A stretch of DNA of 64,000 nt from Sporocytophaga myxococcoides DSM 11118 (lineage in GTDB: Bacteria; Bacteroidota; Bacteroidia; Cytophagales; Cytophagaceae). Below, piece by piece: positions 1-64,000 of the stretch (the first letter of the stretch is position 1; every line of letters starts with the position of its first letter). The notes below the pieces were generated by a model. It ran no database searches, had not been told where the DNA came from, and saw only the letters and a list, made by a program, of their open reading frames with translations. The stretch spans positions 248,001 through 312,000 of the forward strand of contig NZ_KE384560.1 in the NCBI RefSeq assembly GCF_000426725.1, written 5' to 3'. The position numbers and the translations under genes were made by a program.

Positions 1-1
1 C

Positions 2-3000
2 TGGAGCAAGCTATATAGTAATGTAAATCCTCGTCGTATATCATTACCAACTTATCCATTTGCCAAAGTACGTTATTGGATAACAGAATCAAATATTCAA
101 GAGGCTTCTTATGAAGATAAAGTAACCAGGCTTCATCCGTTAGTACATGCCAATACTTCTAGCTTAGCCGAACAGTGCTTTAGTTCAGTATTCAGCGGGG
201 ATGAATTTTTCCTTAAAGACCATAAATTAAAAATTGATGGTCAGCCCGAACAGAAAGTCTTGCCGGGAGTGGCTTATCTTGAAATGGCGCGGGTTGCGAT
301 AGAGCAATCTATGCCAAGACAATCTGAATCAACTATTATAGAGTTACGAAATACAGTATGGATACAACCTGTTATAGTGACAGCGAATAGTCAGGTCAAA
401 ATAGCCTTGTATCCAAATGTTTCTGATAATGGCTTAAGTGAAGAGATAGAATATGAAATTTATACTCAGGATGATGAGCAAAGAATAGTTCATTGTCAAG
501 GTCAAGCTGTATTTGTGAATAGACCAGCGATAACTGAAATAAACATAGAACTTCTCAAAGGCAAGATTGGATATGATTCATTAGATGTCTCCAGGTTGTA
601 TGCGGCCTTTACCCAAATGGGTATTCTCTATGGGCCATCTCATCGGGGAATAATATCTGTTAACAAAGGAGACAATCAAGTACTTGCCCTGCTTCGTTTA
701 CCGAGTGTAGTAGAAGCAACTCAAAAAAGTTATCTGCTGCATCCAAGTTTAATGGATAGTGCATTACAAGTTTCTGTTTGCTTAGCAGAAGATCTTAATA
801 AATTGGGTAATAATCCCCCAATGCCATTCGCATTAGAATCTATACAGATCATGTCAGCATGTCCGGCAGAAGTATTAGTTTGGGTGCGATATGCGTCAGA
901 CAGCAAGCCTGAAGATTCTGTTCGTAAATACGATGTTGACCTTTGTGATCTGAATGGAAAAGTATGCGTCAGGATGAATGGATTTTCCACACGAATTGCA
1001 GAAAGCGGGCTTGGAGGTGTTAACAAGAAACCTTTGGTTCAGCAGCAAATGGTGATAAAAGATGGTTTACAGCATTTAATACCGGTTTGGAATCCATTGT
1101 TTATTGAGGCACTTACAAAGACTATTCTTCCTGAATCTTTAGAAATACTTCTGCTAGGAGGAAATGAAGGACAGCTGAGCTGGGTGAAGAAATCCTATCC
1201 AAAAGCTCGCCTTGTGCAATTGTCTACAGGGGCATCTATTGAAATGATTAAAGCAAAACTAAAGGGAATATCTTTTGACCATTTACTTTGGATTGCACCA
1301 GATGTTACTCCTGGAAATGATCAAATTAATGAGGCTGATGTAAATATAATAGATAAGCAAGAAGATGGTGTATTAGCAGTATTCAGAATTATAAAAGCCT
1401 TATTACAGCTAGGATATGCAGAAAAGGAGCTTTATTGGACAATCATTACTGGTAAAACGCAGAAAGTCAGAGATGATGATGCAATTAGACCTACTCATGC
1501 AGGGATATTTGGACTAGTGGGCAGTTTGGCGAAAGAGTATCTCCATTGGAATATACGGTTGCTTGATTTGAAATCACTTCAAGCTGTGTCTTCTGAAGAA
1601 TGTCTGTCACTACCTTGGGATAAAGAAGGAAATGGTTTTGCACACAGAAATGGGGAATGGTTTACACAGGAGTTAGCGCATTCGGGAACTGTTCCGCTAG
1701 TAAATTCTGCATACAAGCAAAGAGGTATATATGTTGTTATTGGAGGTGCAGGTGGAGTAGGAGAAGTATGGAGCAAGTTTATGATCGAACGATACCAGGC
1801 TAGAATTATCTGGATTGGAAGGCAAGAATATAATTCTTCAATAGAAGATAAAATCAGGTCATTAAGCTTGTTGGGCGATGCGCCTCTTTATGTATCTGCT
1901 GATGCCACAAAGTTTGAAGCATTAGAGGAGGCATTGGAAATGATCCTTAAAGTTCATCCAAAGATTGATGGAGTTGTCCATTCTGCAATTGTGCTGCAAG
2001 ATCAGAGCATCACCCAGATGGATGAGTCCAGATTCAGATCCAGTCTATCAGCCAAAGTTGACATAAGTGTAAACATGGAAAAGGTGTTTGGTCGTCAGGA
2101 TCTCGACTTTATGGTTTTCTTTTCTTCTCTGATGTCCTTTAATAAATCTGCTGGCCAATCCAATTATGCTGCAGGCTGCACATTCAAGGACAGTTATGCA
2201 CTTCACATGCAACATACTCATGCCTATCCGATAAAAATTGTGAACTGGGGATATTGGGGGATGACAGGTATAGTTACGGATGAGACCTATAGGAAGCGAA
2301 TGATTCAAAAGGGAATTGGATCAATTGAATCTGAGGAAGGTATGGAAGCCTTGCAAAATATGGTTGGTTCTGAAGTGAGTCAGATGGTATTACATAAAAC
2401 CCTCGACACACAGGCCCTTGAAGATCTCAAAGTTTCGGAATCAGTAATCTACTATACTACATCAACAACTCTTGACTTATCAGAAGCTAGAGTGATTATA
2501 GATAAACCATCCATAAATTCTAATGGCCTGAAGTCAGGGATGTTTACAGCAGAAATGGAAGCTTTGATATCAGAAATTTTGATATCTAGTTTGGTTTCGC
2601 TGGGACTATTCAAAGGTGGAATTTCTAAAATAAGTGAGTTACCTTCAGAAAAGCGGCCTGCTCCTTTTTATGATAAATGGCTGGTGTCCACCATAGATCA
2701 TTTACAACAATTAGGCTTATTAAATGCGAATTTGACTGTTAATAAAATCAAAAAGCTTGAGGAGGTTTGGGTGGAGTGGGAAAGCAAAAAATCTGGATGG
2801 ATTGCTAATCCAGATCTTAAGGCTCATATAGTCTTATTGGAAGCATGCCTAAAAGCACTACCAAATATCTTGAGTGGCAAACAACCTGCGACAGACGTTA
2901 TGTTCCCGAATTCTTCCATGGAATTGGTAGAAGGGATTTACAAGAAGAACATAGTTGCAGATTATTACAATCAGGTGCTGGCAGAAACACTGAGGGCATG

Positions 3001-6000
3001 CATTAAACAAAAGTACCAAGTAGACAAAGGGAGCAAATTCCGTATTCTTGAAATCGGGGCTGGTACAGGAGGTACAACAGCAAGATTATTACCAATGTTA
3101 AAAGAGTTTGGTGATTTTGTTGAAGAGTATTGTTACACGGATCTATCAAAGGCTTTTTTACTTCATGCGGAAGAACATTATCAACCTCAGTTTCCAGCCT
3201 TGACTACTGCATTATTTGATATTTCCAAACCTTTATCACAACAGTCGCAAACAATTCAAGCGGATCATTATGATTTGGTAATTGCTACCAATGTGTTGCA
3301 TGCAACAAATAATATCAGAAAGACTTTGCGAAATGCAAAGGCAGTATTAAAAAATCATGGTGTTATTTTGCTTAATGAAATAAGCACATGGTCGCTGTTT
3401 ACCCACCTTACCTTTGGATTGCTTGACGGATGGTGGTTGTATGAGGATGCAGCATTACGCTTGCCAGGTAGCCCTGCGTTGACATCAGAGAAATGGCTGG
3501 AAGTTTTGTATGGAGAAGGATTTAAATCAACATTCTTTCCAGCTGCGGATGTTCATGGATTTGGTCAGCAGATCATAGCTGCAACCAGCGATGGTGTGGT
3601 AAGACAACAGATCAATATTCAACAACCAAAACCTGTAATTATTCATAATAAACCTACCTTAGCTAACATAACAGAGGTAGTAAAAATAAAGAAAGATTCT
3701 GGCAGCCATTCTGAATCATTGAGAGATAAGTGTATTCCTTATTTTCAAAAGTTGGTTGCGGAGACTTTGAGAATGAGTCCTGGACAGATAAAACCATATC
3801 AGCCACTCTCGGAATATGGCCTCGATTCCATTTTGGTTGTTCAGCTTACTAATAAACTTCGGAAAATATTCCCTGATATTACGAGCACTTTGTTTTTTGA
3901 AGTGCAGACTGTCGATGGGTTAGTAGATTATTTTATAGAAAACAAAAAAGATATATTACTTGAAATAACTTCCAGTGCAATTAATACTGTTGAATCTCTG
4001 AAGGTATCAAAACCTGCTGGGGAGATTAATGTGCAAGAACACAAGGTTGTTGTAGAAGCAAAATCAACACAGGTATTGAGGAGAGGTCGTCAGCATTCTT
4101 TCCCGATGGCTCAGACTACAAAATTCACGCCATCGATTTTTGATGTTGCAATTGTAGGTGTAAGCGGAAGATATCCTCAATCAAAGAACCTGAATGAATT
4201 CTGGTTGAATTTATCGAAGGGATTAAACTGTATTTCTGAAATCCCTAAAGACCGTTGGAATTGGGAAGATTATTTTGATCCGGAGAAAGGAAAGCCTGGG
4301 AAAATTTATACTAAGTGGGGTGGCTTCATAAATGACATAGACAAATTTGACCCATTGTTTTTTAAAATTTCTCCCAAAGAGGCGAAACGTATGGATCCTC
4401 AGGAAAGATTATTCCTGGAAGCCGCTTACCATGCAATAGAAGATGCTGGTTATACTCCTGAGAATTTAGGTGATATTGAGAAAATCGGTGTATTTGCAGG
4501 TGTCATGAATGCAAGGTATACAGCTCAACCTTTTCATTATTCTATCGCCAACAGAGTATCATATATTTTAAATTTCCAAGGTCCTTCTTTAGCAGTAGAT
4601 ACCGCATGCTCAGCCTCCCTAACAGCTATTCACATGGCCTTGGAAAGCATGTATAGTGGTTTGACCACTTGTGCAATTGCAGGAGGTGTCAATCTGATTA
4701 TAGATCCAGTGCATTATACAGGTCTGTCAGAAATGACCATGTTATCGACAAGCAATCAATGCAAAGCATTTGGTGATCAGGCTGATGGGTTTGTCGACTC
4801 TGAAGGTGTTGGGGTTGTTATTCTAAAACCTTTACATCAGGCAGAAAAGGATGGAGATCATATATATGGAGTCATAAAAGGAAGTGCTATCAATGCAGGT
4901 GGAAGGACAAACGGATATACAGTTCCGAATCCTAAAGCTCAGGCTGCAGTGGTCTCCAAAGCTTTGGAACGCTCCAACATGGTTGCAGAAGAGATTAGTT
5001 ACATTGAAGCACATGGGACAGGCACAGCGCTGGGAGATCCTATCGAGATTTCCAGCTTAACCCGTAGTTTTAAAGAGACCACAAATAAAAATCAGTTTTG
5101 TTCTATAGGATCTGTAAAATCAAACATTGGTCATGGTGAATCAGCTGCAGGTATTGCCGGATTAACCAAGGTATTACTTCAGTTTAAGTATCAGGAACTA
5201 GTTCCTTCACTTCATTCCAATGTCCCTAATCCGGAGATTGATTTCAGTCAGACTCCGTTTAAAGTGCAGAAGAGTTTGGAGAAATGGCAGCGCCCATTAC
5301 AAAATAAAAACGGAATTATCAAGGAGATACCACGTACTGCTGGAATTTCATCATTCGGAGCAGGTGGAGCAAATGCTCACCTAATAGTTCAGGAGTATAT
5401 CTCATCAAAAGGAACAAGTCATTCTAATGTTTCCAATGAAAAGAATGATAAGGTCTTCATTCCTCTGTCTGCGAGGACATCAGAACAATTAAAGCAAAAG
5501 GCTTATGATTTAGCAGAGTATATTCGTGATTCTAAAAAGAACCTTCAATTAGACTCAGTGGCATATACTTTACAAATTGGAAGGGTTGATATGGATGAGA
5601 GGGTTGGATTTATGGTCTCCACTGCAGATGAATTGTTGATCAAACTTCAGGCATATCTAAATGGCGAACAGGATATTGAAAATATGTATCATGGACAAGT
5701 TAAAGGTAACAAAGATACTTTGTCCTTATTTAGCACTGATTCTGATCTAAGAGATGCAATTGATAAATGGATAGCAGGTGGAAAGTATTCAAAATTATTT
5801 GATCTATGGGTTAAAGGATTGAATCTGGATTGGAGTAAGTTTTACGGAGAAAGCAAGCCGGAGCGTATCAGTCTTCCTACCTATCCGTTTGCAAGAGAAC
5901 GTTACTGGATTGATACGGAAGATACACTGCAACAGGTTACCAAGGCTGTTGCATCTGCCGTTATTCATCCTTTGTTACAGGTGAATACTTCAGATTTATT

Positions 6001-6949
6001 GCAGCAAAGCTACCGCTCAACTTTTAATGGTAAAGAATTTTTCTTTGAGGATTGTAAAGCAAACACTGCTGAATGTGCAGCTCAAAAAAATCTTTTGCCC
6101 TCAGTATATTTGGAAATGGCGAGGGTGGCAATAGAAAAAGCAATGCCTCATGGATTGGAATCAAGGACTATGGAACTGCATAATATAGCTTGGGGAGAAC
6201 CATTTGTTGCTGCAGATAACAAAGAAGTTACTATAACATTGTTTGCAAAAGAGATGCATCAGGTTGACTTTGAAATTTACAGTCATGATAATAAAGAAGA
6301 AATCATCCACTGTCAGGGCCAAGCTATTATCCTTGCAAAGCAGACAGCACATATCCTTGGTGTAAAGCAAAGAACTAACGGATCTTCGACAATGATTCAG
6401 TTGCCTAACAGATTGGAAAATAATCTTAGCGAATATGTTTTGCATCCAATCCTGATGAATAGTGCCTTAAAAGAAGCAAATGATTTCATAAGAAGTTCTT
6501 CTAAAAATATTAATCAGACATCATGCCTTTTTGCTTTAGATTCACTTTACATACTAGGCAATTGTGATAAAGAAATGTTTGTTTGCGTCGGATATTCTCA
6601 AGACAATGCTACTGATGATACAATGATCAAACTTGATATTGACCTTTGTGATCAACAAGGTGATATATGTGTAGCTATGCGAGGCCTCACATACCAAAGA
6701 GACTTACTTAATGGATTAGAAAATGTTCAGAAGCAGATAATGTCATCATTGAATCTTCCAACTCCTAAATCAATTCAGCTAGCGTCAAAGGAAATCTCTT
6801 TCAATATTCAACAAGAAAAATTGAACAAGCAGGTACAATTAAATGAACTAGCCAGTAATTTATTAGTTGCTTTGAACGAATTAGCACCAAAGGAAATTGA
6901 GCCTGCTTCCGCAAGCAAAGCGTCAGTTACTCTTTCAGATATTTTTTAG
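2..6949 (+). CDS. trans-AT PKS, 5'-truncated: (KS)-DH-KR-cMT-ACP-KS-DH*
   Basis: The reading frame is open from base 2, so the gene begins left of the window; the first residues are the usual post-KS linker (motif YPFAKVRYW). Domains: DH from about 131 (His near 222, an insertion of a few residues before the LPG motif, and HPSLMD near 740); KR with GGAGGVG near 1741 and a YAAG active-site Tyr near 2165; C-methyltransferase with SAM motif EIGAGTGG near 3050; ACP with Ser codon at 3827 (GLDSI); KS from about 4135 with Cys codon at 4607 (TACSAS), HGTGT and NIGH; then a DH-like domain from about 5965. That last DH has lost its catalytic residues: the His position reads DCK, and HPxxxD reads HPILMN. 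No AT domain is present, so malonyl loading is in trans. The protein stops inside a module whose ECH and ACP parts lie on the next gene. Colinear reading: alpha-methylation plus an alkene (M1), then the KS of a beta-branching module (M2). Confidence 0.93.
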   Translation, partial: WSKLYSNVNPRRISLPTYPFAKVRYWITESNIQEASYEDKVTRLHPLVHANTSSLAEQCFSSVFSGDEFFLKDHKLKIDGQPEQKVLPGVAYLEMARVAIEQSMPRQSESTIIELRNTVWIQPVIVTANSQVKIALYPNVSDNGLSEEIEYEIYTQDDEQRIVHCQGQAVFVNRPAITEINIELLKGKIGYDSLDVSRLYAAFTQMGILYGPSHRGIISVNKGDNQVLALLRLPSVVEATQKSYLLHPSLMDSALQVSVCLAEDLNKLGNNPPMPFALESIQIMSACPAEVLVWVRYASDSKPEDSVRKYDVDLCDLNGKVCVRMNGFSTRIAESGLGGVNKKPLVQQQMVIKDGLQHLIPVWNPLFIEALTKTILPESLEILLLGGNEGQLSWVKKSYPKARLVQLSTGASIEMIKAKLKGISFDHLLWIAPDVTPGNDQINEADVNIIDKQEDGVLAVFRIIKALLQLGYAEKELYWTIITGKTQKVRDDDAIRPTHAGIFGLVGSLAKEYLHWNIRLLDLKSLQAVSSEECLSLPWDKEGNGFAHRNGEWFTQELAHSGTVPLVNSAYKQRGIYVVIGGAGGVGEVWSKFMIERYQARIIWIGRQEYNSSIEDKIRSLSLLGDAPLYVSADATKFEALEEALEMILKVHPKIDGVVHSAIVLQDQSITQMDESRFRSSLSAKVDISVNMEKVFGRQDLDFMVFFSSLMSFNKSAGQSNYAAGCTFKDSYALHMQHTHAYPIKIVNWGYWGMTGIVTDETYRKRMIQKGIGSIESEEGMEALQNMVGSEVSQMVLHKTLDTQALEDLKVSESVIYYTTSTTLDLSEARVIIDKPSINSNGLKSGMFTAEMEALISEILISSLVSLGLFKGGISKISELPSEKRPAPFYDKWLVSTIDHLQQLGLLNANLTVNKIKKLEEVWVEWESKKSGWIANPDLKAHIVLLEACLKALPNILSGKQPATDVMFPNSSMELVEGIYKKNIVADYYNQVLAETLRACIKQKYQVDKGSKFRILEIGAGTGGTTARLLPMLKEFGDFVEEYCYTDLSKAFLLHAEEHYQPQFPALTTALFDISKPLSQQSQTIQADHYDLVIATNVLHATNNIRKTLRNAKAVLKNHGVILLNEISTWSLFTHLTFGLLDGWWLYEDAALRLPGSPALTSEKWLEVLYGEGFKSTFFPAADVHGFGQQIIAATSDGVVRQQINIQQPKPVIIHNKPTLANITEVVKIKKDSGSHSESLRDKCIPYFQKLVAETLRMSPGQIKPYQPLSEYGLDSILVVQLTNKLRKIFPDITSTLFFEVQTVDGLVDYFIENKKDILLEITSSAINTVESLKVSKPAGEINVQEHKVVVEAKSTQVLRRGRQHSFPMAQTTKFTPSIFDVAIVGVSGRYPQSKNLNEFWLNLSKGLNCISEIPKDRWNWEDYFDPEKGKPGKIYTKWGGFINDIDKFDPLFFKISPKEAKRMDPQERLFLEAAYHAIEDAGYTPENLGDIEKIGVFAGVMNARYTAQPFHYSIANRVSYILNFQGPSLAVDTACSASLTAIHMALESMYSGLTTCAIAGGVNLIIDPVHYTGLSEMTMLSTSNQCKAFGDQADGFVDSEGVGVVILKPLHQAEKDGDHIYGVIKGSAINAGGRTNGYTVPNPKAQAAVVSKALERSNMVAEEISYIEAHGTGTALGDPIEISSLTRSFKETTNKNQFCSIGSVKSNIGHGESAAGIAGLTKVLLQFKYQELVPSLHSNVPNPEIDFSQTPFKVQKSLEKWQRPLQNKNGIIKEIPRTAGISSFGAGGANAHLIVQEYISSKGTSHSNVSNEKNDKVFIPLSARTSEQLKQKAYDLAEYIRDSKKNLQLDSVAYTLQIGRVDMDERVGFMVSTADELLIKLQAYLNGEQDIENMYHGQVKGNKDTLSLFSTDSDLRDAIDKWIAGGKYSKLFDLWVKGLNLDWSKFYGESKPERISLPTYPFARERYWIDTEDTLQQVTKAVASAVIHPLLQVNTSDLLQQSYRSTFNGKEFFFEDCKANTAECAAQKNLLPSVYLEMARVAIEKAMPHGLESRTMELHNIAWGEPFVAADNKEVTITLFAKEMHQVDFEIYSHDNKEEIIHCQGQAIILAKQTAHILGVKQRTNGSSTMIQLPNRLENNLSEYVLHPILMNSALKEANDFIRSSSKNINQTSCLFALDSLYILGNCDKEMFVCVGYSQDNATDDTMIKLDIDLCDQQGDICVAMRGLTYQRDLLNGLENVQKQIMSSLNLPTPKSIQLASKEISFNIQQEKLNKQVQLNELASNLLVALNELAPKEIEPASASKASVTLSDIF

Positions 6950-7010
6950 AAAATGCTCCATGCAGGAATGCAAATAGTTTAGCTTTTGAAACTTCTTTAC
7001 GAGAAAGAAT

Positions 7011-10000
7011 ATGACTTTTGAACCATCAAACCAAGATAGCAATGTAAATACACCACCTTTAGTCGACTTATCTGATTTAGGAGATGGCGTATATTCAATT
7101 AGAATAAAAGCCCCTAATAACAATACACTTTCGCGGGATTTAATAGAGCAGTTGAAAGAGCTGATTGGTTCAGTGCAAAATAAACCATCGGTTAAAGCAC
7201 TAATCCTTAATGGTACGCCTGCTGGCTTTTTGACAGGTGATAGAAGAGCATATAATCTTGCCATTGAGCACAAATTATTTCAATCGATTGTGTCAATTCC
7301 ATTTCCAGTTATAGCAGCAATGCAAGGGGATGCGACAGGTACAGGTTTTCTGTTTGGAGCGTTGTGTGACTTTATGATCTGCAGTACAAATGGAAACTAC
7401 TATTATACAAGTTGGCAAGACGGAATATTTCCAACATTAACAGAATATCAACTATTTGAGGAACGTTTCGGAAAGCTCTTAGCGGCAGATTTTTTATATG
7501 CCTCGGAATTTTCAAAAGGGAACCAACTCAAAGGAAAAGGATGGGCATGTCCAATTCTCCCGTCTGATCAGGTTGAGGCTTATGCTCAGCAATTGGCTGC
7601 AAATCTCGCTACAAAATCTGAAGAGTCTCTTCGTCTGTTGAAGCAACATTTGTCAAGATTCATTGTCAAGAAGACTGAGGGATTGACTCTTGTTGATCCA
7701 TTAGTCAATAATAGTAAACAAAAGATGGCTCAGGAGAAGATTACCTCTCCTGCTAAATATATAGAATTGGAGTACCATGGAAATGTTTTGGTCATAACAA
7801 TGTGCGCTGAAGGAAAAGAATATGGCGTTAAAGCATTAGTTGCAGATTTAAGGAATATATTTAATCAGGTTAATAAGACTTCGCATTATAAATCTATTGT
7901 TCTTACTAGTGGGCATACTGATTTTATACCAGGAACAGGATCGGAGGTTGCAGTTAATGAAGTTCTGGACTTACAAAATCTTATTTTGGAAAGCTCAATT
8001 CCAATCATTGCAATCTTGAATTCAAATGCAAATGGTGTTGCATGGTTTGTAAGTTTGTTTTGTGATGCCTGCATTTATAACACAAATGCTAATTACTCTG
8101 CCAAAGGAATCTTTCAGAACGCAGAGCTTTCCAAGCAAGCAGGAATTATCTTTTCAAAGCATTTTGGTAATTATTCTGGAAAAGAAATATTAATAACTGC
8201 TAAAGATTATTCTGGCTTAGAACTACAGAAGATTGCTGGAGTTACCAGGGCTTCCAATAATGACGATACCTTAAATGCGGCTTTGCAACTTGGAGAATAT
8301 TGGAGTAAGTATCCATTGGAAACCTTGACGAGGTGGAAAAAGGAGAATGCAATTGATATTCGGGAGAAGATTAAAAAGCTACCTGCATGGTCTGAACCTA
8401 AAGAGGTGGACAGTGAATTGCTTCCAGCTTCACCTTCTATAATATCTCTTAAGTCAAAGGTTATAACTGCAACAGCTCATCCTGAAGGTATACTTGTTGT
8501 GAAAATGGAAGATCGTGAAGCGAAGAATATGTTTTCCGGAGCTTTCATAGAAGGGATGAACGAAGTGTTTGAACATTTAGAAAAATCCACAACCTATAAA
8601 GCCGTCGTTCTCATTGGCTATGATAATTATTTTGCTTCGGGGGGAACAAAGGAAAATTTACTTGATATTCATGAAGGAAAATCAAAATTTACCGATAATA
8701 GAATTTTTCAAATTGCATTGACATGCAGGATACCTGTAATTGCAGCTATGCAAGGCCATGGTATTGGAGGGGGGTGGAATCTTGGAATGTTTGCTGATTT
8801 GGTTCTCTTTAGTGAGGAAAGCAAATATTTTAGTCCGTATATGAATTACGGATTTACTCCGGGAGCAGGTGCTACTTTTATTTATCCTGAGAAAATCGGA
8901 TATGATCTGACAAGAGAAACTTTGCTCACTGCTCAAGAATATTCTGGCAAAGAGTTAAAGGAAAGAGGCCTTGTAATGCCTGTAGTAATGAGAGAGCAGG
9001 TATATCAGGCGAGTATGGACATAGCAAGAAATATCGCAACTAGATCCAGAAGCAGCTTAATAGCATTGAAGCAACAGTTAAACAATCATCTTTTTGCTCC
9101 ACTTGAGGAAACTTATAAACTTGAACTCTCGATGCATCAGAAAACCTTTGTTGGACATGTTGATACATTAAAGCAGATTGAAGAGAATTTTATTCAAGAA
9201 CAGGCTTCTCAGAATTCTCCGATTAGTGTTGCTGAAAAGACTATACCGCAAGAAATAACTATCTTATCTTTAAATGCAAACACTGCTAATCTTCATGAGG
9301 TTAGGGCTAGCATTAAAAATATCCTTGCTAATGAATTGCACATGCAAGAGCATGATATTGACGATAATACTCAGTTTGTTGACCTTGGGTTGGATTCTAT
9401 CACAGGAGTTACTTTCATTCGTAAAATCAATGAAAAATATAAAACAAGGATAGATGCAATTAAAGTTTATAGCTATCCGACTTTATCAAAATTAAGTCGC
9501 TTTGTAAAAGATGAGATAGCTAAAGTGGGTGCATTACCCGATAATCCTGAAGTTCATTCAACTGCTACTAAGGCCACTCAGACTAAACCACAAGTCTTCC
9601 TAGCAACTGATGGGCCCTCAACTTCAGCTAAGTTGACCGAAATTACCTCAACTGTTAAAAGACTGCTGGCGGAAGAATTGCATATGCAAGAGCATGGAAT
9701 TGACGAAAATATGCAATTCGTTGATCTGGGTCTTGACTCTATTACAGGAGTGACTTTAGTACGCAAGATCAATGATAGATTTAAAACGAAGATAGATGCG
9801 ATTAAAGTCTATAGCTATCCAACGCTGACTAAGCTATGTCGCTTTGTAAAGGAGGAGGTTGAAAAGAAAGGGGCATTGCCTGGAAAGACGGAGCAAACAG
9901 TGTCAGGTCCTAATGCTCAGAACTCCCGCAATCAACAGAAGGTTAAGTTAGTTAATGATGACATATCTCCAAGACAGGATAATTTACCTGAAGTTACAGC

Positions 10001-13000
10001 AAGTATAAAAAGGCTTTTGTCTGGAGAGTTGCACATGCAAGAGCATGAAATAGATGAGAATGTTCAGTTTGTTGATCTTGGTCTGGACTCTATTACAGGA
10101 GTTACCTTCATTCGCAAGATCAATGAAAAGTATAAAACGAAGATAGATGCAATTAAGGTTTATAGCTATCCAACCATCTCGAAACTTGGTCGATTTGTAA
10201 AAGAGGAAGCTGAACGCATAGGTACACTGTCTAATGAGCCTATCATTAGCAAAACGACTACACCAGTTAATATTTCCCCAATTGAGAAGAATATAGAGGC
10301 TCCAAAAGTTGCAACAAGAAAGCTTGTTTCCTGGAGAAGCAATAAGCCTGCATTAAGAATTAAAGCTGAAGGAACACGTCAGTCAAATCAATTGCAGCCA
10401 ATAGCGGTGATTGGGATGGCGGGTCAATTTCCTATGGCAAACAATCTCGATGAGTTTTGGCAGAATATTTCTCAGGGTAGAAACTGTATCAGTGAAATTT
10501 CTCCAAAACGCTGGGATATTGATAACTATTATCAAAAGGGTGAAGCTAAGCCCGGGAAAACAAACAGTAAATGGACTGGAGCCCTGGAAGAGTATGATCT
10601 GTTTGATCCATTGTTTTTTAATATATCTCCAACAGAAGCGGAGAGTATGGATCCTCAGCAGCGTGTTTTTTTACAAACTTGCTGGCATACGATAGAAAAT
10701 GCTGGATATAATCCTCAGAAGCTTTCAGGCTCAAAATGCGGAGTATTTGTGGGCTGTGGCCAGGGAGACTATCGCTTGTTGTCAAAAGACCTGCCAATCA
10801 GCGCTATGGGTTTTACAGGTAGTGATACTTCTATTTTAGCTGGAAGAGTCTCTTACTTTTTAAACTTACAAGGTCCGAGTTTATCCCTCGAAACTGCTTG
10901 CTCTTCTTCATTGGTTGCCATTGCCAATGCCTGTGATAGCTTGACTTCAGGAAATAGCGATCTTGCTCTTGCAGGAGGTGTTTATATCATGACAGGACCT
11001 GAGGTGCATATAAAATGCGCTCAAATGGGAATGTTATCGCAGGATGGAAAGTGTCATACATTTGATCAAAGTGCAAATGGATTTGTTCCAGGGGAAGGCG
11101 TAGGAGTGGTAATGTTAAAAAGACTTGCAGATGCTGAAAGGGATCAGGATATGATCCTGGGTGTCATTCAAGGTTGGGGTGTTAATCAGGATGGTAAAAC
11201 TAATGGTATCACAGCGCCTAACTCAGAATCACAAACCCGTCTTGAGCAAGAAGTATATGATAAATTTCAGATTGATCCTGAACAAATACAATTGATAGAG
11301 GCGCATGGTACAGGTACCAAATTAGGAGACCCTATTGAGGTGGATGCTTTAAAGCAGGCCTTTAATAAATACACCCAGAAAAAAGAATACTGTGCTTTAG
11401 GCTCAGTGAAAAGTAACATTGGTCATTGTTTAACCGCAGCAGGAGTAGCAAGCTTTATTAAAGTAATTCAGTCATTGAATCATAAGAAACTTCCTCCAAC
11501 AATTAATTATAATAATTTGAATGAGCATATTTCTTTAAGTGATAGCCCTTTTTATGTCAATGACAGGTTGCTCGATTGGAAGGTTGGAAATGCGGAGAAG
11601 CGTCAGGCTGCAATAAGTGCCTTCGGTTTTAGCGGAACAAATGCTCATATAGTGTTAGCGGAATATTTGTCTCCAGTAGGGAATTCATCTATTTCAGTTA
11701 GATCTCAGAATGGAAATGTTATTATCCCTTTGTCGGCGAGAAATGAAGAACAACTAAAGAAAAAGGCTATTGATCTCTTGGAATTTATTCAAAAAGAGCA
11801 GTCACTTGATCTGAACAGTTTAGCTTATACTTTGCAGGTTGGAAGAGAAGAGATGGATGAGCGTTTAGGTTATATTGTAGGTTCCTTATCTGAGCTAGCT
11901 CAAAAACTCAAAGCATATATTTATAATGAAAAAAATATAGCGGGTGCTTATTTAGGAAAAGTTACTGGAAATAAGTCTGGTTTAAAAGCCATCATTCAGG
12001 ATGAATCAACGAAGGAAGTCATTGTTGAAAAGTATATCGCTCAAAAGAACTTACCAGATTTACTGAACTTATGGACTAAAGGTTTGGAGTTTGATTGGAA
12101 TAAATTATATGGAAATAGAAAACCACAACGTATAGCAGCTCCAGTTTATCCATTTGCCAAGGAAAGATATTGGATTGATTCTTTAGAGCAGCCACCTTTA
12201 TCAACAAAAGAAGTATTGAGATTTGCTCTACACCCTTTGCTGCATAGCAATACTTCAAATTTTCGAGAACAAAGCTATACTTCAGTATTTACTGGTAACG
12301 AGTCGTTCTTAAGAGATCATCAAGTGAATGGGCAAAAGGTCCTTCCTGGGGTGGCATATCTTGAAATGGCCAGAGCGGCCATAGAAGATGCAATGCCTGT
12401 TAAATCAACATCAAGTATGTTGGAGTTGCAAAATACAGTTTGGTTACAACCAATATTGGTCGATCATGAGAAGGAAGTAACCATAGCTTTGTTTGCAAGT
12501 GAAATGAAAAGTGGTCAGCAAGAGAGAATCGACTTTGAAGTCTATACTAAAGACGGAGATCAGGAGATACTTCATTGTCAGGGTCAGGCAGTTTTTATCA
12601 AAAAAACGATTTCTGGCAAACTTGATATAGGCCATCTAAAAAAGCAAATGCAACGTGAGGTTTTAGAGTCTACAAGTATATATGAAGTATTTACGAGAAT
12701 GGGATTTACTTATGGACCGGCACATCAGGGTGTATCACATATTAACATAGGGGATAAACAATTACTTGCGTATTTAAATTTGCCAACAGTGGTTGAAGTG
12801 GATCAGAATGATTATCATTTGCATCCGAGCCTGATGGATAGTGCCTTGCAATCCTCAATTGGTCTAATGACTAATCTTAAAGAAGGACTTAATAAACCAA
12901 TATTGCCATTTGCTTTAGATTCTTTACAGATTATTTCATCATGTGCAAATGAGATGATTGCCTGGGTTCGCTATTCATCGGGCAGCAGCCCTGAAGATAA

Positions 13001-13250
13001 AATAATGAAACTTGATATAGATCTATGTGATCTGCAAGGGAATATTTGCGCCCAGTTAAAAGGATTCAAATCAAGGGTTTTAGAAAATGATAACAAATCC
13101 GACAAGAATTACAGAACAGAAAGTATAATCAACAATCAAGGGAGTTCAATTACAACTAGCAGTACTTTTGATGACTCCTATTATCAGAAGGTTATGGAAG
13201 GTATTTTAAATAATGAAGTTTCTATTGATGAAGCAGTCAATTTAGGATAG
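7011..13250 (+). CDS. trans-AT PKS: ECH-ECH-ECH-ACP-ACP-ACP-KS-DH
   Basis: 2079 aa. Three consecutive crotonase-fold domains come first (about aa 15-225, 245-460, 485-735). Only the third looks like a complete ECH2 decarboxylase (SGGTKE near aa 545, MQGHGIGGG near 580). The second has no glycine-rich oxyanion loop (NSNANGVAW). Three near-identical ACPs follow, with Ser at aa 796, 910 and 1027 (all LDSITGVT). Then a KS (Cys at aa 1297, TACSSS, HGTGT, NIGH) and an intact DH (His at aa 1770 in HQVNGQKVLP; HPSLMD). The C-terminus (NNEVSIDEAVN) looks like a four-helix docking element matching the N-terminus of the next protein. The N-terminal half completes the beta-branching module begun by the KS-DH* of the previous gene; the C-terminal KS-DH starts module M3. 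The gene begins 61 nt after the previous stop. KS, ACP and DH calls are secure; the roles of the first two ECH domains are not. Confidence 0.92.
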   Translation: MTFEPSNQDSNVNTPPLVDLSDLGDGVYSIRIKAPNNNTLSRDLIEQLKELIGSVQNKPSVKALILNGTPAGFLTGDRRAYNLAIEHKLFQSIVSIPFPVIAAMQGDATGTGFLFGALCDFMICSTNGNYYYTSWQDGIFPTLTEYQLFEERFGKLLAADFLYASEFSKGNQLKGKGWACPILPSDQVEAYAQQLAANLATKSEESLRLLKQHLSRFIVKKTEGLTLVDPLVNNSKQKMAQEKITSPAKYIELEYHGNVLVITMCAEGKEYGVKALVADLRNIFNQVNKTSHYKSIVLTSGHTDFIPGTGSEVAVNEVLDLQNLILESSIPIIAILNSNANGVAWFVSLFCDACIYNTNANYSAKGIFQNAELSKQAGIIFSKHFGNYSGKEILITAKDYSGLELQKIAGVTRASNNDDTLNAALQLGEYWSKYPLETLTRWKKENAIDIREKIKKLPAWSEPKEVDSELLPASPSIISLKSKVITATAHPEGILVVKMEDREAKNMFSGAFIEGMNEVFEHLEKSTTYKAVVLIGYDNYFASGGTKENLLDIHEGKSKFTDNRIFQIALTCRIPVIAAMQGHGIGGGWNLGMFADLVLFSEESKYFSPYMNYGFTPGAGATFIYPEKIGYDLTRETLLTAQEYSGKELKERGLVMPVVMREQVYQASMDIARNIATRSRSSLIALKQQLNNHLFAPLEETYKLELSMHQKTFVGHVDTLKQIEENFIQEQASQNSPISVAEKTIPQEITILSLNANTANLHEVRASIKNILANELHMQEHDIDDNTQFVDLGLDSITGVTFIRKINEKYKTRIDAIKVYSYPTLSKLSRFVKDEIAKVGALPDNPEVHSTATKATQTKPQVFLATDGPSTSAKLTEITSTVKRLLAEELHMQEHGIDENMQFVDLGLDSITGVTLVRKINDRFKTKIDAIKVYSYPTLTKLCRFVKEEVEKKGALPGKTEQTVSGPNAQNSRNQQKVKLVNDDISPRQDNLPEVTASIKRLLSGELHMQEHEIDENVQFVDLGLDSITGVTFIRKINEKYKTKIDAIKVYSYPTISKLGRFVKEEAERIGTLSNEPIISKTTTPVNISPIEKNIEAPKVATRKLVSWRSNKPALRIKAEGTRQSNQLQPIAVIGMAGQFPMANNLDEFWQNISQGRNCISEISPKRWDIDNYYQKGEAKPGKTNSKWTGALEEYDLFDPLFFNISPTEAESMDPQQRVFLQTCWHTIENAGYNPQKLSGSKCGVFVGCGQGDYRLLSKDLPISAMGFTGSDTSILAGRVSYFLNLQGPSLSLETACSSSLVAIANACDSLTSGNSDLALAGGVYIMTGPEVHIKCAQMGMLSQDGKCHTFDQSANGFVPGEGVGVVMLKRLADAERDQDMILGVIQGWGVNQDGKTNGITAPNSESQTRLEQEVYDKFQIDPEQIQLIEAHGTGTKLGDPIEVDALKQAFNKYTQKKEYCALGSVKSNIGHCLTAAGVASFIKVIQSLNHKKLPPTINYNNLNEHISLSDSPFYVNDRLLDWKVGNAEKRQAAISAFGFSGTNAHIVLAEYLSPVGNSSISVRSQNGNVIIPLSARNEEQLKKKAIDLLEFIQKEQSLDLNSLAYTLQVGREEMDERLGYIVGSLSELAQKLKAYIYNEKNIAGAYLGKVTGNKSGLKAIIQDESTKEVIVEKYIAQKNLPDLLNLWTKGLEFDWNKLYGNRKPQRIAAPVYPFAKERYWIDSLEQPPLSTKEVLRFALHPLLHSNTSNFREQSYTSVFTGNESFLRDHQVNGQKVLPGVAYLEMARAAIEDAMPVKSTSSMLELQNTVWLQPILVDHEKEVTIALFASEMKSGQQERIDFEVYTKDGDQEILHCQGQAVFIKKTISGKLDIGHLKKQMQREVLESTSIYEVFTRMGFTYGPAHQGVSHINIGDKQLLAYLNLPTVVEVDQNDYHLHPSLMDSALQSSIGLMTNLKEGLNKPILPFALDSLQIISSCANEMIAWVRYSSGSSPEDKIMKLDIDLCDLQGNICAQLKGFKSRVLENDNKSDKNYRTESIINNQGSSITTSSTFDDSYYQKVMEGILNNEVSIDEAVNLG
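7056..9195 (+). repeat. triple crotonase (ECH) block, copy 1
   Basis: Three crotonase-fold domains in tandem inside the second PKS protein. Their oxyanion-hole segments differ: GDATGTGF (first), NSNANGVAW (second, degenerate) and GHGIGGGW (third, matching the free ECH2 at 47051-47800). Copy 2 lies at 18025-20155 in the same order with the same degenerate middle domain, so the whole block was duplicated as a unit. Confidence 0.85.
9290..10215 (+). repeat. tandem ACP triplet
   Basis: Three ACP domains with almost the same sequence around the phosphopantetheine Ser (codons at 9396, 9738 and 10089). The residue six after Ser is Phe, Leu and Phe, where the ACP arrays at 20260-20850 and 34636-36035 have Trp. 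Tandem ACPs are typical of HMG-synthase-dependent beta-branching modules. Confidence 0.9.
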
Positions 13251-13257
13251 AGGTACA

Positions 13258-16200
13258 ATGAAACAAAGACTAAAAGAGATATATGAAGACTTGTCAAAGG
13301 GCAAGCTTACACAAAAAGATGCTTTAGAGAAAATTAAAGCATTAAAGCAGGATAGTAGGAATGTGGGTGTTCTGCTTTCTACTCAAGTGTGGGAACAATG
13401 TCAGGTTATAGCAACATCTGCTTCTGATAAATCAGAATATGTTGAAAAGCATATTATTTTGTGTGAGTTAGCAAATGTTGATGTTAAGCAATTAGGAACT
13501 CTTATTCCTGATAGCAGCTTTATTTCATGGAAAGCAGCAGCTGATAAAAATATAGCCGAGAGTTATTGTGATTTTGCATTGACTTGTTTTGAGAAACTTC
13601 AGTCAATAATAAAAAGCAAACCTCAGGGCAAGGCTCTTGTCCAGATATGTATTGCTAACTCAGCTGATCAAGAATTATTTATTGGAATATCCGGATTGCT
13701 CAAAACGGCAGCTCTAGAAAATCCACAATTGTTGGGTCAGGTTATTCTTAGTGGACCTCAGACAAGTACAGAAGAACTTGCTGAACAGCTAGTCGCTTCC
13801 CAAAGCAAACCTAATGATAAGATAATTAAATATCATCAAGGTGCTAGAAGTGTTTTGAGTTGGAAGGAAATAGAGGAATTTAATGAAACTGAATCATCTG
13901 CAATTTCTTTCAAAGATCAGGGTGTCTATTTGATCACCGGTGGTTTAGGGGGATTAGGTATTCTGTTTGCAAAAGAAATCATTAAGCAAACCAGCAATGC
14001 CAAGATCATTTTAGCGGGCCGCTCAAAATTGACTTCTGATAAGAAGAAGACTTTAGAATCTTTGAAGGCAAAGAGAAAGACTGTCGAATACCGTCAATTA
14101 GATATTGCAGATATTGATCAGGTCAAGCAATTGGTTGCTATAATCAAGAATGAGTTTAAGCAACTTAATGGCATTATTCATAGTGCGGGAGTGATTGTAG
14201 ATAACTTCATTCTAAAAAAGAACTCAAGAGAATTTAAGGAAGTACTTACGCCTAAAGTGCTAGGTACATACAACCTTGATCAGGCTACTAAGGAAGTTGA
14301 TTTGGATTTCCTGGTTTTGTTTTCTTCAATGGCATCTGCAATAGGCAACATAGGTCAGGCAGATTATGCAACTGGTAATGGATTTATGGACCAGTTTGCG
14401 TCCTATCGGAATCAATTAACAGAATCAAAGCAGAGAATAGGGAAAACACTTTCTGTGAACTGGCCATTATGGCAAGAAGGTGGAATGGTGTTGGATCAAG
14501 CCACTCAGGATATGCTAAAGCAGACTATGGGGTTGCAGTCAATACCAAGTGAAACAGGCATGACTGCATTTTATAAATCCCTGAAATTACAATATGCTCA
14601 GACATTGATTCTAAAAGGTGATATATCAAAAATTCGGAATTCATTGTTTAATGATGTGGCAATCCATACAGAGACTTCAAAGAATATTATAGAAGAATCA
14701 TCAGTTGAACCAAGTATTAATAACGGAAATCTTTTAGAAAAGACTCAGGATTTAATTAAGAAACAACTTTCAGAGTTGTTGAAAGTACCATCTCATAAGA
14801 TTGATCCTACGGCTCCGCTGGAGAGATATGGTATTGATTCCATATTAGCAGTAAGCCTGACAAATCAGTTAGAAAAGACTTTTGGTGCCTTATCTAAAAC
14901 GCTCTTTTTTGAGTATCAAACTATTGGTGAGCTTGCTGAATATTTCATAAATGCTCATTCGCCAAAATTATATTCCATCTTTAATACAATTGAATCAAGT
15001 CCGAAAAAAGTAATTGCTCCTTTACCAACGCCTAAGTCACAAACTCAGACAAGAGCTATATCTGGCAGACGGTTTAGTTCTCAAGCACAAGTTTCTGCTT
15101 CAGCAAATTCAATAGGCTCGGTGAATATGGAGCCTATTGCAATTATAGGTTTAAGTGGTCGTTTCCCTGAATCAATAAATATAAATGAGTATTGGAACAA
15201 TCTTCGTAATGGAAAAGACTGCATCATTGAAGTCCCACAGGATCGTTGGGATTGGCGAGAATACTACAGTGAGGATCGTAACAAAAGCGGACATCACTAT
15301 AGTAAGTGGGGTGGTTTTATATCAGGTGTTGATGAATTTGATCCAAGGTTTTTCAACATATCACCAAAGGAGGCAGCTACTATTGATCCGCAGGAGCGTT
15401 TGTTTTTACAGCATTGCTGGATGGCAATTGAAGACGCAGGATATACTCGTGCAAGTCTACAGATTCCTTGTGATCAGGACTTGGCCGGACAGGTGGGAGT
15501 ATATGTGGGCGTGATGTATGGGGAATATCAGCTTTTTGGAGCTGAAGTCAGTGCGAAGGGGAAGCGAATGGGAATTCCGGGTAGCTATGCAAGTATTTCC
15601 AATAGAGTTTCCTATGTATTGAATTTGCATGGCCCTAGCATGACTGTCGATACCATGTGTTCTTCCTCTTTGACAGCTATTCATTTGGCCTGTCAGGATC
15701 TTAAGCTTGGAAGAACAAGTTTAGCAATTGCAGGTGGAGTAAACGTTACAGTTCATCCGAATAAATATTTGGTGCTCAGTGGAGGGCAGTTTATTTCCAG
15801 TGACGGTCATTGCCAAAGCTTTGGTGAAGGAGGAGACGGATATATTCCAGGTGAAGGAGTTGGAGCAGTTATATTAAAAAGATTATCTGAAGCTGAAAGA
15901 GACGGGGATCATATCTATGGTATCCTTAAAGGAAGTATTCTTAATCATGGTGGTAAAACAAACGGATATAGCGTTCCTAATCCTCAAGCTCAGGCAAGTG
16001 TTATAAGCAAGGCTCTAGCTGAATCAAACATCAATCCTCGTCATATAAGTTATATTGAGGCTCACGGAACCGGAACCAAATTAGGTGATCCTATTGAAAT
16101 TGCTGCCTTAAGCAAATCATTTCAACAATATACCAAAGACACAGGATTTTGTTTAATCGGTTCTGCTAAATCAAATATCGGCCATTGTGAATCAGCTGCT

Positions 16201-19200
16201 GGCATAGCGGGCCTTGCAAAGGTTTTATTGCAAATGCAAAACAGGGAAATCGTACCTTCTTTGCATTCTGCAAAATTAAACCCTCGTATAGATTTTGAAA
16301 AGACACCTTTCGTTGTCAATCAAACATTAAAACCATGGAATCAACCTGTCATTGATGGTGTTGAGATTCCGAGAATTGCAGGAATATCTTCTTTTGGCGC
16401 TGGAGGATCAAATGCGCATATTATTATTCAGGAATATGCTTCATCTACAGAAGCAAATTATTCTACAGGCTCTGACGAAATAGGAAATGTTCTCATTGCT
16501 TTATCAGCCAGAACAGAAGAGCAGCTAAAGCAAAAAGCCAGTGACCTTTTATCTTTTGTTCAAACAACGCGACCTGAACTAGCTGCTATGGCTTATACCC
16601 TACAAGTGGGCAGAGAAGCTATGGAAGAACGTCTTGGCTTTTTAGTAAGCTCAGTTGATCAACTGATTGATAAGCTTAAGTCTTATATTAACGGTGTTCA
16701 GAATATTGAGGATACTTATCAGGGACAAGTTAAACGGAATAAAGAAGCTTTGTCTTTATTCAGCACAGATACTGATCTTCAGCAAACTGTTGGTAAATGG
16801 ATATCCGAGAAAAAGCTTTCCAAACTTCTGGATTTATGGGTTAAGGGTCTTGAATTGGACTGGAACAAGCTATATGATGGCAATAAACCTAATCGCATTA
16901 GCTTACCTACCTATCCATTTGCAAAAGAGAAGTATTGGGTGGATGCTAAAGTTGATAGCCAATCTGTATCGTATATATCTAAAGCGGCTGTCCTTCATCC
17001 ATTGCTGCATATAAATACTTCAAACCTCATTGAGCAGAGTTATAGTACAACATTCAATGGTAAAGAATTTTTCCTTACTGAAAATGAGTTGAATGATGGT
17101 ACACTACAGAAGGTTCTTTCGCCAGCAGCATATTTTGAAATGGCAAGAGTTGCAGTAGAAAAATCTATACCTGCACTACAAGAGTCAAATGTCTTGGAAA
17201 TGAAGAATGTTGTTTGGGGAGAATCCTTTGTATATGAAGAGTACAAACAAATTTCCATAGCACTTTTTGCAAAAGAGAATAATCGTGTAGATTTTGAAAT
17301 CTATAGTTTGGATAAAGAGGAAGTAACTGTTCATTGCCAGGGGCAAGCAGTCTTTGTTCCAAACCAAGTAAGGCACAAACTTGATTTAGCTCAACTTAAA
17401 TATCAGGATGGACAGGGAGCTAATCAATTGCTGACTGAGATCAAATTGCCAGTCAATTTGGAGGGTATCAGCAAGGAATACGTGCTGCATCCAAGTCAGA
17501 TGCATAGTGCATTGCAATTGGCGGGTCGGGTAATAGGAAACGGTCAATCAGCACTTCCATTTTCATTGGAAGGTTTATCTATATTGTCTGCTTGTACGAA
17601 AGAGATGTTCGTCTGGGTTCATTACTCCCAAGCTAATCTGGCAGAAGATAAAAACACAAAACTGAATATTGATTTGTGTGATATGCAAGGAAACATATGC
17701 GTGCAGATGCGTGGGATTTCATATCAAGCAGAATCCAATAATGGAAAAGCTGAGGCTTCCAGTCAAACTGTTTCCTATTCCTCATCAAATGAGCCTAAAC
17801 AAGTTCCCATTAACTATAAGGTAACAGAACCGAGAAAAATTTTCATCGGTGAGGCATTGTCTCAAACCTATGAAGAAAAGGATCTTAAAAAACCATCAGG
17901 AATTTCGATTGTAGCTTTAGATGATTTTTCTTTGGAAAAGAGTGAATCAATTTCAATAGCTAAAGCTTCAGTTTCGCTTCTGAATACTGGTTTCGATTTC
18001 TTTGAAGATGCAAAATCTCCAACTTCAATTAGCTTATTTGACTTGGGAAATGGAATCTTTTCCATTCAAATCGCAGGAGCAAACAACAATACACTTTCAC
18101 CGGATTTAATAAAAGAATTAATCCAAGCACTTACTGCTGTACAAAAAGAACCTTTGGTTAAGGTTTTAATTCTGAAAGGAACGGAGCATAGTTTCTTAAG
18201 AGGCGGTAGAGCAGAATACAATTATGCCATTGAGCAAAAGTTGTTCCACGAGATAGCTTCCTTCCCATATCCTGTTATTGCAGTAATGCAGGGAGATGCG
18301 ATAGGCGCTGGTTTTTTGGTTGGTGCTTTGTGCGACTTTATGATTTGTGGCACAGACAGTAACTATTATTATACAAGTACACAAGATCATATTTATCCAA
18401 CAGTTGCTGAATATCGGCTTTTTGAAGAACGTTTCGGTAAGGCCAGAGCAAAGGACTTCTTGTACATTTCAAATGTTTCTACCGGAAATCAGCTTAAAGA
18501 TAAAAGTTGGACATGCGCAATCCTTCCATCAGGTCAAGTAGAAGCTAATGCACAAAAATTAGCAGAAAGTTTGGCAAAGAAATCAGAAGCCTCTCTGCGA
18601 CTGTTGAAGCAACACTTGTCGAGTTCTGTTCTTAAGAAGGCAGAGGTTTTAGCAATGGTTGATCCTTTAGCTGATGAGAACCAATCTGATAATTTTAATT
18701 CAAATATTACTACACCGGCTAAATATATTGAGCTGGAAAGCCATAATGGCAATGTTTTGATCATTAAAATGTGTGTTGCTGGAAATGAATATGGCTTAAA
18801 GGCGTTGGTTGCAGATTTGAGAGTTATTTTTAATCAGGTAAATAATTCTCATTACAAATCCATCGTTCTGGTGAGCGAGCATGCTGATTTTCTTCCAGGT
18901 ACAGCACAAGAAGCGGCAGTTAATGATGTATTGGATTTTGAGAATCTTGTTTTGGAAAGCCAGATTCCGGTCATTGCTGTTTTAGATTCAAAGACAAACG
19001 GTGTCGCATGGTTGGTGAGTTTATTTTGTGATACATGTATATACAATTCAAATACGGTTTATTCAGCTAGCAATATATGGCAAAACAATGATCTTGCCAG
19101 ACAAGCAGGAGTCCTATTCTCAGAACAATTCGAAAGTTATTCCGCGAAACAAATACTGCTAACCGGAAAAGAATACTCAGGAGTAGAATTAAAGCAGCTT

Positions 19201-22200
19201 TCTGGGACGATATATATATCAGAAAATGGGAATATTCTTTCGGATGCTTTGCGAATCGCTGAGCACTTGGCTGCTTTACCATTGAATACATTGTTGTCAT
19301 GGAAGAAGGAAAGGGTATTAAGTATTGGGAAAAAAATTAAAAACTTGCCTGCATGGTCTGTATCTACAGACAATAAGTCTGAAGCATTATCAATTGAGCC
19401 AACTTCAATAATACTTAAGTCAAAAGTCATTTCTGCAACAGCTCATCCTGAAGGCATACTGGTAGTCAAAATGGAAGATAGGGAAGCTAAGAATATGTTT
19501 TCTGAAGCTTTCATTGAGGGCATGAATGAAGTGTTTGAGCATATTGAAAAGACTTCAACATATAAAGCAATAGTGCTCACTGGTTATGATAATTATTTTG
19601 CTTCCGGTGGTACTAAGGAAACTTTATTAGCGATTCAGGAAGGAAAAACGAAATTCACAGATAATAGAATTTATCAAATCGCAATGACCTGCAAGGTTCC
19701 TGTAATTGCAGCAATGCAAGGTCATGGCATCGGCGCTGGTTGGGCTTTGGGAATGTTTGCTGATTTTGTGCTGTTTAGTGAGGAGAGCAGGTATTTCAGT
19801 CCTTACATGAATTACGGTTTTACACCTGGAGCCGGTGCTACTTTTATATTCCCGGAAAAAATCGGTCACGATCTCGCAAGAGAAACCTTAATGACTGCTC
19901 AGGAATATGCTGGAAAAGAGTTGAAGGAGAGAAGCCCTTTTATATCTGTTTTACCAAAAGAGCAAATCGCTTCTGCTGCAATGGAGTTAGCCAGACAAAT
20001 AACACATCGTTCCAGAAGCAGCTTAGTGGCTTTCAAGCAACAACAAACCCAACACCTGTATGCGTCGCTAGAGGAGGCATACAAGCGTGAGCTGGAAATG
20101 CATGAAAAAACTTTTGTTGGTCAGTTCGATACTTTAAAGCAGATAAACGATAATTTTTATCAAGGCAACGATTCTAAAATTGAAGTATCTCAAAAGGCAT
20201 TGCCAACTTCAATTCAGGATAAGGTACATTCAGCATTTGCTGTTCCATCTCTGGGTAAAGATAATCTCACATCTGTTGCGACCAGCTTAAGACAGCTTCT
20301 TGCTCAGGAGTTACATCTGGATGAGCATGAGATTGATGAGAATATGCAGTTTGTTGATCTTGGGTTAGACTCTATTACAGGAGTGACATGGATAAGAAAG
20401 ATCAATGAAAAATATAATACTTCAATTGAGGCTACAAAAATTTATAGCTATCCTACACTGGCACAACTAAGTCAGTATGTGAAAGAGGAAGCTGAAAATG
20501 CAGGTACTATATTTTCTGGCTCAGAAGTGGGTTTATCTGGTATTTCACTTTCTAACGTTGAACCACAAGGCAATATCTTAATTGAGGAAATTACTCATAG
20601 TTCTGATAATCTTCCTTTGGTTATAGCCAGTTTAAGAAAACTTCTTGCTCAGGAATTGCATCTTCAAGAAAATGAAATAGATGAAAATACTCAGTTTATT
20701 GATCTTGGATTGGACTCTATCACAGGTGTGACCTGGATTCGTAAGGTCAATGAGAAATATCAAACTGAAATTGAAGCAACCAAAATTTATAGTTTTCCAA
20801 CGCTTAATCAACTTAGTACTTTTGTAAAGGAAGAAGCAGAAAAGCTTGGAACATTAACTAAGAAATCGGAATTAGGTATTCCTTTAAATACAATTACAAA
20901 ACCTCAGTATAAACCAGCTCTTCCATCTTTTATTAAGAAGCTTGTCTCCTGGCGCAAGCATTCAGGTTCACGTCAAGCCTCATCTGTAAATTCTGTCAAT
21001 TTATCACAACCTATTGCTGTAATAGGTATGTCGGGACAGTTTCCTCAGGCCAGGAATGTAGAAGAGTTCTGGCAAAATTTAGCAAATGGTAAAAACTGTA
21101 TAAGTGAGATACCTCAAAAAAGATGGGATATTAACAAATATTATCAGGAAGGAAATGCTTTGCCTGGAAAGACCAATTCTAAATGGATGGGGCTTCTTGA
21201 CGAATATGACTTGTTTGATCCTTTATTCTTTAACATATCTCCAACTGAAACAGAAAGCATGGATCCGCAGCAACGCTTGTTTCTGCAGGAGTGCTGGCAT
21301 GCAATAGAAAACGCAGGATATAATCCTAAAAGTCTTTCAGGTACAAAATGCGGAGTCTTTGTCGGGTGTGCCAATGGTGATTATCTTCAATTATCAAAGA
21401 AGCAGCAATTGAGTGCTCAGGGTTTTACGGGCGGAGCTACTTCAATCTTAGGAGCACGTATTTCTTACTTCTTAAATCTTCAAGGTCCTTGCTTGTCTAT
21501 CGATACAGCTTGCTCCTCGTCTTTGGTTGCTATTGCTTCTGCGTGCGATAGTCTGAATTCAGGGAATAGTGATCTAGCTCTTGCAGGAGGCGTTGTCGTA
21601 ATGGCTACACCGGCAATGCATATCATGTGTTCTCAGACGGGGATGCTTTCTACAGACGGTAAATGTTTTTCTTTCGATCAAAGAGCAAATGGCTTTGTTC
21701 CAGGTGAAGGGGTTGGTGTTGTGATGTTAAAAAGACTGGCGGATGCAGAAAGAGACCAGGATACAATTCTTGGTGTTATAAAAGGTTGGGGAGTAAATCA
21801 GGATGGTAAAACAAATGGTATTACTGCGCCTAATTCGGAGTCGCAAACTCGCCTGGAGCAGGACGTTTATGATAAGTTTCAGATAGACCCTTCCCACATT
21901 CAGCTTATTGAGGCGCATGGGACTGGGACAAAATTAGGAGATCCTATAGAAGTTGATGCGTTAAAGGCAGCTTTTAAAAAATATACAACTAAAAAAGAAT
22001 ATTGTGCCATTGGTTCGGTGAAGAGCAATATTGGTCACTGTTTAACGGCAGCAGGGGTAGCAAGTTTTATAAAAGTACTTTTGTCAATAAAGAATAGACA
22101 ATTGCCCCCAACAATAAATTATAATAAATTAAATGAACATATTGGATTAGATAACACGCCTTTCTATGTAAATGATCAGTTGCAGGATTGGAAGGTTTCG

Positions 22201-25200
22201 GATTCAGAAAGACGTCAAGCTGCAATCAGCGCATTTGGTTTTAGTGGTACCAATGCTCATATCGTTTTATCTGAATACATTTCGCAAAATACGTTTGAAA
22301 CACCGGTTTCTGCTATCACTGAAAATGGAAAAATTATTATTCCTCTATCAGCCAGAACTGTTGAACAGCTTAAACAAAAGGCCATTGAACTTTTAGAGTT
22401 TATAAATAAAGGAGCTGCTATTGATCTCCTTGAAATAGCATATACTTTACAGACAGGTAGAGAAGAGATGGGTGAGCGTCTAGGCGTGATGGTAAGTTCA
22501 ATAGGACAACTGGCTGAAAAACTTCAAGCTTACTTAGATGGTAAGGAGGATATTGAAGAAGTCTATCAAGGTCAGGTAAAACGAAATAAAGAAGGTCTTA
22601 GTATCATCAGCCGTGATGATGATATGAAAAGGACTATTGTTGAGCAATGGATAAATCAAAAGAAGTTATCTAAACTTCTGGATTTATGGGTCAAGGGTCT
22701 AGATATAGATTGGCAAAAACTATATGGAGATGCTAAACCAAAGCGTATTAACCTGCCTGCTTATCCTTTTGCGAAAGAAAGATATTGGATTGAGGAAATA
22801 GATTCCACGCAGGTAACAGAAAAGGTTAATTATATTACTGTCCTTCACCCCTTATTGCACAGAAACACTTCAGATCTTAGTCAGCAGTGTTACAGTTCTA
22901 CATTTAATGGTGAAGAATTTTTCCTTAAAGATCATCAGGTCAATGGAGAAAATGTTCTGCCGGTAATGGCTTATGTAGAGATGGTTCGTGAGGCAATAAC
23001 ACTGGCTACTACAAATCAAATCGAATCTGCAGATATTGAGTTACACAACATTGTTTGGCATGAACCAATATTTGTGTTAGGAAATACGGAAGTCTCAATT
23101 GCCCTGTTTACTAGTGATAATGGGGAAATTGATTATGAGATTTATAGTACTGAAGAGGGAGAGAGAAAGATTCATTGTGAGGGAGTGGCAGTCATTATCA
23201 ATAAATCATCTTCGCATAAGATTGATATAGAAGAACTAAAAAGACAAGTAGGACAGGGTAAGTTGGAAATTGATGCTCTGTATCAAACCTTTACTAATTC
23301 AGGTATTAAGTATGGTGGTACTTTTAAAGGTCTAACCGAAGTATACCAGGGAGTTGATCAGTTGTTGGTTAAGCTTATGCTACCAGACACTGCTGAAAAT
23401 AATAAATTCTTTTTACATCCAGGTATAATGGAAAGTGTAGTTCAGGCTTGCATGATTCTAACTGGAGATTCTAATTGTATCGGTATGGCTCAGCCAAGTG
23501 GAACTTTATTTTCCATATCAGCAGCCACTGCGAGCGAAATGTATGCATGGATAAGATACTCCCAGGATGGTATGTTGGATGTTGACCTTATGGACTTACA
23601 AGGTAATTGTGCTGTGTTAATGCGTGGATTGGCACTGAGAAATGACACATATGATTATTCAAGGAGTTCAGGAAAATCCTCAGCCGCAATGACTGAAGAC
23701 ACACCAGAGGTAGTTATGATGACTCCTAAATGGGAACTTGTTACCAATTTTGCAGAAATTACTACTGCAAATCAAAACGGAGTGATTCTCGTGATTGGTG
23801 CAGATACTGGTCAGATGACCTTGATTGAAAAGATATATAGTAAATCAAAAATAGTCAACATAGAAATTGCCTCGAAAGATTCTATAGATGTCATTACAGA
23901 AAAAATAAAAGGTCAAGCCTTTAATAGGATTGTATGGATCGGTTCAAACAACCCTGTTCTAACTCTCACGGAGGAATCCATCATTGAAGATCAAAACCTT
24001 GGTGTTCTTCAGGTCTTTAGGATTGTTAAATCTTTAATGACTTTAGGCTATCAGGAAAAGAATCTGGAGTGGGATCTTATCGTATTTAACAGTCAGCTTG
24101 TGAAGCAGAACGATGTTGTGAATCCTACACACGCAGGTCTTCAAGGATTCTCAGGAAGTTTGGCTAAAGAATTCCCTCGTTGGAAAATACGTCTGATTGA
24201 CTTGCAGGAATTTTCTGAAAATCCTCTTTCAGAGATGTCGACTTTGCCACAGGATACTCAAGGCGCATCTTATGCTTACAGAAACAAAGAGTGGTTCTAT
24301 CAAAAACTAATGCTGATCAAAGACCTTCCACAAGAGAAGCTTAATTACCGTTCCAATGGAGTTTATGTGGTAATTGGAGGTAGCGGAGGCTTGGGTGAAG
24401 TTTGGTCGCAACATGTTATTGAAAAATGTCAAGCTCAGGTTGTCTGGATTGGCAGAAGGGAATTGAATAATGAAATTCAGGAAAAGCTGGATAGATTATC
24501 TGCATATGGGAAAAGGCCTGTCTACATTCAAGCCAATGCCAGCAATTTAAATGAACTACAGCAGGCATATAAAACAATTAAAGAGAAGTATCTTAATATA
24601 AACGGAGTTGTTCACACTGCAGTTGGGGCTTATGATGATAGTCTGAAAAAAGTAACAGAAGAAGTTTTTCAGAATATACTATCGGTTAAGGTCGATTTGA
24701 CTGTAAGAATAGCACAGGTTTTCCAAAATGAACCTTTGGATTTTGTTCTGTTTTTCTCTTCTAATGCAGCATTCAAGAGAGCAGGAGGAACAAGCGGGTA
24801 TTCTGCAGGATGCACTTTTAAGGACACATTCGCTCTTCAGCTTGGCAAAATATGGCCTACGGCAGTTAAGGTTATGAACTGGGGTTACTGGTCTATTGGT
24901 GCAGGAGATACTGTTTCCGATTCTTTCAAGAAAAGGTTCTTTGAAAGTGGTCAGAGACCGATAGAGCCCAATGAAGGAATGAAATCTTTGGATCAGCTTC
25001 TTTCAGGTAATTTCAATCAAATATCTATAGCCAAAATTATCCAATCAAGAAGATCAGAAATAGTAGCTGGTGATGAATGGATCTCATCTTATGAAAATAC
25101 AATGCCTGATGATAATCTTCGTAGTGCTCTCATAAGGACAGAGGCGATTGAACCGCCTGCTCTATTTAAGGAGGTAAAAGTCAGGGGTGACGAAGAGATG

Positions 25201-28200
25201 GAGCTTCTGCTTTCGGAATTCCTGAATAGCATCATCAGCAGTACGCCGGGTATTATTCCATTTTATGATAGATGGTTGGATGCAGCTAAAAATATTCTTA
25301 CGGCAAAAGGATATGTAAATGCTGGTCAAAAGAACGTGGAGCTGGATTATACAACTTACATTGGAGATTTGTGGAATAGATGGGAAAGCGCCAAGGACCA
25401 ATGGAATCAGGACGAAAGTAAAAAAGCTTTATACATTCTGGTTGAAAAATGCGTGCACGCCTTACCTGAAATACTGGCTGGCAAGACAAAAGCAACTGAT
25501 ATCATGTTCCCGAAATCATCCCTGGAGATGGTTGAAAATGTTTACAAAAATGATAAAGTTTCTAAAGCATATAACGAGTGTCTGGCAAATGCTTTCATTG
25601 CGTCACTTCATGCTCGCTTAATTGATGATCCTAATGCAAAGATCAGGATTCTTGAAATTGGTGCAGGTACAGGTGCTACTACGGTTGGGATCCTTGAAAA
25701 ACTTCGTCCATATCAGAGTCAAATTGCTGAATACTGCTACACTGACCTTTCTAAGGCCTTTTTATTCCATGCAGAAAATAATTATGCTCCTCAGGCACCT
25801 TATCTGCGCACCGCAATATTTAATGTTGAAGAGCCGATCGGAGATCAGAATATCAGCTTGGATGAATATGATTTTGTAATTGCTGCCAACGTATTACATG
25901 CTACAAAAAATATCCGAAATACATTAAGAAATACCAAAGCGGTCTTGCGCAATAATGGTATCCTTCTATTGAATGAACTTATTGAAAGGTCTCTGTATAG
26001 TCATTTAACTTTCGGTCTGCTGGAAGGCTGGTGGTTGAATGAGGATGATGCAATCCGTATTCCTGGAGCTCCCGGTCTATATGCTGAATCATGGAAAGAG
26101 GTTCTTGAAGAGGAAGGATTTGATTTAGTCGCATTTCCATCAAAAGAAGTAAACAGGTTAGGACAACAGATCATTCTTGGAGTGAGCAATGGAGTGGTAA
26201 GACAAAAACAAAAAGCTGGCTTTAATAAAGTTGTAATGAAGAAAGAGGTGAATGTTCCCAAAGCACCATCTTTTGCTAAGACAGAAATTAAACCGGTAAT
26301 TAATACTATAAAATTGAATGAAGATCTGTTGCTGGAAAAAACTATTGTGTATTTAAAACAATTGATAGGGACAGTTTTAAAGATAAGCAGCAATCAAATT
26401 GATGCTTCGGAACCGCTCGAAAGTTATGGTATTGATTCAATTATAATTGGTCTGGTTAATGAGCAGCTAAAGAAAAATTTTAGTGACATAAGTAGTACAT
26501 TACTATTTGAATATCAAACGATCAATGCTTTGGCAAAACATCTGATAGAAACTCAGAAGCCAACCTTGCAGAAGCAGTTTGAATTGGATCTGCAGCAACC
26601 AATCCAGGAAGCATCGATTAATGTTCAGTCATCTGTTCAATCCATTATTCAACCTTCTAAGATTAATAGCGGATCGGTATCTGGCAGATCAAGAAGTCTT
26701 CTGTCGCGAAATGCTGCGCAAACCTTTTCGAGTCTGGTGCAAGATAAAGGGCCAATCGCAGTTATAGGAATCAGCGGTCTATATCCTCAGGCTCCAACCT
26801 TGGAAAAATATTGGGAAAACCTTAAATCTGGTAAAAATAGTATAAGCGAAATTCCAAATGAACGTTGGTCTCTGGATGGGTTCTTTGAGCAGGATGAAAA
26901 GCTTGCCATAGAACAAGGAAAGAGTTATTCTAAGTGGGGTGGTTTTATAAATGAATTTTCAGAATTTGATCCTTTGTTCTTTGGTATCTCACCTAGAGAT
27001 GCATTGAACATGGACCCTCAGGAAAGACTATTTTTACAAGCAGCATGGCATGCACTTGAAAATTCAGGTTATACTCGTAGTGCATTACAGAATAAATTCA
27101 AACGTAAAGTAGGTGTATTTGCAGGTGTGACAAGACCTGGATATAATCTTTATGGATCAACTCAAGCCATTAGAGAAGAGAAGTTTTATCCGCACACATC
27201 ATTTGGATCAGTAGCCAATCGTTTGTCTTACTTCTTGGATATCAACGGTCCGAGTATGCCAATTGATACTATGTGTTCTTCGTCTCTGACTGCTATTCAT
27301 GAAGCATGTGAACATATACACCGTGGAGATTGTGATCTTGCATTTGTTGGAGGAGTCAATGTTTATGTACATCCTTCCAGTTATGTTGATATGTCTGCAC
27401 AGCATATGTTCTCTAAAGATGGTCTTTGCAAAAGCTTTGGTGAAGGTGGGAATGGCTTTGTTCCTGGTGAAGGAGTTGGAGTTGTTCTGTTAAGGCCTTT
27501 GGCAGACGCAATCAGAGATAGTGATAATATTCAAGGAGTAATTCTGGCAACAAATGTAAACCATGGAGGAAAAACAAATGGTTACACCGTTCCGAATCCT
27601 ACTGCTCAGGCTGAATTAATTCGTCGTGCTATAGATAAAGCGGGAATTAATGCACGCGACATCAGTTACATTGAAGCACACGGAACCGGTACAGAACTTG
27701 GTGATCCAATAGAGATAACAGGATTAAAGCAGGCGTTTTCCAAGGATACCCAGGATACAGGTTATTGTAAGATAGGCTCTGTCAAATCCAATATAGGTCA
27801 CCTGGAGGCAGCTGCTGGTATATCAGGATTCACAAAAGTTCTGCTGCAAATGAAACATCAGCAGATTGTTCCATCCTTGCATGCAGAGAAGTTGAATCCA
27901 CATATTGACTTCCAGAAAACACCATTTGACGTCAATCGAAAATTGAGCGACTGGGACAGACCAGTAATTGATGGGAAGGAAAAGCCAAGAATTGCAGGTA
28001 TATCTTCTTTTGGTGCCGGAGGTGCTAATGCGCATCTTATTGTTCAGGAATATATACAACCAGCAGAAACCATATCTTCTTATTTTGTGGATCAAAAGAT
28101 AAATGTGATTGTCCCGTTATCCGCCAGAAATGAGGAACAACTGAAGCAAAAGGCTCATGATCTGTTGAATTTTATCCGCACATCTACTTTAGATAATATG

Positions 28201-28719
28201 CCTAAAAATGACCTTGTTTCAGTAGCATATACCCTTCAGGTTGCAAGGGAAGCAATGGAGCATCGACTTGGATTTGTAGTAAATTCTTTAAGTCAGTTAG
28301 CTGAAAAGCTTGAAGCTTATATTCATGGTGAACAACATGTGGAAAATATGTTACATGGTGTAGTGAAGAGAAAAAGCGAAGCAATAAATATTATCAGCGA
28401 GGATGATGATATGAAAGAAGCTGTTGATAAATGGATAAGCAGAAATAAGCTTTCCAAGCTTTTGGATCTATGGGTCAAAGGACTGGAATTGGAGTGGGAT
28501 AAATTATACAGCGATGTGAAACCAAAACGTATCAGTTTGCCTGGATATCCTTTCTCCAAAGAAAGATACTGGATCGACAGCCTGGATCTGAATCCGTCGT
28601 CAGACAATAAATTGATGACAAATGCTAATTTGAAATCTATAGAGGATATCATTAACAGAATTGATAATGACTCAATAGACACCGAACAGGCTATTAAATT
28701 ATTAACTAGTCTAGCTTAA
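13258..28719 (+). CDS. giant trans-AT PKS: KR-ACP-KS-DH*-ECHx3-ACPx2-KS-DH-KR-cMT-ACP-KS
   Basis: 5153 aa, 7 nt after the previous stop, with AGAGG just upstream, so coupled translation is likely. A docking helix pair (aa 1-30) is followed by KR (GGLGGLG near 228), ACP (Ser 528), KS (Cys 801, TMCSSS), and a degenerate DH* (about 1247; no His at the active site, HPSQMH for HPxxxD). Next come three ECH folds (about 1585-1795, 1820-2030, 2050-2300; only the last is ECH2-like), two ACPs (Ser 2372, 2487; both with Trp six residues after Ser), KS (Cys 2752), DH (His 3226 intact, but HPGIME has Glu for Asp), KR (GGSGGLG near 3707), cMT (IGAGTGAT near 4135), ACP (Ser 4394), KS (Cys 4673) and a docking tail. 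It completes M3, holds M4 (beta-branch) and M5 (alpha-methyl), and starts M6, whose DH-KR-ACP lie on the next gene. Confidence 0.93.
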   Translation: MKQRLKEIYEDLSKGKLTQKDALEKIKALKQDSRNVGVLLSTQVWEQCQVIATSASDKSEYVEKHIILCELANVDVKQLGTLIPDSSFISWKAAADKNIAESYCDFALTCFEKLQSIIKSKPQGKALVQICIANSADQELFIGISGLLKTAALENPQLLGQVILSGPQTSTEELAEQLVASQSKPNDKIIKYHQGARSVLSWKEIEEFNETESSAISFKDQGVYLITGGLGGLGILFAKEIIKQTSNAKIILAGRSKLTSDKKKTLESLKAKRKTVEYRQLDIADIDQVKQLVAIIKNEFKQLNGIIHSAGVIVDNFILKKNSREFKEVLTPKVLGTYNLDQATKEVDLDFLVLFSSMASAIGNIGQADYATGNGFMDQFASYRNQLTESKQRIGKTLSVNWPLWQEGGMVLDQATQDMLKQTMGLQSIPSETGMTAFYKSLKLQYAQTLILKGDISKIRNSLFNDVAIHTETSKNIIEESSVEPSINNGNLLEKTQDLIKKQLSELLKVPSHKIDPTAPLERYGIDSILAVSLTNQLEKTFGALSKTLFFEYQTIGELAEYFINAHSPKLYSIFNTIESSPKKVIAPLPTPKSQTQTRAISGRRFSSQAQVSASANSIGSVNMEPIAIIGLSGRFPESININEYWNNLRNGKDCIIEVPQDRWDWREYYSEDRNKSGHHYSKWGGFISGVDEFDPRFFNISPKEAATIDPQERLFLQHCWMAIEDAGYTRASLQIPCDQDLAGQVGVYVGVMYGEYQLFGAEVSAKGKRMGIPGSYASISNRVSYVLNLHGPSMTVDTMCSSSLTAIHLACQDLKLGRTSLAIAGGVNVTVHPNKYLVLSGGQFISSDGHCQSFGEGGDGYIPGEGVGAVILKRLSEAERDGDHIYGILKGSILNHGGKTNGYSVPNPQAQASVISKALAESNINPRHISYIEAHGTGTKLGDPIEIAALSKSFQQYTKDTGFCLIGSAKSNIGHCESAAGIAGLAKVLLQMQNREIVPSLHSAKLNPRIDFEKTPFVVNQTLKPWNQPVIDGVEIPRIAGISSFGAGGSNAHIIIQEYASSTEANYSTGSDEIGNVLIALSARTEEQLKQKASDLLSFVQTTRPELAAMAYTLQVGREAMEERLGFLVSSVDQLIDKLKSYINGVQNIEDTYQGQVKRNKEALSLFSTDTDLQQTVGKWISEKKLSKLLDLWVKGLELDWNKLYDGNKPNRISLPTYPFAKEKYWVDAKVDSQSVSYISKAAVLHPLLHINTSNLIEQSYSTTFNGKEFFLTENELNDGTLQKVLSPAAYFEMARVAVEKSIPALQESNVLEMKNVVWGESFVYEEYKQISIALFAKENNRVDFEIYSLDKEEVTVHCQGQAVFVPNQVRHKLDLAQLKYQDGQGANQLLTEIKLPVNLEGISKEYVLHPSQMHSALQLAGRVIGNGQSALPFSLEGLSILSACTKEMFVWVHYSQANLAEDKNTKLNIDLCDMQGNICVQMRGISYQAESNNGKAEASSQTVSYSSSNEPKQVPINYKVTEPRKIFIGEALSQTYEEKDLKKPSGISIVALDDFSLEKSESISIAKASVSLLNTGFDFFEDAKSPTSISLFDLGNGIFSIQIAGANNNTLSPDLIKELIQALTAVQKEPLVKVLILKGTEHSFLRGGRAEYNYAIEQKLFHEIASFPYPVIAVMQGDAIGAGFLVGALCDFMICGTDSNYYYTSTQDHIYPTVAEYRLFEERFGKARAKDFLYISNVSTGNQLKDKSWTCAILPSGQVEANAQKLAESLAKKSEASLRLLKQHLSSSVLKKAEVLAMVDPLADENQSDNFNSNITTPAKYIELESHNGNVLIIKMCVAGNEYGLKALVADLRVIFNQVNNSHYKSIVLVSEHADFLPGTAQEAAVNDVLDFENLVLESQIPVIAVLDSKTNGVAWLVSLFCDTCIYNSNTVYSASNIWQNNDLARQAGVLFSEQFESYSAKQILLTGKEYSGVELKQLSGTIYISENGNILSDALRIAEHLAALPLNTLLSWKKERVLSIGKKIKNLPAWSVSTDNKSEALSIEPTSIILKSKVISATAHPEGILVVKMEDREAKNMFSEAFIEGMNEVFEHIEKTSTYKAIVLTGYDNYFASGGTKETLLAIQEGKTKFTDNRIYQIAMTCKVPVIAAMQGHGIGAGWALGMFADFVLFSEESRYFSPYMNYGFTPGAGATFIFPEKIGHDLARETLMTAQEYAGKELKERSPFISVLPKEQIASAAMELARQITHRSRSSLVAFKQQQTQHLYASLEEAYKRELEMHEKTFVGQFDTLKQINDNFYQGNDSKIEVSQKALPTSIQDKVHSAFAVPSLGKDNLTSVATSLRQLLAQELHLDEHEIDENMQFVDLGLDSITGVTWIRKINEKYNTSIEATKIYSYPTLAQLSQYVKEEAENAGTIFSGSEVGLSGISLSNVEPQGNILIEEITHSSDNLPLVIASLRKLLAQELHLQENEIDENTQFIDLGLDSITGVTWIRKVNEKYQTEIEATKIYSFPTLNQLSTFVKEEAEKLGTLTKKSELGIPLNTITKPQYKPALPSFIKKLVSWRKHSGSRQASSVNSVNLSQPIAVIGMSGQFPQARNVEEFWQNLANGKNCISEIPQKRWDINKYYQEGNALPGKTNSKWMGLLDEYDLFDPLFFNISPTETESMDPQQRLFLQECWHAIENAGYNPKSLSGTKCGVFVGCANGDYLQLSKKQQLSAQGFTGGATSILGARISYFLNLQGPCLSIDTACSSSLVAIASACDSLNSGNSDLALAGGVVVMATPAMHIMCSQTGMLSTDGKCFSFDQRANGFVPGEGVGVVMLKRLADAERDQDTILGVIKGWGVNQDGKTNGITAPNSESQTRLEQDVYDKFQIDPSHIQLIEAHGTGTKLGDPIEVDALKAAFKKYTTKKEYCAIGSVKSNIGHCLTAAGVASFIKVLLSIKNRQLPPTINYNKLNEHIGLDNTPFYVNDQLQDWKVSDSERRQAAISAFGFSGTNAHIVLSEYISQNTFETPVSAITENGKIIIPLSARTVEQLKQKAIELLEFINKGAAIDLLEIAYTLQTGREEMGERLGVMVSSIGQLAEKLQAYLDGKEDIEEVYQGQVKRNKEGLSIISRDDDMKRTIVEQWINQKKLSKLLDLWVKGLDIDWQKLYGDAKPKRINLPAYPFAKERYWIEEIDSTQVTEKVNYITVLHPLLHRNTSDLSQQCYSSTFNGEEFFLKDHQVNGENVLPVMAYVEMVREAITLATTNQIESADIELHNIVWHEPIFVLGNTEVSIALFTSDNGEIDYEIYSTEEGERKIHCEGVAVIINKSSSHKIDIEELKRQVGQGKLEIDALYQTFTNSGIKYGGTFKGLTEVYQGVDQLLVKLMLPDTAENNKFFLHPGIMESVVQACMILTGDSNCIGMAQPSGTLFSISAATASEMYAWIRYSQDGMLDVDLMDLQGNCAVLMRGLALRNDTYDYSRSSGKSSAAMTEDTPEVVMMTPKWELVTNFAEITTANQNGVILVIGADTGQMTLIEKIYSKSKIVNIEIASKDSIDVITEKIKGQAFNRIVWIGSNNPVLTLTEESIIEDQNLGVLQVFRIVKSLMTLGYQEKNLEWDLIVFNSQLVKQNDVVNPTHAGLQGFSGSLAKEFPRWKIRLIDLQEFSENPLSEMSTLPQDTQGASYAYRNKEWFYQKLMLIKDLPQEKLNYRSNGVYVVIGGSGGLGEVWSQHVIEKCQAQVVWIGRRELNNEIQEKLDRLSAYGKRPVYIQANASNLNELQQAYKTIKEKYLNINGVVHTAVGAYDDSLKKVTEEVFQNILSVKVDLTVRIAQVFQNEPLDFVLFFSSNAAFKRAGGTSGYSAGCTFKDTFALQLGKIWPTAVKVMNWGYWSIGAGDTVSDSFKKRFFESGQRPIEPNEGMKSLDQLLSGNFNQISIAKIIQSRRSEIVAGDEWISSYENTMPDDNLRSALIRTEAIEPPALFKEVKVRGDEEMELLLSEFLNSIISSTPGIIPFYDRWLDAAKNILTAKGYVNAGQKNVELDYTTYIGDLWNRWESAKDQWNQDESKKALYILVEKCVHALPEILAGKTKATDIMFPKSSLEMVENVYKNDKVSKAYNECLANAFIASLHARLIDDPNAKIRILEIGAGTGATTVGILEKLRPYQSQIAEYCYTDLSKAFLFHAENNYAPQAPYLRTAIFNVEEPIGDQNISLDEYDFVIAANVLHATKNIRNTLRNTKAVLRNNGILLLNELIERSLYSHLTFGLLEGWWLNEDDAIRIPGAPGLYAESWKEVLEEEGFDLVAFPSKEVNRLGQQIILGVSNGVVRQKQKAGFNKVVMKKEVNVPKAPSFAKTEIKPVINTIKLNEDLLLEKTIVYLKQLIGTVLKISSNQIDASEPLESYGIDSIIIGLVNEQLKKNFSDISSTLLFEYQTINALAKHLIETQKPTLQKQFELDLQQPIQEASINVQSSVQSIIQPSKINSGSVSGRSRSLLSRNAAQTFSSLVQDKGPIAVIGISGLYPQAPTLEKYWENLKSGKNSISEIPNERWSLDGFFEQDEKLAIEQGKSYSKWGGFINEFSEFDPLFFGISPRDALNMDPQERLFLQAAWHALENSGYTRSALQNKFKRKVGVFAGVTRPGYNLYGSTQAIREEKFYPHTSFGSVANRLSYFLDINGPSMPIDTMCSSSLTAIHEACEHIHRGDCDLAFVGGVNVYVHPSSYVDMSAQHMFSKDGLCKSFGEGGNGFVPGEGVGVVLLRPLADAIRDSDNIQGVILATNVNHGGKTNGYTVPNPTAQAELIRRAIDKAGINARDISYIEAHGTGTELGDPIEITGLKQAFSKDTQDTGYCKIGSVKSNIGHLEAAAGISGFTKVLLQMKHQQIVPSLHAEKLNPHIDFQKTPFDVNRKLSDWDRPVIDGKEKPRIAGISSFGAGGANAHLIVQEYIQPAETISSYFVDQKINVIVPLSARNEEQLKQKAHDLLNFIRTSTLDNMPKNDLVSVAYTLQVAREAMEHRLGFVVNSLSQLAEKLEAYIHGEQHVENMLHGVVKRKSEAINIISEDDDMKEAVDKWISRNKLSKLLDLWVKGLELEWDKLYSDVKPKRISLPGYPFSKERYWIDSLDLNPSSDNKLMTNANLKSIEDIINRIDNDSIDTEQAIKLLTSLA
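18025..20155 (+). repeat. triple crotonase (ECH) block, copy 2
   Basis: Same order as copy 1: GDAIGAGF, then a degenerate DSKTNGVAW, then GHGIGAGW with SGGTKE. Here it is fused directly to the preceding DH*, whereas copy 1 starts a separate protein. It lies upstream of two beta-branch-type ACPs. Confidence 0.85.
20260..20850 (+). repeat. tandem ACP doublet with beta-branch Trp
   Basis: Two ACPs (Ser codons at 20371 and 20716), both LDSITGVTW. The Trp at Ser+6 is the described marker of ACPs recognised by the HMG-synthase cassette. Confidence 0.9.
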
Positions 28720-28752
28720 TTCATTAGGAACAACCATAAAAAGAGAAAGAGG

Positions 28753-31700
28753 ATGGCTAATTTTATAGAATATGTGGTTTCGGAATTAAAGAGCAAGCGA
28801 TTGTCAAAGGCAAACGCCGTAGCTCTTATTAAACAATATTCTCTTCATTCATCAACTTCAATAAAGGCACATATCCATCCTTTATTGCACGATAATACTT
28901 CTGATCTGACTCAGCAAAGCTATACTTCTGTTTTTACCGGAGAAGAATCTTTCCTGAAAGATCATGTGGTAAACGGACAAAAGGTCTTGCCAGGTGCTGC
29001 TTATCTGGAAATGATAAGAGCTGCAGTTGAGAAGGCAATGCCAGCTAAGCAAGAATCTATTCTTGAATTGCACGATGTGGTTTGGTTACAACCACTTGTG
29101 GTTAAACATCAGAAGCAGGTTACTATAGGCCTGTTCGCAAGTGATGAAGGGATCAGTAACGGTGAAGTGGATTTTGAGATCTATAGTGTAGAAAAAGATG
29201 GAGAAGGAAACCAGCAAGAAACGATCCATTGTCAGGGACAAGCCAGATTTGTCAGTATGCCCGAATCTAATAAGCTTGATAGAGAGCAGTTGAAAGAGCA
29301 AATGCTGGAAGGTAGAATAGAAGCGTCCAGTATATATTCGGTCTATAAAAAATTGGGTCTTGCGTTTGGCCCTTCACATCAGTCATTAACATTCATCTAT
29401 AAAGGTGACAGGCAATTGGTTGCTGGTTTAAGTTTGCCTGCTTCAGTTAATAATACTCTTAACGATTACCAGCTCCATCCAAGCTTAATAGATGGAGCCT
29501 TGCAAACGGCGATTGGCCTAATAGCAGACTTTAACAACCTTCCAAGTGAACGCACTCAATCATTGCCTTTCGCCTTGGAATCTATTCGTGTCCATTCAGC
29601 ATGTACAAAAGACATGTTTGCCTGGGTTCGTTATTCACAAGGGGGTAAGCATGATGATAAAATTACCAAAATGGATATTGATCTGTGCGATCAGGAAGGA
29701 AATGTATGCGTGCAATTGCGTGGTTTTTCCTCACGAGTGATCAGCGCGGAATCCAATAACGTTGAGCAGGGAAGTGAAAGTGAGAGTATAGGAACTATGC
29801 TTGCTGTACCGGTTTGGGATTTAGCTCAGATTCCTGGAGCGCCAATGAAAATAAATCAATTGGTGGATATTTCTCAGCACATCGTTTTTATTAACCTTGA
29901 TTATATTGATGAAAAGAAAGTGGAAGCTTTGGCTCCACAAAGCAGCTGTCATAAATTCCAGGTTACTCAAGAAAATATTTCAGAAAGTTATAGTGAAATA
30001 TCTCTGGCTTGTTTTGAACTGATTCAGAATGTCCTTAAGGATAAATCTTTAGATAAGGCGATGGTTCAAATCGTTATTGCAGAAAAGAAAGAAAGCCTGG
30101 ATGGGAAAGTTTTCATGGGTCTTTCTGGGTTACTTAAATCTGCAGCTCAGGAGAATCCCAGGTTTACCGGTCAAATAATTCTTTCTGATTCAAAATTTAC
30201 AGAAGAAGAATTAGTAAAGCAACTGCAAGAAAACAAGGCAAGGCCTCAGGACAGTATAATCAAGTATACACAAGGTTCACGTTATGTTTTAAGGCTAAAG
30301 GAAATACAAGGGACTCAGGAAGATCCATCTATTGGATTTAAAGATCACGGTGTTTACCTTATCACAGGTGGGCTAGGTGGATTGGGAGTTTTATTTACAA
30401 AAGAAATACTCAGACAGTCAAAGAATGCGAAAGTAATATTAACTGGACGTTCAGAGTTAAGTACTGAAAAGCTAGCTCTATTGGATAAGTTACCTTGTGA
30501 TAAAGGTCAAGTCGTATACAAACAGCTTGATATCTCCAATCTTGATCAGGTAAGTCAACTTATTTCTTCTGTCAAAAAGGATTATAATCAACTCAATGGC
30601 ATTATTCATAGTGCCGGGATGATTTCTGATAATTTTATCATAAAAAAGACAGCTAAAGAATTTAATGAAGTACTCAGTCCAAAAGTGATCGGTACATACA
30701 ATTTAGATCTGGCTACAAAGGATACTGATCTGGATTTTATGGTATTGTTTTCTTCAGGTGCCTCAATTACCGGTAACAGTGGTCAGTCCGATTATGCAGT
30801 TGCGAATGGATTCATGGATCAGTTTGCAATCCTTCGTAATGAGTTGGCTGCTCAGAATAAAAGATTTGGCAGGACAATCTCCTTTAATTGGGCTCTATGG
30901 CAGGAAGGTGGAATGGGAGCTGATCAGGAAAGCCAGAAATGGATGCAAAAAAGAGGAATGTATCCAATGTCTACTGAAGCAGGAATGTGTGTATTTTATC
31001 AAGGCCTTAATTTGCAGTACAATCAGATGCTTGTTGCTCAAGGTGATCTCGAACAGCTACGCAAAAATTTAATTGCAGAAAAAACACAGCCCGAGCAGGA
31101 GTCGTCTTCAATCGTGCGTTCGGTACCGAATGTGATAGCAGCTAATAAGGATATTAAACCTCTTAAAGAACAAACAGAAGAATATCTAAAAAAGCAATTT
31201 TCAGGTTTGTTAAAGTTGCAATCGCATAAAATTGATACACAAGCTCCATTAGAGAAATACGGTATCGATTCAATTCTAGCGATGAACCTGACCAACCAGT
31301 TGGAAAAAACTTTTGGTACATTATCTAAAACTCTGTTTTTCGAATACCAGACAGTTCGTGAGTTAGCTGAATACTTTATCAAATCTCATTCAGATGTATT
31401 GAACCAACTCTTTAGATCTGATAATGTAACTATCGAGAGAATTGCTAGTGTTGTATCTGAGCAAAAAACGCAGGTTAAAGCTAAAGTTAATTCAGACAGA
31501 CGTATTAACAGACAAAGTGGTGTTAATCCTCCAACAAATTCAAAGCATTCAAAGAAGACAGAACCAATTGCTATTGTTGGTTTAAGTGGCCGTTATCCGG
31601 AAGCATATAATATAGAAGAATATTGGCAAAATCTAAGCAATGGTAAAGATTGTATTATTGAGGTGCCAAAAGAGCGCTGGGACTGGAAAGAATACTATAC

Positions 31701-34700
31701 TGAAGACAGATCAAAAGGTGGACATCATTATAGTAAGTGGGGCGGTTTCATTGAAGGAGTTGATGAATTTGATCCTCGCTTTTTTAATATTTCTCCTCGT
31801 GAAGCAGCATTAATAGATCCTCAGGAGCGCTTATTCTTGCAGCATTCATGGATGGCAATGGAAGATGCTGGTTATACCCGCGCAAGTTTGCAAATTTCTG
31901 AGGAACAGGATTTGCCAGGACAAGTTGGTGTTTATGTTGGTGTAATGTATGGTGAATACCAATTGTTCGGCGCACAGGCCAGCGCATTGGGTAATCGCAT
32001 GGGAATTGGCACCAGCTATGCAAGTATTGCCAATAGGGTATCATATATTCTGAATCTGCACGGCCCAAGTATGACGGTGGATACCATGTGCTCTTCTTCT
32101 TTAACAGCAATTCATCTTGCATGTCAGGATTTGAACCAGGGACGAACTAATTTAGCAATTGCAGGTGGAGTCAATGTTAGTATTCATCCAAACAAATATC
32201 TGGTGATAAGTGCCGGACAATTCATATCCAGTGATGGCCACTGCCAAAGCTTTGGTGAAGGCGGAGATGGATACATTCCTGGAGAAGGTGTAGGTGTAGT
32301 TGTATTAAAGCGTCTATCTGAAGCGATTAAGGATGGTAATCATATTTACGGAGTTATCAAAGGCAGTACACTCAATCATGGAGGGAAGACCAATGGTTAT
32401 AGCGTTCCTAATCCGCAGGCTCAGGCCAGTATGATTAGCAGGGCAATGACAGACGCTAATGTAAATGCGCGTCAGATCAGTTATATTGAAGCTCATGGTA
32501 CTGGTACCAAGTTAGGAGACCCAATCGAAATTGCTGCTTTGAGCCAGGCATTTCAGAAACAGACGAATGATACAGGTTTTTGTTTGATAGGGTCAGCAAA
32601 GTCAAATATTGGTCATTGTGAATCCGCTGCTGGTATTGCAGGGCTAACTAAAGTCCTATTGCAAATGAAGCATAAACAAATAGTCCCTTCATTGCATTCC
32701 AAAGTCCTGAATCCATATATAGATTTTGCAAAAACACCTTTTATAGTTAATCAGAAATTAAAAAACTGGGAGCAACCTGTGATAGATGGTAAGCTGCAAC
32801 CAAGAATTGCAGGTTTATCATCTTTTGGAGCAGGAGGATCGAATGCTCACCTTATTATTGAAGAATATGTACCTACAGCTGAAATAGTACATCAACAAAT
32901 GGCAGAAGTCCTCATTCTTCTTTCAGCGAGAACTGAGGAACAGTTAAAACAAAAGATCAAAGATCTGTTGAAATTTATTATCTCGAAAGAAAATTCAGCA
33001 AATCAAATTGACCTTGTTGCTCTGGCATATACGCTGCAGATTGGAAGGGAAGCTATGGTGGAAAGGGTAGGTTTTATTGTCAACTCGATCGAGAAGCTGG
33101 CGGAAAAGCTTACAGCTTGCGTAAATGGTGTTCCTGAAATTGATGGCTTCTATCATGGACAAGCTAATCACAAGAAAGGACCTATTGCCTTACTAAGTGA
33201 GGATCCTGACTTTCAGGAAACGATAGATAAATGGGTCGCACATAAGAAACTAGCTAAATTGCTTGACTTATGGGTGAATGGTCTGGACTTGGACTGGAGT
33301 AAACTTTATAATGAAGTAAAACCACAGTTCATTAGCCTCCCTGTATATCCTTTTGCTAGAGAAAGATATTGGGTTGATTTATTGAATAATGGAAAAAAAT
33401 CTTCAACAGTAAATAAGTCATCAGTTCTTCATCCTTTGGTTCATACAAACACTTCTGATTTGAGCCAGGTGAGCTTTAGTTCTGCTTTTACAGGTGAGGA
33501 GTTTTTCATAGCAGATCATCAAATGAATACCGATGATGGCTCTAAACAAAAGGTTCTGTCAGCTGCGGTATATCTGGAAATGATTCGAACAGCAGTAGAA
33601 CAAGCATCACCTAATAATCAACAATCTTCTGTTTTGGAACTAAGTAATTTGATTTGGGGACAACCTTTTATTGCTAATGAGAATAAGAAAGTTACAGTGG
33701 CTTTGTTTGGAGATGAAAAAGGACAGGTTAGTTATGATGTCTTCAGCCATGAAAATGATCAGGAGGTTGTTCATTGCCAGGGAGAGGCTGTTTATTACCA
33801 AGAACAGGCCCCTGCCAGAATTGATATAATGAACCTTGTTCAGAATAGGGGATTTTCCAGATTAGAACCTGCGGGCCTTTATACATTCTTTTCTTCACTA
33901 GGCCTTCATTATGGCGCTGCATATCAAGGGATATCTTCTGTCTATAAGGGGGATAAACAACTTCTTGCACATCTGTCTTTACCGGCCTCGGTTGAAAAAA
34001 ACCAGAAAGATTTTGTTTTGAATCCTAGCATAATGGAAGGTGTTTTGCAAGTATCTATTTGTTTAATTGCTGATTTTCAACAGCAGTTGAGATTCCCTCT
34101 TTTGCCATTTTCTCTAGATGCATTATGCATAACAACAGCTTGTAAGAATGAGATGTATGCTTGGGTACGTTATAATGAAGGTAACAATCCGAATGATCAG
34201 ATCATCAAGTTAGATGTTGACCTCTGCGATAAACATGGTAATGTATGTGTTCAGATGAAGGGATTGTCTTTACAACAAATTAAGATTAGTGCTCCCCTGA
34301 AAGTCAATAAAGAAGTTGTTTTACCAGTAAACGTTAGTAGTTCTTCAGAAAGAGTAAAAAGTAAGCCACAGGCAATACAATTGAATGGCTCGGATGAAAT
34401 AAATACGATCACATTAAAGTCTATTGTTGAAAAGCCTCAGGAAATAAAGTTAATAGATTCTCTACAAGTAAATGACAATATTGCTGATGCTTTCCTTTCC
34501 AAGCCACAAGGAATACAATTAAATAATTCTCTTGGAGCGAATAACCTCGAAGACAGTATTTCAGGCAACTCAAAATTATCACCAATTGAATTGACATTGC
34601 AACCCTTAGCTCCCTCAAAAAGAAGTGATACGGAATATACAAAAGATCAAATTCAGGAAATATTAATTTCAAGTCTGGCTGAAGCACTTTATTTAAAGCC

Positions 34701-35289
34701 TTCAGAAATTGATGTAGATAAATCCTTTATAGATCTTGGTCTTGATTCAATAGTAGGAGTAGAATGGATAAAGTTTATTAATAAAACTCTTGGTTTGGAA
34801 ATATCTTCTACAAAGATCTATGATTATGCAACCATTAAGGAATTAGCATTATTCCTTTCTAAAGAATTAGAAAATGTACAGACTCCTGAGCAAGCAGAAG
34901 TGCTGTTACCTTTAGTGGCTGAACCTCAAAGTGAATATGTTCTTGAGGGTGTTGAGAATCTTTCACCGGGGAATGTTTCTTTGGAACAACTCACTCCGAT
35001 AAATGAGCAAGGCTTAGTTTATAATAAAGAGCATATTCAGCATGTATTAATTGCAAGTTTAGCGGAAGCACTTTATTTGAAGCCCTCAGAAATAGATATC
35101 GACAAATCGTTTATTGATATGGGACTTGATTCTATAGTTGGAGTAGAATGGGTTAAGTTTATCAACAAAAAGCTTGGCCTGGATATATCCTCTACTAGGA
35201 TATATGATTATGCAACTATTAAAGAGCTTGCAATATTTTTAACAAAAGAATTGAAAAGCGTTTCGGTTTCTACTCTTTCTGAAATGTAA
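28753..35289 (+). CDS. trans-AT PKS: DH-KR-ACP-KS-DH*-ACP-ACP
   Basis: 2178 aa, 33 nt after the preceding PKS. The N-terminal helices (SKRLSKANAVALIK) fit the docking tail of the previous protein. DH is intact (His aa 71 in HVVNGQKVLP; HPSLID). KR has GGLGGLG near aa 539; ACP Ser is 840; KS Cys is 1113 (TMCSSS). The following DH* keeps its His (aa 1589) but has an insertion before the loop, Ser in place of the conserved Pro (KVLSAA) and Glu for Asp (PSIMEG), so it is probably inactive. A long low-complexity linker leads to two near-identical ACPs (Ser 1999 and 2127), both with Trp at Ser+6, the flag of beta-branching carrier proteins. There is no KR in that last module, as expected if the beta-keto group is kept for HMG-synthase chemistry. 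The KR-ACP-KS part closely resembles the same part of the preceding gene, which suggests duplication or gene conversion. Confidence 0.92.
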   Translation: MANFIEYVVSELKSKRLSKANAVALIKQYSLHSSTSIKAHIHPLLHDNTSDLTQQSYTSVFTGEESFLKDHVVNGQKVLPGAAYLEMIRAAVEKAMPAKQESILELHDVVWLQPLVVKHQKQVTIGLFASDEGISNGEVDFEIYSVEKDGEGNQQETIHCQGQARFVSMPESNKLDREQLKEQMLEGRIEASSIYSVYKKLGLAFGPSHQSLTFIYKGDRQLVAGLSLPASVNNTLNDYQLHPSLIDGALQTAIGLIADFNNLPSERTQSLPFALESIRVHSACTKDMFAWVRYSQGGKHDDKITKMDIDLCDQEGNVCVQLRGFSSRVISAESNNVEQGSESESIGTMLAVPVWDLAQIPGAPMKINQLVDISQHIVFINLDYIDEKKVEALAPQSSCHKFQVTQENISESYSEISLACFELIQNVLKDKSLDKAMVQIVIAEKKESLDGKVFMGLSGLLKSAAQENPRFTGQIILSDSKFTEEELVKQLQENKARPQDSIIKYTQGSRYVLRLKEIQGTQEDPSIGFKDHGVYLITGGLGGLGVLFTKEILRQSKNAKVILTGRSELSTEKLALLDKLPCDKGQVVYKQLDISNLDQVSQLISSVKKDYNQLNGIIHSAGMISDNFIIKKTAKEFNEVLSPKVIGTYNLDLATKDTDLDFMVLFSSGASITGNSGQSDYAVANGFMDQFAILRNELAAQNKRFGRTISFNWALWQEGGMGADQESQKWMQKRGMYPMSTEAGMCVFYQGLNLQYNQMLVAQGDLEQLRKNLIAEKTQPEQESSSIVRSVPNVIAANKDIKPLKEQTEEYLKKQFSGLLKLQSHKIDTQAPLEKYGIDSILAMNLTNQLEKTFGTLSKTLFFEYQTVRELAEYFIKSHSDVLNQLFRSDNVTIERIASVVSEQKTQVKAKVNSDRRINRQSGVNPPTNSKHSKKTEPIAIVGLSGRYPEAYNIEEYWQNLSNGKDCIIEVPKERWDWKEYYTEDRSKGGHHYSKWGGFIEGVDEFDPRFFNISPREAALIDPQERLFLQHSWMAMEDAGYTRASLQISEEQDLPGQVGVYVGVMYGEYQLFGAQASALGNRMGIGTSYASIANRVSYILNLHGPSMTVDTMCSSSLTAIHLACQDLNQGRTNLAIAGGVNVSIHPNKYLVISAGQFISSDGHCQSFGEGGDGYIPGEGVGVVVLKRLSEAIKDGNHIYGVIKGSTLNHGGKTNGYSVPNPQAQASMISRAMTDANVNARQISYIEAHGTGTKLGDPIEIAALSQAFQKQTNDTGFCLIGSAKSNIGHCESAAGIAGLTKVLLQMKHKQIVPSLHSKVLNPYIDFAKTPFIVNQKLKNWEQPVIDGKLQPRIAGLSSFGAGGSNAHLIIEEYVPTAEIVHQQMAEVLILLSARTEEQLKQKIKDLLKFIISKENSANQIDLVALAYTLQIGREAMVERVGFIVNSIEKLAEKLTACVNGVPEIDGFYHGQANHKKGPIALLSEDPDFQETIDKWVAHKKLAKLLDLWVNGLDLDWSKLYNEVKPQFISLPVYPFARERYWVDLLNNGKKSSTVNKSSVLHPLVHTNTSDLSQVSFSSAFTGEEFFIADHQMNTDDGSKQKVLSAAVYLEMIRTAVEQASPNNQQSSVLELSNLIWGQPFIANENKKVTVALFGDEKGQVSYDVFSHENDQEVVHCQGEAVYYQEQAPARIDIMNLVQNRGFSRLEPAGLYTFFSSLGLHYGAAYQGISSVYKGDKQLLAHLSLPASVEKNQKDFVLNPSIMEGVLQVSICLIADFQQQLRFPLLPFSLDALCITTACKNEMYAWVRYNEGNNPNDQIIKLDVDLCDKHGNVCVQMKGLSLQQIKISAPLKVNKEVVLPVNVSSSSERVKSKPQAIQLNGSDEINTITLKSIVEKPQEIKLIDSLQVNDNIADAFLSKPQGIQLNNSLGANNLEDSISGNSKLSPIELTLQPLAPSKRSDTEYTKDQIQEILISSLAEALYLKPSEIDVDKSFIDLGLDSIVGVEWIKFINKTLGLEISSTKIYDYATIKELALFLSKELENVQTPEQAEVLLPLVAEPQSEYVLEGVENLSPGNVSLEQLTPINEQGLVYNKEHIQHVLIASLAEALYLKPSEIDIDKSFIDMGLDSIVGVEWVKFINKKLGLDISSTRIYDYATIKELAIFLTKELKSVSVSTLSEM

Positions 35290-36035
35290 TAAACTTCAGC
35301 AGGCAGATTTTGCAGTGAACTACCAAGCATATGATTGCTGGTGAAACCAAAACAGAGTATTCCATCTTATATCGTATTCCACAACCATGTTAAATTCCAT
35401 AAAAGAAAAAGAACTTTTTTATACTAAAGAGCAAATTCAGCAAGCGTTGGTTACCAGCTTGGCTGAGGCGCTTTATTTGAGTCCATCAGAAATAGATATT
35501 GATAAATCTTTTATAGATCTTGGTCTTGATTCCATAGTAGGAGTAGAATGGATAAAGTTTATTAATAAGACCTTTGGCCTTGAAATATCTTCCACAAAGA
35601 TTTACGATTATGCTACTATCAAGGAACTATCCTTGTATGTATCGAAAGAACTAGAAAATGTAATAGTTGCTCCTGTTAGTACATTATCTTCTTTACCGGC
35701 CAATAGTATTTCAGATTTGAAGACATTAGCCGCTTCAGCAAATTTATATTCAAACCCCTCAAGTGACTCAATCGGACAAGGCCTTGTATATACTAATGAC
35801 CATATCCAGGAAGTCTTGGTTAAAAGTTTGGCTGATGCACTGTATTTAAAACCATCAGAAGTGGATGTTAATAAGTCATTTATTGATATGGGTCTTGATT
35901 CCATAGTAGGAGTTGAATGGATTAAGTTTATTAATAAAACCTTGGGGTTGGAAGTATCTTCTACAAAGATTTATGACTATTCAACCATAAAGGAGCTTAC
36001 GTTGTTTTTAGCAAAAGAGTTGGGAAATGTTTCGG
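34636..36035 (+). repeat. four-ACP array split across two genes
   Basis: Ser codons at 34747, 35131, 35531 and 35900; all four read LDSIVGVEW. The gene boundary (35290-35386) falls in the middle of the array. The domains are so alike that they probably arose by recent tandem duplication. Confidence 0.88.
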
Positions 36036-39000
36036 TTACTTCTATAAAAGAAATTACTCTTAGCCAACCAGTAATTCAGACTCCTGTTTCTAAGGTGTCT
36101 GTCCCATTGACAAGTTCATTTCCTAATCTGACCAGGAAAGCTCGTCCTACACAAGTTGTTGAAAGTACCAATGTGGTTACTAATGATAAAATAGCTATTA
36201 TAGGTATGTCAGGTAGGTATCCGCAGGCAAAGAACTTAGATCAGTATTGGGAAAATCTGGCTCAGGGTAAAAACTCTATTATTGAAGTTCCTTCCTCACG
36301 TTGGGATATCAAACAATATTATGACGCGGATCCAAAGCAAAAGGGTAAAATGTATTGCAAGTGGATGGGGATGCTGGATGATGTTGAGTGTTTTGATCCA
36401 TTATTTTTCCAGATTTCACCTTCAGAGGCTGAAGCCATGGACCCACAACATCGTTTGTTTTTGGAGGAAGGTTATAAGGCATTTGAAGATGCAGGTTATT
36501 CAGGTGCAACATTAAGTAATAAAAAGTGCGGAGTTTACTTGGGGATAATGAGTAATGAGTATAGTTACCTCATTGCGAAAAATAATTCCTCATCCGTAAA
36601 TATAACCGGAAACAGCTTTGCAATAGGTGCTGCACGTCTTGCTTACTTTTTAAATTTGAAAGGCCCGGCTGTTCCGATTGATACTGCGTGCTCTTCTTCA
36701 TTGGTTGGAATGCACGTTGCTTGCCAGGCATTGTTAAATGGTGAAATAGATATGGCGCTTGCCGGAGGCGTAAGCTTATACTTAATTCCTGAAGCTTATA
36801 TTGGAATGTGTCAGGCTGGCATGCTCTCCCCTGAAGGTCAATGCAAGACTTTCGATGACTCTGCCAATGGATTTGTGCCAGGAGAAGGTGTTGGAGCTGT
36901 TGTGCTTAAAAGATTAGAGGATGCTCAGAGAGATAATGATCATATATATGGTGTTATTCTGGGATCGGGCATTAATCAGGATGGCAAAACAAATGGTATT
37001 ACAGCTCCAAGTGTTAACAGCCAAACTGAGTTAGAGAGAGAAATTTATTCTAAGTATAAAATTAATCCTGAAACCATTAGTTATATAGAGACTCATGGTA
37101 CTGGAACTAAGTTAGGCGATCCGATTGAACTGGAAGCACTTTCTACTGTATTTAAGGAGAAAACCTCGAAGAAGAATTTCTGTGCTTTAGGATCAGTAAA
37201 AAGCAATGTTGGACACACATCAGGTGCGGCTGGAGTTGCAAGTGTGCAGAAAGTATTGCTGTCGCTGAAGCATAGAACATTGGTGCCTAGCTTAAATGTT
37301 GTAAAAGAGAATACCATATTTGATTTTAAGAATTCTCCATTCTTCATTTCCAGAGAAAAACAGGACTGGAAAGTGAATTCTGCTTATCCCTTGCGCAGAG
37401 CTAGTGTAAGCTCTTTCGGATTTAGTGGAACCAATTCGCACTTAGTTATCGAAGAGTATCTTCAAAAGCCAAAGAAAAAGGGAACTCTTTCTGGTATTAT
37501 TAGCAATGGGGGAGTCATCATTCCTTTATCTGCAAGAACTTCTACACAACTAAAACAACGAGCTCAAGATCTAGCAGATTATATTCTTAAAAATAAAGAA
37601 TCTATCGATCTTGTAGACATGGCCTATACTTTGCAAGTGGGCAGAGACGAGATGAAGGAGCGTTTAGGGTTTGTTGTCAGTTCACTGGATCAGTTATCTG
37701 AGAAGCTTCACAATTATATTTCGGATAAGCCTAATTTTGAAAATATTTACAAAGGACAGGTAACACGTGATAAGGATCACTTGACTATATATGGTACTGA
37801 TGCAGATTTACAAAAGATAGTTGATAAATGGATAAGTGATAAAAACCTTTCTAAGCTTGTTGATTTATGGGTAAAAGGTCTGGAGCTTGACTGGAGTAAG
37901 CTTTATGGGAATAATAAACCTCAGCGTGTCAGTCTGCCTACCTATCCTTTTGCAAAGGAAAAGTATTGGGTTGAAGTATCTGTAAATGCTTCTCCTGTAA
38001 GCCAGGAGAAAGTCAATGAGATGAAACCTAAAAACAAGGCTTTGCAGGAAGTTGAGGAAAAAATTCAGAAAATGTATTTTTATCCTGAATGGAAGAAAAG
38101 TCCGATATCACTTCAATCAGAGACAAATAAATCATTTGCAGAAGGTCCGACCCTGGTTATTGACACTTCAGATGACTTATACAATGCAGCAATAGGAAAG
38201 CTGAAGGGAAGCATTGCGGATAAATCCTTCATACTGGTAAAATTGGGAGATGAATATCAGGAACATGAATCTAATGTTTTTACCATTAACCAAGACAATG
38301 AAGGTCAATACAATCAACTAGTTGATACTCTAAAAGAGAGGAATCAGCTTCCTCGGCAAATTGTATACCATGGATTAACAATTGAGCATCTTGAGAAAGA
38401 TAGTCAGGTGAATGATAGTTTTTATACGCTCTTTTATCTCTGCAAAGCTCTGCTTAATCAGAAAAATCAACAGTCCGTTAAAATTTTATCAATCTTCTCG
38501 ACAAACGGAAGTATAACAGTTCCACAAAGTGCGGCAATTGCTGCTTTCTTCAAAACACTCACTTTAGAGAATCCAAAGTATCTTACCAAGGTAGTTGAAG
38601 TTCAGAGTAATTCCGCAAATCCTGAGATCTCAATTGAAAGCAAAATCAATATTATTCTGGATGAGTTTAGCGAAGAACTTTGGAATAAAAATGAAGTCAG
38701 ATATAAACATGATAGCGGAAAATATATCAGAAATGTCAGAGAATTGACGAGCTATACCCCAGTTTCAAATAAATTAGCAACATTGCCTTTCAAGCAAGGT
38801 GGCGTCTACATCATATCAGGAGCTTTAGGAGGCTTAGGGTATATTATCAGCGAATACTTAGCTAAAAACTATCAGTGTAAATTGGTCCTTTTCGGAAGAT
38901 CTGCGCTAAAAGCAGAACAGGAAGCAAAGGTAAATCAATTAAAGGCCTATAATGCAGAAGTTATTTATTTGCAAGCTGATGCCTCTAAGTTGGAAGATAT

Positions 39001-42000
39001 GGAAGCCGTTGTTCATAAAGCAAAGCTTCAGTTTTCTCAGATAAATGGTGTGATCCATTCGGCAGGCGTCAATAAAGATTCTTTTATACTAAAGAAAACA
39101 AAAGAAGAAATTGAAAAGGTGTTAGCACCTAAAATTTATGGAACACTTAATTTAGATCAGGCGACGACAGATGAAAATTTAGATGTGTTTATTTTGTTTT
39201 CTTCAATTGCAGGAGTGATGGGTAATTTAGGGCAATGTGAATATGCTTATGGAAATCACTTTTTAGATTCATTTGCTGAATTGAGAGAAAGCAAGAAGAA
39301 GCAACAAAAGCGTTTTGGCAAGACCCTTTCAATTAACTGGCCTTTTTGGGAAGAGGGAGGAATGGTTCTTTCTCTGGATGAACTTGCCATAGCAAAGAAA
39401 GTAACGGGAGTTTGTCCGATCCCTACCAATGTTGGTATTCAATATTTGGAGGAATTCTTACAATCACATCTGACCCAAGGCATAGCTTTTTACGGATATC
39501 CATCAAGGGTTAATGTTTATTCAGGTCAGGAATCAAAGCAGCAAGGTCAAAGCACCAAAATCTTGACTAGCACTATTGATCCAGCAATTCTTTTGGAAAA
39601 AACGGAAGCATATCTGAAAGCTTTAGTAGGTGCTGAAATTAAGCTTTCTCCCGAGAAGATTGATTCCCAGGAACGGTTTGAATCTTTTGGTATTGATTCG
39701 ATTATCGTTAGTCGCTTTAATGTAACATTAGAAAAAGATTTAGGTGCCTTGTCCAAGACATTGTTCTATGAATATTCAACAATAGAAGAATTAGCAGGAT
39801 ACCTGACACGAGAAGCAGGTAAGGCTTTAGTTCAGTTTTTTAATCTAGGGTATTCAGAAGAAGAGATTCAAACTGTTGAGGATAGTGAAGTTGATTTTGA
39901 AGGAGAAAAGGACATTCAGATAAAGCACGAGTATGGAAGTAATGAGCAGATTGCAATTATTGGAATTCATGGTTATTACCCTCAATCGGAAGATTTAAAT
40001 AGGTACTGGGAAAATCTGAAACAGGGAAAAGATTTGATCGATCTTGTTCCTGCCAGTCGTTGGGATTATGAACAGTTCTATCATCAGGATCCTGAGAAGG
40101 CTGCTGAGGGAAAGATATATTGTAAATGGGGAGGCTTCGTAAATGATGTCGACAAATTCGATCCTCAATTCTTCAATATTTCTCCTGAAGAAGCGAGGAT
40201 AATGGATCCTCAGGAGCGTCTTTTCTTACAGTCAGTTTGGGGGGCAATTGAAGACGCAGGATACAGCAAGGATAGTTTGAAAAAACGCCATCCTAAAGCA
40301 AAGAGTGCTGATGTGGGAGTTTTTGTGGGTGTTACTACCAATTCCTATAGTTTACTGGCAGCTGAGGAATGGAGCAGTGGGAATGTTGTTCCCAGCGCTC
40401 AGCCTTGGTCTATAGCAAACCGTGTCTCATATATATTCGACTTCCAAGGTCCAAGCATGCCTATTGATACTGCATGCTCTTCTTCACTGGTTGCAATCCA
40501 TCTTGCGTGTGAAAGTCTCAAGAAGCGGGAGTGTCAGGTCGCTGTGGCCGGAGGAGTTAATCTATATTTGCATCCATCCAAATATCACTCCTTCTGCAAA
40601 AGAAGAATGGTTTCTCTGGAAGGTAAGTGTCGCAGTTATGGTGCCGGTGATGATGGCTTTGTTCCTGGAGAAGGAGTTGGGTCTGTAATACTTAAACCAC
40701 TTAGCAAAGCTATTGCAGATAAAGATCATATCTATGCAGTAGTGGCTGGCAGTGCATTTGACCATGGAGGAAGATCAAATGGCTATTCTGCTCCAAATCC
40801 GAATTCACAAGCAAACCTGATTGAACATACACTTAGAAAGTCACAAATTCATCCTGAAACTATTGGATATATTGAGGGGCATGGAACAGGTACTCAATTA
40901 GGTGATAGCCTCGAAATTGTTGCTTTAACCAATGCGTTTAATAAACAAACAAAGAAAAAACAGTTCTGTCCTATAGGTTCGGTGAAAGCGAATATTGGCC
41001 ACCCTGAGTCTGCTGCTGGAATTGCAGGTGTAGCAAAAATTTTATTGCAAATGAAACACAAGCAGATTGTTCCTACCATCCATTCAGAAGAAGTAAATCC
41101 AAATATCGAATTCAAAGAATCTCCTTTTTATCTTGAACATAAATTAACGGCATGGGAATCATCCCCTGATTATCCGAGAAGGGCGATTATTAACTCATTC
41201 GGAGCAGGAGGCGTGAATGCATGTATGATTTTAGAGGAATATGAAAAGTCTGATGAAAAGGAAAATGTAAATGAGGTAGGATCATATCTTGTAATACTTT
41301 CTGCAAAAAATGAAGATCGCCTTCGTGAATCTGTCAATCGCCTTCTGACTTTTGTGGGCAAGGAAAAGAATGTAAATCTTTCAGATCTCTCCTATTCACT
41401 ACAAGTTGGTCGTGAAGCTATGCAAGAGCGACTGGCAATCGTTGTCTCGGACAGGAGGGAATTGATGGAGCGATTAAAGGACTGGAGGCAGCATAAACCT
41501 TCTGGTAGTATTTATCAAGGTAAGTATGACCCTCGTGAAGGGAGAAAGAAATCGACCAACAATGAAGATCTTCAAAAGATTGTTAAATCAAATGACCTTG
41601 CTAAGATAGCAGAATTGTGGATTGCTGGAATTGATGTTGACTGGGAAAGTTTATATGCAACAAATAAGCCGAATAGAATTGCATTACCCACATATCCTTT
41701 TGCTAAAGAGCGTTATTGGGTTTCAGATGTAAATACTTCTGCAAAGAAAAATGCTTCTGTTCAAGGAAATGGAAATGTTAATATGCACCCTTTGGTATCA
41801 TATAACTCTTCAACATTGAGAGAAGTGAGCTTTAGTTCATTATTGTCTGATAAGGAATTCTATGCGATGGATCATCAGGTGCATAATGAAAAGATCTTTC
41901 CAGGTTCTGGTTTTCTTGAAATGGCCGGTATTTCTGGAAATATAGCAGGTGAGCAAAAGGTGTCTAAGATTACAGATATTGTTTGGGCAAATCCATTAAG

Positions 42001-42634
42001 CTTTAAAACAGGACCTCAATTGGTTCAAACGATATTAAAACCAAACGGAAGAGGAACAGAATATCAGATTGTGTCATTGAATGATGATAATGAAAGAGTA
42101 CTTCATTCAGAAGGAAAGTTGTTTTTCAAAAATGGTATTGGCCATTCAGAGACTGCCGAGAAGACAATCTCAATAAAGGCACTGAAAGAAAAATGTGCAA
42201 AACCACAGAACGGTACAAATCTCTATAATTTATTTACTAATGCTGGTTTTAATTACGGTTTGGGTTTTCAAACCATTCAGGAATTTTACATCAATGATTC
42301 ATATGCCTTATCTAAATTGAAGATAGCAGATTATTTAAAATCTGATTTTGATCAATTCATCCTTCATCCTTCCTTGCTTGATGGCGCCTTACAGACAGTC
42401 GCCGGTTTACTAGGAGGATCAGAACCTACAACTCCTTATCTTCCTTTTGCAATTGATGAATTGGAAATAATTCGTCCTATGTCGCAGATCTGCTATGCTT
42501 ATGTTGAAGATGCGGATAAAGAGAAACAAGCAAAGGCGGGAGTTAAAAAGTTTAATATTCAATTACTGAATGAAGGAGGAGATCCCTTAGTGAGATTAAC
42601 AAATTTTTATGTCAGAGCTTTGGGAAAGCTTTAA
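35387..42634 (+). CDS. trans-AT PKS: ACP-ACP-KS-KR-ACP-KS-DH
   Basis: 2415 aa. Two ACPs (Ser aa 49 and 172, both GLDSIVGVEW) open the protein and match the two that end the previous one, so the M7 array is four ACPs over two polypeptides. Then KS (Cys 435, TACSSS, HGTGT, NVGH), KR (GALGGLG near 1146), ACP (Ser 1438), KS (Cys 1697; the context is EGHGTGTQLGDSLE instead of the usual EAHGTGT..GDPIE) and DH (His 2163; the Gly of HxxxGxxxxP is Asn; HPSLLD intact). The protein ends after the DH, with no ACP, no KR, no thioesterase and no evident docking tail. The terminal KS-DH could dehydrate the beta-hydroxyl made by M8 (a dehydrating bimodule), or it could need a partner outside the window. It is the last PKS gene in the window; tailoring genes follow after 60 nt. 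Confidence 0.92.
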   Translation: MLNSIKEKELFYTKEQIQQALVTSLAEALYLSPSEIDIDKSFIDLGLDSIVGVEWIKFINKTFGLEISSTKIYDYATIKELSLYVSKELENVIVAPVSTLSSLPANSISDLKTLAASANLYSNPSSDSIGQGLVYTNDHIQEVLVKSLADALYLKPSEVDVNKSFIDMGLDSIVGVEWIKFINKTLGLEVSSTKIYDYSTIKELTLFLAKELGNVSVTSIKEITLSQPVIQTPVSKVSVPLTSSFPNLTRKARPTQVVESTNVVTNDKIAIIGMSGRYPQAKNLDQYWENLAQGKNSIIEVPSSRWDIKQYYDADPKQKGKMYCKWMGMLDDVECFDPLFFQISPSEAEAMDPQHRLFLEEGYKAFEDAGYSGATLSNKKCGVYLGIMSNEYSYLIAKNNSSSVNITGNSFAIGAARLAYFLNLKGPAVPIDTACSSSLVGMHVACQALLNGEIDMALAGGVSLYLIPEAYIGMCQAGMLSPEGQCKTFDDSANGFVPGEGVGAVVLKRLEDAQRDNDHIYGVILGSGINQDGKTNGITAPSVNSQTELEREIYSKYKINPETISYIETHGTGTKLGDPIELEALSTVFKEKTSKKNFCALGSVKSNVGHTSGAAGVASVQKVLLSLKHRTLVPSLNVVKENTIFDFKNSPFFISREKQDWKVNSAYPLRRASVSSFGFSGTNSHLVIEEYLQKPKKKGTLSGIISNGGVIIPLSARTSTQLKQRAQDLADYILKNKESIDLVDMAYTLQVGRDEMKERLGFVVSSLDQLSEKLHNYISDKPNFENIYKGQVTRDKDHLTIYGTDADLQKIVDKWISDKNLSKLVDLWVKGLELDWSKLYGNNKPQRVSLPTYPFAKEKYWVEVSVNASPVSQEKVNEMKPKNKALQEVEEKIQKMYFYPEWKKSPISLQSETNKSFAEGPTLVIDTSDDLYNAAIGKLKGSIADKSFILVKLGDEYQEHESNVFTINQDNEGQYNQLVDTLKERNQLPRQIVYHGLTIEHLEKDSQVNDSFYTLFYLCKALLNQKNQQSVKILSIFSTNGSITVPQSAAIAAFFKTLTLENPKYLTKVVEVQSNSANPEISIESKINIILDEFSEELWNKNEVRYKHDSGKYIRNVRELTSYTPVSNKLATLPFKQGGVYIISGALGGLGYIISEYLAKNYQCKLVLFGRSALKAEQEAKVNQLKAYNAEVIYLQADASKLEDMEAVVHKAKLQFSQINGVIHSAGVNKDSFILKKTKEEIEKVLAPKIYGTLNLDQATTDENLDVFILFSSIAGVMGNLGQCEYAYGNHFLDSFAELRESKKKQQKRFGKTLSINWPFWEEGGMVLSLDELAIAKKVTGVCPIPTNVGIQYLEEFLQSHLTQGIAFYGYPSRVNVYSGQESKQQGQSTKILTSTIDPAILLEKTEAYLKALVGAEIKLSPEKIDSQERFESFGIDSIIVSRFNVTLEKDLGALSKTLFYEYSTIEELAGYLTREAGKALVQFFNLGYSEEEIQTVEDSEVDFEGEKDIQIKHEYGSNEQIAIIGIHGYYPQSEDLNRYWENLKQGKDLIDLVPASRWDYEQFYHQDPEKAAEGKIYCKWGGFVNDVDKFDPQFFNISPEEARIMDPQERLFLQSVWGAIEDAGYSKDSLKKRHPKAKSADVGVFVGVTTNSYSLLAAEEWSSGNVVPSAQPWSIANRVSYIFDFQGPSMPIDTACSSSLVAIHLACESLKKRECQVAVAGGVNLYLHPSKYHSFCKRRMVSLEGKCRSYGAGDDGFVPGEGVGSVILKPLSKAIADKDHIYAVVAGSAFDHGGRSNGYSAPNPNSQANLIEHTLRKSQIHPETIGYIEGHGTGTQLGDSLEIVALTNAFNKQTKKKQFCPIGSVKANIGHPESAAGIAGVAKILLQMKHKQIVPTIHSEEVNPNIEFKESPFYLEHKLTAWESSPDYPRRAIINSFGAGGVNACMILEEYEKSDEKENVNEVGSYLVILSAKNEDRLRESVNRLLTFVGKEKNVNLSDLSYSLQVGREAMQERLAIVVSDRRELMERLKDWRQHKPSGSIYQGKYDPREGRKKSTNNEDLQKIVKSNDLAKIAELWIAGIDVDWESLYATNKPNRIALPTYPFAKERYWVSDVNTSAKKNASVQGNGNVNMHPLVSYNSSTLREVSFSSLLSDKEFYAMDHQVHNEKIFPGSGFLEMAGISGNIAGEQKVSKITDIVWANPLSFKTGPQLVQTILKPNGRGTEYQIVSLNDDNERVLHSEGKLFFKNGIGHSETAEKTISIKALKEKCAKPQNGTNLYNLFTNAGFNYGLGFQTIQEFYINDSYALSKLKIADYLKSDFDQFILHPSLLDGALQTVAGLLGGSEPTTPYLPFAIDELEIIRPMSQICYAYVEDADKEKQAKAGVKKFNIQLLNEGGDPLVRLTNFYVRALGKL

Positions 42635-42695
42635 ATATTTTGACGTTATTTATTTTTTATTTTTAAACAAGTTTGATAAATCTTAAAGTACCGCT

Positions 42696-43634
42696 ATGAG
42701 AGCAATGGTTTGCACAAAATATGGACCTCCAGAGGTCCTTCAGCTTAAAGAGGTTGAAAAACCTGTGCCTAAAAATGATGAAGTTCTAATAAAAATTTAT
42801 GCAACACCTATAACCGCACCAGACAGGAGAATCAGAGGTTTAAATGTCCCTTTCCCTGCAGCGAAGATCCTGATAAGATTGATGTTTGGTTTCACAAAGC
42901 CAAGAAAACCTATACTCGGTTTGTATGTGGCTGGAGAAATTGAATCAGTAGGAAAAGATGTGTCTCAATTTCAAAAAGGTGATCAGATATATGCGCGCAC
43001 TGGGTCTCGATTAGGAGCCTATGCGCAGTATGTCAATCTTCCTGAAAAATGTGTTATGGCATTAAAACCAACGAATGTGTCTTACGAAGAAGCTATTGCT
43101 GTGCCTTATGGAGGTTCGAATGCTTTACATTTCCTCAAAAGAAAAGGCGGTATAAAGAAGGGACATAAGGTGCTTATTTACGGTGCGTCCGGAGCAATTG
43201 GTACTTCAGCAGTTCAGCTTGCCAAATATTTTGGTGCGGAAGTTACCGGTGTCTGCAGTACTTCAAATATAGAGTTGGTGAAATCCCTCGGAACAGATGC
43301 TGTGATTGATTATACAAAAAAAGATTATACCGATAGCAACGAACTTTATGATATCATCTTTGATGCAGTTGGAAAAATCACTTTTAAGAAAAGTAAGAAA
43401 TTGCTTAAACCAGATGGGAAATATGTATCAGTGTTTTCTTCAGGTACTGCAAAAATACTTACAGAAGATTTTCTCCTACTCAAAGAGCTTGTTGAAAAGG
43501 GAAAATTTAAACCGGTTATTGATAGATGTTATCCATTAGAACAGTTGGCAGAAGCTCATAGATATGTGGATAAAGAACATGCAAAGGGAAACGTAGTAAT
43601 TACTGTTTCGCATCAGGATTATTTCATACGCTGA
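42696..43634 (+). CDS. MDR-family NAD(P)H-dependent reductase (quinone oxidoreductase-like)
   Basis: 312 aa, 61 nt after the last PKS gene and so probably in the same operon. The N-terminus is the GroES-like domain of medium-chain dehydrogenase/reductases (MRAMVCTKYGPPEVL). The nucleotide-binding motif is YGASGAIGT near aa 162, and the C-terminal DRCYPLEQLAEAHRYV is typical of the family. No structural zinc-binding Cys cluster is seen, which places it in the quinone oxidoreductase/enoyl reductase branch. The PKS modules have no cis-ER domain and no FMN-type trans-ER gene is in the window, so a role as a trans-acting enoyl reductase or post-PKS reductase is possible but unproven. A second, related gene lies at 54614-55597. 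Confidence 0.85.
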   Translation: MRAMVCTKYGPPEVLQLKEVEKPVPKNDEVLIKIYATPITAPDRRIRGLNVPFPAAKILIRLMFGFTKPRKPILGLYVAGEIESVGKDVSQFQKGDQIYARTGSRLGAYAQYVNLPEKCVMALKPTNVSYEEAIAVPYGGSNALHFLKRKGGIKKGHKVLIYGASGAIGTSAVQLAKYFGAEVTGVCSTSNIELVKSLGTDAVIDYTKKDYTDSNELYDIIFDAVGKITFKKSKKLLKPDGKYVSVFSSGTAKILTEDFLLLKELVEKGKFKPVIDRCYPLEQLAEAHRYVDKEHAKGNVVITVSHQDYFIR

Positions 43635-43716
43635 TAGAATTGTATTTGAAAATGGATTTATAGGTCTATTCAAAGTAGATGTTTAATAAAGAAGAATAAT
43701 ATATAACTATAAAAAT

Positions 43717-43724
43717 AGGAGGAG
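43717..43724 (+). promoter_or_regulatory. strong Shine-Dalgarno AGGAGGAG
   Basis: AGGAGGAG lies 4 nt before the ATG at 43729. Most genes in this window lack a recognisable Shine-Dalgarno, as is usual in Bacteroidota, so this site stands out and fixes the start of the CAT-like gene. Confidence 0.6.
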
Positions 43725-43728
43725 AAAA

Positions 43729-44703
43729 ATGAAAAAGAATATTGATTGGCCAGGTGAATGGTTTCGAGCCATGGAAGACTGTGGCGAAGATGTTTCAGGA
43801 ATTTTCGGACAGATTAAAGAAGGTTCCGCACAACCTGAATGGACAGAGTTACCGCACTATGATTATGACGGAGTAGGAGGTTTGGCTTATCTGATGAGAG
43901 CTCAAGGTTTAAAAGTGGATCAGGTTCCAACTTTGAAGGATGATAAATATACTTTTTTCCGCAAGCTGCGTGGAATGATGGCATATCTGCCTACAGCGGC
44001 TGTCAGAAAGCAAAAGTGGCTTAAGATTGATCCAAATGCAAAACATACTGCGCTTCCTGTTCATGAACGTATCTCTTGGTATTTATTTACAAAAGAAGAG
44101 ACAGATGAAATAAAGTTTGCTGCTAGGACTGCAGGTGTAACAGTGAATTCTTATTTATTGTATCATTTAGATGCTGTAGTTTCGGCTCAACTGATGCCCC
44201 CTTCAGCAAGTAGACGTTGGTCTGTTCCAGTAAATGTTCGCGGTGGTGTAGAACGTTCTGCCGAATTAATCCATACATCTTTCTTGGCTGTGGATATTGA
44301 TCACAATTTTTCCATAAAGCAGCTTCATGAAAAAATAGTTGGCTTAATGAAAAGAGGCTATCACTGGGGCGCCTGGTTTGGGATTCAAGGTGGATCTATG
44401 ATGGGGCAGGAGAAAATGCGTAAATATTTAGTCGATAGAAAACAACAAGGAGAGAGCTGGACAGGCACATTCTCAAATGTCGGTGTATGGGATATACCTG
44501 GTAGTGGCCATTGGCTGGTTTGTCCAAATGTTCCATATATGTATCCAATTGGTGCTGCATGTATGACAACACATGGACGTATGGGAATTACAATTCAGTT
44601 ACACCATTCTTTGGGGAATGATGCACGGACACGTCAATCCATATTAGATTCCTGGATAAAATCTTCCTTGAAGAATAAATCTTTTTCAATGCAGGAAGCA
44701 TGA
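43729..44703 (+). CDS. CAT-fold (CoA-dependent acyltransferase superfamily) protein, possible chain-release or acyl-transfer enzyme
   Basis: 324 aa. The C-terminal third reads like chloramphenicol acetyltransferase/2-oxoacid dehydrogenase acyltransferases: a TFSNVG strand, an NVP..YPIG segment, then GITIQLHHSLGND about 30 residues from the end, corresponding to the catalytic HHxxxDG. Here the Asp position is Asn (HHSLGND). The middle (FTKEETDEIKFAARTAGVTVNS, then VPVNVRG) resembles the second half of condensation/alcohol-acyltransferase folds. It lies directly downstream of the PKS and reductase genes. Because no thioesterase is visible, esterification or amidation of the finished chain, or acylation of a hydroxyl, are reasonable guesses. 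The fold call is fairly firm; substrate and role are inference. Confidence 0.6.
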   Translation: MKKNIDWPGEWFRAMEDCGEDVSGIFGQIKEGSAQPEWTELPHYDYDGVGGLAYLMRAQGLKVDQVPTLKDDKYTFFRKLRGMMAYLPTAAVRKQKWLKIDPNAKHTALPVHERISWYLFTKEETDEIKFAARTAGVTVNSYLLYHLDAVVSAQLMPPSASRRWSVPVNVRGGVERSAELIHTSFLAVDIDHNFSIKQLHEKIVGLMKRGYHWGAWFGIQGGSMMGQEKMRKYLVDRKQQGESWTGTFSNVGVWDIPGSGHWLVCPNVPYMYPIGAACMTTHGRMGITIQLHHSLGNDARTRQSILDSWIKSSLKNKSFSMQEA

Positions 44704-45009
44704 TATAAATAAGAGACTATAATATTACTGGAGAAATTTGACGATATCTTCATATTAAAATCTCGTATCTGTTTTGTAGTTCAATTCCTGATAATTATTT
44801 TTACTAACTCTTACAGAGATAGTTTTTTTGAGTACGAATATAATTGCCTTAAGGCAATATTGAAAAGAAGTCTTTTAACAGCTATTAATAACTTCTATTT
44901 TCATAAAAGCATATTTTATAAATACCCAGTCAGTACAGGTATATAGCATACATACTATATACTATTAATACATATAATAGTTTTATAAAAATTTACCATA
45001 AATAAATAT
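44704..45009 (+). promoter_or_regulatory. 306-bp AT-rich intergenic region with a 16-bp perfect palindrome
   Basis: No open frame of note. ATTGCCTTAAGGCAAT at 44843-44858 is a perfect palindrome and could be an operator or a small hairpin; no T-run follows it, so it is not a convincing intrinsic terminator. The rest is very AT-rich up to the HMG synthase ATG. I expect the promoter of the beta-branching genes here, but cannot pick a -33/-7 pair with confidence. Confidence 0.4.
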
Positions 45010-46269
45010 ATGAGTATAGTCGGAATTGAAGCGATTAATGTTTTCGCTGGTACCTCCTATTTGGACGTAGAAAAGCTTGCCGAATATCGTAAGTTGGATA
45101 TGACTCGGTTTAATAACCTTATGATGAAAGAGAAGACGGTTGCACTGCCTTATGAAGATCCTATCACCTTCGGAGTAAATGCTGCCAAACCTTTGATTGA
45201 TGCATTAAGTCCGGAAGAGAAGGATCGTATAGAGTTGGTTATTACATCTACTGAGTCGTCCTTCGATTTTGCAAAGTCAATGAGTACATACATTCATCAT
45301 TACTTAGGCTTAAATCGTAATTGTCGTTTGGTTGAACTTAAAAATGCTTGCTATTCTGGTGTAGCCGGATTGCAGATGGCAATCAATTTTATCTTATCCC
45401 AAACTTCACCAGGAGCAAAGGCATTACTGATTGCCACTGACATTTCCCGTTTTATGATTGAAGATGGAGGTGATGCCCTATCTCAGGATTGGTCATTTGC
45501 AGAGCCAAGTAATGGTGCAGGAGCGGTAGCAGTATTAATCAGTGAAAAGCCACATGTGTTTCAGATTGATGTTGGAGCTAATGGCTACTATGGTTACGAA
45601 GTTATGGATACATGCAGACCATCCGCAGATTCAGAAGCTGCTGATTCGGATTTGTCATTGCTGTCTTACCTTGACTGTTGTGAAAATTCTTTTATCGAAT
45701 ATCAAAAACGTGTTAAGGGTGCAGACTATGCCAAAACATTCGGCTACTTGTCTTTCCACACCCCATTTGGAGGTATGATCAAAGGTGCCCATCGTAACTT
45801 AATGCGTAAAATGGTTCAGGCTAAGCCGAAGGATATCGAAGAGGATTTCAATCGTAGAGTAATTCCCGGACTTACTTATTGTCAACGTGTGGGCAATATC
45901 ATGGGAGCTACCGCAATGTTGTCTTTAGCAAGCACAATAGACAATGCTAACCTGGATGCACCTCAGAGGATTGGTTGTTTTTCTTATGGTTCAGGATGTT
46001 GTTCGGAGTTTTTTAGTGGTGTTGCAAGAAAAGAAGGGCAGCTACGTATAAGGGCTCTTAATATCAGAGAGCAATTAGATAAAAGATATGAGCTGACGAT
46101 GGAGGAATATGAAAACCTTCTCAGAGGAAGTAATGCACTTAAGTTTGGCACACGTAATGTGACTTTGGATAGTAGTTTCATTCCTCAAGCAAGAAAGGCA
46201 ATGGGTAAAGAAACTTTATTCTTAAAAGAGATAAAAGAATTTAAAAGGATATACGAATGGGTGTCTTAG
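45010..46269 (+). CDS. polyketide HMG-CoA synthase (PksG family)
   Basis: 419 aa. A thiolase-fold HMG-CoA synthase-like enzyme with the catalytic Cys in ELKNACYSGVAG near aa 115, a Glu in ITSTESS near aa 80 and a FHTPFGG segment carrying the catalytic His. In trans-AT PKS pathways this enzyme adds an acetyl unit from the donor ACP to the beta-keto group of an ACP-bound chain, giving an HMG-like intermediate. It begins a three-gene run with ECH1 and ECH2: its last codons overlap the ECH1 start by 13 nt, so translation is coupled. Likely acceptors are the Trp-marked ACP arrays of the PKS genes; the donor ACP and KS lie at 58142-59749. Confidence 0.95.
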   Translation: MSIVGIEAINVFAGTSYLDVEKLAEYRKLDMTRFNNLMMKEKTVALPYEDPITFGVNAAKPLIDALSPEEKDRIELVITSTESSFDFAKSMSTYIHHYLGLNRNCRLVELKNACYSGVAGLQMAINFILSQTSPGAKALLIATDISRFMIEDGGDALSQDWSFAEPSNGAGAVAVLISEKPHVFQIDVGANGYYGYEVMDTCRPSADSEAADSDLSLLSYLDCCENSFIEYQKRVKGADYAKTFGYLSFHTPFGGMIKGAHRNLMRKMVQAKPKDIEEDFNRRVIPGLTYCQRVGNIMGATAMLSLASTIDNANLDAPQRIGCFSYGSGCCSEFFSGVARKEGQLRIRALNIREQLDKRYELTMEEYENLLRGSNALKFGTRNVTLDSSFIPQARKAMGKETLFLKEIKEFKRIYEWVS

Positions 46270-47048
46270 TCAGTGCAAAGCCTTATAAAAACATAAAGGC
46301 AAGGTTCGAAGACGACATTTGTTATATACAGATGTATCGCCCAGATGCGAATAATACTATTAATGATGGCCTTATTGAAGAGTTTTCCGAAGTGCTGGGT
46401 CAATGTGAAAATGAAGTTAAAATTGTGGTAATAGAAGGTTTGCCGGAAGTTTTTTGCTTTGGTGCAGATTTTAAAGGGATTCAGAAAAGCATGGAAAGTC
46501 AAACTCAACATCATGAACAAGATCCAGAGCCTTTGTATAATCTATGGTTACAAATGACTTCCGGGCCTTATATTACAATTGCTCATGTACGGGGAAAGGC
46601 CAATGCAGGCGGGATTGGATTTGTTGCAGCCAGTGATATAGTATTATGTGAAGAAAAGGCAGTATTCAGTTTGTCTGAACTGCTTTTCGGATTAATGCCA
46701 GCATGTGTATTGCCATTTCTGATTCGTCGAATGGGATTTTCCAAAGCGAATTATATGACATTAATGACCTCCCCTATCACAGCCAAACAAGCTCATGAAT
46801 GGGGCTTAGTGGATGCTTATGAAGAGAGTAGTGAAAATTTGTTGAGGAAGCATTTGTTGAGACTTAGACGATTATCTAAGGAAGGAGTTGCACGCTACAA
46901 GAAGTATATTGGATCCTTGGATGAAGATCTTTTGAGGTCAAAGCAAAAGGCATTTGATGCTAATATAGAAGTCTTCTCAGATCACAATAACCTTGAGAAA
47001 ATTTCACGGTACGTAAAAACTGGGAAATTTCCCTGGGAAGGAGCTTAA
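46257..47048 (+). CDS. enoyl-CoA hydratase-like ECH1 (PksH family dehydratase)
   Basis: 263 aa, overlapping the HMG synthase stop by 13 nt. Crotonase fold with CFGADF and VRGKANAGGIGF forming the oxyanion hole, and a SLSELLFGLMPACVLPF segment typical of PksH-type ECH1. In the beta-branching cassette this enzyme dehydrates the HMG-ACP intermediate to the glutaconyl form. It is the only canonical ECH1 in the window: the fused ECH triads contain one ECH2-like and two divergent folds, so dehydration at all three beta-branch modules probably depends on this free protein. Confidence 0.92.
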   Translation: MGVLVSAKPYKNIKARFEDDICYIQMYRPDANNTINDGLIEEFSEVLGQCENEVKIVVIEGLPEVFCFGADFKGIQKSMESQTQHHEQDPEPLYNLWLQMTSGPYITIAHVRGKANAGGIGFVAASDIVLCEEKAVFSLSELLFGLMPACVLPFLIRRMGFSKANYMTLMTSPITAKQAHEWGLVDAYEESSENLLRKHLLRLRRLSKEGVARYKKYIGSLDEDLLRSKQKAFDANIEVFSDHNNLEKISRYVKTGKFPWEGA

Positions 47049-47050
47049 TT

Positions 47051-47800
47051 ATGTCAGAGGAGGTTATTGAACTTAAAGAGATAAGTGCTGGAATTATCCA
47101 GATCAGAATGCAGGATAAGGAAAGCAAGAATATGTTCTCTGTTCCTTTGGCTGAAGGACTGATTCAAGCTTTTGAAACTATCAAAACCCAAACTCAATAC
47201 AAAGTAGTAATACTAACAGGTTATGAAAGTTACTTTGCCAGCGGAGGAACCAAGGAGGGGTTGCTTGAAATTTCTGACGGAAAGGCAAGGTTTACGGATA
47301 TTGATCTTTACAGTCTGGCTTTGAATTGCCCTATTCCCGTAATTTCAGCAATGCAAGGACATGGAATAGGCGGAGGTTTTGTAATGGGAATGTTTGCTGA
47401 TTTTGTGATTCTAAGCAGGGAGAGTATTTATACTACCAACTTTATGAAATATGGCTTTACGCCAGGTATGGGATCAACTTTCATCCTGCCTAAAAAGCTT
47501 GGTATAAGTTTAGCAGAAGAAATGATGCTGTCTGCTAAAACCTATAGAGGAGAAGAGTTACAGAAGAGAGGTATTCCTTTTCCTGTACTTCCACGGGAAC
47601 AAGTAATGGAATATGCTTTGGAGTTGGCAAAGACTATTGCTGAAAAACCAAGGGTGTCACTTGTTACTTTAAAGGATCATTTGGTTGCAGACCTTCGGGC
47701 CGGCCTTCCAAAAGTTATCGAACAGGAGGAGGCAATGCATGAGATAACATTCCTTCAACCTGAAGTAAGAGATAGAATTAAAGACCTCTTTGGAAAGTAA
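47051..47800 (+). CDS. enoyl-CoA hydratase-like ECH2 (PksI family decarboxylase)
   Basis: 249 aa, 2 nt after ECH1. Contains FASGGTKEG (with the Lys used by ECH2 decarboxylases) and AMQGHGIGGGF followed by MGMFADF. It decarboxylates the glutaconyl-ACP made by ECH1 to leave a methyl or methylene branch. The third domain of each fused ECH triad is closely related (same SGGTKE and MQGHGIG motifs), so the pathway holds three ECH2-like copies: two in cis and one in trans. The free copy is the obvious candidate for module M7, which has beta-branch ACPs but no cis ECH. Confidence 0.93.
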   Translation: MSEEVIELKEISAGIIQIRMQDKESKNMFSVPLAEGLIQAFETIKTQTQYKVVILTGYESYFASGGTKEGLLEISDGKARFTDIDLYSLALNCPIPVISAMQGHGIGGGFVMGMFADFVILSRESIYTTNFMKYGFTPGMGSTFILPKKLGISLAEEMMLSAKTYRGEELQKRGIPFPVLPREQVMEYALELAKTIAEKPRVSLVTLKDHLVADLRAGLPKVIEQEEAMHEITFLQPEVRDRIKDLFGK

Positions 47801-47903
47801 TTCAATAAATAGGTCACAGTCTAAATCAAAAGATTTTGTCTTCGTGTGCTAGCTAACCATTCCATATTAATTTTTGACAATAATTTAATCAATCATAAAA
47901 TTT

Positions 47904-50495
47904 ATGAAAAGAATCACTAACTCCATTTCGGAGTACTTTGCCAATCTTCCAGATCAGGTTCGGAAAAGGAAGCTCCTCTTCTCACTGTTTTTCATTGGTG
48001 CTACTGTAGCATGTTTCTTTGGAATGCAGAAGTCCAAATTTGATCTTACAATTGAAGGATGGTTTGCAAAGAACGATCCTGTATATGTCGCATTTAATGA
48101 ATATCACGCTCAGTTTGGAAGTGAAGATGGAGTTTATATAGTTTATAAGCCTAAAGATGGAAATGTGTTTTCTCGCAAATCGTTGGAAGCGATAAGAGGA
48201 ATTCGTGAGGAGCTTCTTGATTACAGGTCAAAATTAAAGGATGGAGAAAAATCTGCACTTGATCATATTGTAAAAATCAACAGTCTAGTTAATGCCCCTG
48301 TGTTAACTGTTGAAGAAGATATGCTTATTTCTAAACCTTTGGTAAGTAGCAGAATCCCAACATCAGCCGCAGAGCTAGATCAGATCAGAAAAACTGCGGA
48401 AGCACAAAGAAGCTTTCCTCTACAGTATTTTTCAAAGGATCTGAAATACGGTGGAATGTACATTGAAACGGATTTTGGGGCCATACCTGAAGACTCTGAT
48501 GTGCCGGCGGATCAGGTTGCTGCTACTGATATGGAAATTGTGATGGATGGTTCAAAATTAAAAGACAATGTTTCGGCAAAAAAAGAAACTCCACGCTTTA
48601 AGCCAACAGACATGGCGGATTATACCGCTTTGAATAATGCAATAAAAGCTATTATTGACAAACCTGAATATGCAGATCATCTGGAATATTATGCAGTTGG
48701 TAATACTGCTGGATCAGAGTATCAAAACATAATGGTGGCGGAAATGGGAATGTTGTACTTGGCAGCATTTGTGATCATAATAGTTCTGTTATGGTTCCTG
48801 TTCCGTTCATTGTCTGCCGTTGTTTGGGGAATGCTCATCGTTTTCTTAACTACTATCTGGACTCTTGGTATTTCAGCTTTACTGGGTTTGCCATTTACAA
48901 GTTTTCTAATACTCACTGTTTTGCTGATTCTTACAGTCGGTATAGCTGATTCGGTTCACTTGATGTCTGGTTACATGTTTTATCGTAAGACGAATCATGA
49001 CCATAATTCTGCACTTAGGCATACTTATAAAAGCACAGGAGCACCTATGCTTATGACTGCAATTACAAACATGGCAGGTATATTGGCATTAAATATTTCA
49101 GACCTGGTTCCTATTCAGAATTTTGCATGGATGTCAACGTTAGGGATTTTTCTTGCTTTGTTTCTATCAATTTTCCTTCTTCCTTTAATGCTTGATTTGT
49201 GGCCCCCGGTTCCAAAGGTTGAAAAGGCAGACAAGAAACAGCCTAGCTTTATTAGTCGTATTGTTCCAAATTTTGCCCTCTCTTTGCAAAAATCACTGGA
49301 TAAAGTTATTCCTGCTGTAGAAAAAAGACCAATCGTTCCTATTATCTCTTTCTTGTCAGTCTTTGTTATTTGTATAATTGGGGCATCAATGGTGAAAGTG
49401 GATACCAGCTTAACTGATACTTTCCCTGAAGATTCCAGATGGAATAAAAATGTTAAAATTGTTGATGAGAAAATGTCTGGGTCATCTCGTATTGCAATCT
49501 ATCTTGACTTAGGCAAGGATGACGGCCTTCAGGACCCGCAAGTATTGAACGTAATAGATGAACTACAACAAAAGTTTGAAAAGAAATATACCAAGTATGT
49601 AGTGACGACTTCGTCTATAGTTAATGTTGTAAAGGATTCGTATCAAAAGTTAAATCAAGGCCAGGCAGATAAATATATTATTCCTTCCGACGAGAAACAG
49701 CTTTCTCAAACTCTATTCTTGTTTAATAATGCTAATCCTGATGATCGCAGAAGGATGATTGATGATAATTACAGAAAAGCAAATATCTCGATAACATTGC
49801 ATACTTATGGCTCATATGAATACACCAGAGTTTTTGATGAAATGCAAAAGGATATTCATGAGGCTGTGAATAAAATCAAAACGAAATATCCGGATACTTT
49901 TGTTTCTGTTACCGGTGGATTTGCTTTGGCAATGAAAACCGCTGACTATCTCACGCAAAATGAGTTTAAAAGTTTTGGTTTAGCTCTTTTTGTTATCAGT
50001 ATTATTTTATTGCTGGTTTTTGGATCACTCAAAGCAGGCTTAATTTCAATAATACCAAACTTAATTCCTTCAGTATTGACCTTTGGTATAATGGGATGGT
50101 TCGGAGTTCCTCTGGATTTTTTTACAATGATGTTAGCCCCGGTTATAATAGGAGTTTCTGTTGATGATACTTCAACTTTTATTAGTCAATATCGCCTTGA
50201 GGTTTTGAAGGATGGAAATATCAGGAGAGCCTTGAAGCATACCATGAAAGAATCTGGTCAGGCAATCGTATTTACTTCTTTAATTCTTGGGCTTGGTTTT
50301 GGTATAATGTCCATTGCAGAAAGTACTGGAACATCGAACGTGGGAAAATTTGGCTCTCTGGCCATCTTTGCGGGGTTATTGTGTGACCTGTTTTTGCTTC
50401 CTGCACTAATTATGGTGTTTAAATTAAACTTCCAGAAGAAAGGAACAAAGTTCGAATCCAACCAAGAGCAGTATAAAGAATTAATCGGTGCTTAA
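47904..50495 (+). CDS. RND/MMPL-family exporter
   Basis: 863 aa inner-membrane protein. One N-terminal membrane helix (about aa 24-42) is followed by a large periplasmic domain and a five-helix bundle (about 280-450); the pattern repeats with a helix near 480, a second periplasmic domain and another bundle (about 690-850). Asp-containing TM motifs GIADSVH and GVSVDDT sit at the usual proton-relay positions. This is the MMPL/hydrophobe-exporter branch of RND pumps, often used for lipids and polyketides. With the LolA-like protein and beta-barrel that follow, it suggests a route for the hydrophobic product from inner to outer membrane, or self-protection. The gene lies 103 nt after ECH2. Confidence 0.9.
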   Translation: MKRITNSISEYFANLPDQVRKRKLLFSLFFIGATVACFFGMQKSKFDLTIEGWFAKNDPVYVAFNEYHAQFGSEDGVYIVYKPKDGNVFSRKSLEAIRGIREELLDYRSKLKDGEKSALDHIVKINSLVNAPVLTVEEDMLISKPLVSSRIPTSAAELDQIRKTAEAQRSFPLQYFSKDLKYGGMYIETDFGAIPEDSDVPADQVAATDMEIVMDGSKLKDNVSAKKETPRFKPTDMADYTALNNAIKAIIDKPEYADHLEYYAVGNTAGSEYQNIMVAEMGMLYLAAFVIIIVLLWFLFRSLSAVVWGMLIVFLTTIWTLGISALLGLPFTSFLILTVLLILTVGIADSVHLMSGYMFYRKTNHDHNSALRHTYKSTGAPMLMTAITNMAGILALNISDLVPIQNFAWMSTLGIFLALFLSIFLLPLMLDLWPPVPKVEKADKKQPSFISRIVPNFALSLQKSLDKVIPAVEKRPIVPIISFLSVFVICIIGASMVKVDTSLTDTFPEDSRWNKNVKIVDEKMSGSSRIAIYLDLGKDDGLQDPQVLNVIDELQQKFEKKYTKYVVTTSSIVNVVKDSYQKLNQGQADKYIIPSDEKQLSQTLFLFNNANPDDRRRMIDDNYRKANISITLHTYGSYEYTRVFDEMQKDIHEAVNKIKTKYPDTFVSVTGGFALAMKTADYLTQNEFKSFGLALFVISIILLLVFGSLKAGLISIIPNLIPSVLTFGIMGWFGVPLDFFTMMLAPVIIGVSVDDTSTFISQYRLEVLKDGNIRRALKHTMKESGQAIVFTSLILGLGFGIMSIAESTGTSNVGKFGSLAIFAGLLCDLFLLPALIMVFKLNFQKKGTKFESNQEQYKELIGA

Positions 50496-50512
50496 AATCA
50501 ATATAAAAAAGT

Positions 50513-51391
50513 ATGAAATCATTTCAGATAATTATTGCAATCGTTTTATCAATTTTTGGACTTACAGCTTTAGTGCCTGCATCGACACAGGATGCACTAA
50601 AAATTATCAGTAGAGTTGATAGTGTTAGCAGAGAATCGTATAAGACATCTGTTACCAAGATTAAATTAACGACTTGCAAATATGAAATAAAAGGAGGAAG
50701 CTTGAGCTGCTCTGAAAATCCTAGGATATCAGTTCTGGAAAGCGCACAAAAGCATTATGGTAATGAAACAAGATCCATTGCTGTTGTGCTGGAGCCTTCT
50801 AAGGACAAAGGTATTGGTATGTTGACCTATGAGAATCTGGAGGCAGGAAAAGACAATGACACCTGGTTATATTTGTCAGCAATTGGAAAAGTTAAACGTC
50901 TGGTGTCTAGCAGTGAAGATAGCGATGAAAGCGGAAGCTTCTTTGGGTCTGAATTTTCCGTTGAGGATATGAGCAGTAGAAAAGTTAAAGACTATACATA
51001 CAAACTTATCGGAGAAGAAACTTATGATAACCGGAAGGTTTGGGTGATAGAATCAGTACCAACCGCATTACGTGTGAAAAAGACCAAATACGGAAAAATT
51101 ACATCATGGATTGACAAAGAGAGATTACTCATTTTGAAGGAAGACCTTTATGATCATAGAGGAAAGCTCTGCAAGCAATTAAACAGAAAAGGAGTTGAGC
51201 TTATAGACAAGGTTTGGGTAGTGAGAGTAACCACTATGAATAATCTTGTTTCGAGAAGGGTAACTGAGTTGAGATTGATATCAGTTGCATATAATATGGA
51301 AGCTTCTGATGAATTTTTGACTCAAAGAAGCCTTACAGACTTTGCATTCAGAGAAAAGAACTTAGCCAAGTTCCGTACCTACATGAAATAG
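50513..51391 (+). CDS. periplasmic outer membrane lipoprotein-sorting-like protein (LolA-like fold)
   Basis: 292 aa, 17 nt after the exporter. An N-terminal signal peptide (about aa 1-23) precedes a soluble domain. The core TWLYLSAIGKVKRLV, then FFGSEFSVEDM, matches the LolA-like family that commonly accompanies MMPL-type RND pumps. Known members have a half-barrel that carries lipids through the periplasm; here it probably hands the hydrophobic cargo between the RND pump and the outer membrane. No lipobox Cys is seen at the signal-peptide end, so it is likely soluble. Confidence 0.82.
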   Translation: MKSFQIIIAIVLSIFGLTALVPASTQDALKIISRVDSVSRESYKTSVTKIKLTTCKYEIKGGSLSCSENPRISVLESAQKHYGNETRSIAVVLEPSKDKGIGMLTYENLEAGKDNDTWLYLSAIGKVKRLVSSSEDSDESGSFFGSEFSVEDMSSRKVKDYTYKLIGEETYDNRKVWVIESVPTALRVKKTKYGKITSWIDKERLLILKEDLYDHRGKLCKQLNRKGVELIDKVWVVRVTTMNNLVSRRVTELRLISVAYNMEASDEFLTQRSLTDFAFREKNLAKFRTYMK

Positions 51392-51443
51392 GAAAGTGCA
51401 GCCATATTTAGTTTTTTGTTAGACCTAATTTTATATATCAATT

Positions 51444-52778
51444 TTGAAGTCGGTAGCTAGTATTTTTTTCAGTATTTCATTCTGTTTTCTATACACTGTT
51501 GTAGTTGGTCAGATTCCTGGTGATAGTAGTTTGATATTAAATGATACAAGTTTAACATCTGGAGATGCTGGATTGATATATAGTTTTGAACCAATAGGAG
51601 ATGGGCCAGATTCTGTCTCCTTTTGGTCTAGGAATGTTGTCACGCCAATGCGATTAACATTAATGCATGAAGCTTCCTATAAAGTTAAATCTCCGACCAG
51701 ATTTATAAAGAATCGGACAGCAATTAGGTTGGAATACTCTAAGTTTTTCTTTAAGAATTTATTGTATTTTCAGTATGACTCAAAATTATTAGGCTTTTGG
51801 AGCAACGACCATCAGGCAGAAGCAAGAGATAAGGACATTTGGTTTAGATTAAGAACCAGGGAAGCGTTTATGCAAGCTAGTTTTGGTCGAACCAGCATAA
51901 AAGCGGGGATTCAACTCCTGGTCTTGGGCGAGTCTGATTTTACAGCTATTACTGATGTTATTAGTCCATGGAATTATTCAGAGTTATTCTTTGTGTCTCC
52001 AGAGGAATCTCGGATTGGTCAGCCAATGATAACAGTGGACCAGTTCTCAAAGATTGGAGATTGGGCTTTCTTTTTTATTCCAATTCCCGCTTATAATGAA
52101 TATCCCAGAGCGGGAAGCGCATATGGCATTGAAATGTTGGGAAATATCGAAGCACCAAAGCGGAGATTAAATGGCAATGATTTTGAATATGGAATGAAAT
52201 GGAAAAAGACCATTGGCAATAGCGATGTTAGTATCTTGGCTGCGCATTTGATGGATAATGACTTCTTTGTGAGAAAGCAACGAAGTAAATTGGTTGGAAT
52301 GACGCTGAACCATGCAAAAGGTGCATTCCTGTTCAAGGGTGAGGTAGCGTGGAAATCTCCTAGAAATTTTTATGCTGTTAGGGAAAACTCTATTAGTATT
52401 GAGCAGAAAGATGTGGTAGATGCATCATTGGCGTTGAACTATTCTCGTGGATCTAAGTTCAATGCTAGCCTGGAAGGTGCGAATAGTCATATAGTAGGCT
52501 GGAACGATAACTTACAGATTTTTCCAAGGAACTATAGCACTTTGACTCTGAACATAACCAAGAGGTTCTTAAATGAAAACCTGTCTGTTAACTGGATGAC
52601 ACTATGGCTGGTATATTATCCGTCCTTTCTACATATGTTAACAACAACATACCAGTGGAATGATAAAGTGAATCTTTCCCTCTTGATAGGTTGTCCTGAT
52701 GTAATTGATAAAAGAAATATCCTCTTAATGTATTCCGATCAAAAGCAAGTAAATTTTAGAATTCAGTATCAATACTAA
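51444..52778 (+). CDS. outer-membrane beta-barrel protein of the export set
   Basis: 444 aa from a TTG start; no ATG lies near the N-terminus, and the TTG gives a good signal peptide ending near VVVGQ (about aa 22). The mature part shows alternating polar/aromatic strands (for example FFKNLLYFQYDSKLLGFW) and ends NFRIQYQY, the terminal aromatic expected of an outer-membrane barrel. Position directly after the RND and LolA-like genes suggests a third component of one trans-envelope pathway. I do not recognise a specific family; it resembles the DUF1302-type proteins that accompany RND/LolA pairs in Proteobacteria only in gene order and barrel character. Confidence 0.65.
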   Translation: MKSVASIFFSISFCFLYTVVVGQIPGDSSLILNDTSLTSGDAGLIYSFEPIGDGPDSVSFWSRNVVTPMRLTLMHEASYKVKSPTRFIKNRTAIRLEYSKFFFKNLLYFQYDSKLLGFWSNDHQAEARDKDIWFRLRTREAFMQASFGRTSIKAGIQLLVLGESDFTAITDVISPWNYSELFFVSPEESRIGQPMITVDQFSKIGDWAFFFIPIPAYNEYPRAGSAYGIEMLGNIEAPKRRLNGNDFEYGMKWKKTIGNSDVSILAAHLMDNDFFVRKQRSKLVGMTLNHAKGAFLFKGEVAWKSPRNFYAVRENSISIEQKDVVDASLALNYSRGSKFNASLEGANSHIVGWNDNLQIFPRNYSTLTLNITKRFLNENLSVNWMTLWLVYYPSFLHMLTTTYQWNDKVNLSLLIGCPDVIDKRNILLMYSDQKQVNFRIQYQY

Positions 52779-52818
52779 GAAAATAGTTTACTATTATATA
52801 TAAATAAGAGCATTTAAA

Positions 52819-53571
52819 ATGACAATTAATAAACAAGAGATATCTTTCCGAAAAGCAGCTATTATTGCAGGGTGTACATATTTAGTTATGTTCGCAGTAG
52901 CAATCATTGTGGAAGCTATTGTCCGTAGAAGATTTATCGTACCAGGTGATGCAGTAAAAACAGCGCACAATATACTAGCTAATGAAATGCTATTTCGGGT
53001 GGAGATATGCCATCATATAGTTATTTATGTGTGCGATTTGATAGTAGCATGGGCACTTTATGTTTTTTTGAAACAGGTGAATAATAACCTCGCTATACTC
53101 GCAGCCTGGCTTAGAATGGTTTATATGGTTATATCTTCTGTGGTGCTGATTAATAAGATTAATATTTTGCATATCCTAACGAATGGTGACTACTCAGCGG
53201 TGTTTGAAAAAAGTCAGGTATATGCTCAGGTAATGCTATATCTTGATGCATTTAAATATGGATGGCGAATCGGGTTTGTCTTTTTTGGCATTCATATATT
53301 CATACTTGGTTATTTAATTCTCAAGTCAAGCTATGTTCCAAGAATCCTGGGGATTTTATTTATGATAGTAGCTTTCGGTTTTCTGATCAACTCATTTGCA
53401 AGCTTTCTTCTGCCTGACTATAAAAAATATGAAAAGCTGTTTAGAGCAGTTGTTGGTATTCCTTCTTTTTTTGGAGAGATATCTTTTGCTTTTTGGCTAT
53501 TGCTGAAAGGAGGGAAACCTTCGGTGATAGCTCCTTCTACAAGCAGGATTAATTATGCTGATATAAGATAA
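52819..53571 (+). CDS. DUF4386-family integral membrane protein
   Basis: 250 aa, about six membrane helices (near aa 14-32, 63-83, 92-112, 145-170, 178-200, 212-232). Features typical of DUF4386: an ARRAAIIAG-like start (FRKAAIIAGCTYL) and the PRILGILFMIVAFGFL segment. The function of the family is unknown. It follows the export genes by 40 nt and may be co-transcribed. A self-protection or membrane-remodelling role is only a guess from context. Confidence 0.75.
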   Translation: MTINKQEISFRKAAIIAGCTYLVMFAVAIIVEAIVRRRFIVPGDAVKTAHNILANEMLFRVEICHHIVIYVCDLIVAWALYVFLKQVNNNLAILAAWLRMVYMVISSVVLINKINILHILTNGDYSAVFEKSQVYAQVMLYLDAFKYGWRIGFVFFGIHIFILGYLILKSSYVPRILGILFMIVAFGFLINSFASFLLPDYKKYEKLFRAVVGIPSFFGEISFAFWLLLKGGKPSVIAPSTSRINYADIR

Positions 53572-53585
53572 CTTACCTAAAATTT

Positions 53586-53612
53586 ATGCATGTGAAGCTT
53601 TCGCTTCAGCAT
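53586..53612 (+). terminator. possible hairpin after the DUF4386 gene
   Basis: TGAAGC-TTTC-GCTTCA (53593-53608), extended by ATGC/GCAT on the outside. It is followed by ATTTATATAATATT rather than a clean T-run, so termination would be weak. Confidence 0.35.
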
Positions 53613-53674
53613 TTATATAATATTAATATTAACTATAGTTTATAAGTTTAAATTTATTTCATTAATAATCAAAA

Positions 53675-54370
53675 ATGAAAAAGAACGATCTAAAAGAGAA
53701 GCCTTCAAGAAAAACTAAGAAATTCTTATTGATTGGTGTGATATCGCTTACAGTGATATTGTTTATTTCACATATTGTTTGGACGAATTCTGGTTCAAAT
53801 CAATGGACATTGGTAAAAGATGAAGATGGAATCAAAATCTGGACACTAAAAACTCCTGGTTCTTGTTTGAAACAGGTAAAGGCGAAGATGAGATTAAAAT
53901 CAAGCATTGACGATATTCTTTACTTTTTGAAGAGCGATGCTACAGTTCAGGATCTTGGTATAAAAGATTGGAAGATGTTTGAGAAAGTTGAACAAGGGAA
54001 TTTTTATAGTGCTTACTATTCATACAAAGTTGACCTGCCATTTCCTATCGGAACAAGAGATTTCGTTTTGCAAATGCACCATTCTCAAGATCCGAAAACT
54101 AAAGCTGTTGAGGTAAATGTATTGGCAGCTCCTGCGAAAACACATCCAATTGAAAATATAGAACGTGTGAAAATTATGAATGACATTTATAGACTCACAC
54201 CGCTTCCTGGTGGTGAAGTAGATTTCGAAGTAGTTGCTGATGCTGATATAGGCGGAAATATACCTTATTTCGTAAAAAATGTGGTATTGACAAATGTTTG
54301 GAGCTACAATATGAATATGGTTAGAGATCTATTAAAGAAAGATAAATATAAGAGTGCTAAAGCCAATTAA
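53675..54370 (+). CDS. membrane-anchored START-domain lipid-binding protein
   Basis: 231 aa. After a basic N-terminus one membrane helix (about aa 18-36) anchors the protein. The remainder fits a StAR-related lipid-transfer (START) domain: W.L..DEDGIKIWT near aa 45, a central segment ending in RDFVLQMHH, and a C-terminal amphipathic helix. START domains form a closed hydrophobic pocket for sterols, phospholipids or polyketides. In this position it could bind or escort the hydrophobic product, act as a cyclase-like helper, or buffer toxicity; none is shown by the sequence. The neighbours are export genes and an MDR reductase. Confidence 0.75.
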   Translation: MKKNDLKEKPSRKTKKFLLIGVISLTVILFISHIVWTNSGSNQWTLVKDEDGIKIWTLKTPGSCLKQVKAKMRLKSSIDDILYFLKSDATVQDLGIKDWKMFEKVEQGNFYSAYYSYKVDLPFPIGTRDFVLQMHHSQDPKTKAVEVNVLAAPAKTHPIENIERVKIMNDIYRLTPLPGGEVDFEVVADADIGGNIPYFVKNVVLTNVWSYNMNMVRDLLKKDKYKSAKAN

Positions 54371-54613
54371 TATTGTTAAATACTTTTGAACGAAATAGAA
54401 ATTTAAATGGTGTAACAACGAATAGCTTCATTGAAATTAAAATAGAAAATATTTGAATTTTTTATTACCTGGTTTAACTTTAAGCTTTCATTTTTTGTAT
54501 AGTTAGTAATTTACTAATAGTTGGATGTTAACATCAACGATGATGGTAGCATCTGTCCCAAATCGATTCAGAGGGATAGTATATAGTTAATTATAAAAAC
54601 AACCAGAAAAATT

Positions 54614-55597
54614 GTGAAAGCAATCTCATGTTTAAAGTATGGACTTTCAGAGCTCAAGCTCGAAGAAGTAGAAAAGCCTGTTCCTAAAGATAATGAAGTC
54701 CTCTTAGAAGTGCATGCTTCTTCTGCCACTACTCATAATCTAATGATTATTGAAGGGAAACCGTTCTTCGTCCGGCTCTTGGATAGTGGACTTATTAAAC
54801 CCAGGATTAAAATACCAGGTAGTGATATATCCGGTAGGGTTGTAGTGGTTGGTAAAGATGTAACTAAGTTTAAGCCAGGTGATGAAGTATTTGGAGTCTC
54901 TACTGGTTTTGGAGCTTATGCGGAATACACAGCTGTTCCAGAACATGAGTTAGTTCATAAGCCAGTAAACATCTCTTTTGAGGAAGCTGCGGCTGTCCCT
55001 CAGGGATCACTTGTAGCTTTGCAGGCACTTCGTGACAAAGGCGGAATTCAGAAAGGCCAAAAAGTATTAATTTTTGGTGCATCGGGTGGTATAGGTTCAT
55101 TTGCTGTTCAGATTGCCAAGTACTTTGGAGCGGAAGTGACAGGCGTTTGCAGTTCAAGGAATTTTGATATGTTGTATACTCTTGGTGCAGATCATTTGAT
55201 TGATTATACCAAACAGGATTACACAAAAAGCGGGCAGACCTACGACCTGATCTTTGCAATTGCTTATCGTTCAATTTTTGATCATAAGAGAGCTTTGAAG
55301 CCCAATGGTGTTTATGTTAGCGCTGGGGGGCCGTCAGTTAAGAGAATTTTCCAGGATATGCTCATTGGGCCAATGGTTTTCAAGAGGGAAGATAAAAAGC
55401 TTGTTGGAGGTTGGGCAGTTAATCCAAATGCTAAAGATTTACTTTTTATCAAAGAACTGATAGAAGCTGGAAAAATAACGCCTGTTGTTGATAGATGTTA
55501 CCCCTTAAGCGAGACAGCAAAAGCTCTCCAGCATTATGGGACAGGTCACCCAGGTGGAAAGGTTGTTATTACTGTTCAACACAGTATTAAATTCTGA
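54614..55597 (+). CDS. second MDR-family NAD(P)H-dependent reductase
   Basis: 327 aa from a GTG start that aligns with the start of the paralogue at 42696. Shares KPVPK(D/N)NEVL, the GASGGIGSFAVQIAKYFGAEVTGVCS region (nucleotide motif near aa 157) and DRCYPLSETAKAL. No zinc-site Cys cluster is seen. A roughly 240-nt AT-rich gap precedes it, so it may start a new transcript that includes the acyl hydrolase. Possible roles are trans-acting enoyl reduction or post-assembly reduction. Two similar MDR genes in one PKS locus suggest two distinct reduction steps or one duplication. Confidence 0.85.
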   Translation: MKAISCLKYGLSELKLEEVEKPVPKDNEVLLEVHASSATTHNLMIIEGKPFFVRLLDSGLIKPRIKIPGSDISGRVVVVGKDVTKFKPGDEVFGVSTGFGAYAEYTAVPEHELVHKPVNISFEEAAAVPQGSLVALQALRDKGGIQKGQKVLIFGASGGIGSFAVQIAKYFGAEVTGVCSSRNFDMLYTLGADHLIDYTKQDYTKSGQTYDLIFAIAYRSIFDHKRALKPNGVYVSAGGPSVKRIFQDMLIGPMVFKREDKKLVGGWAVNPNAKDLLFIKELIEAGKITPVVDRCYPLSETAKALQHYGTGHPGGKVVITVQHSIKF

Positions 55598-55683
55598 AAT
55601 AATAATTCAGTTAATTTTCAGAAGTAGACTGAGATCTAAGTATATCAAACATTCAAACAGACACATAGCACTAAAGATTTTAT

Positions 55684-56649
55684 ATGATGAATAAACCAGT
55701 CATATTTATGTTCTCAGGACAAGGTTCTCAATACTATCAAATGGGAAAAGAACTTTATGAGAACAATGCACAGTTCCGGTATTGGATGGACCATTGTAAT
55801 GAAATCGTTTCTCCATCAATTCAAACTTCATTAGTGGATGTGCTGTATGGAAAGGAGGGGAAAAGCAAACCATTTGATCGCCTTCTGTATTCTAATCCTG
55901 CTTTGCTATGTATTGAGTACTGTCAAGTTAAAGTACTTCAGGATTTGGGGCTCCAACCAGATTTTCTTTTAGGCTATAGTCTTGGTGAGTTGACTGCAAG
56001 TGTTATTTCTGGCGCTGTTTCACTGGAAGATGGCATTCGATTAGTTGTTGAAATAGCCAGACTTGCTGAACAAAGAACCCAAGGCGCAGCCATGTTGGCA
56101 ATTATGGAGTCAAAAGCAATTATGGCCAAGTTTCCTGATTTGTTTGATCAATGTTGGTGTACAGGAACAAATTTTCAAGAGAATTTTGTGGTCTGTGGTC
56201 TTCCTCATATTATTCAGAATCTTCAGGGGTGTTTAAATAGTATAAATATAATTTCACAGGTTTTACCTGTGAAATATGGGTTCCATACTGAGCTTATTGA
56301 TCCTATTGAAGAAGAGTTTAAACAGGTAGTAAAGAAGATAAAGTTTTCCTCTGCTAAAATTCCTATAATATCTGCATCAAGAAGTGAAATTATAAAGGAG
56401 TTTAAGGATGATTATTTATGGGAAGTAATTCGCTACCCGGTTAATTTTGAACAAGCTGTTGATAGAATTCTGGAGAAGGGAGATTATGTATTTATTGATT
56501 CGGGCCCAAGTGGAACACTTGCTACTTTCGTTAAATATATGCTTCCTCCTAATTCAAGTTCTGTTTCTTTGCAAATGATTAATCAATTCGGGCGGGACTT
56601 GAATGCGATTGAAAAATTGAAAACTTCTTTATTGGAAAATGTAATTTGA
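55684..56649 (+). CDS. AT-like acyl hydrolase (PedC/PksD-type proofreading)
   Basis: 321 aa. Malonyltransferase fold: GQGSQ near aa 14, a nucleophile elbow GYSLGE near aa 100 (His of GHSLG replaced by Tyr), and the catalytic His in YGFHTEL near aa 199. By alignment with the other AT in this window (KKRGELMSQ), the Arg that holds the malonate carboxylate is Ile here (VEIARLAEQ). Loss of that Arg argues against malonyl transfer. Trans-AT loci usually carry two AT-like proteins: one loads malonyl, the other hydrolyses acyl chains stalled on ACPs. This one fits the second role. ATGs at 55684 and 55687 are both possible starts. Confidence 0.8.
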   Translation: MMNKPVIFMFSGQGSQYYQMGKELYENNAQFRYWMDHCNEIVSPSIQTSLVDVLYGKEGKSKPFDRLLYSNPALLCIEYCQVKVLQDLGLQPDFLLGYSLGELTASVISGAVSLEDGIRLVVEIARLAEQRTQGAAMLAIMESKAIMAKFPDLFDQCWCTGTNFQENFVVCGLPHIIQNLQGCLNSINIISQVLPVKYGFHTELIDPIEEEFKQVVKKIKFSSAKIPIISASRSEIIKEFKDDYLWEVIRYPVNFEQAVDRILEKGDYVFIDSGPSGTLATFVKYMLPPNSSSVSLQMINQFGRDLNAIEKLKTSLLENVI

Positions 56650-56757
56650 TAGGAGTTGTGTCTTTTAAGAGTGTACTTATATGAGATTTTTGGGATATAT
56701 TACCTATCAGAAATTATTGAATTAAATTTTCATTGCTGTACTACAACAATGAAAGAT

Positions 56758-56828
56758 GGCGCTGTACCCAAGAGGAAAGGGAAAGGTCGGCAAAACCTTG
56801 TTCAGTGGTTCGAATCCATTCGGCGCCT
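56758..56828 (+). tRNA. tRNA-Cys(GCA)-like gene, copy 1, with G33
   Basis: A full cloverleaf can be drawn by hand: acceptor GGCGCTG/CGGCGCC (7 bp with one G-U), U8-A9, D-stem CCC/GGG with loop AAGAGGAAA (G18-G19 kept, A13/A22 unpaired), anticodon stem AAGGT/ACCTT, loop CGGCAAA giving anticodon GCA, variable loop GTTC, T-arm AGTGG/CCATT with loop TTCGAAT, and discriminator T. U73 and the GGCGC acceptor are typical of tRNA-Cys. Position 33 is G, not the nearly invariant U, and CA, not CCA, follows the discriminator. An identical copy lies 130 bp downstream. It sits between the two editing hydrolases of the PKS locus. Either a functional but unusual tRNA, or a tRNA-derived element. Confidence 0.75.
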
Positions 56829-56887
56829 CAGTATTTTTAATTGAGAAAAATATAATTTTTATTTTGCCTTAGTTGCTATTATTAAAA

Positions 56888-56958
56888 GGCGCTGTACCCA
56901 AGAGGAAAGGGAAAGGTCGGCAAAACCTTGTTCAGTGGTTCGAATCCATTCGGCGCCT
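56888..56958 (+). tRNA. tRNA-Cys(GCA)-like gene, copy 2, identical to copy 1
   Basis: Base-for-base identical to copy 1 over the whole tRNA and six further bases (77 bp: 56758-56834 versus 56888-56964), while the 53-bp spacer and outer flanks differ. It has the same GCA anticodon, the same G33 and the same missing C of CCA. Exact identity implies a recent duplication or continued homogenisation. Confidence 0.75.
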
Positions 56959-57032
56959 CAGTATAAAATTTTTAAATATATAGATGTAATTAAGGATTTA
57001 TCTTAATTGCCATCATCAGCTATAATTTCACA

Positions 57033-57093
57033 GTAATCAATTAACATAAGATGGTAGCGATAAAACCTTTCATGGTTTAAGTCCATTGATTAC
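57033..57093 (+). ncRNA. tRNA-like or structured element upstream of the MBL gene
   Basis: GTAATCAA (57033-57040) pairs perfectly with TTGATTAC (57086-57093). Inside, ATGG-TTTAAGT-CCAT resembles a T-arm (loop one base from TTCAAGT) set directly against the acceptor-like stem, and AGATGGTAG resembles a D-loop. An alternative inner hairpin, AAACC-TTTCAT-GGTTT, competes with the T-arm. At 61 nt it is too short for a normal tRNA. It may be a decayed tRNA related in origin to the two copies just upstream, or a leader structure for the following gene. Confidence 0.35.
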
Positions 57094-57159
57094 AAATGAA
57101 ATATTCGAAAGAGGCCAAAAAAATCATTCTTTAAGGCGATCAACCTTAATTATTTTGTA

Positions 57160-57864
57160 ATGGATGTAAATTATATAGACGCAGGGAGTGGTGGAGGGAC
57201 ACAGGTTGTCGTTCTGAGAATGACACATATGTTCATAATAAGTTACAGCTATTTAGTGATTGATTATAATAGCAAACAATCGATTATTGTTGACCCGGCT
57301 TGGAATATTGAAAAGGTAGAGGAGGCTTTATTCAAAACCCAATCAAGTCTTAGTGGAATACTACTTACACATTCCCACCCAGACCATGTGCATTTAGCTC
57401 AACCATTGGCAGATAAATACAACTGTCCGATTTGGATGTCAAATAAAGAAATATCTTTTTCAGGATTTTCAGAACAACAATTAATAGGAATAGATATGAC
57501 GCCATGGTTTGTTGGGCAAATAAGGATACAGCCTATATTAACACCTGGCCATACTCCTGGAAGTACTTGTTATCTTGTAGGAAATAATTTGTTTAGCGGT
57601 GATACCCTCTTTGCAGAAGGTTGTGGCTTATGTCCGGATATGGAGGCGGCTCATAATATGTATAACAGCCTAAATCAACTACGTAGTTACTTAACACTGG
57701 ATACGCGTATTTTTCCTGGGCATGTTTATGATAAACCGCCGGGGCAGAAATTTTCAGAGTTATTAAAATGCAACATATATCTGCAGTTCAAAAACGTAAA
57801 TGATTTTGTTGCATATAGAATGAGACCAGTGCAAAACAAGTTAAGTTTATTTGATTTTCGATAA
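57160..57864 (+). CDS. MBL-fold hydrolase (PksB/BaeB-like)
   Basis: 234 aa. Metallo-beta-lactamase fold with THSHPDH near aa 71-77, TPGHTPGS near 128, SGDTLF near 146 and a late PGH near 187: the full dinuclear metal set of glyoxalase II-like enzymes. PksB/BaeB homologues occur in most trans-AT PKS loci and hydrolyse acyl-ACP thioesters in vitro, so a chain-editing role is likely. It lies downstream of the tRNA-like region and upstream of the donor ACP. An alternative start is the internal Met at about aa 21 (MTHMF); the chosen ATG at 57160 gives the longest frame. Confidence 0.88.
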   Translation: MDVNYIDAGSGGGTQVVVLRMTHMFIISYSYLVIDYNSKQSIIVDPAWNIEKVEEALFKTQSSLSGILLTHSHPDHVHLAQPLADKYNCPIWMSNKEISFSGFSEQQLIGIDMTPWFVGQIRIQPILTPGHTPGSTCYLVGNNLFSGDTLFAEGCGLCPDMEAAHNMYNSLNQLRSYLTLDTRIFPGHVYDKPPGQKFSELLKCNIYLQFKNVNDFVAYRMRPVQNKLSLFDFR

Positions 57865-58052
57865 TTGTTCACAAAATAAGAATCTCTTCAAAAGTCGTTT
57901 CATTCACCTAGAATTTAATGTTCCGATGCAAGCGCTGTTTGTTTGAATTATGTTTATCGAGATTTATACTGCAATTGATATTTAAGTGAAATTTTAAGAA
58001 TACTTTTAGGTAGTTAAGTGACCATGCTACTGAGTGAATAATGGAAGTATTA

Positions 58053-58065
58053 CCCTCATGGAGGG
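58053..58065 (+). other. small GC-rich stem-loop CCCTC-ATG-GAGGG
   Basis: Five-bp perfect stem with a 3-nt loop, flanked by GGAA/TTCC, in the 277-bp gap before the ACP gene. It has no T-run. It may be a regulatory or processing hairpin; it stands out because the surroundings are very AT-rich. Confidence 0.3.
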
Positions 58066-58130
58066 CATTCCTTAGATTTAATATTTAATACCTATAATCA
58101 TTTAATATAAAACAATTCTATAAGTAAGAA

Positions 58131-58135
58131 AGGAG
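58131..58135 (+). promoter_or_regulatory. Shine-Dalgarno AGGAG for the donor ACP
   Basis: AAAGGAG ending 6 nt before the ATG at 58142. Strong for this window, in keeping with a small ACP needed in large amounts. Confidence 0.55.
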
Positions 58136-58141
58136 TAAATT

Positions 58142-58399
58142 ATGGCAACAGAACAAGTTTATGAAGTAGTGAAAAATGTTATTATGGAGGTTCTTCCTGA
58201 CCTTAATCCAGAAATGATTTCCATCGAAAAGAATCTAAAGGAACTCGGTGCAAACTCAATTGATCGAATGGAAGTCGTTACGATTTCTATGGAAGAATTG
58301 GGTATTAAATTGCCTTTAATGAGCTTTGCTCAAGTCAGCAATATCGAAGGTTTGGTTAAAGTGCTATCTGAAAATGTTGGCAAAGTAGAACTTAAATAA
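58142..58399 (+). CDS. free-standing donor acyl carrier protein of the beta-branching cassette
   Basis: 85 aa, a single carrier domain with Ser in ELGANSIDRMEVV (about aa 41). The GANSIDR context, instead of the GLDSI or GIDSI of the modular ACPs here, is typical of free donor ACPs (AcpK/CurB type) of HMG-synthase cassettes. It would carry malonyl, which the neighbouring KS(Ser) decarboxylates to acetyl for transfer by the HMG synthase. It is followed by that KS after 72 nt. The PPTase downstream would add its phosphopantetheine arm. Confidence 0.93.
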   Translation: MATEQVYEVVKNVIMEVLPDLNPEMISIEKNLKELGANSIDRMEVVTISMEELGIKLPLMSFAQVSNIEGLVKVLSENVGKVELK

Positions 58400-58471
58400 A
58401 TTGACGATTAATTGCAAGCGTGCGAAGTTGCAATGTTTACTATTTAAATGTTTGGCTTTTTATCAACATAA

Positions 58472-59749
58472 ATGATGGTGACCAATAATAAAGTTGGGAT
58501 AACCGGAATGGGGATCGTCTCTTCTATAGGTGAAGATGTCTCCTCATTCTGTAATGCTTTAATGATAGGCAAATCAGGAATCAAAATTTCGGCAGTCCAG
58601 AAGGAGCCAAAGGTGTCTGTCAACATTGCTGCCGAACTGCAAAACTTTTCTTTTTTAGAGCTTCTAAACCGTTTTCAGAATGTTCCGGAGGAAAAATTCA
58701 TCAATGCGAAACGCCTTGGAAGAAGAGCTCCTTTTGCTATTCAAGCTTCAATTATATCTGCTTTGGAAGCCTGGCAAAGTGCTCAATTATTTCAAAGCAA
58801 AATACAGTCAGAACGAATAGGATTAATAGTTGCAGGTCAGAATAGCACACAAAATTTTCAGTATGATTTGATCCAAAAATTCAGAGAAAATCCGGAGTAT
58901 TTATCACCGCGATATGCCCTTGAGTTTTTGGAGACAAATCAGGTCGGGGTTTTAAGTGAACTATTCGGGATAAATGGAGAAGGTCTTGTTGTTGGAGGCG
59001 CATCTGCTACCGGAAATGTAGGCATCATTAAAGGGTACCAGCTTGTACATTCTGGTTTTGTTGATGTTTGTGTAGTGATAGGCACCGTTGCGGATTTGTC
59101 ACCCATGGATATTCAAGGGTTCATTAATATTGGTGCAATGGGTGGAAAGAAATATATTAATCAACCAGAAAAAGCTTGTCGACCTTTTGATAAGCAGCAT
59201 GAAGGATTTATTTATGGTCAAGCGAGTGCTTGCATCATTCTTGAATCCTTAGCTAGTGCATCAAAAAGAGACGCTCCTTTTCTTGCTGAAATCAAAGGAG
59301 GTTCCATAAACCTTGATGGAAATAGCTCTTCTGATCCAAATAAGAATGGAGAAGTAAAAGCTATGCTTTCAGCCCTTAATCAGGCTGGATTGTCAGCATT
59401 AGAGGTTGATTATTTGAATACTCACGGGAGCTCTTCAGCTCTTGGAGATAAAACAGAGGCTGATGCTATTTGTGATGTATTTGGAAGTCATACTGCTGCT
59501 TTAAGGCTTAATGCTACTAAAGGGTTAACAGGTCATTGTCTGTATTCTGCAGGTCTTGTAGAAGCAATAGCTACAGTTATTCAAATGAGGCAAGGATTTC
59601 TTCATCCAAATAAAAATCTGGAAGAGCCGATTTGTAATGATTTAAAATTCTGTGAAGCTGAAGCAATTAATCACAGGATAGATATTGCTATGAGTAATTC
59701 CTTTGGCTTTGGAGGCATCAATACATCTATTGTATTAAAGCGAGATTGA
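58472..59749 (+). CDS. decarboxylating ketosynthase with Cys to Ser (PksF-like)
   Basis: 425 aa. Beta-ketoacyl synthase fold (GITGMGIVSSIG start, THGSSSALGD in place of HGTGT, TKGLTGHCLYSAG in place of NIGH, and NSFGFGG near the end). The nucleophile position reads GGASATGN: Ser replaces Cys. KS proteins with this change in beta-branching cassettes decarboxylate malonyl on the donor ACP to acetyl and do not condense. It lies between that ACP and the malonyl AT, completing the five-part cassette together with HMGS/ECH1/ECH2 about 11 kb upstream. ATGs at 58472 and 58475 are both possible. Confidence 0.93.
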   Translation: MMVTNNKVGITGMGIVSSIGEDVSSFCNALMIGKSGIKISAVQKEPKVSVNIAAELQNFSFLELLNRFQNVPEEKFINAKRLGRRAPFAIQASIISALEAWQSAQLFQSKIQSERIGLIVAGQNSTQNFQYDLIQKFRENPEYLSPRYALEFLETNQVGVLSELFGINGEGLVVGGASATGNVGIIKGYQLVHSGFVDVCVVIGTVADLSPMDIQGFINIGAMGGKKYINQPEKACRPFDKQHEGFIYGQASACIILESLASASKRDAPFLAEIKGGSINLDGNSSSDPNKNGEVKAMLSALNQAGLSALEVDYLNTHGSSSALGDKTEADAICDVFGSHTAALRLNATKGLTGHCLYSAGLVEAIATVIQMRQGFLHPNKNLEEPICNDLKFCEAEAINHRIDIAMSNSFGFGGINTSIVLKRD

Positions 59750-59783
59750 GAGTATAATAACTTAACTGAAAATTTTGATTAAA

Positions 59784-60950
59784 ATGAAGAAAACATATGT
59801 ATTCCCAGGGCAGGGCTCACAAATAAAAGGAATGGGTGGAAACCTTTTTGATGAGTTTCAGGAATTGACTAAAAAAGCGGATAAAATACTTGGATATTCA
59901 ATCAAAGAACTTTGTCTGAATGACCCAGGACAAAAATTGAATCAGACACAATATACACAGCCTGCTTTGTATGTTGTCAATGCATTGTCATATCAAAAGA
60001 AAATTAAAGACGGAGGAGTGCATCCTGATTTTTTGGCAGGACATAGTTTGGGTGAGTATAATGCATTGCAGGCAGCCGGAGTACTAAGCTTTGAAGATGG
60101 CCTTAAGTTGGTTAAGAAGAGGGGTGAGCTAATGAGCCAGGCCAAAGGAGGGGGTATGGCTGCTATTTTGAATTCGTCTGATGAACAAATCCGCAACATT
60201 CTAAAGGATGCAAATCTTTCAACTATAGATATTGCCAACCTTAACTCTCCCTCTCAAATTGTTATTTCAGGCTTGAAAGAAGATATTAACAACGCACAAC
60301 CGCATTTTACAAATGCAAATGCTATGTTTATTCCTCTCAATACCAGCGGAGCTTTTCATTCTCGCTATATGAAAGATGCTGAAAAGGAGTTTGAAAAAGT
60401 AGTAAAGAAAGTAAAATTCTCTAAGCCAAATTTTCCGGTAATAGCAAATGTTACGGGTAAACCATATGAGTTTGATAAGATCGCTCAGGATTTAACCAGT
60501 CAAATCTCCAACTGTGTAAGATGGACTGACAGCATTACCTACTTGTTAAATCAGGGTGAAATAGAATTTGAAGAACTTGGTGTCGGAGATGTCTTAACAA
60601 AGCTTATCAGGGCGATTAAAAAGGACTATGATTTGAAAATTGCAGCTGCTAAAGAAAAAAGTATTGAAGTTCCTGCAGAAACAAAAGTTGAAGAGCCAAT
60701 CAAAACGGAAGCTCTACAATCAAAGGACGAAAAATCAATAGTTGGACAAACAGGGTTAATAACAGCAAAAGAATTAGTGGATCAATGGAACAAGTCATAT
60801 CCAATAGGAACAAAGGTCAAATCGGACTTTTATGAGACGCAGCTTGAAACAAGAACGGAGGCTATGATTCTATTCGGTCATCGTGCGGCGGTTTACATGA
60901 AGGATTATAATGGATATTTTGATCTAAGAGAAGTTAAAGCTATTCAATAA
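59784..60950 (+). CDS. trans-acting malonyltransferase (AT) with C-terminal extension
   Basis: 388 aa from ATG 59784; an in-frame TTG lies 9 nt earlier. GQGSQ near aa 9, GHSLGEY near 87, the malonate-binding Arg in KKRGELM near 112, and His in GAFHSRYM near 194 are all intact, so this is the real malonyl loader for all AT-less modules. After the AT core (about aa 1-285) a Lys/Glu-rich linker leads to about 70 residues (DQWNKSYPIGTKV, then FGHRAAVYMKDYNGYFDL). Similar C-terminal regions occur in other trans-AT loaders; their job is not known to me and they may dock onto KS-linker regions. It follows the KS(Ser) by 34 nt. Confidence 0.93.
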   Translation: MKKTYVFPGQGSQIKGMGGNLFDEFQELTKKADKILGYSIKELCLNDPGQKLNQTQYTQPALYVVNALSYQKKIKDGGVHPDFLAGHSLGEYNALQAAGVLSFEDGLKLVKKRGELMSQAKGGGMAAILNSSDEQIRNILKDANLSTIDIANLNSPSQIVISGLKEDINNAQPHFTNANAMFIPLNTSGAFHSRYMKDAEKEFEKVVKKVKFSKPNFPVIANVTGKPYEFDKIAQDLTSQISNCVRWTDSITYLLNQGEIEFEELGVGDVLTKLIRAIKKDYDLKIAAAKEKSIEVPAETKVEEPIKTEALQSKDEKSIVGQTGLITAKELVDQWNKSYPIGTKVKSDFYETQLETRTEAMILFGHRAAVYMKDYNGYFDLREVKAIQ

Positions 60951-60983
60951 CATTTAGTAGTTAAGGAATCAACATTAATAGCC

Positions 60984-61655
60984 TTGATAGATATATTTTT
61001 TACCTTCTTTGAAAAGCCATTGAATGAAAGCTTTTATTCAGATTATTTAGCTTTATTGCCGAGGGATTTGAAGGAGAGTAATTCGCGTTATATTCGATGG
61101 CAGGACAGACATTGTCATTTGTTTGGGAAATTACTTCTTATACAAGCTCTCAAGACACATAATATAGTAGCAGATATCGGGACTTATGTGAAATACGGAG
61201 CATTTAAACGTCCTCATTTAACATTACCTGATATTGATTTTAATATTTCCCATTCCGGTAATTTTGTTATGTGCGCAATCGGAAAAAATACCAGACTAGG
61301 TATCGACATCGAGGAAAACAAAAATTTAGACCTTAAAAACTTTCAGAATGTAATGAGCTCTGATCAATGGGTTGAAATAAATAATGCGACTTATCCTCTA
61401 AAAGAGTTTTATAAGTTCTGGACAATTAAGGAAAGCGTAATCAAGGCTGATGGTCGAGGATTTTCAATACCTCTGGAAAAACTTTCTGTAAAAGATAACA
61501 CTGTACAGTATGATGATAAAGTATGGTTTGTTCAAGAGTTGCAAATTGCCAATGGGTATAATGCAGCCTTGGCAACAAGTAGATTTTCTGATTATAAAAT
61601 TCACAAAGTAGATTTTTATGAATCGATGTTTGTTCAAGAATTTTGCCTTCGATAG
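60984..61655 (+). CDS. Sfp-type 4'-phosphopantetheinyl transferase
   Basis: 223 aa from a TTG start 33 nt after the AT stop, in the same frame; no ATG lies within the conserved N-terminal part. Family signatures: FNISHSG near aa 86, LGIDIEE near 107 (Mg-binding Asp/Glu) and FYKFWTIKESVIKADGRG near 145 (WTxKExxxK). It converts apo-ACPs to holo form by adding the CoA-derived arm; this locus has at least 14 carrier domains in the window. It is the last gene before a strong terminator, so it closes the biosynthetic locus. Confidence 0.92.
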   Translation: MIDIFFTFFEKPLNESFYSDYLALLPRDLKESNSRYIRWQDRHCHLFGKLLLIQALKTHNIVADIGTYVKYGAFKRPHLTLPDIDFNISHSGNFVMCAIGKNTRLGIDIEENKNLDLKNFQNVMSSDQWVEINNATYPLKEFYKFWTIKESVIKADGRGFSIPLEKLSVKDNTVQYDDKVWFVQELQIANGYNAALATSRFSDYKIHKVDFYESMFVQEFCLR

Positions 61656-61693
61656 AAGTTAGCTTAGATTCCAGGAATAAAGAAAGAGCTTTA

Positions 61694-61733
61694 AAGGCCT
61701 TGTAATACTTAGTATTGCAAGGCCTTTTTTATT
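61694..61733 (+). terminator. strong intrinsic terminator after the PPTase gene
   Basis: AAGGCCTTG-T-AATAC, loop TTA, GTATT-G-CAAGGCCTT (15 paired positions with one T-G), followed at once by a run of T. This marks the right end of the transcription unit. Confidence 0.92.
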
Positions 61734-62008
61734 TTATGGTAGGTAGTAATGTTATATACTTTAATGGTCGCTCTTTTCAGATTTACTCAGCATTAATTGC
61801 TGTAAATCTATTGTATCACTATAGAAGCATCCTGTTTTCTTAAGTGGACTAATTGATATTTTTTTTACATTTTGTTGCTTATTTTTATATTTAACTATCT
61901 TGCAAATGTTTGATTACTAATTTTTTTGAAGTTTCTGGGCCGATTTTTTATCCCGGAAAAATTTCGTTATCACTATTCTACATCTGAAGTATCACAAAAG
62001 AATTTTTG
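61734..62008 (+). promoter_or_regulatory. AT-rich gap with a weak Bacteroidota-type promoter candidate
   Basis: The stretch 61656-62008 holds the terminator and no gene. TTG at 61875-61877 and TATCTTG at 61896-61902 are 18 nt apart, close to the Bacteroidota TTG/TAnnTTTG pattern but one T short. It would drive the broken protease-like gene. Weak evidence. Confidence 0.25.
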
Positions 62009-63200
62009 ATGAAAAGTCGTGAAGAAAGAATAAAAGAACAGGAAAAGCTATTGGGAATCTTTGATGAGGTTAAAGAGGTGTTGATGAAAACTCCCGGAGT
62101 TATTAACGTAGCCATTGGTTTAAAGCAAAAATCCGGTAAGCTGACAGATGAGATAGTTTTTCAAGTTTTTGTAGAGAACAAAAAAGATATTAATTCTTTA
62201 AGTCCTGAAGAAGTAATTCCGAATGAAATCAATGGAATAAAAACAGATGTTTTAAAGGTGCCGAAAGGCAAAGCAAAGTCTGATCCCTCAGCGCACAGCC
62301 CCATTCGGGGTGGTATACAGATTGGCAATGGCAAAGGTAAAGTAGGAACACTTGGTTGGTTTGGAAGACTGACCAGTGACAATAGCCTCGTTCTTCTTAC
62401 TAATGAACATGTATTATATTCCAATGGCAGCGGGGTATATGAGAATTTGATTTACTTTATCACTGCCGCGATTGCAGTTATAGGTAGTCAGGTCCAAAAA
62501 GTTGGCAGAACTTCAGGACTTACAAAAGGAATTATATCCAGCTGATGATGAAACTTATAAAATTAATGGAGTAAAATTAGCCTTTTCAGATGCAGGAGAT
62601 TCCGGTTCCATTATAATTGATGAGCATATTAATATCGTCGGATTGCTTTGGGGAGGAGATCTGGATCTTCACAGTGATTATGATGTAACATTTGCCATAC
62701 CAATTGTTAAAGTCCTTGATGCCCTTTCAAATTCCGGTCTTGAAACTACTCTTGAAAGTACTCCGGCAGTCAGATCAAAATTACAGGAACTACAATCTCC
62801 TAAAGAAGTAGGAATAGATAAAGACATAAAGAGAAGATTACAGGAAAGTACACATGGTACTCTTGTAATGAGTTTGTTTGAAACCCACCAGAAAGAAATA
62901 ATACATCTTATAAACCATAACAGAAAGGTAAAGATAGCCTGGCAAAGATTGCAAGGTCCTTCTTTTGTTGCTCATATGATGAATAGTTTGAATGATCCCA
63001 CCTATATAATTCCTAGAAAGGTCAAAGATATTTCACGACAAGACCTGATCATAAAAACTGCAGCTGTGATTAGGGAAGAGGGAAGCGAACTATTGCAAAA
63101 GGATATTGAAAAGCATTTAATTGATCTGCTTCAGTATACTTATGAACTAGATTCAATTGAAGGCCTTTTAAAAAAGGTTCAGGAAAATGCTCCGGCATAA
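62009..63200 (+). pseudogene. trypsin-like serine protease-family gene, frameshifted
   Basis: Two overlapping frames together make one protein. Frame one (62009-62545) gives an acidic/basic N-terminal helix, a PGVINVAIGLKQKSGKLTDE segment and the His motif LTNEHVL, and runs as far as GRTSGLTKG. It then stops, while the frame used by 62502-63200 continues with SDAGDSGSIII (catalytic Ser) and VGLLWGG, followed by an alpha-helical C-terminal region. The stretch between GLTKG and the Ser motif is short, and the part after the His motif also looks shortened, so deletions as well as a frameshift are likely. Lies beyond the terminator and is not part of the PKS locus. The start is ATG 62009; a TTG lies 3 nt before it. 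Confidence 0.7.
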
Positions 63201-63233
63201 ATAAATAGTCAAACCAAATGAAGATCTGAATAA

Positions 63234-63430
63234 GATGGGGGGTATACAGAAGAAGAACTTGCTCGTCTGCATCGGGAAGCAGAGGAAGAGCTAAAAAAAT
63301 TCCAGGTGTAGTGAGCGTAGGGTTTGGAGTCAAAGAAAGCTCTGGAAATCTCACAGACGAAATTGCATTTAGGGTTTATGTATACGAAAAGAAAAGCAAG
63401 GGTGAAATTGTGTTGAGCAAAGTATTCTAA
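63234..63430 (+). pseudogene. N-terminal fragment of a paralogue of the preceding protease-like gene
   Basis: Translation gives an amphipathic TEEELARLHREAEEELKK, then, after a one-base shift in the A-run at 63293-63299, IPGVVSVGFGV and GNLTDEIAFRVYV, ending at TAA 63428. This matches PGVINVAIGL and GKLTDEIVFQVFV of the gene at 62009. Eight A's instead of seven would restore the frame. No start codon lies in frame and the protease part is absent. Confidence 0.7.
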
Positions 63431-63598
63431 TAAAAGGGTTTTGCCTGTACCGGTCAGCCCAGCTAGAACAACTAAGTTAGATGAAAAAAAGACATCTTTT
63501 AGGGAGAAATATGTTCCAGAACTCACTTTCGCTTTCAAAGAAACTCTGAGAACCCCAAACGAGCTAGGCTCGGCCAGTGATAAACAGAATTGATCCTT
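63431..63598 (-). pseudogene. possible remnant of a P-loop protein
   Basis: On the minus strand, SSNLVVLAGLTGTGKTLLLEYF is a hydrophobic strand, a Walker A loop (63437-63460) and a helix, which is unlikely by chance. The frame is closed by a stop at 63599-63601 and runs into the opposite-strand fragment on the other side. The GLTGTGKT style recalls tRNA 2-selenouridine synthase (MnmH), but too little remains to name it. Confidence 0.3.
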
Positions 63599-63829
63599 CT
63601 AATAACTACACGTTAACATACTAGAGACTCATTATTCAACTTTATAAAGATGGTGTATTCTCTTTTCGGACCAAACCCGATACCGCACATGCGATTGAAT
63701 ACTGACATAGCAATAATAACAGTTTAATACTTAAGGCAAAAGGAATATTGTTTTTTTGTGAATAGGTCCCCCATGGTTGGGATTATGGATCTAAGTTTCT
63801 ATAAATAGAATATATTTTAAATAAAGGTT

Positions 63830-63925
63830 TTAGATTAACAAGATATCCTTAATTAAGAAATCTCCTCTGGAGCCGCTACCTGGAAATTCTTTTACAATAC
63901 CTTTTTTAGTTTTATAAGCAATAAA
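63830..63925 (-). pseudogene. short C-terminal coding remnant, unidentified
   Basis: Minus-strand frame of about 31 codons with natural-looking composition (YKTKKGIVKEFPGSGSRGD, then FLIKDILLI and TAA), preceded by two in-frame stops. It may be the tail of a decayed gene. I see nothing recognisable at 63602-63829 or 63926-64000. Confidence 0.25.
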
Positions 63926-64000
63926 TTATTACCTGCTTTTTTTTATTGGGATTCAATCAAAAATTATTATCTGGTTCGGATTGAGAGGTAAGTGGGTCTT

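Follow-up and report, generated by a model that had tools for sequence, protein, structure and literature searches.

A triple crotonase block, possibly a single-chain pseudo-trimer, in a trans-AT polyketide synthase of Sporocytophaga myxococcoides

A trimeric tailoring enzyme that works within a dimeric megasynthase poses an architectural puzzle. The puzzle is raised by a locus of Sporocytophaga myxococcoides DSM 11118, where a sequence-only reading found three crotonase (ECH) domains fused in one polypeptide and suggested that they fold as an intramolecular trimer with one catalytic and two structural subunits. The 64,000-nucleotide stretch of DNA that we analyzed (the window; positions 248001 to 312000 of contig C19, in a 6.3-Mb genome) carries a large trans-AT polyketide cluster (Table 1). 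The Pfam listings of the cluster's PKS ORFs contain no acyltransferase family; two acyltransferases are encoded as free genes. The cluster's β-branching cassette appears complete: HMGS, ECH1, ECH2, a free KS that is probably decarboxylating, and a likely free ACP; the ACP and the missing Cys of the KS were recognized by eye.

Four further ACPs with the β-branching Trp (DSIVGVEW) lie at 34651-36028, two ending one PKS ORF (28753-35289) and two opening the next (35387-42634); they probably form a split four-ACP β-branching module on which the free ECH2 acts. A chorismatase gene (FkbO/Hyg5-like; Pfam, 62 bits) lies shortly before the start of the window (contig C19, 243187-244143) and may supply a chorismate-derived acid as polyketide starter. 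The loading region of the first upstream PKS ORF (contig C19, from 226023) is unusual: ACP, LPG_synthase_C-like, and β-eliminating lyase-like domains precede the first KS. A 324-aa ORF (43729-44703) between the PKS and HMGS genes had no match in a Pfam/NCBIfam search at 0.001.

Table 1. Features of the window; positions are counted from its first nucleotide
Feature	Position	Strand	Evidence
Preceding PKS ORF, ends KS + DH-like region	2-6949	+	ORF list; Pfam; HxxxGxxxxP missing by eye
PKS ORF A, 2079 aa, D1-D2-D3-ACP-ACP-ACP-KS-DH	7011-13250	+	ORF list; Pfam; domain HMMs
Block A D1, pseudo-ECH2	7053-7745	+	Alignment; PRK07110 137 bits
Block A D2, pseudo-ECH2	7746-8444	+	Alignment; PRK07110 65 bits; ECH_1 40.2 bits
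Block A D3, ECH2-type decarboxylase (predicted)	8445-9188	+	PRK07110 288.7 bits
Three tandem ACPs of block A, flag residue F, L, F (not Trp)	9300-10217	+	Pfam; domain HMMs
KS downstream of block A, in group of KS following D3	10395-11669	+	Domain HMMs
PKS ORF B, 5153 aa, holds second triple block	13258-28719	+	ORF list; Pfam; domain HMMs
Block B (second triple block)	18016-20154	+	Pfam; alignment
Block B D1	18016-18711	+	PRK07110 130 bits
Block B D2	18712-19413	+	PRK07110 64 bits; ECH_1 23.4 bits
Block B D3, ECH2 with catalytic His	19414-20154	+	PRK07110 296.1 bits
Two tandem ACPs of block B, β-branching Trp flag (DSITGVTW)	20275-20844	+	Domain HMMs
PKS ORF	28753-35289		ORF list
PKS ORF	35387-42634		ORF list
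HMG synthase of β-branching cassette	45010-46269	+	Family scan
Free-standing ECH1 (dehydratase)	46257-47048	+	PRK07112 410 bits
Free-standing ECH2 (decarboxylase, PksI-like)	47051-47800	+	PRK07110 386.6 bits
Free acyltransferase (trans-AT)	55684-56649	+	Family scan
Small ACP-like ORF, likely donor ACP	58142-58399	+	By eye
Free-standing KS, likely decarboxylating; active-site motif GGASATG without Cys	58472-59749	+	Motif by eye
Free acyltransferase (trans-AT)	59775-60950	+	Family scan

The three crotonase domains are real: Pfam PF00378 (ECH_1) matches three stretches at the start of ORF A (309.6 bits), and the alignment borders of D1-D3 put the 712-aa block A within a few nucleotides of the extent first read from the letters (7056-9195). 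That reading missed a second triple block, block B, in the next ORF. PRK07110, the PksI family of NCBIfam, is the best family for all six domains, yet its 215-bit cut-off is passed by D3 only and failed by every D1 and D2, which bears out the earlier call of the last domain of block A as a full ECH2. The best solved chain for that D3 is PksI 4q1g (E, 6.5e-68). Blocks A and B are 61% (D1), 59% (D2), and 77% (D3) identical, while D1, D2, and D3 of one block are 26 to 29% identical to each other over 125 to 203 aligned residues; in profile comparison, the D2 family is akin to D1 and D3 with probabilities of 99.8 and 99.9 (ACP control, 0.1). The D2 of block B scores below the Pfam ECH_1 cut-off (23.4 versus 27), so routine annotation would read block B as a didomain. 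Since D2 was also below this cut-off in 3 of 10 relatives tested, annotation undercounts such blocks, and published pairs may hide a third domain. An assembly artefact is ruled out because a second genome of the genus has an equal two-block arrangement.

Active-site residues, aligned to PksI, separate the three domains cleanly (counts omit domains of 150 aa or less, and the D3 counts also omit the lone ECH of locus L039). In PksI, His230 is catalytic, and K80A and K232A mutants are still active (PMC7501309; papers are cited here for the accessible parts of their text). The His230 position holds His in 30 of 30 D3 rows, 0 of 28 D1 rows, and 0 of 27 D2 rows, and no D1 or D2 row has a His even within three columns of it; in blocks A and B it is N and D in D1, and E and D in D2. 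In block A D3, the catalytic His is encoded by codon 9135-9137 (residue 709 of ORF A). Every D1 (28/28) and D2 (27/27) has gaps at positions 80 and 81. Oxyanion position 66 is Gly in all 30 D3, 11 of 28 D1, and 1 of 27 D2, and glycines occupy both 107 and 109 in all 30 D3, 27 of 28 D1, and 5 of 27 D2; position 108 of D3 is Ala (n = 24) or Gly (n = 6), with a backbone NH available either way. Thus, D1 of block A retains the glycine loop (GDATGTGF) and is missing the Lys80 loop and the catalytic His, while D2 is missing all three, with NGVAW replacing GIGGGF of PksI, as the sequence-only reading noted in describing a middle domain without a usable oxyanion loop. The His and glycine pattern makes one site in three look alive. 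By family score, residues, and fold, D3 is an ECH2-type decarboxylase whose activity is predicted; D1, with its glycine loop and CDFMIC motif, could still bind substrate.

The end of the ORF preceding ORF A appears to be the upstream half of the β-branching module. Block B is preceded by a KS and a DH-like region without HxxxGxxxxP and followed by two ACPs and then a KS. Fourteen blocks have an upstream gap of sufficient length to look for HxxxGxxxxP, and 13 of them lack it, the exception being locus L020 of a Verrucomicrobia MAG. The block lies directly before ACPs at 28 of 30 places with readable following ACPs and KS; the two of the 32 listed D3 matches without ACPs are a contig end and a lone ECH. 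Across the block family, the flag residue of the ACPs (n = 53) is W in 28, F in 17, L in 4, and unscored in 4; an F/L flag may mark a distinct class of acceptor ACP. Thirty KS that follow D3 score 575 to 1,032 bits to the KS of block A, compared with 234 to 611 bits for 41 other KS, two of which score above the weakest of the 30. Because the profile was made from the KS of block A itself, the scores of block A and its ortholog are inflated. By these scores, the downstream KS appears to travel with the block.

The blocks are widespread, but thinly so. A scan of named genomes found 23 loci, 22 of which (from 17 genomes in four phyla) hold D1 plus D2 and/or D3 in a PKS frame; the other, L039, is a lone ECH. 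Block carriers among the Bacteroidota are Sporocytophaga, Fulvivirga (2), Aquimarina (2), Kordia (2), Chitinophaga, and other Bacteroidota (2); the rest are Aliikangiella, Algicola, Paraburkholderia, Steroidobacter, Lysobacter, one Verrucomicrobia MAG, and one Planctomycetota MAG. Of the named genomes scanned, Sporocytophaga sp. BIN9 is the closest to the window's genome, with 91% identity in the best D1-D2 segment. Because two short peptide patterns were the sole query, the scan must undercount blocks. A whole-block model had 36 matches in the 16 scan genomes other than Sporocytophaga, at least one in each, as befits genomes picked because the scan had already matched them; 1 of the 36 has an in-frame stop, and one more is cut by a contig end. 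Among relatives of the window's genome, which is itself counted each time, carriers number 2 of 19 genomes in the family, 2 of 390 in the order, and 1 of 395 in the phylum, so the distribution of the block is patchy and its frequency low within each group; a PRK07110 search of the 395 genomes of the phylum found no modular case besides the window's genome. Blocks in 17 named genomes rule out a local duplication peculiar to this genome.

In an 89-row tree (domains of more than 150 aa), D1 (n = 28), D2 (n = 27), and D3 (n = 30) each fall on one side of a branch, with SH-aLRT values of 99, 100, and 96. When plasmid pseudo-domains and other ECH2 were included, and L039, the free ECH1, and the D1 of L038_15871 omitted, support was 66 for D1, 98 for D2, and 93 for D3; both trees are quick ones, without bootstrap. 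Since D1, D2, and D3 each form one clade, triplication probably happened once, and its simplest reading is one triplication after which blocks probably moved and multiplied as units. Comparison with another genome of the genus gave dN/dS values for D1, D2, and D3 of 0.255, 0.260, and 0.196 in block A and 0.197, 0.188, and 0.128 in block B; for the same genome pair, the values were 0.016 for free ECH2, 0.038 for free ECH1, and 0.050 for the KS of block A. As judged from these ratios, D1 and D2 are under purifying selection, looser than that on the free enzymes.

Not every relative has three domains. Planctomycetota MAG OFTM357, from a phylum not known, to our knowledge, for trans-AT polyketides, carries D1 followed after about 50 to 80 residues by D3 (L032, L033 [twice], and L035), as well as blocks with a short D2 (L026 and L027); its totals are three whole-model block matches and five split D1/D3 pairs, and by gene content it appears to be a heavy user of β-branching. 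AlphaFold2 gave one of its two-domain blocks a pLDDT of 84.9 and a pTM of 0.85; since D1-D3 blocks fold confidently, D2 appears dispensable there. D1 and D3 from double and triple blocks of OFTM357 nest together, so loss of D2 fits better in this genome. The two-domain form may leave one trimer slot open, which, we speculate, a free ECH2 could occupy. Among 15 of 23 matching plasmid records examined, a single pseudo-ECH precedes ECH2 in those of Nostoc UHCC 0926 and Ensifer canadensis (94 and 37 bits to D1), weakly placed beside D1 with support of 61 and long branches; those of Eleftheria, Photobacterium, and Kitasatospora have a modular ECH2 in a PKS with no pseudo-copy detected; in those of Azospirillum and Pseudoalteromonas SANK 73390, ECH2 is joined to just one KS; and the others hold free ECH2 genes or fragments. 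Cis ECH2 modules with one, two, and three crotonase domains thus all exist.

The sequence-only reading had suggested structure prediction for a block of about 710 aa. AlphaFold2, run on the 712 residues of block A with a 20-block alignment, returned a mean pLDDT of 90.6 and a pTM of 0.91. The alignment comprised blocks A and B and 18 blocks nearly whole within the fetched loci; it omitted those truncated where a locus or contig ends (L017 second, L018, L023, L030, L031 and L034 first, L019, L028 second, L038 second) and L029, which has a short D1. D3 alone, fitted near-perfectly to PksI, accounts for a TM of only 0.34 of the block query, so a pTM of 0.91 requires confident mutual placement of the domains. 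The modeled D3 matches PksI 4q1h_A (Z, 36.4; rmsd, 1.3 Å over 251 residues) and CurF (Z, 34.1). Of 50 structure alignments to the triple model, one reaches across the block, from the first residues of D1 to the last of D3, on a single crotonase chain (3sll_A, 2..712; 231 aligned residues, 2.6 Å); for the two-domain model, 5 of 50 span D1 to D3 (e.g., 3sll_A, 3..540; 230 aligned residues, 2.4 Å), two of them at about 6 Å. Because these alignments exceed the roughly 209 residues aligned for D1 alone (2a7k_I), we read them, as indirect evidence, as the C-terminal helix of D3 lying on D1 in the model, as in trimer neighbors. The fold library consists of single chains, which puts trimer geometry outside its reach. 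D1, D2, and D3 are predicted to pack rigidly in one chain, as a pseudo-trimer requires, and for the modeled block we infer a canonical trimer geometry.

We consider it probable that the block is the in-cis ECH2 decarboxylase of a trans-AT PKS and a single-chain pseudo-trimer, in which D3 does the work and dead D1 and D2 fill the other subunit positions. This reading builds on the domain order, residue losses, common descent, purifying selection, and cassette genes found here and on the predicted packing; the reaction, branch type, and symmetry argument are what we infer. The module (KS, degenerate DH, no KR) would leave a β-ketone on the tandem ACPs, to which the trans cassette (donor ACP, decarboxylating KS, and HMGS) would add an acetyl unit; trans ECH1 would then dehydrate. 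D3, tethered beside the ACPs, would decarboxylate the 3-methylglutaconyl-like intermediate via its His, and the next KS would accept the branched chain. The cis position would let D3 outcompete the free ECH2; if D3 wins, the two block modules probably get another branch than the free-ECH2 module. Finally, with three copies fused, each chain of the dimeric synthase could accommodate a trimeric enzyme.

The branch at the block A and B modules is most likely an exo-β-methylene. Modular ECH2 yields this group in kalimantacin, weishanmycin, and largimycin (PMC12560621, PMC7618002, PMC9396626), and an ECH domain with tandem ACPs and a cassette has been linked to exomethylene (PMC8262917). On the other side, lasonolide module 10, with its ECH pair, is predicted to give an endo-methyl (PMC9600693), and according to the palmerolide paper, the presence of an in-line ECH need not go together with an internal or terminal olefin (PMC8739492). 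A counterpoint to our reading as a whole is that the ACPs of block A lack the Trp flag. As for the original pseudo-trimer proposal, its division into one catalytic and two non-catalytic domains stands, strengthened by a probable single origin, purifying selection, and predicted rigid packing, but D1-D3 blocks and the single and paired cis ECH2 of plasmids and of published clusters speak against a strict "three or nothing" rule.

Other roles for D1 and D2 have to be weighed against this one. D1 might offer another active site, perhaps that of a double-bond isomerase or cis dehydratase, leaving only D2 structural; the near-universal GxG loop of D1 (both glycines in 27 of 28 rows) and its C-D-F-M and R-F-G stretches, invariant in the 20-row alignment, are what one would expect of such a site, and acid/base positions differ among known crotonases. 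By eye, however, no conserved acid/base replaces the His, the Glu of FPTxxEExLF is missing in several rows, the cluster already has a free ECH1, and the best family of D1 is that of ECH2 rather than ECH1, all of which makes a second site unlikely. We find it harder still to credit that D1 and D2 have no role, being relics of a tandem duplication that are now decaying, while D3 alone works, trimerizing with other chains or with the free ECH2. Both are kept in frame across four phyla, apparently from one origin, their dN/dS values are 0.19 to 0.26 compared with 0.13 to 0.20 for D3 (on which plain decay is rejected), and the prediction packs them rigidly and with confidence, even though they are without the known ECH2 catalytic residues, the branches of D2 are the longest, and some OFTM357 blocks lack D2.

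The least likely of these alternatives sees in D1-D2 not a trimer partner but a docking platform to which HMGS, ECH1, or ACPs are drawn: the position of the block immediately before its ACPs (28 of 30 readable places) is as such a platform would have it, but D1 and D2 are predicted to fold and pack with D3, and single cis ECH2 modules manage without either.

The new points that carry most weight are the second block, its probable single origin and broad distribution, the clear-cut pattern of residues, and the high pTM. If true, a single-chain pseudo-trimer would be a natural answer to the trimer-in-dimer question, would give a function to the "inactive ECH" domains of known pathways, and would give engineers a compact unit with which to add a decarboxylase to a module. 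A broader interpretation, which to us is evenly balanced between right and wrong, is that a three-fold enzyme has become a single uninterrupted chain with one working site, giving each half of the two-fold synthase a complete "trimer"; the dead ECH copies of published exo-methylene modules would then be integral subunits instead of relics, and cis-ECH2 modules with one, two, or three domains would mark stages in resolving the same symmetry mismatch.

Among characterized relatives, PksI is trimeric in crystal and solution, and CurF (PMC7501309) and BonI (PMC12560621) are also trimeric. D3 shares its fold, catalytic His, and oxyanion glycines with PksI (4Q1G-K) and the CurF ECH2 (2Q2X); whereas PksI and CurF are homotrimers of identical active subunits (PMC7501309), the window block is one chain with one predicted active site. 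The modular ECH (mECH) of kalimantacin, weishanmycin, and largimycin resembles D3 as a decarboxylating in-module ECH2 that competes with or replaces a trans ECH2; unlike the window blocks, it is treated as one domain in the accessible text (PMC12560621, PMC7618002, PMC9396626). Aurantinin ECHQ-TE is an ECH2 relative that matters in vivo despite lacking the catalytic His, but there His is replaced by Gln and the ECH is fused to a TE (PMC11425284), whereas D1 and D2 are missing both His and the Lys80 loop and lie in tandem inside a PKS. We rejected an ECHQ-type function for D1 and D2, whose His position (N and D; E and D) is not Gln, in an ORF A for which Pfam lists no TE family. The cis-AT "tandem ECH" KS class of NaPDoS2 has the name and the β-branching context in common with our blocks; it denotes an ECH followed by an ER in cis-AT PKSs, and the accessible text describes no triple (PMC9582728). 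The accessible parts of the Fulvivirga and Aquimarina (cuniculene) literature, including PMC9323603, and of PMC7930024 give no domain detail.

The closest published arrangements are pairs, which, like the kalimantacin cluster, we compared by published description; a hidden D2 is possible in the clusters of lasonolide, onnamide, and kalimantacin. The tandem-ACP module of onnamide OnnB is reported with two ECH domains (PMC6855096), against three in the window blocks. Lasonolide LasH and LasO carry ECHa-ECHb, of which ECHa is truncated, without an oxyanion hole, and proposed to be inactive; according to the same paper, citing Walker et al. 2021, a truncated ECH directly upstream of ECH2 is common with exo-β-methylene (PMC9600693). 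The window blocks thus share with lasonolide a dead ECH copy directly before a cis ECH2, and an HMGS cassette; they differ in that two crotonase domains are reported there, with no structural role given for ECHa in the accessible text (PMC9600693). Exactly one pseudo-ECH precedes ECH2 in the Nostoc and Ensifer plasmids and in part of OFTM357, but both window blocks have two. A literature search made mostly outside subscription papers found no triple ECH arrangement, in line with the sequence-only reading, which knew of none; a "truncated ECH + ECH2" pair was already in print (PMC9600693), which takes one step off the novelty assumed in that reading. The triple block is one step beyond the known pseudo-ECH/ECH2 arrangement rather than a wholly new type.
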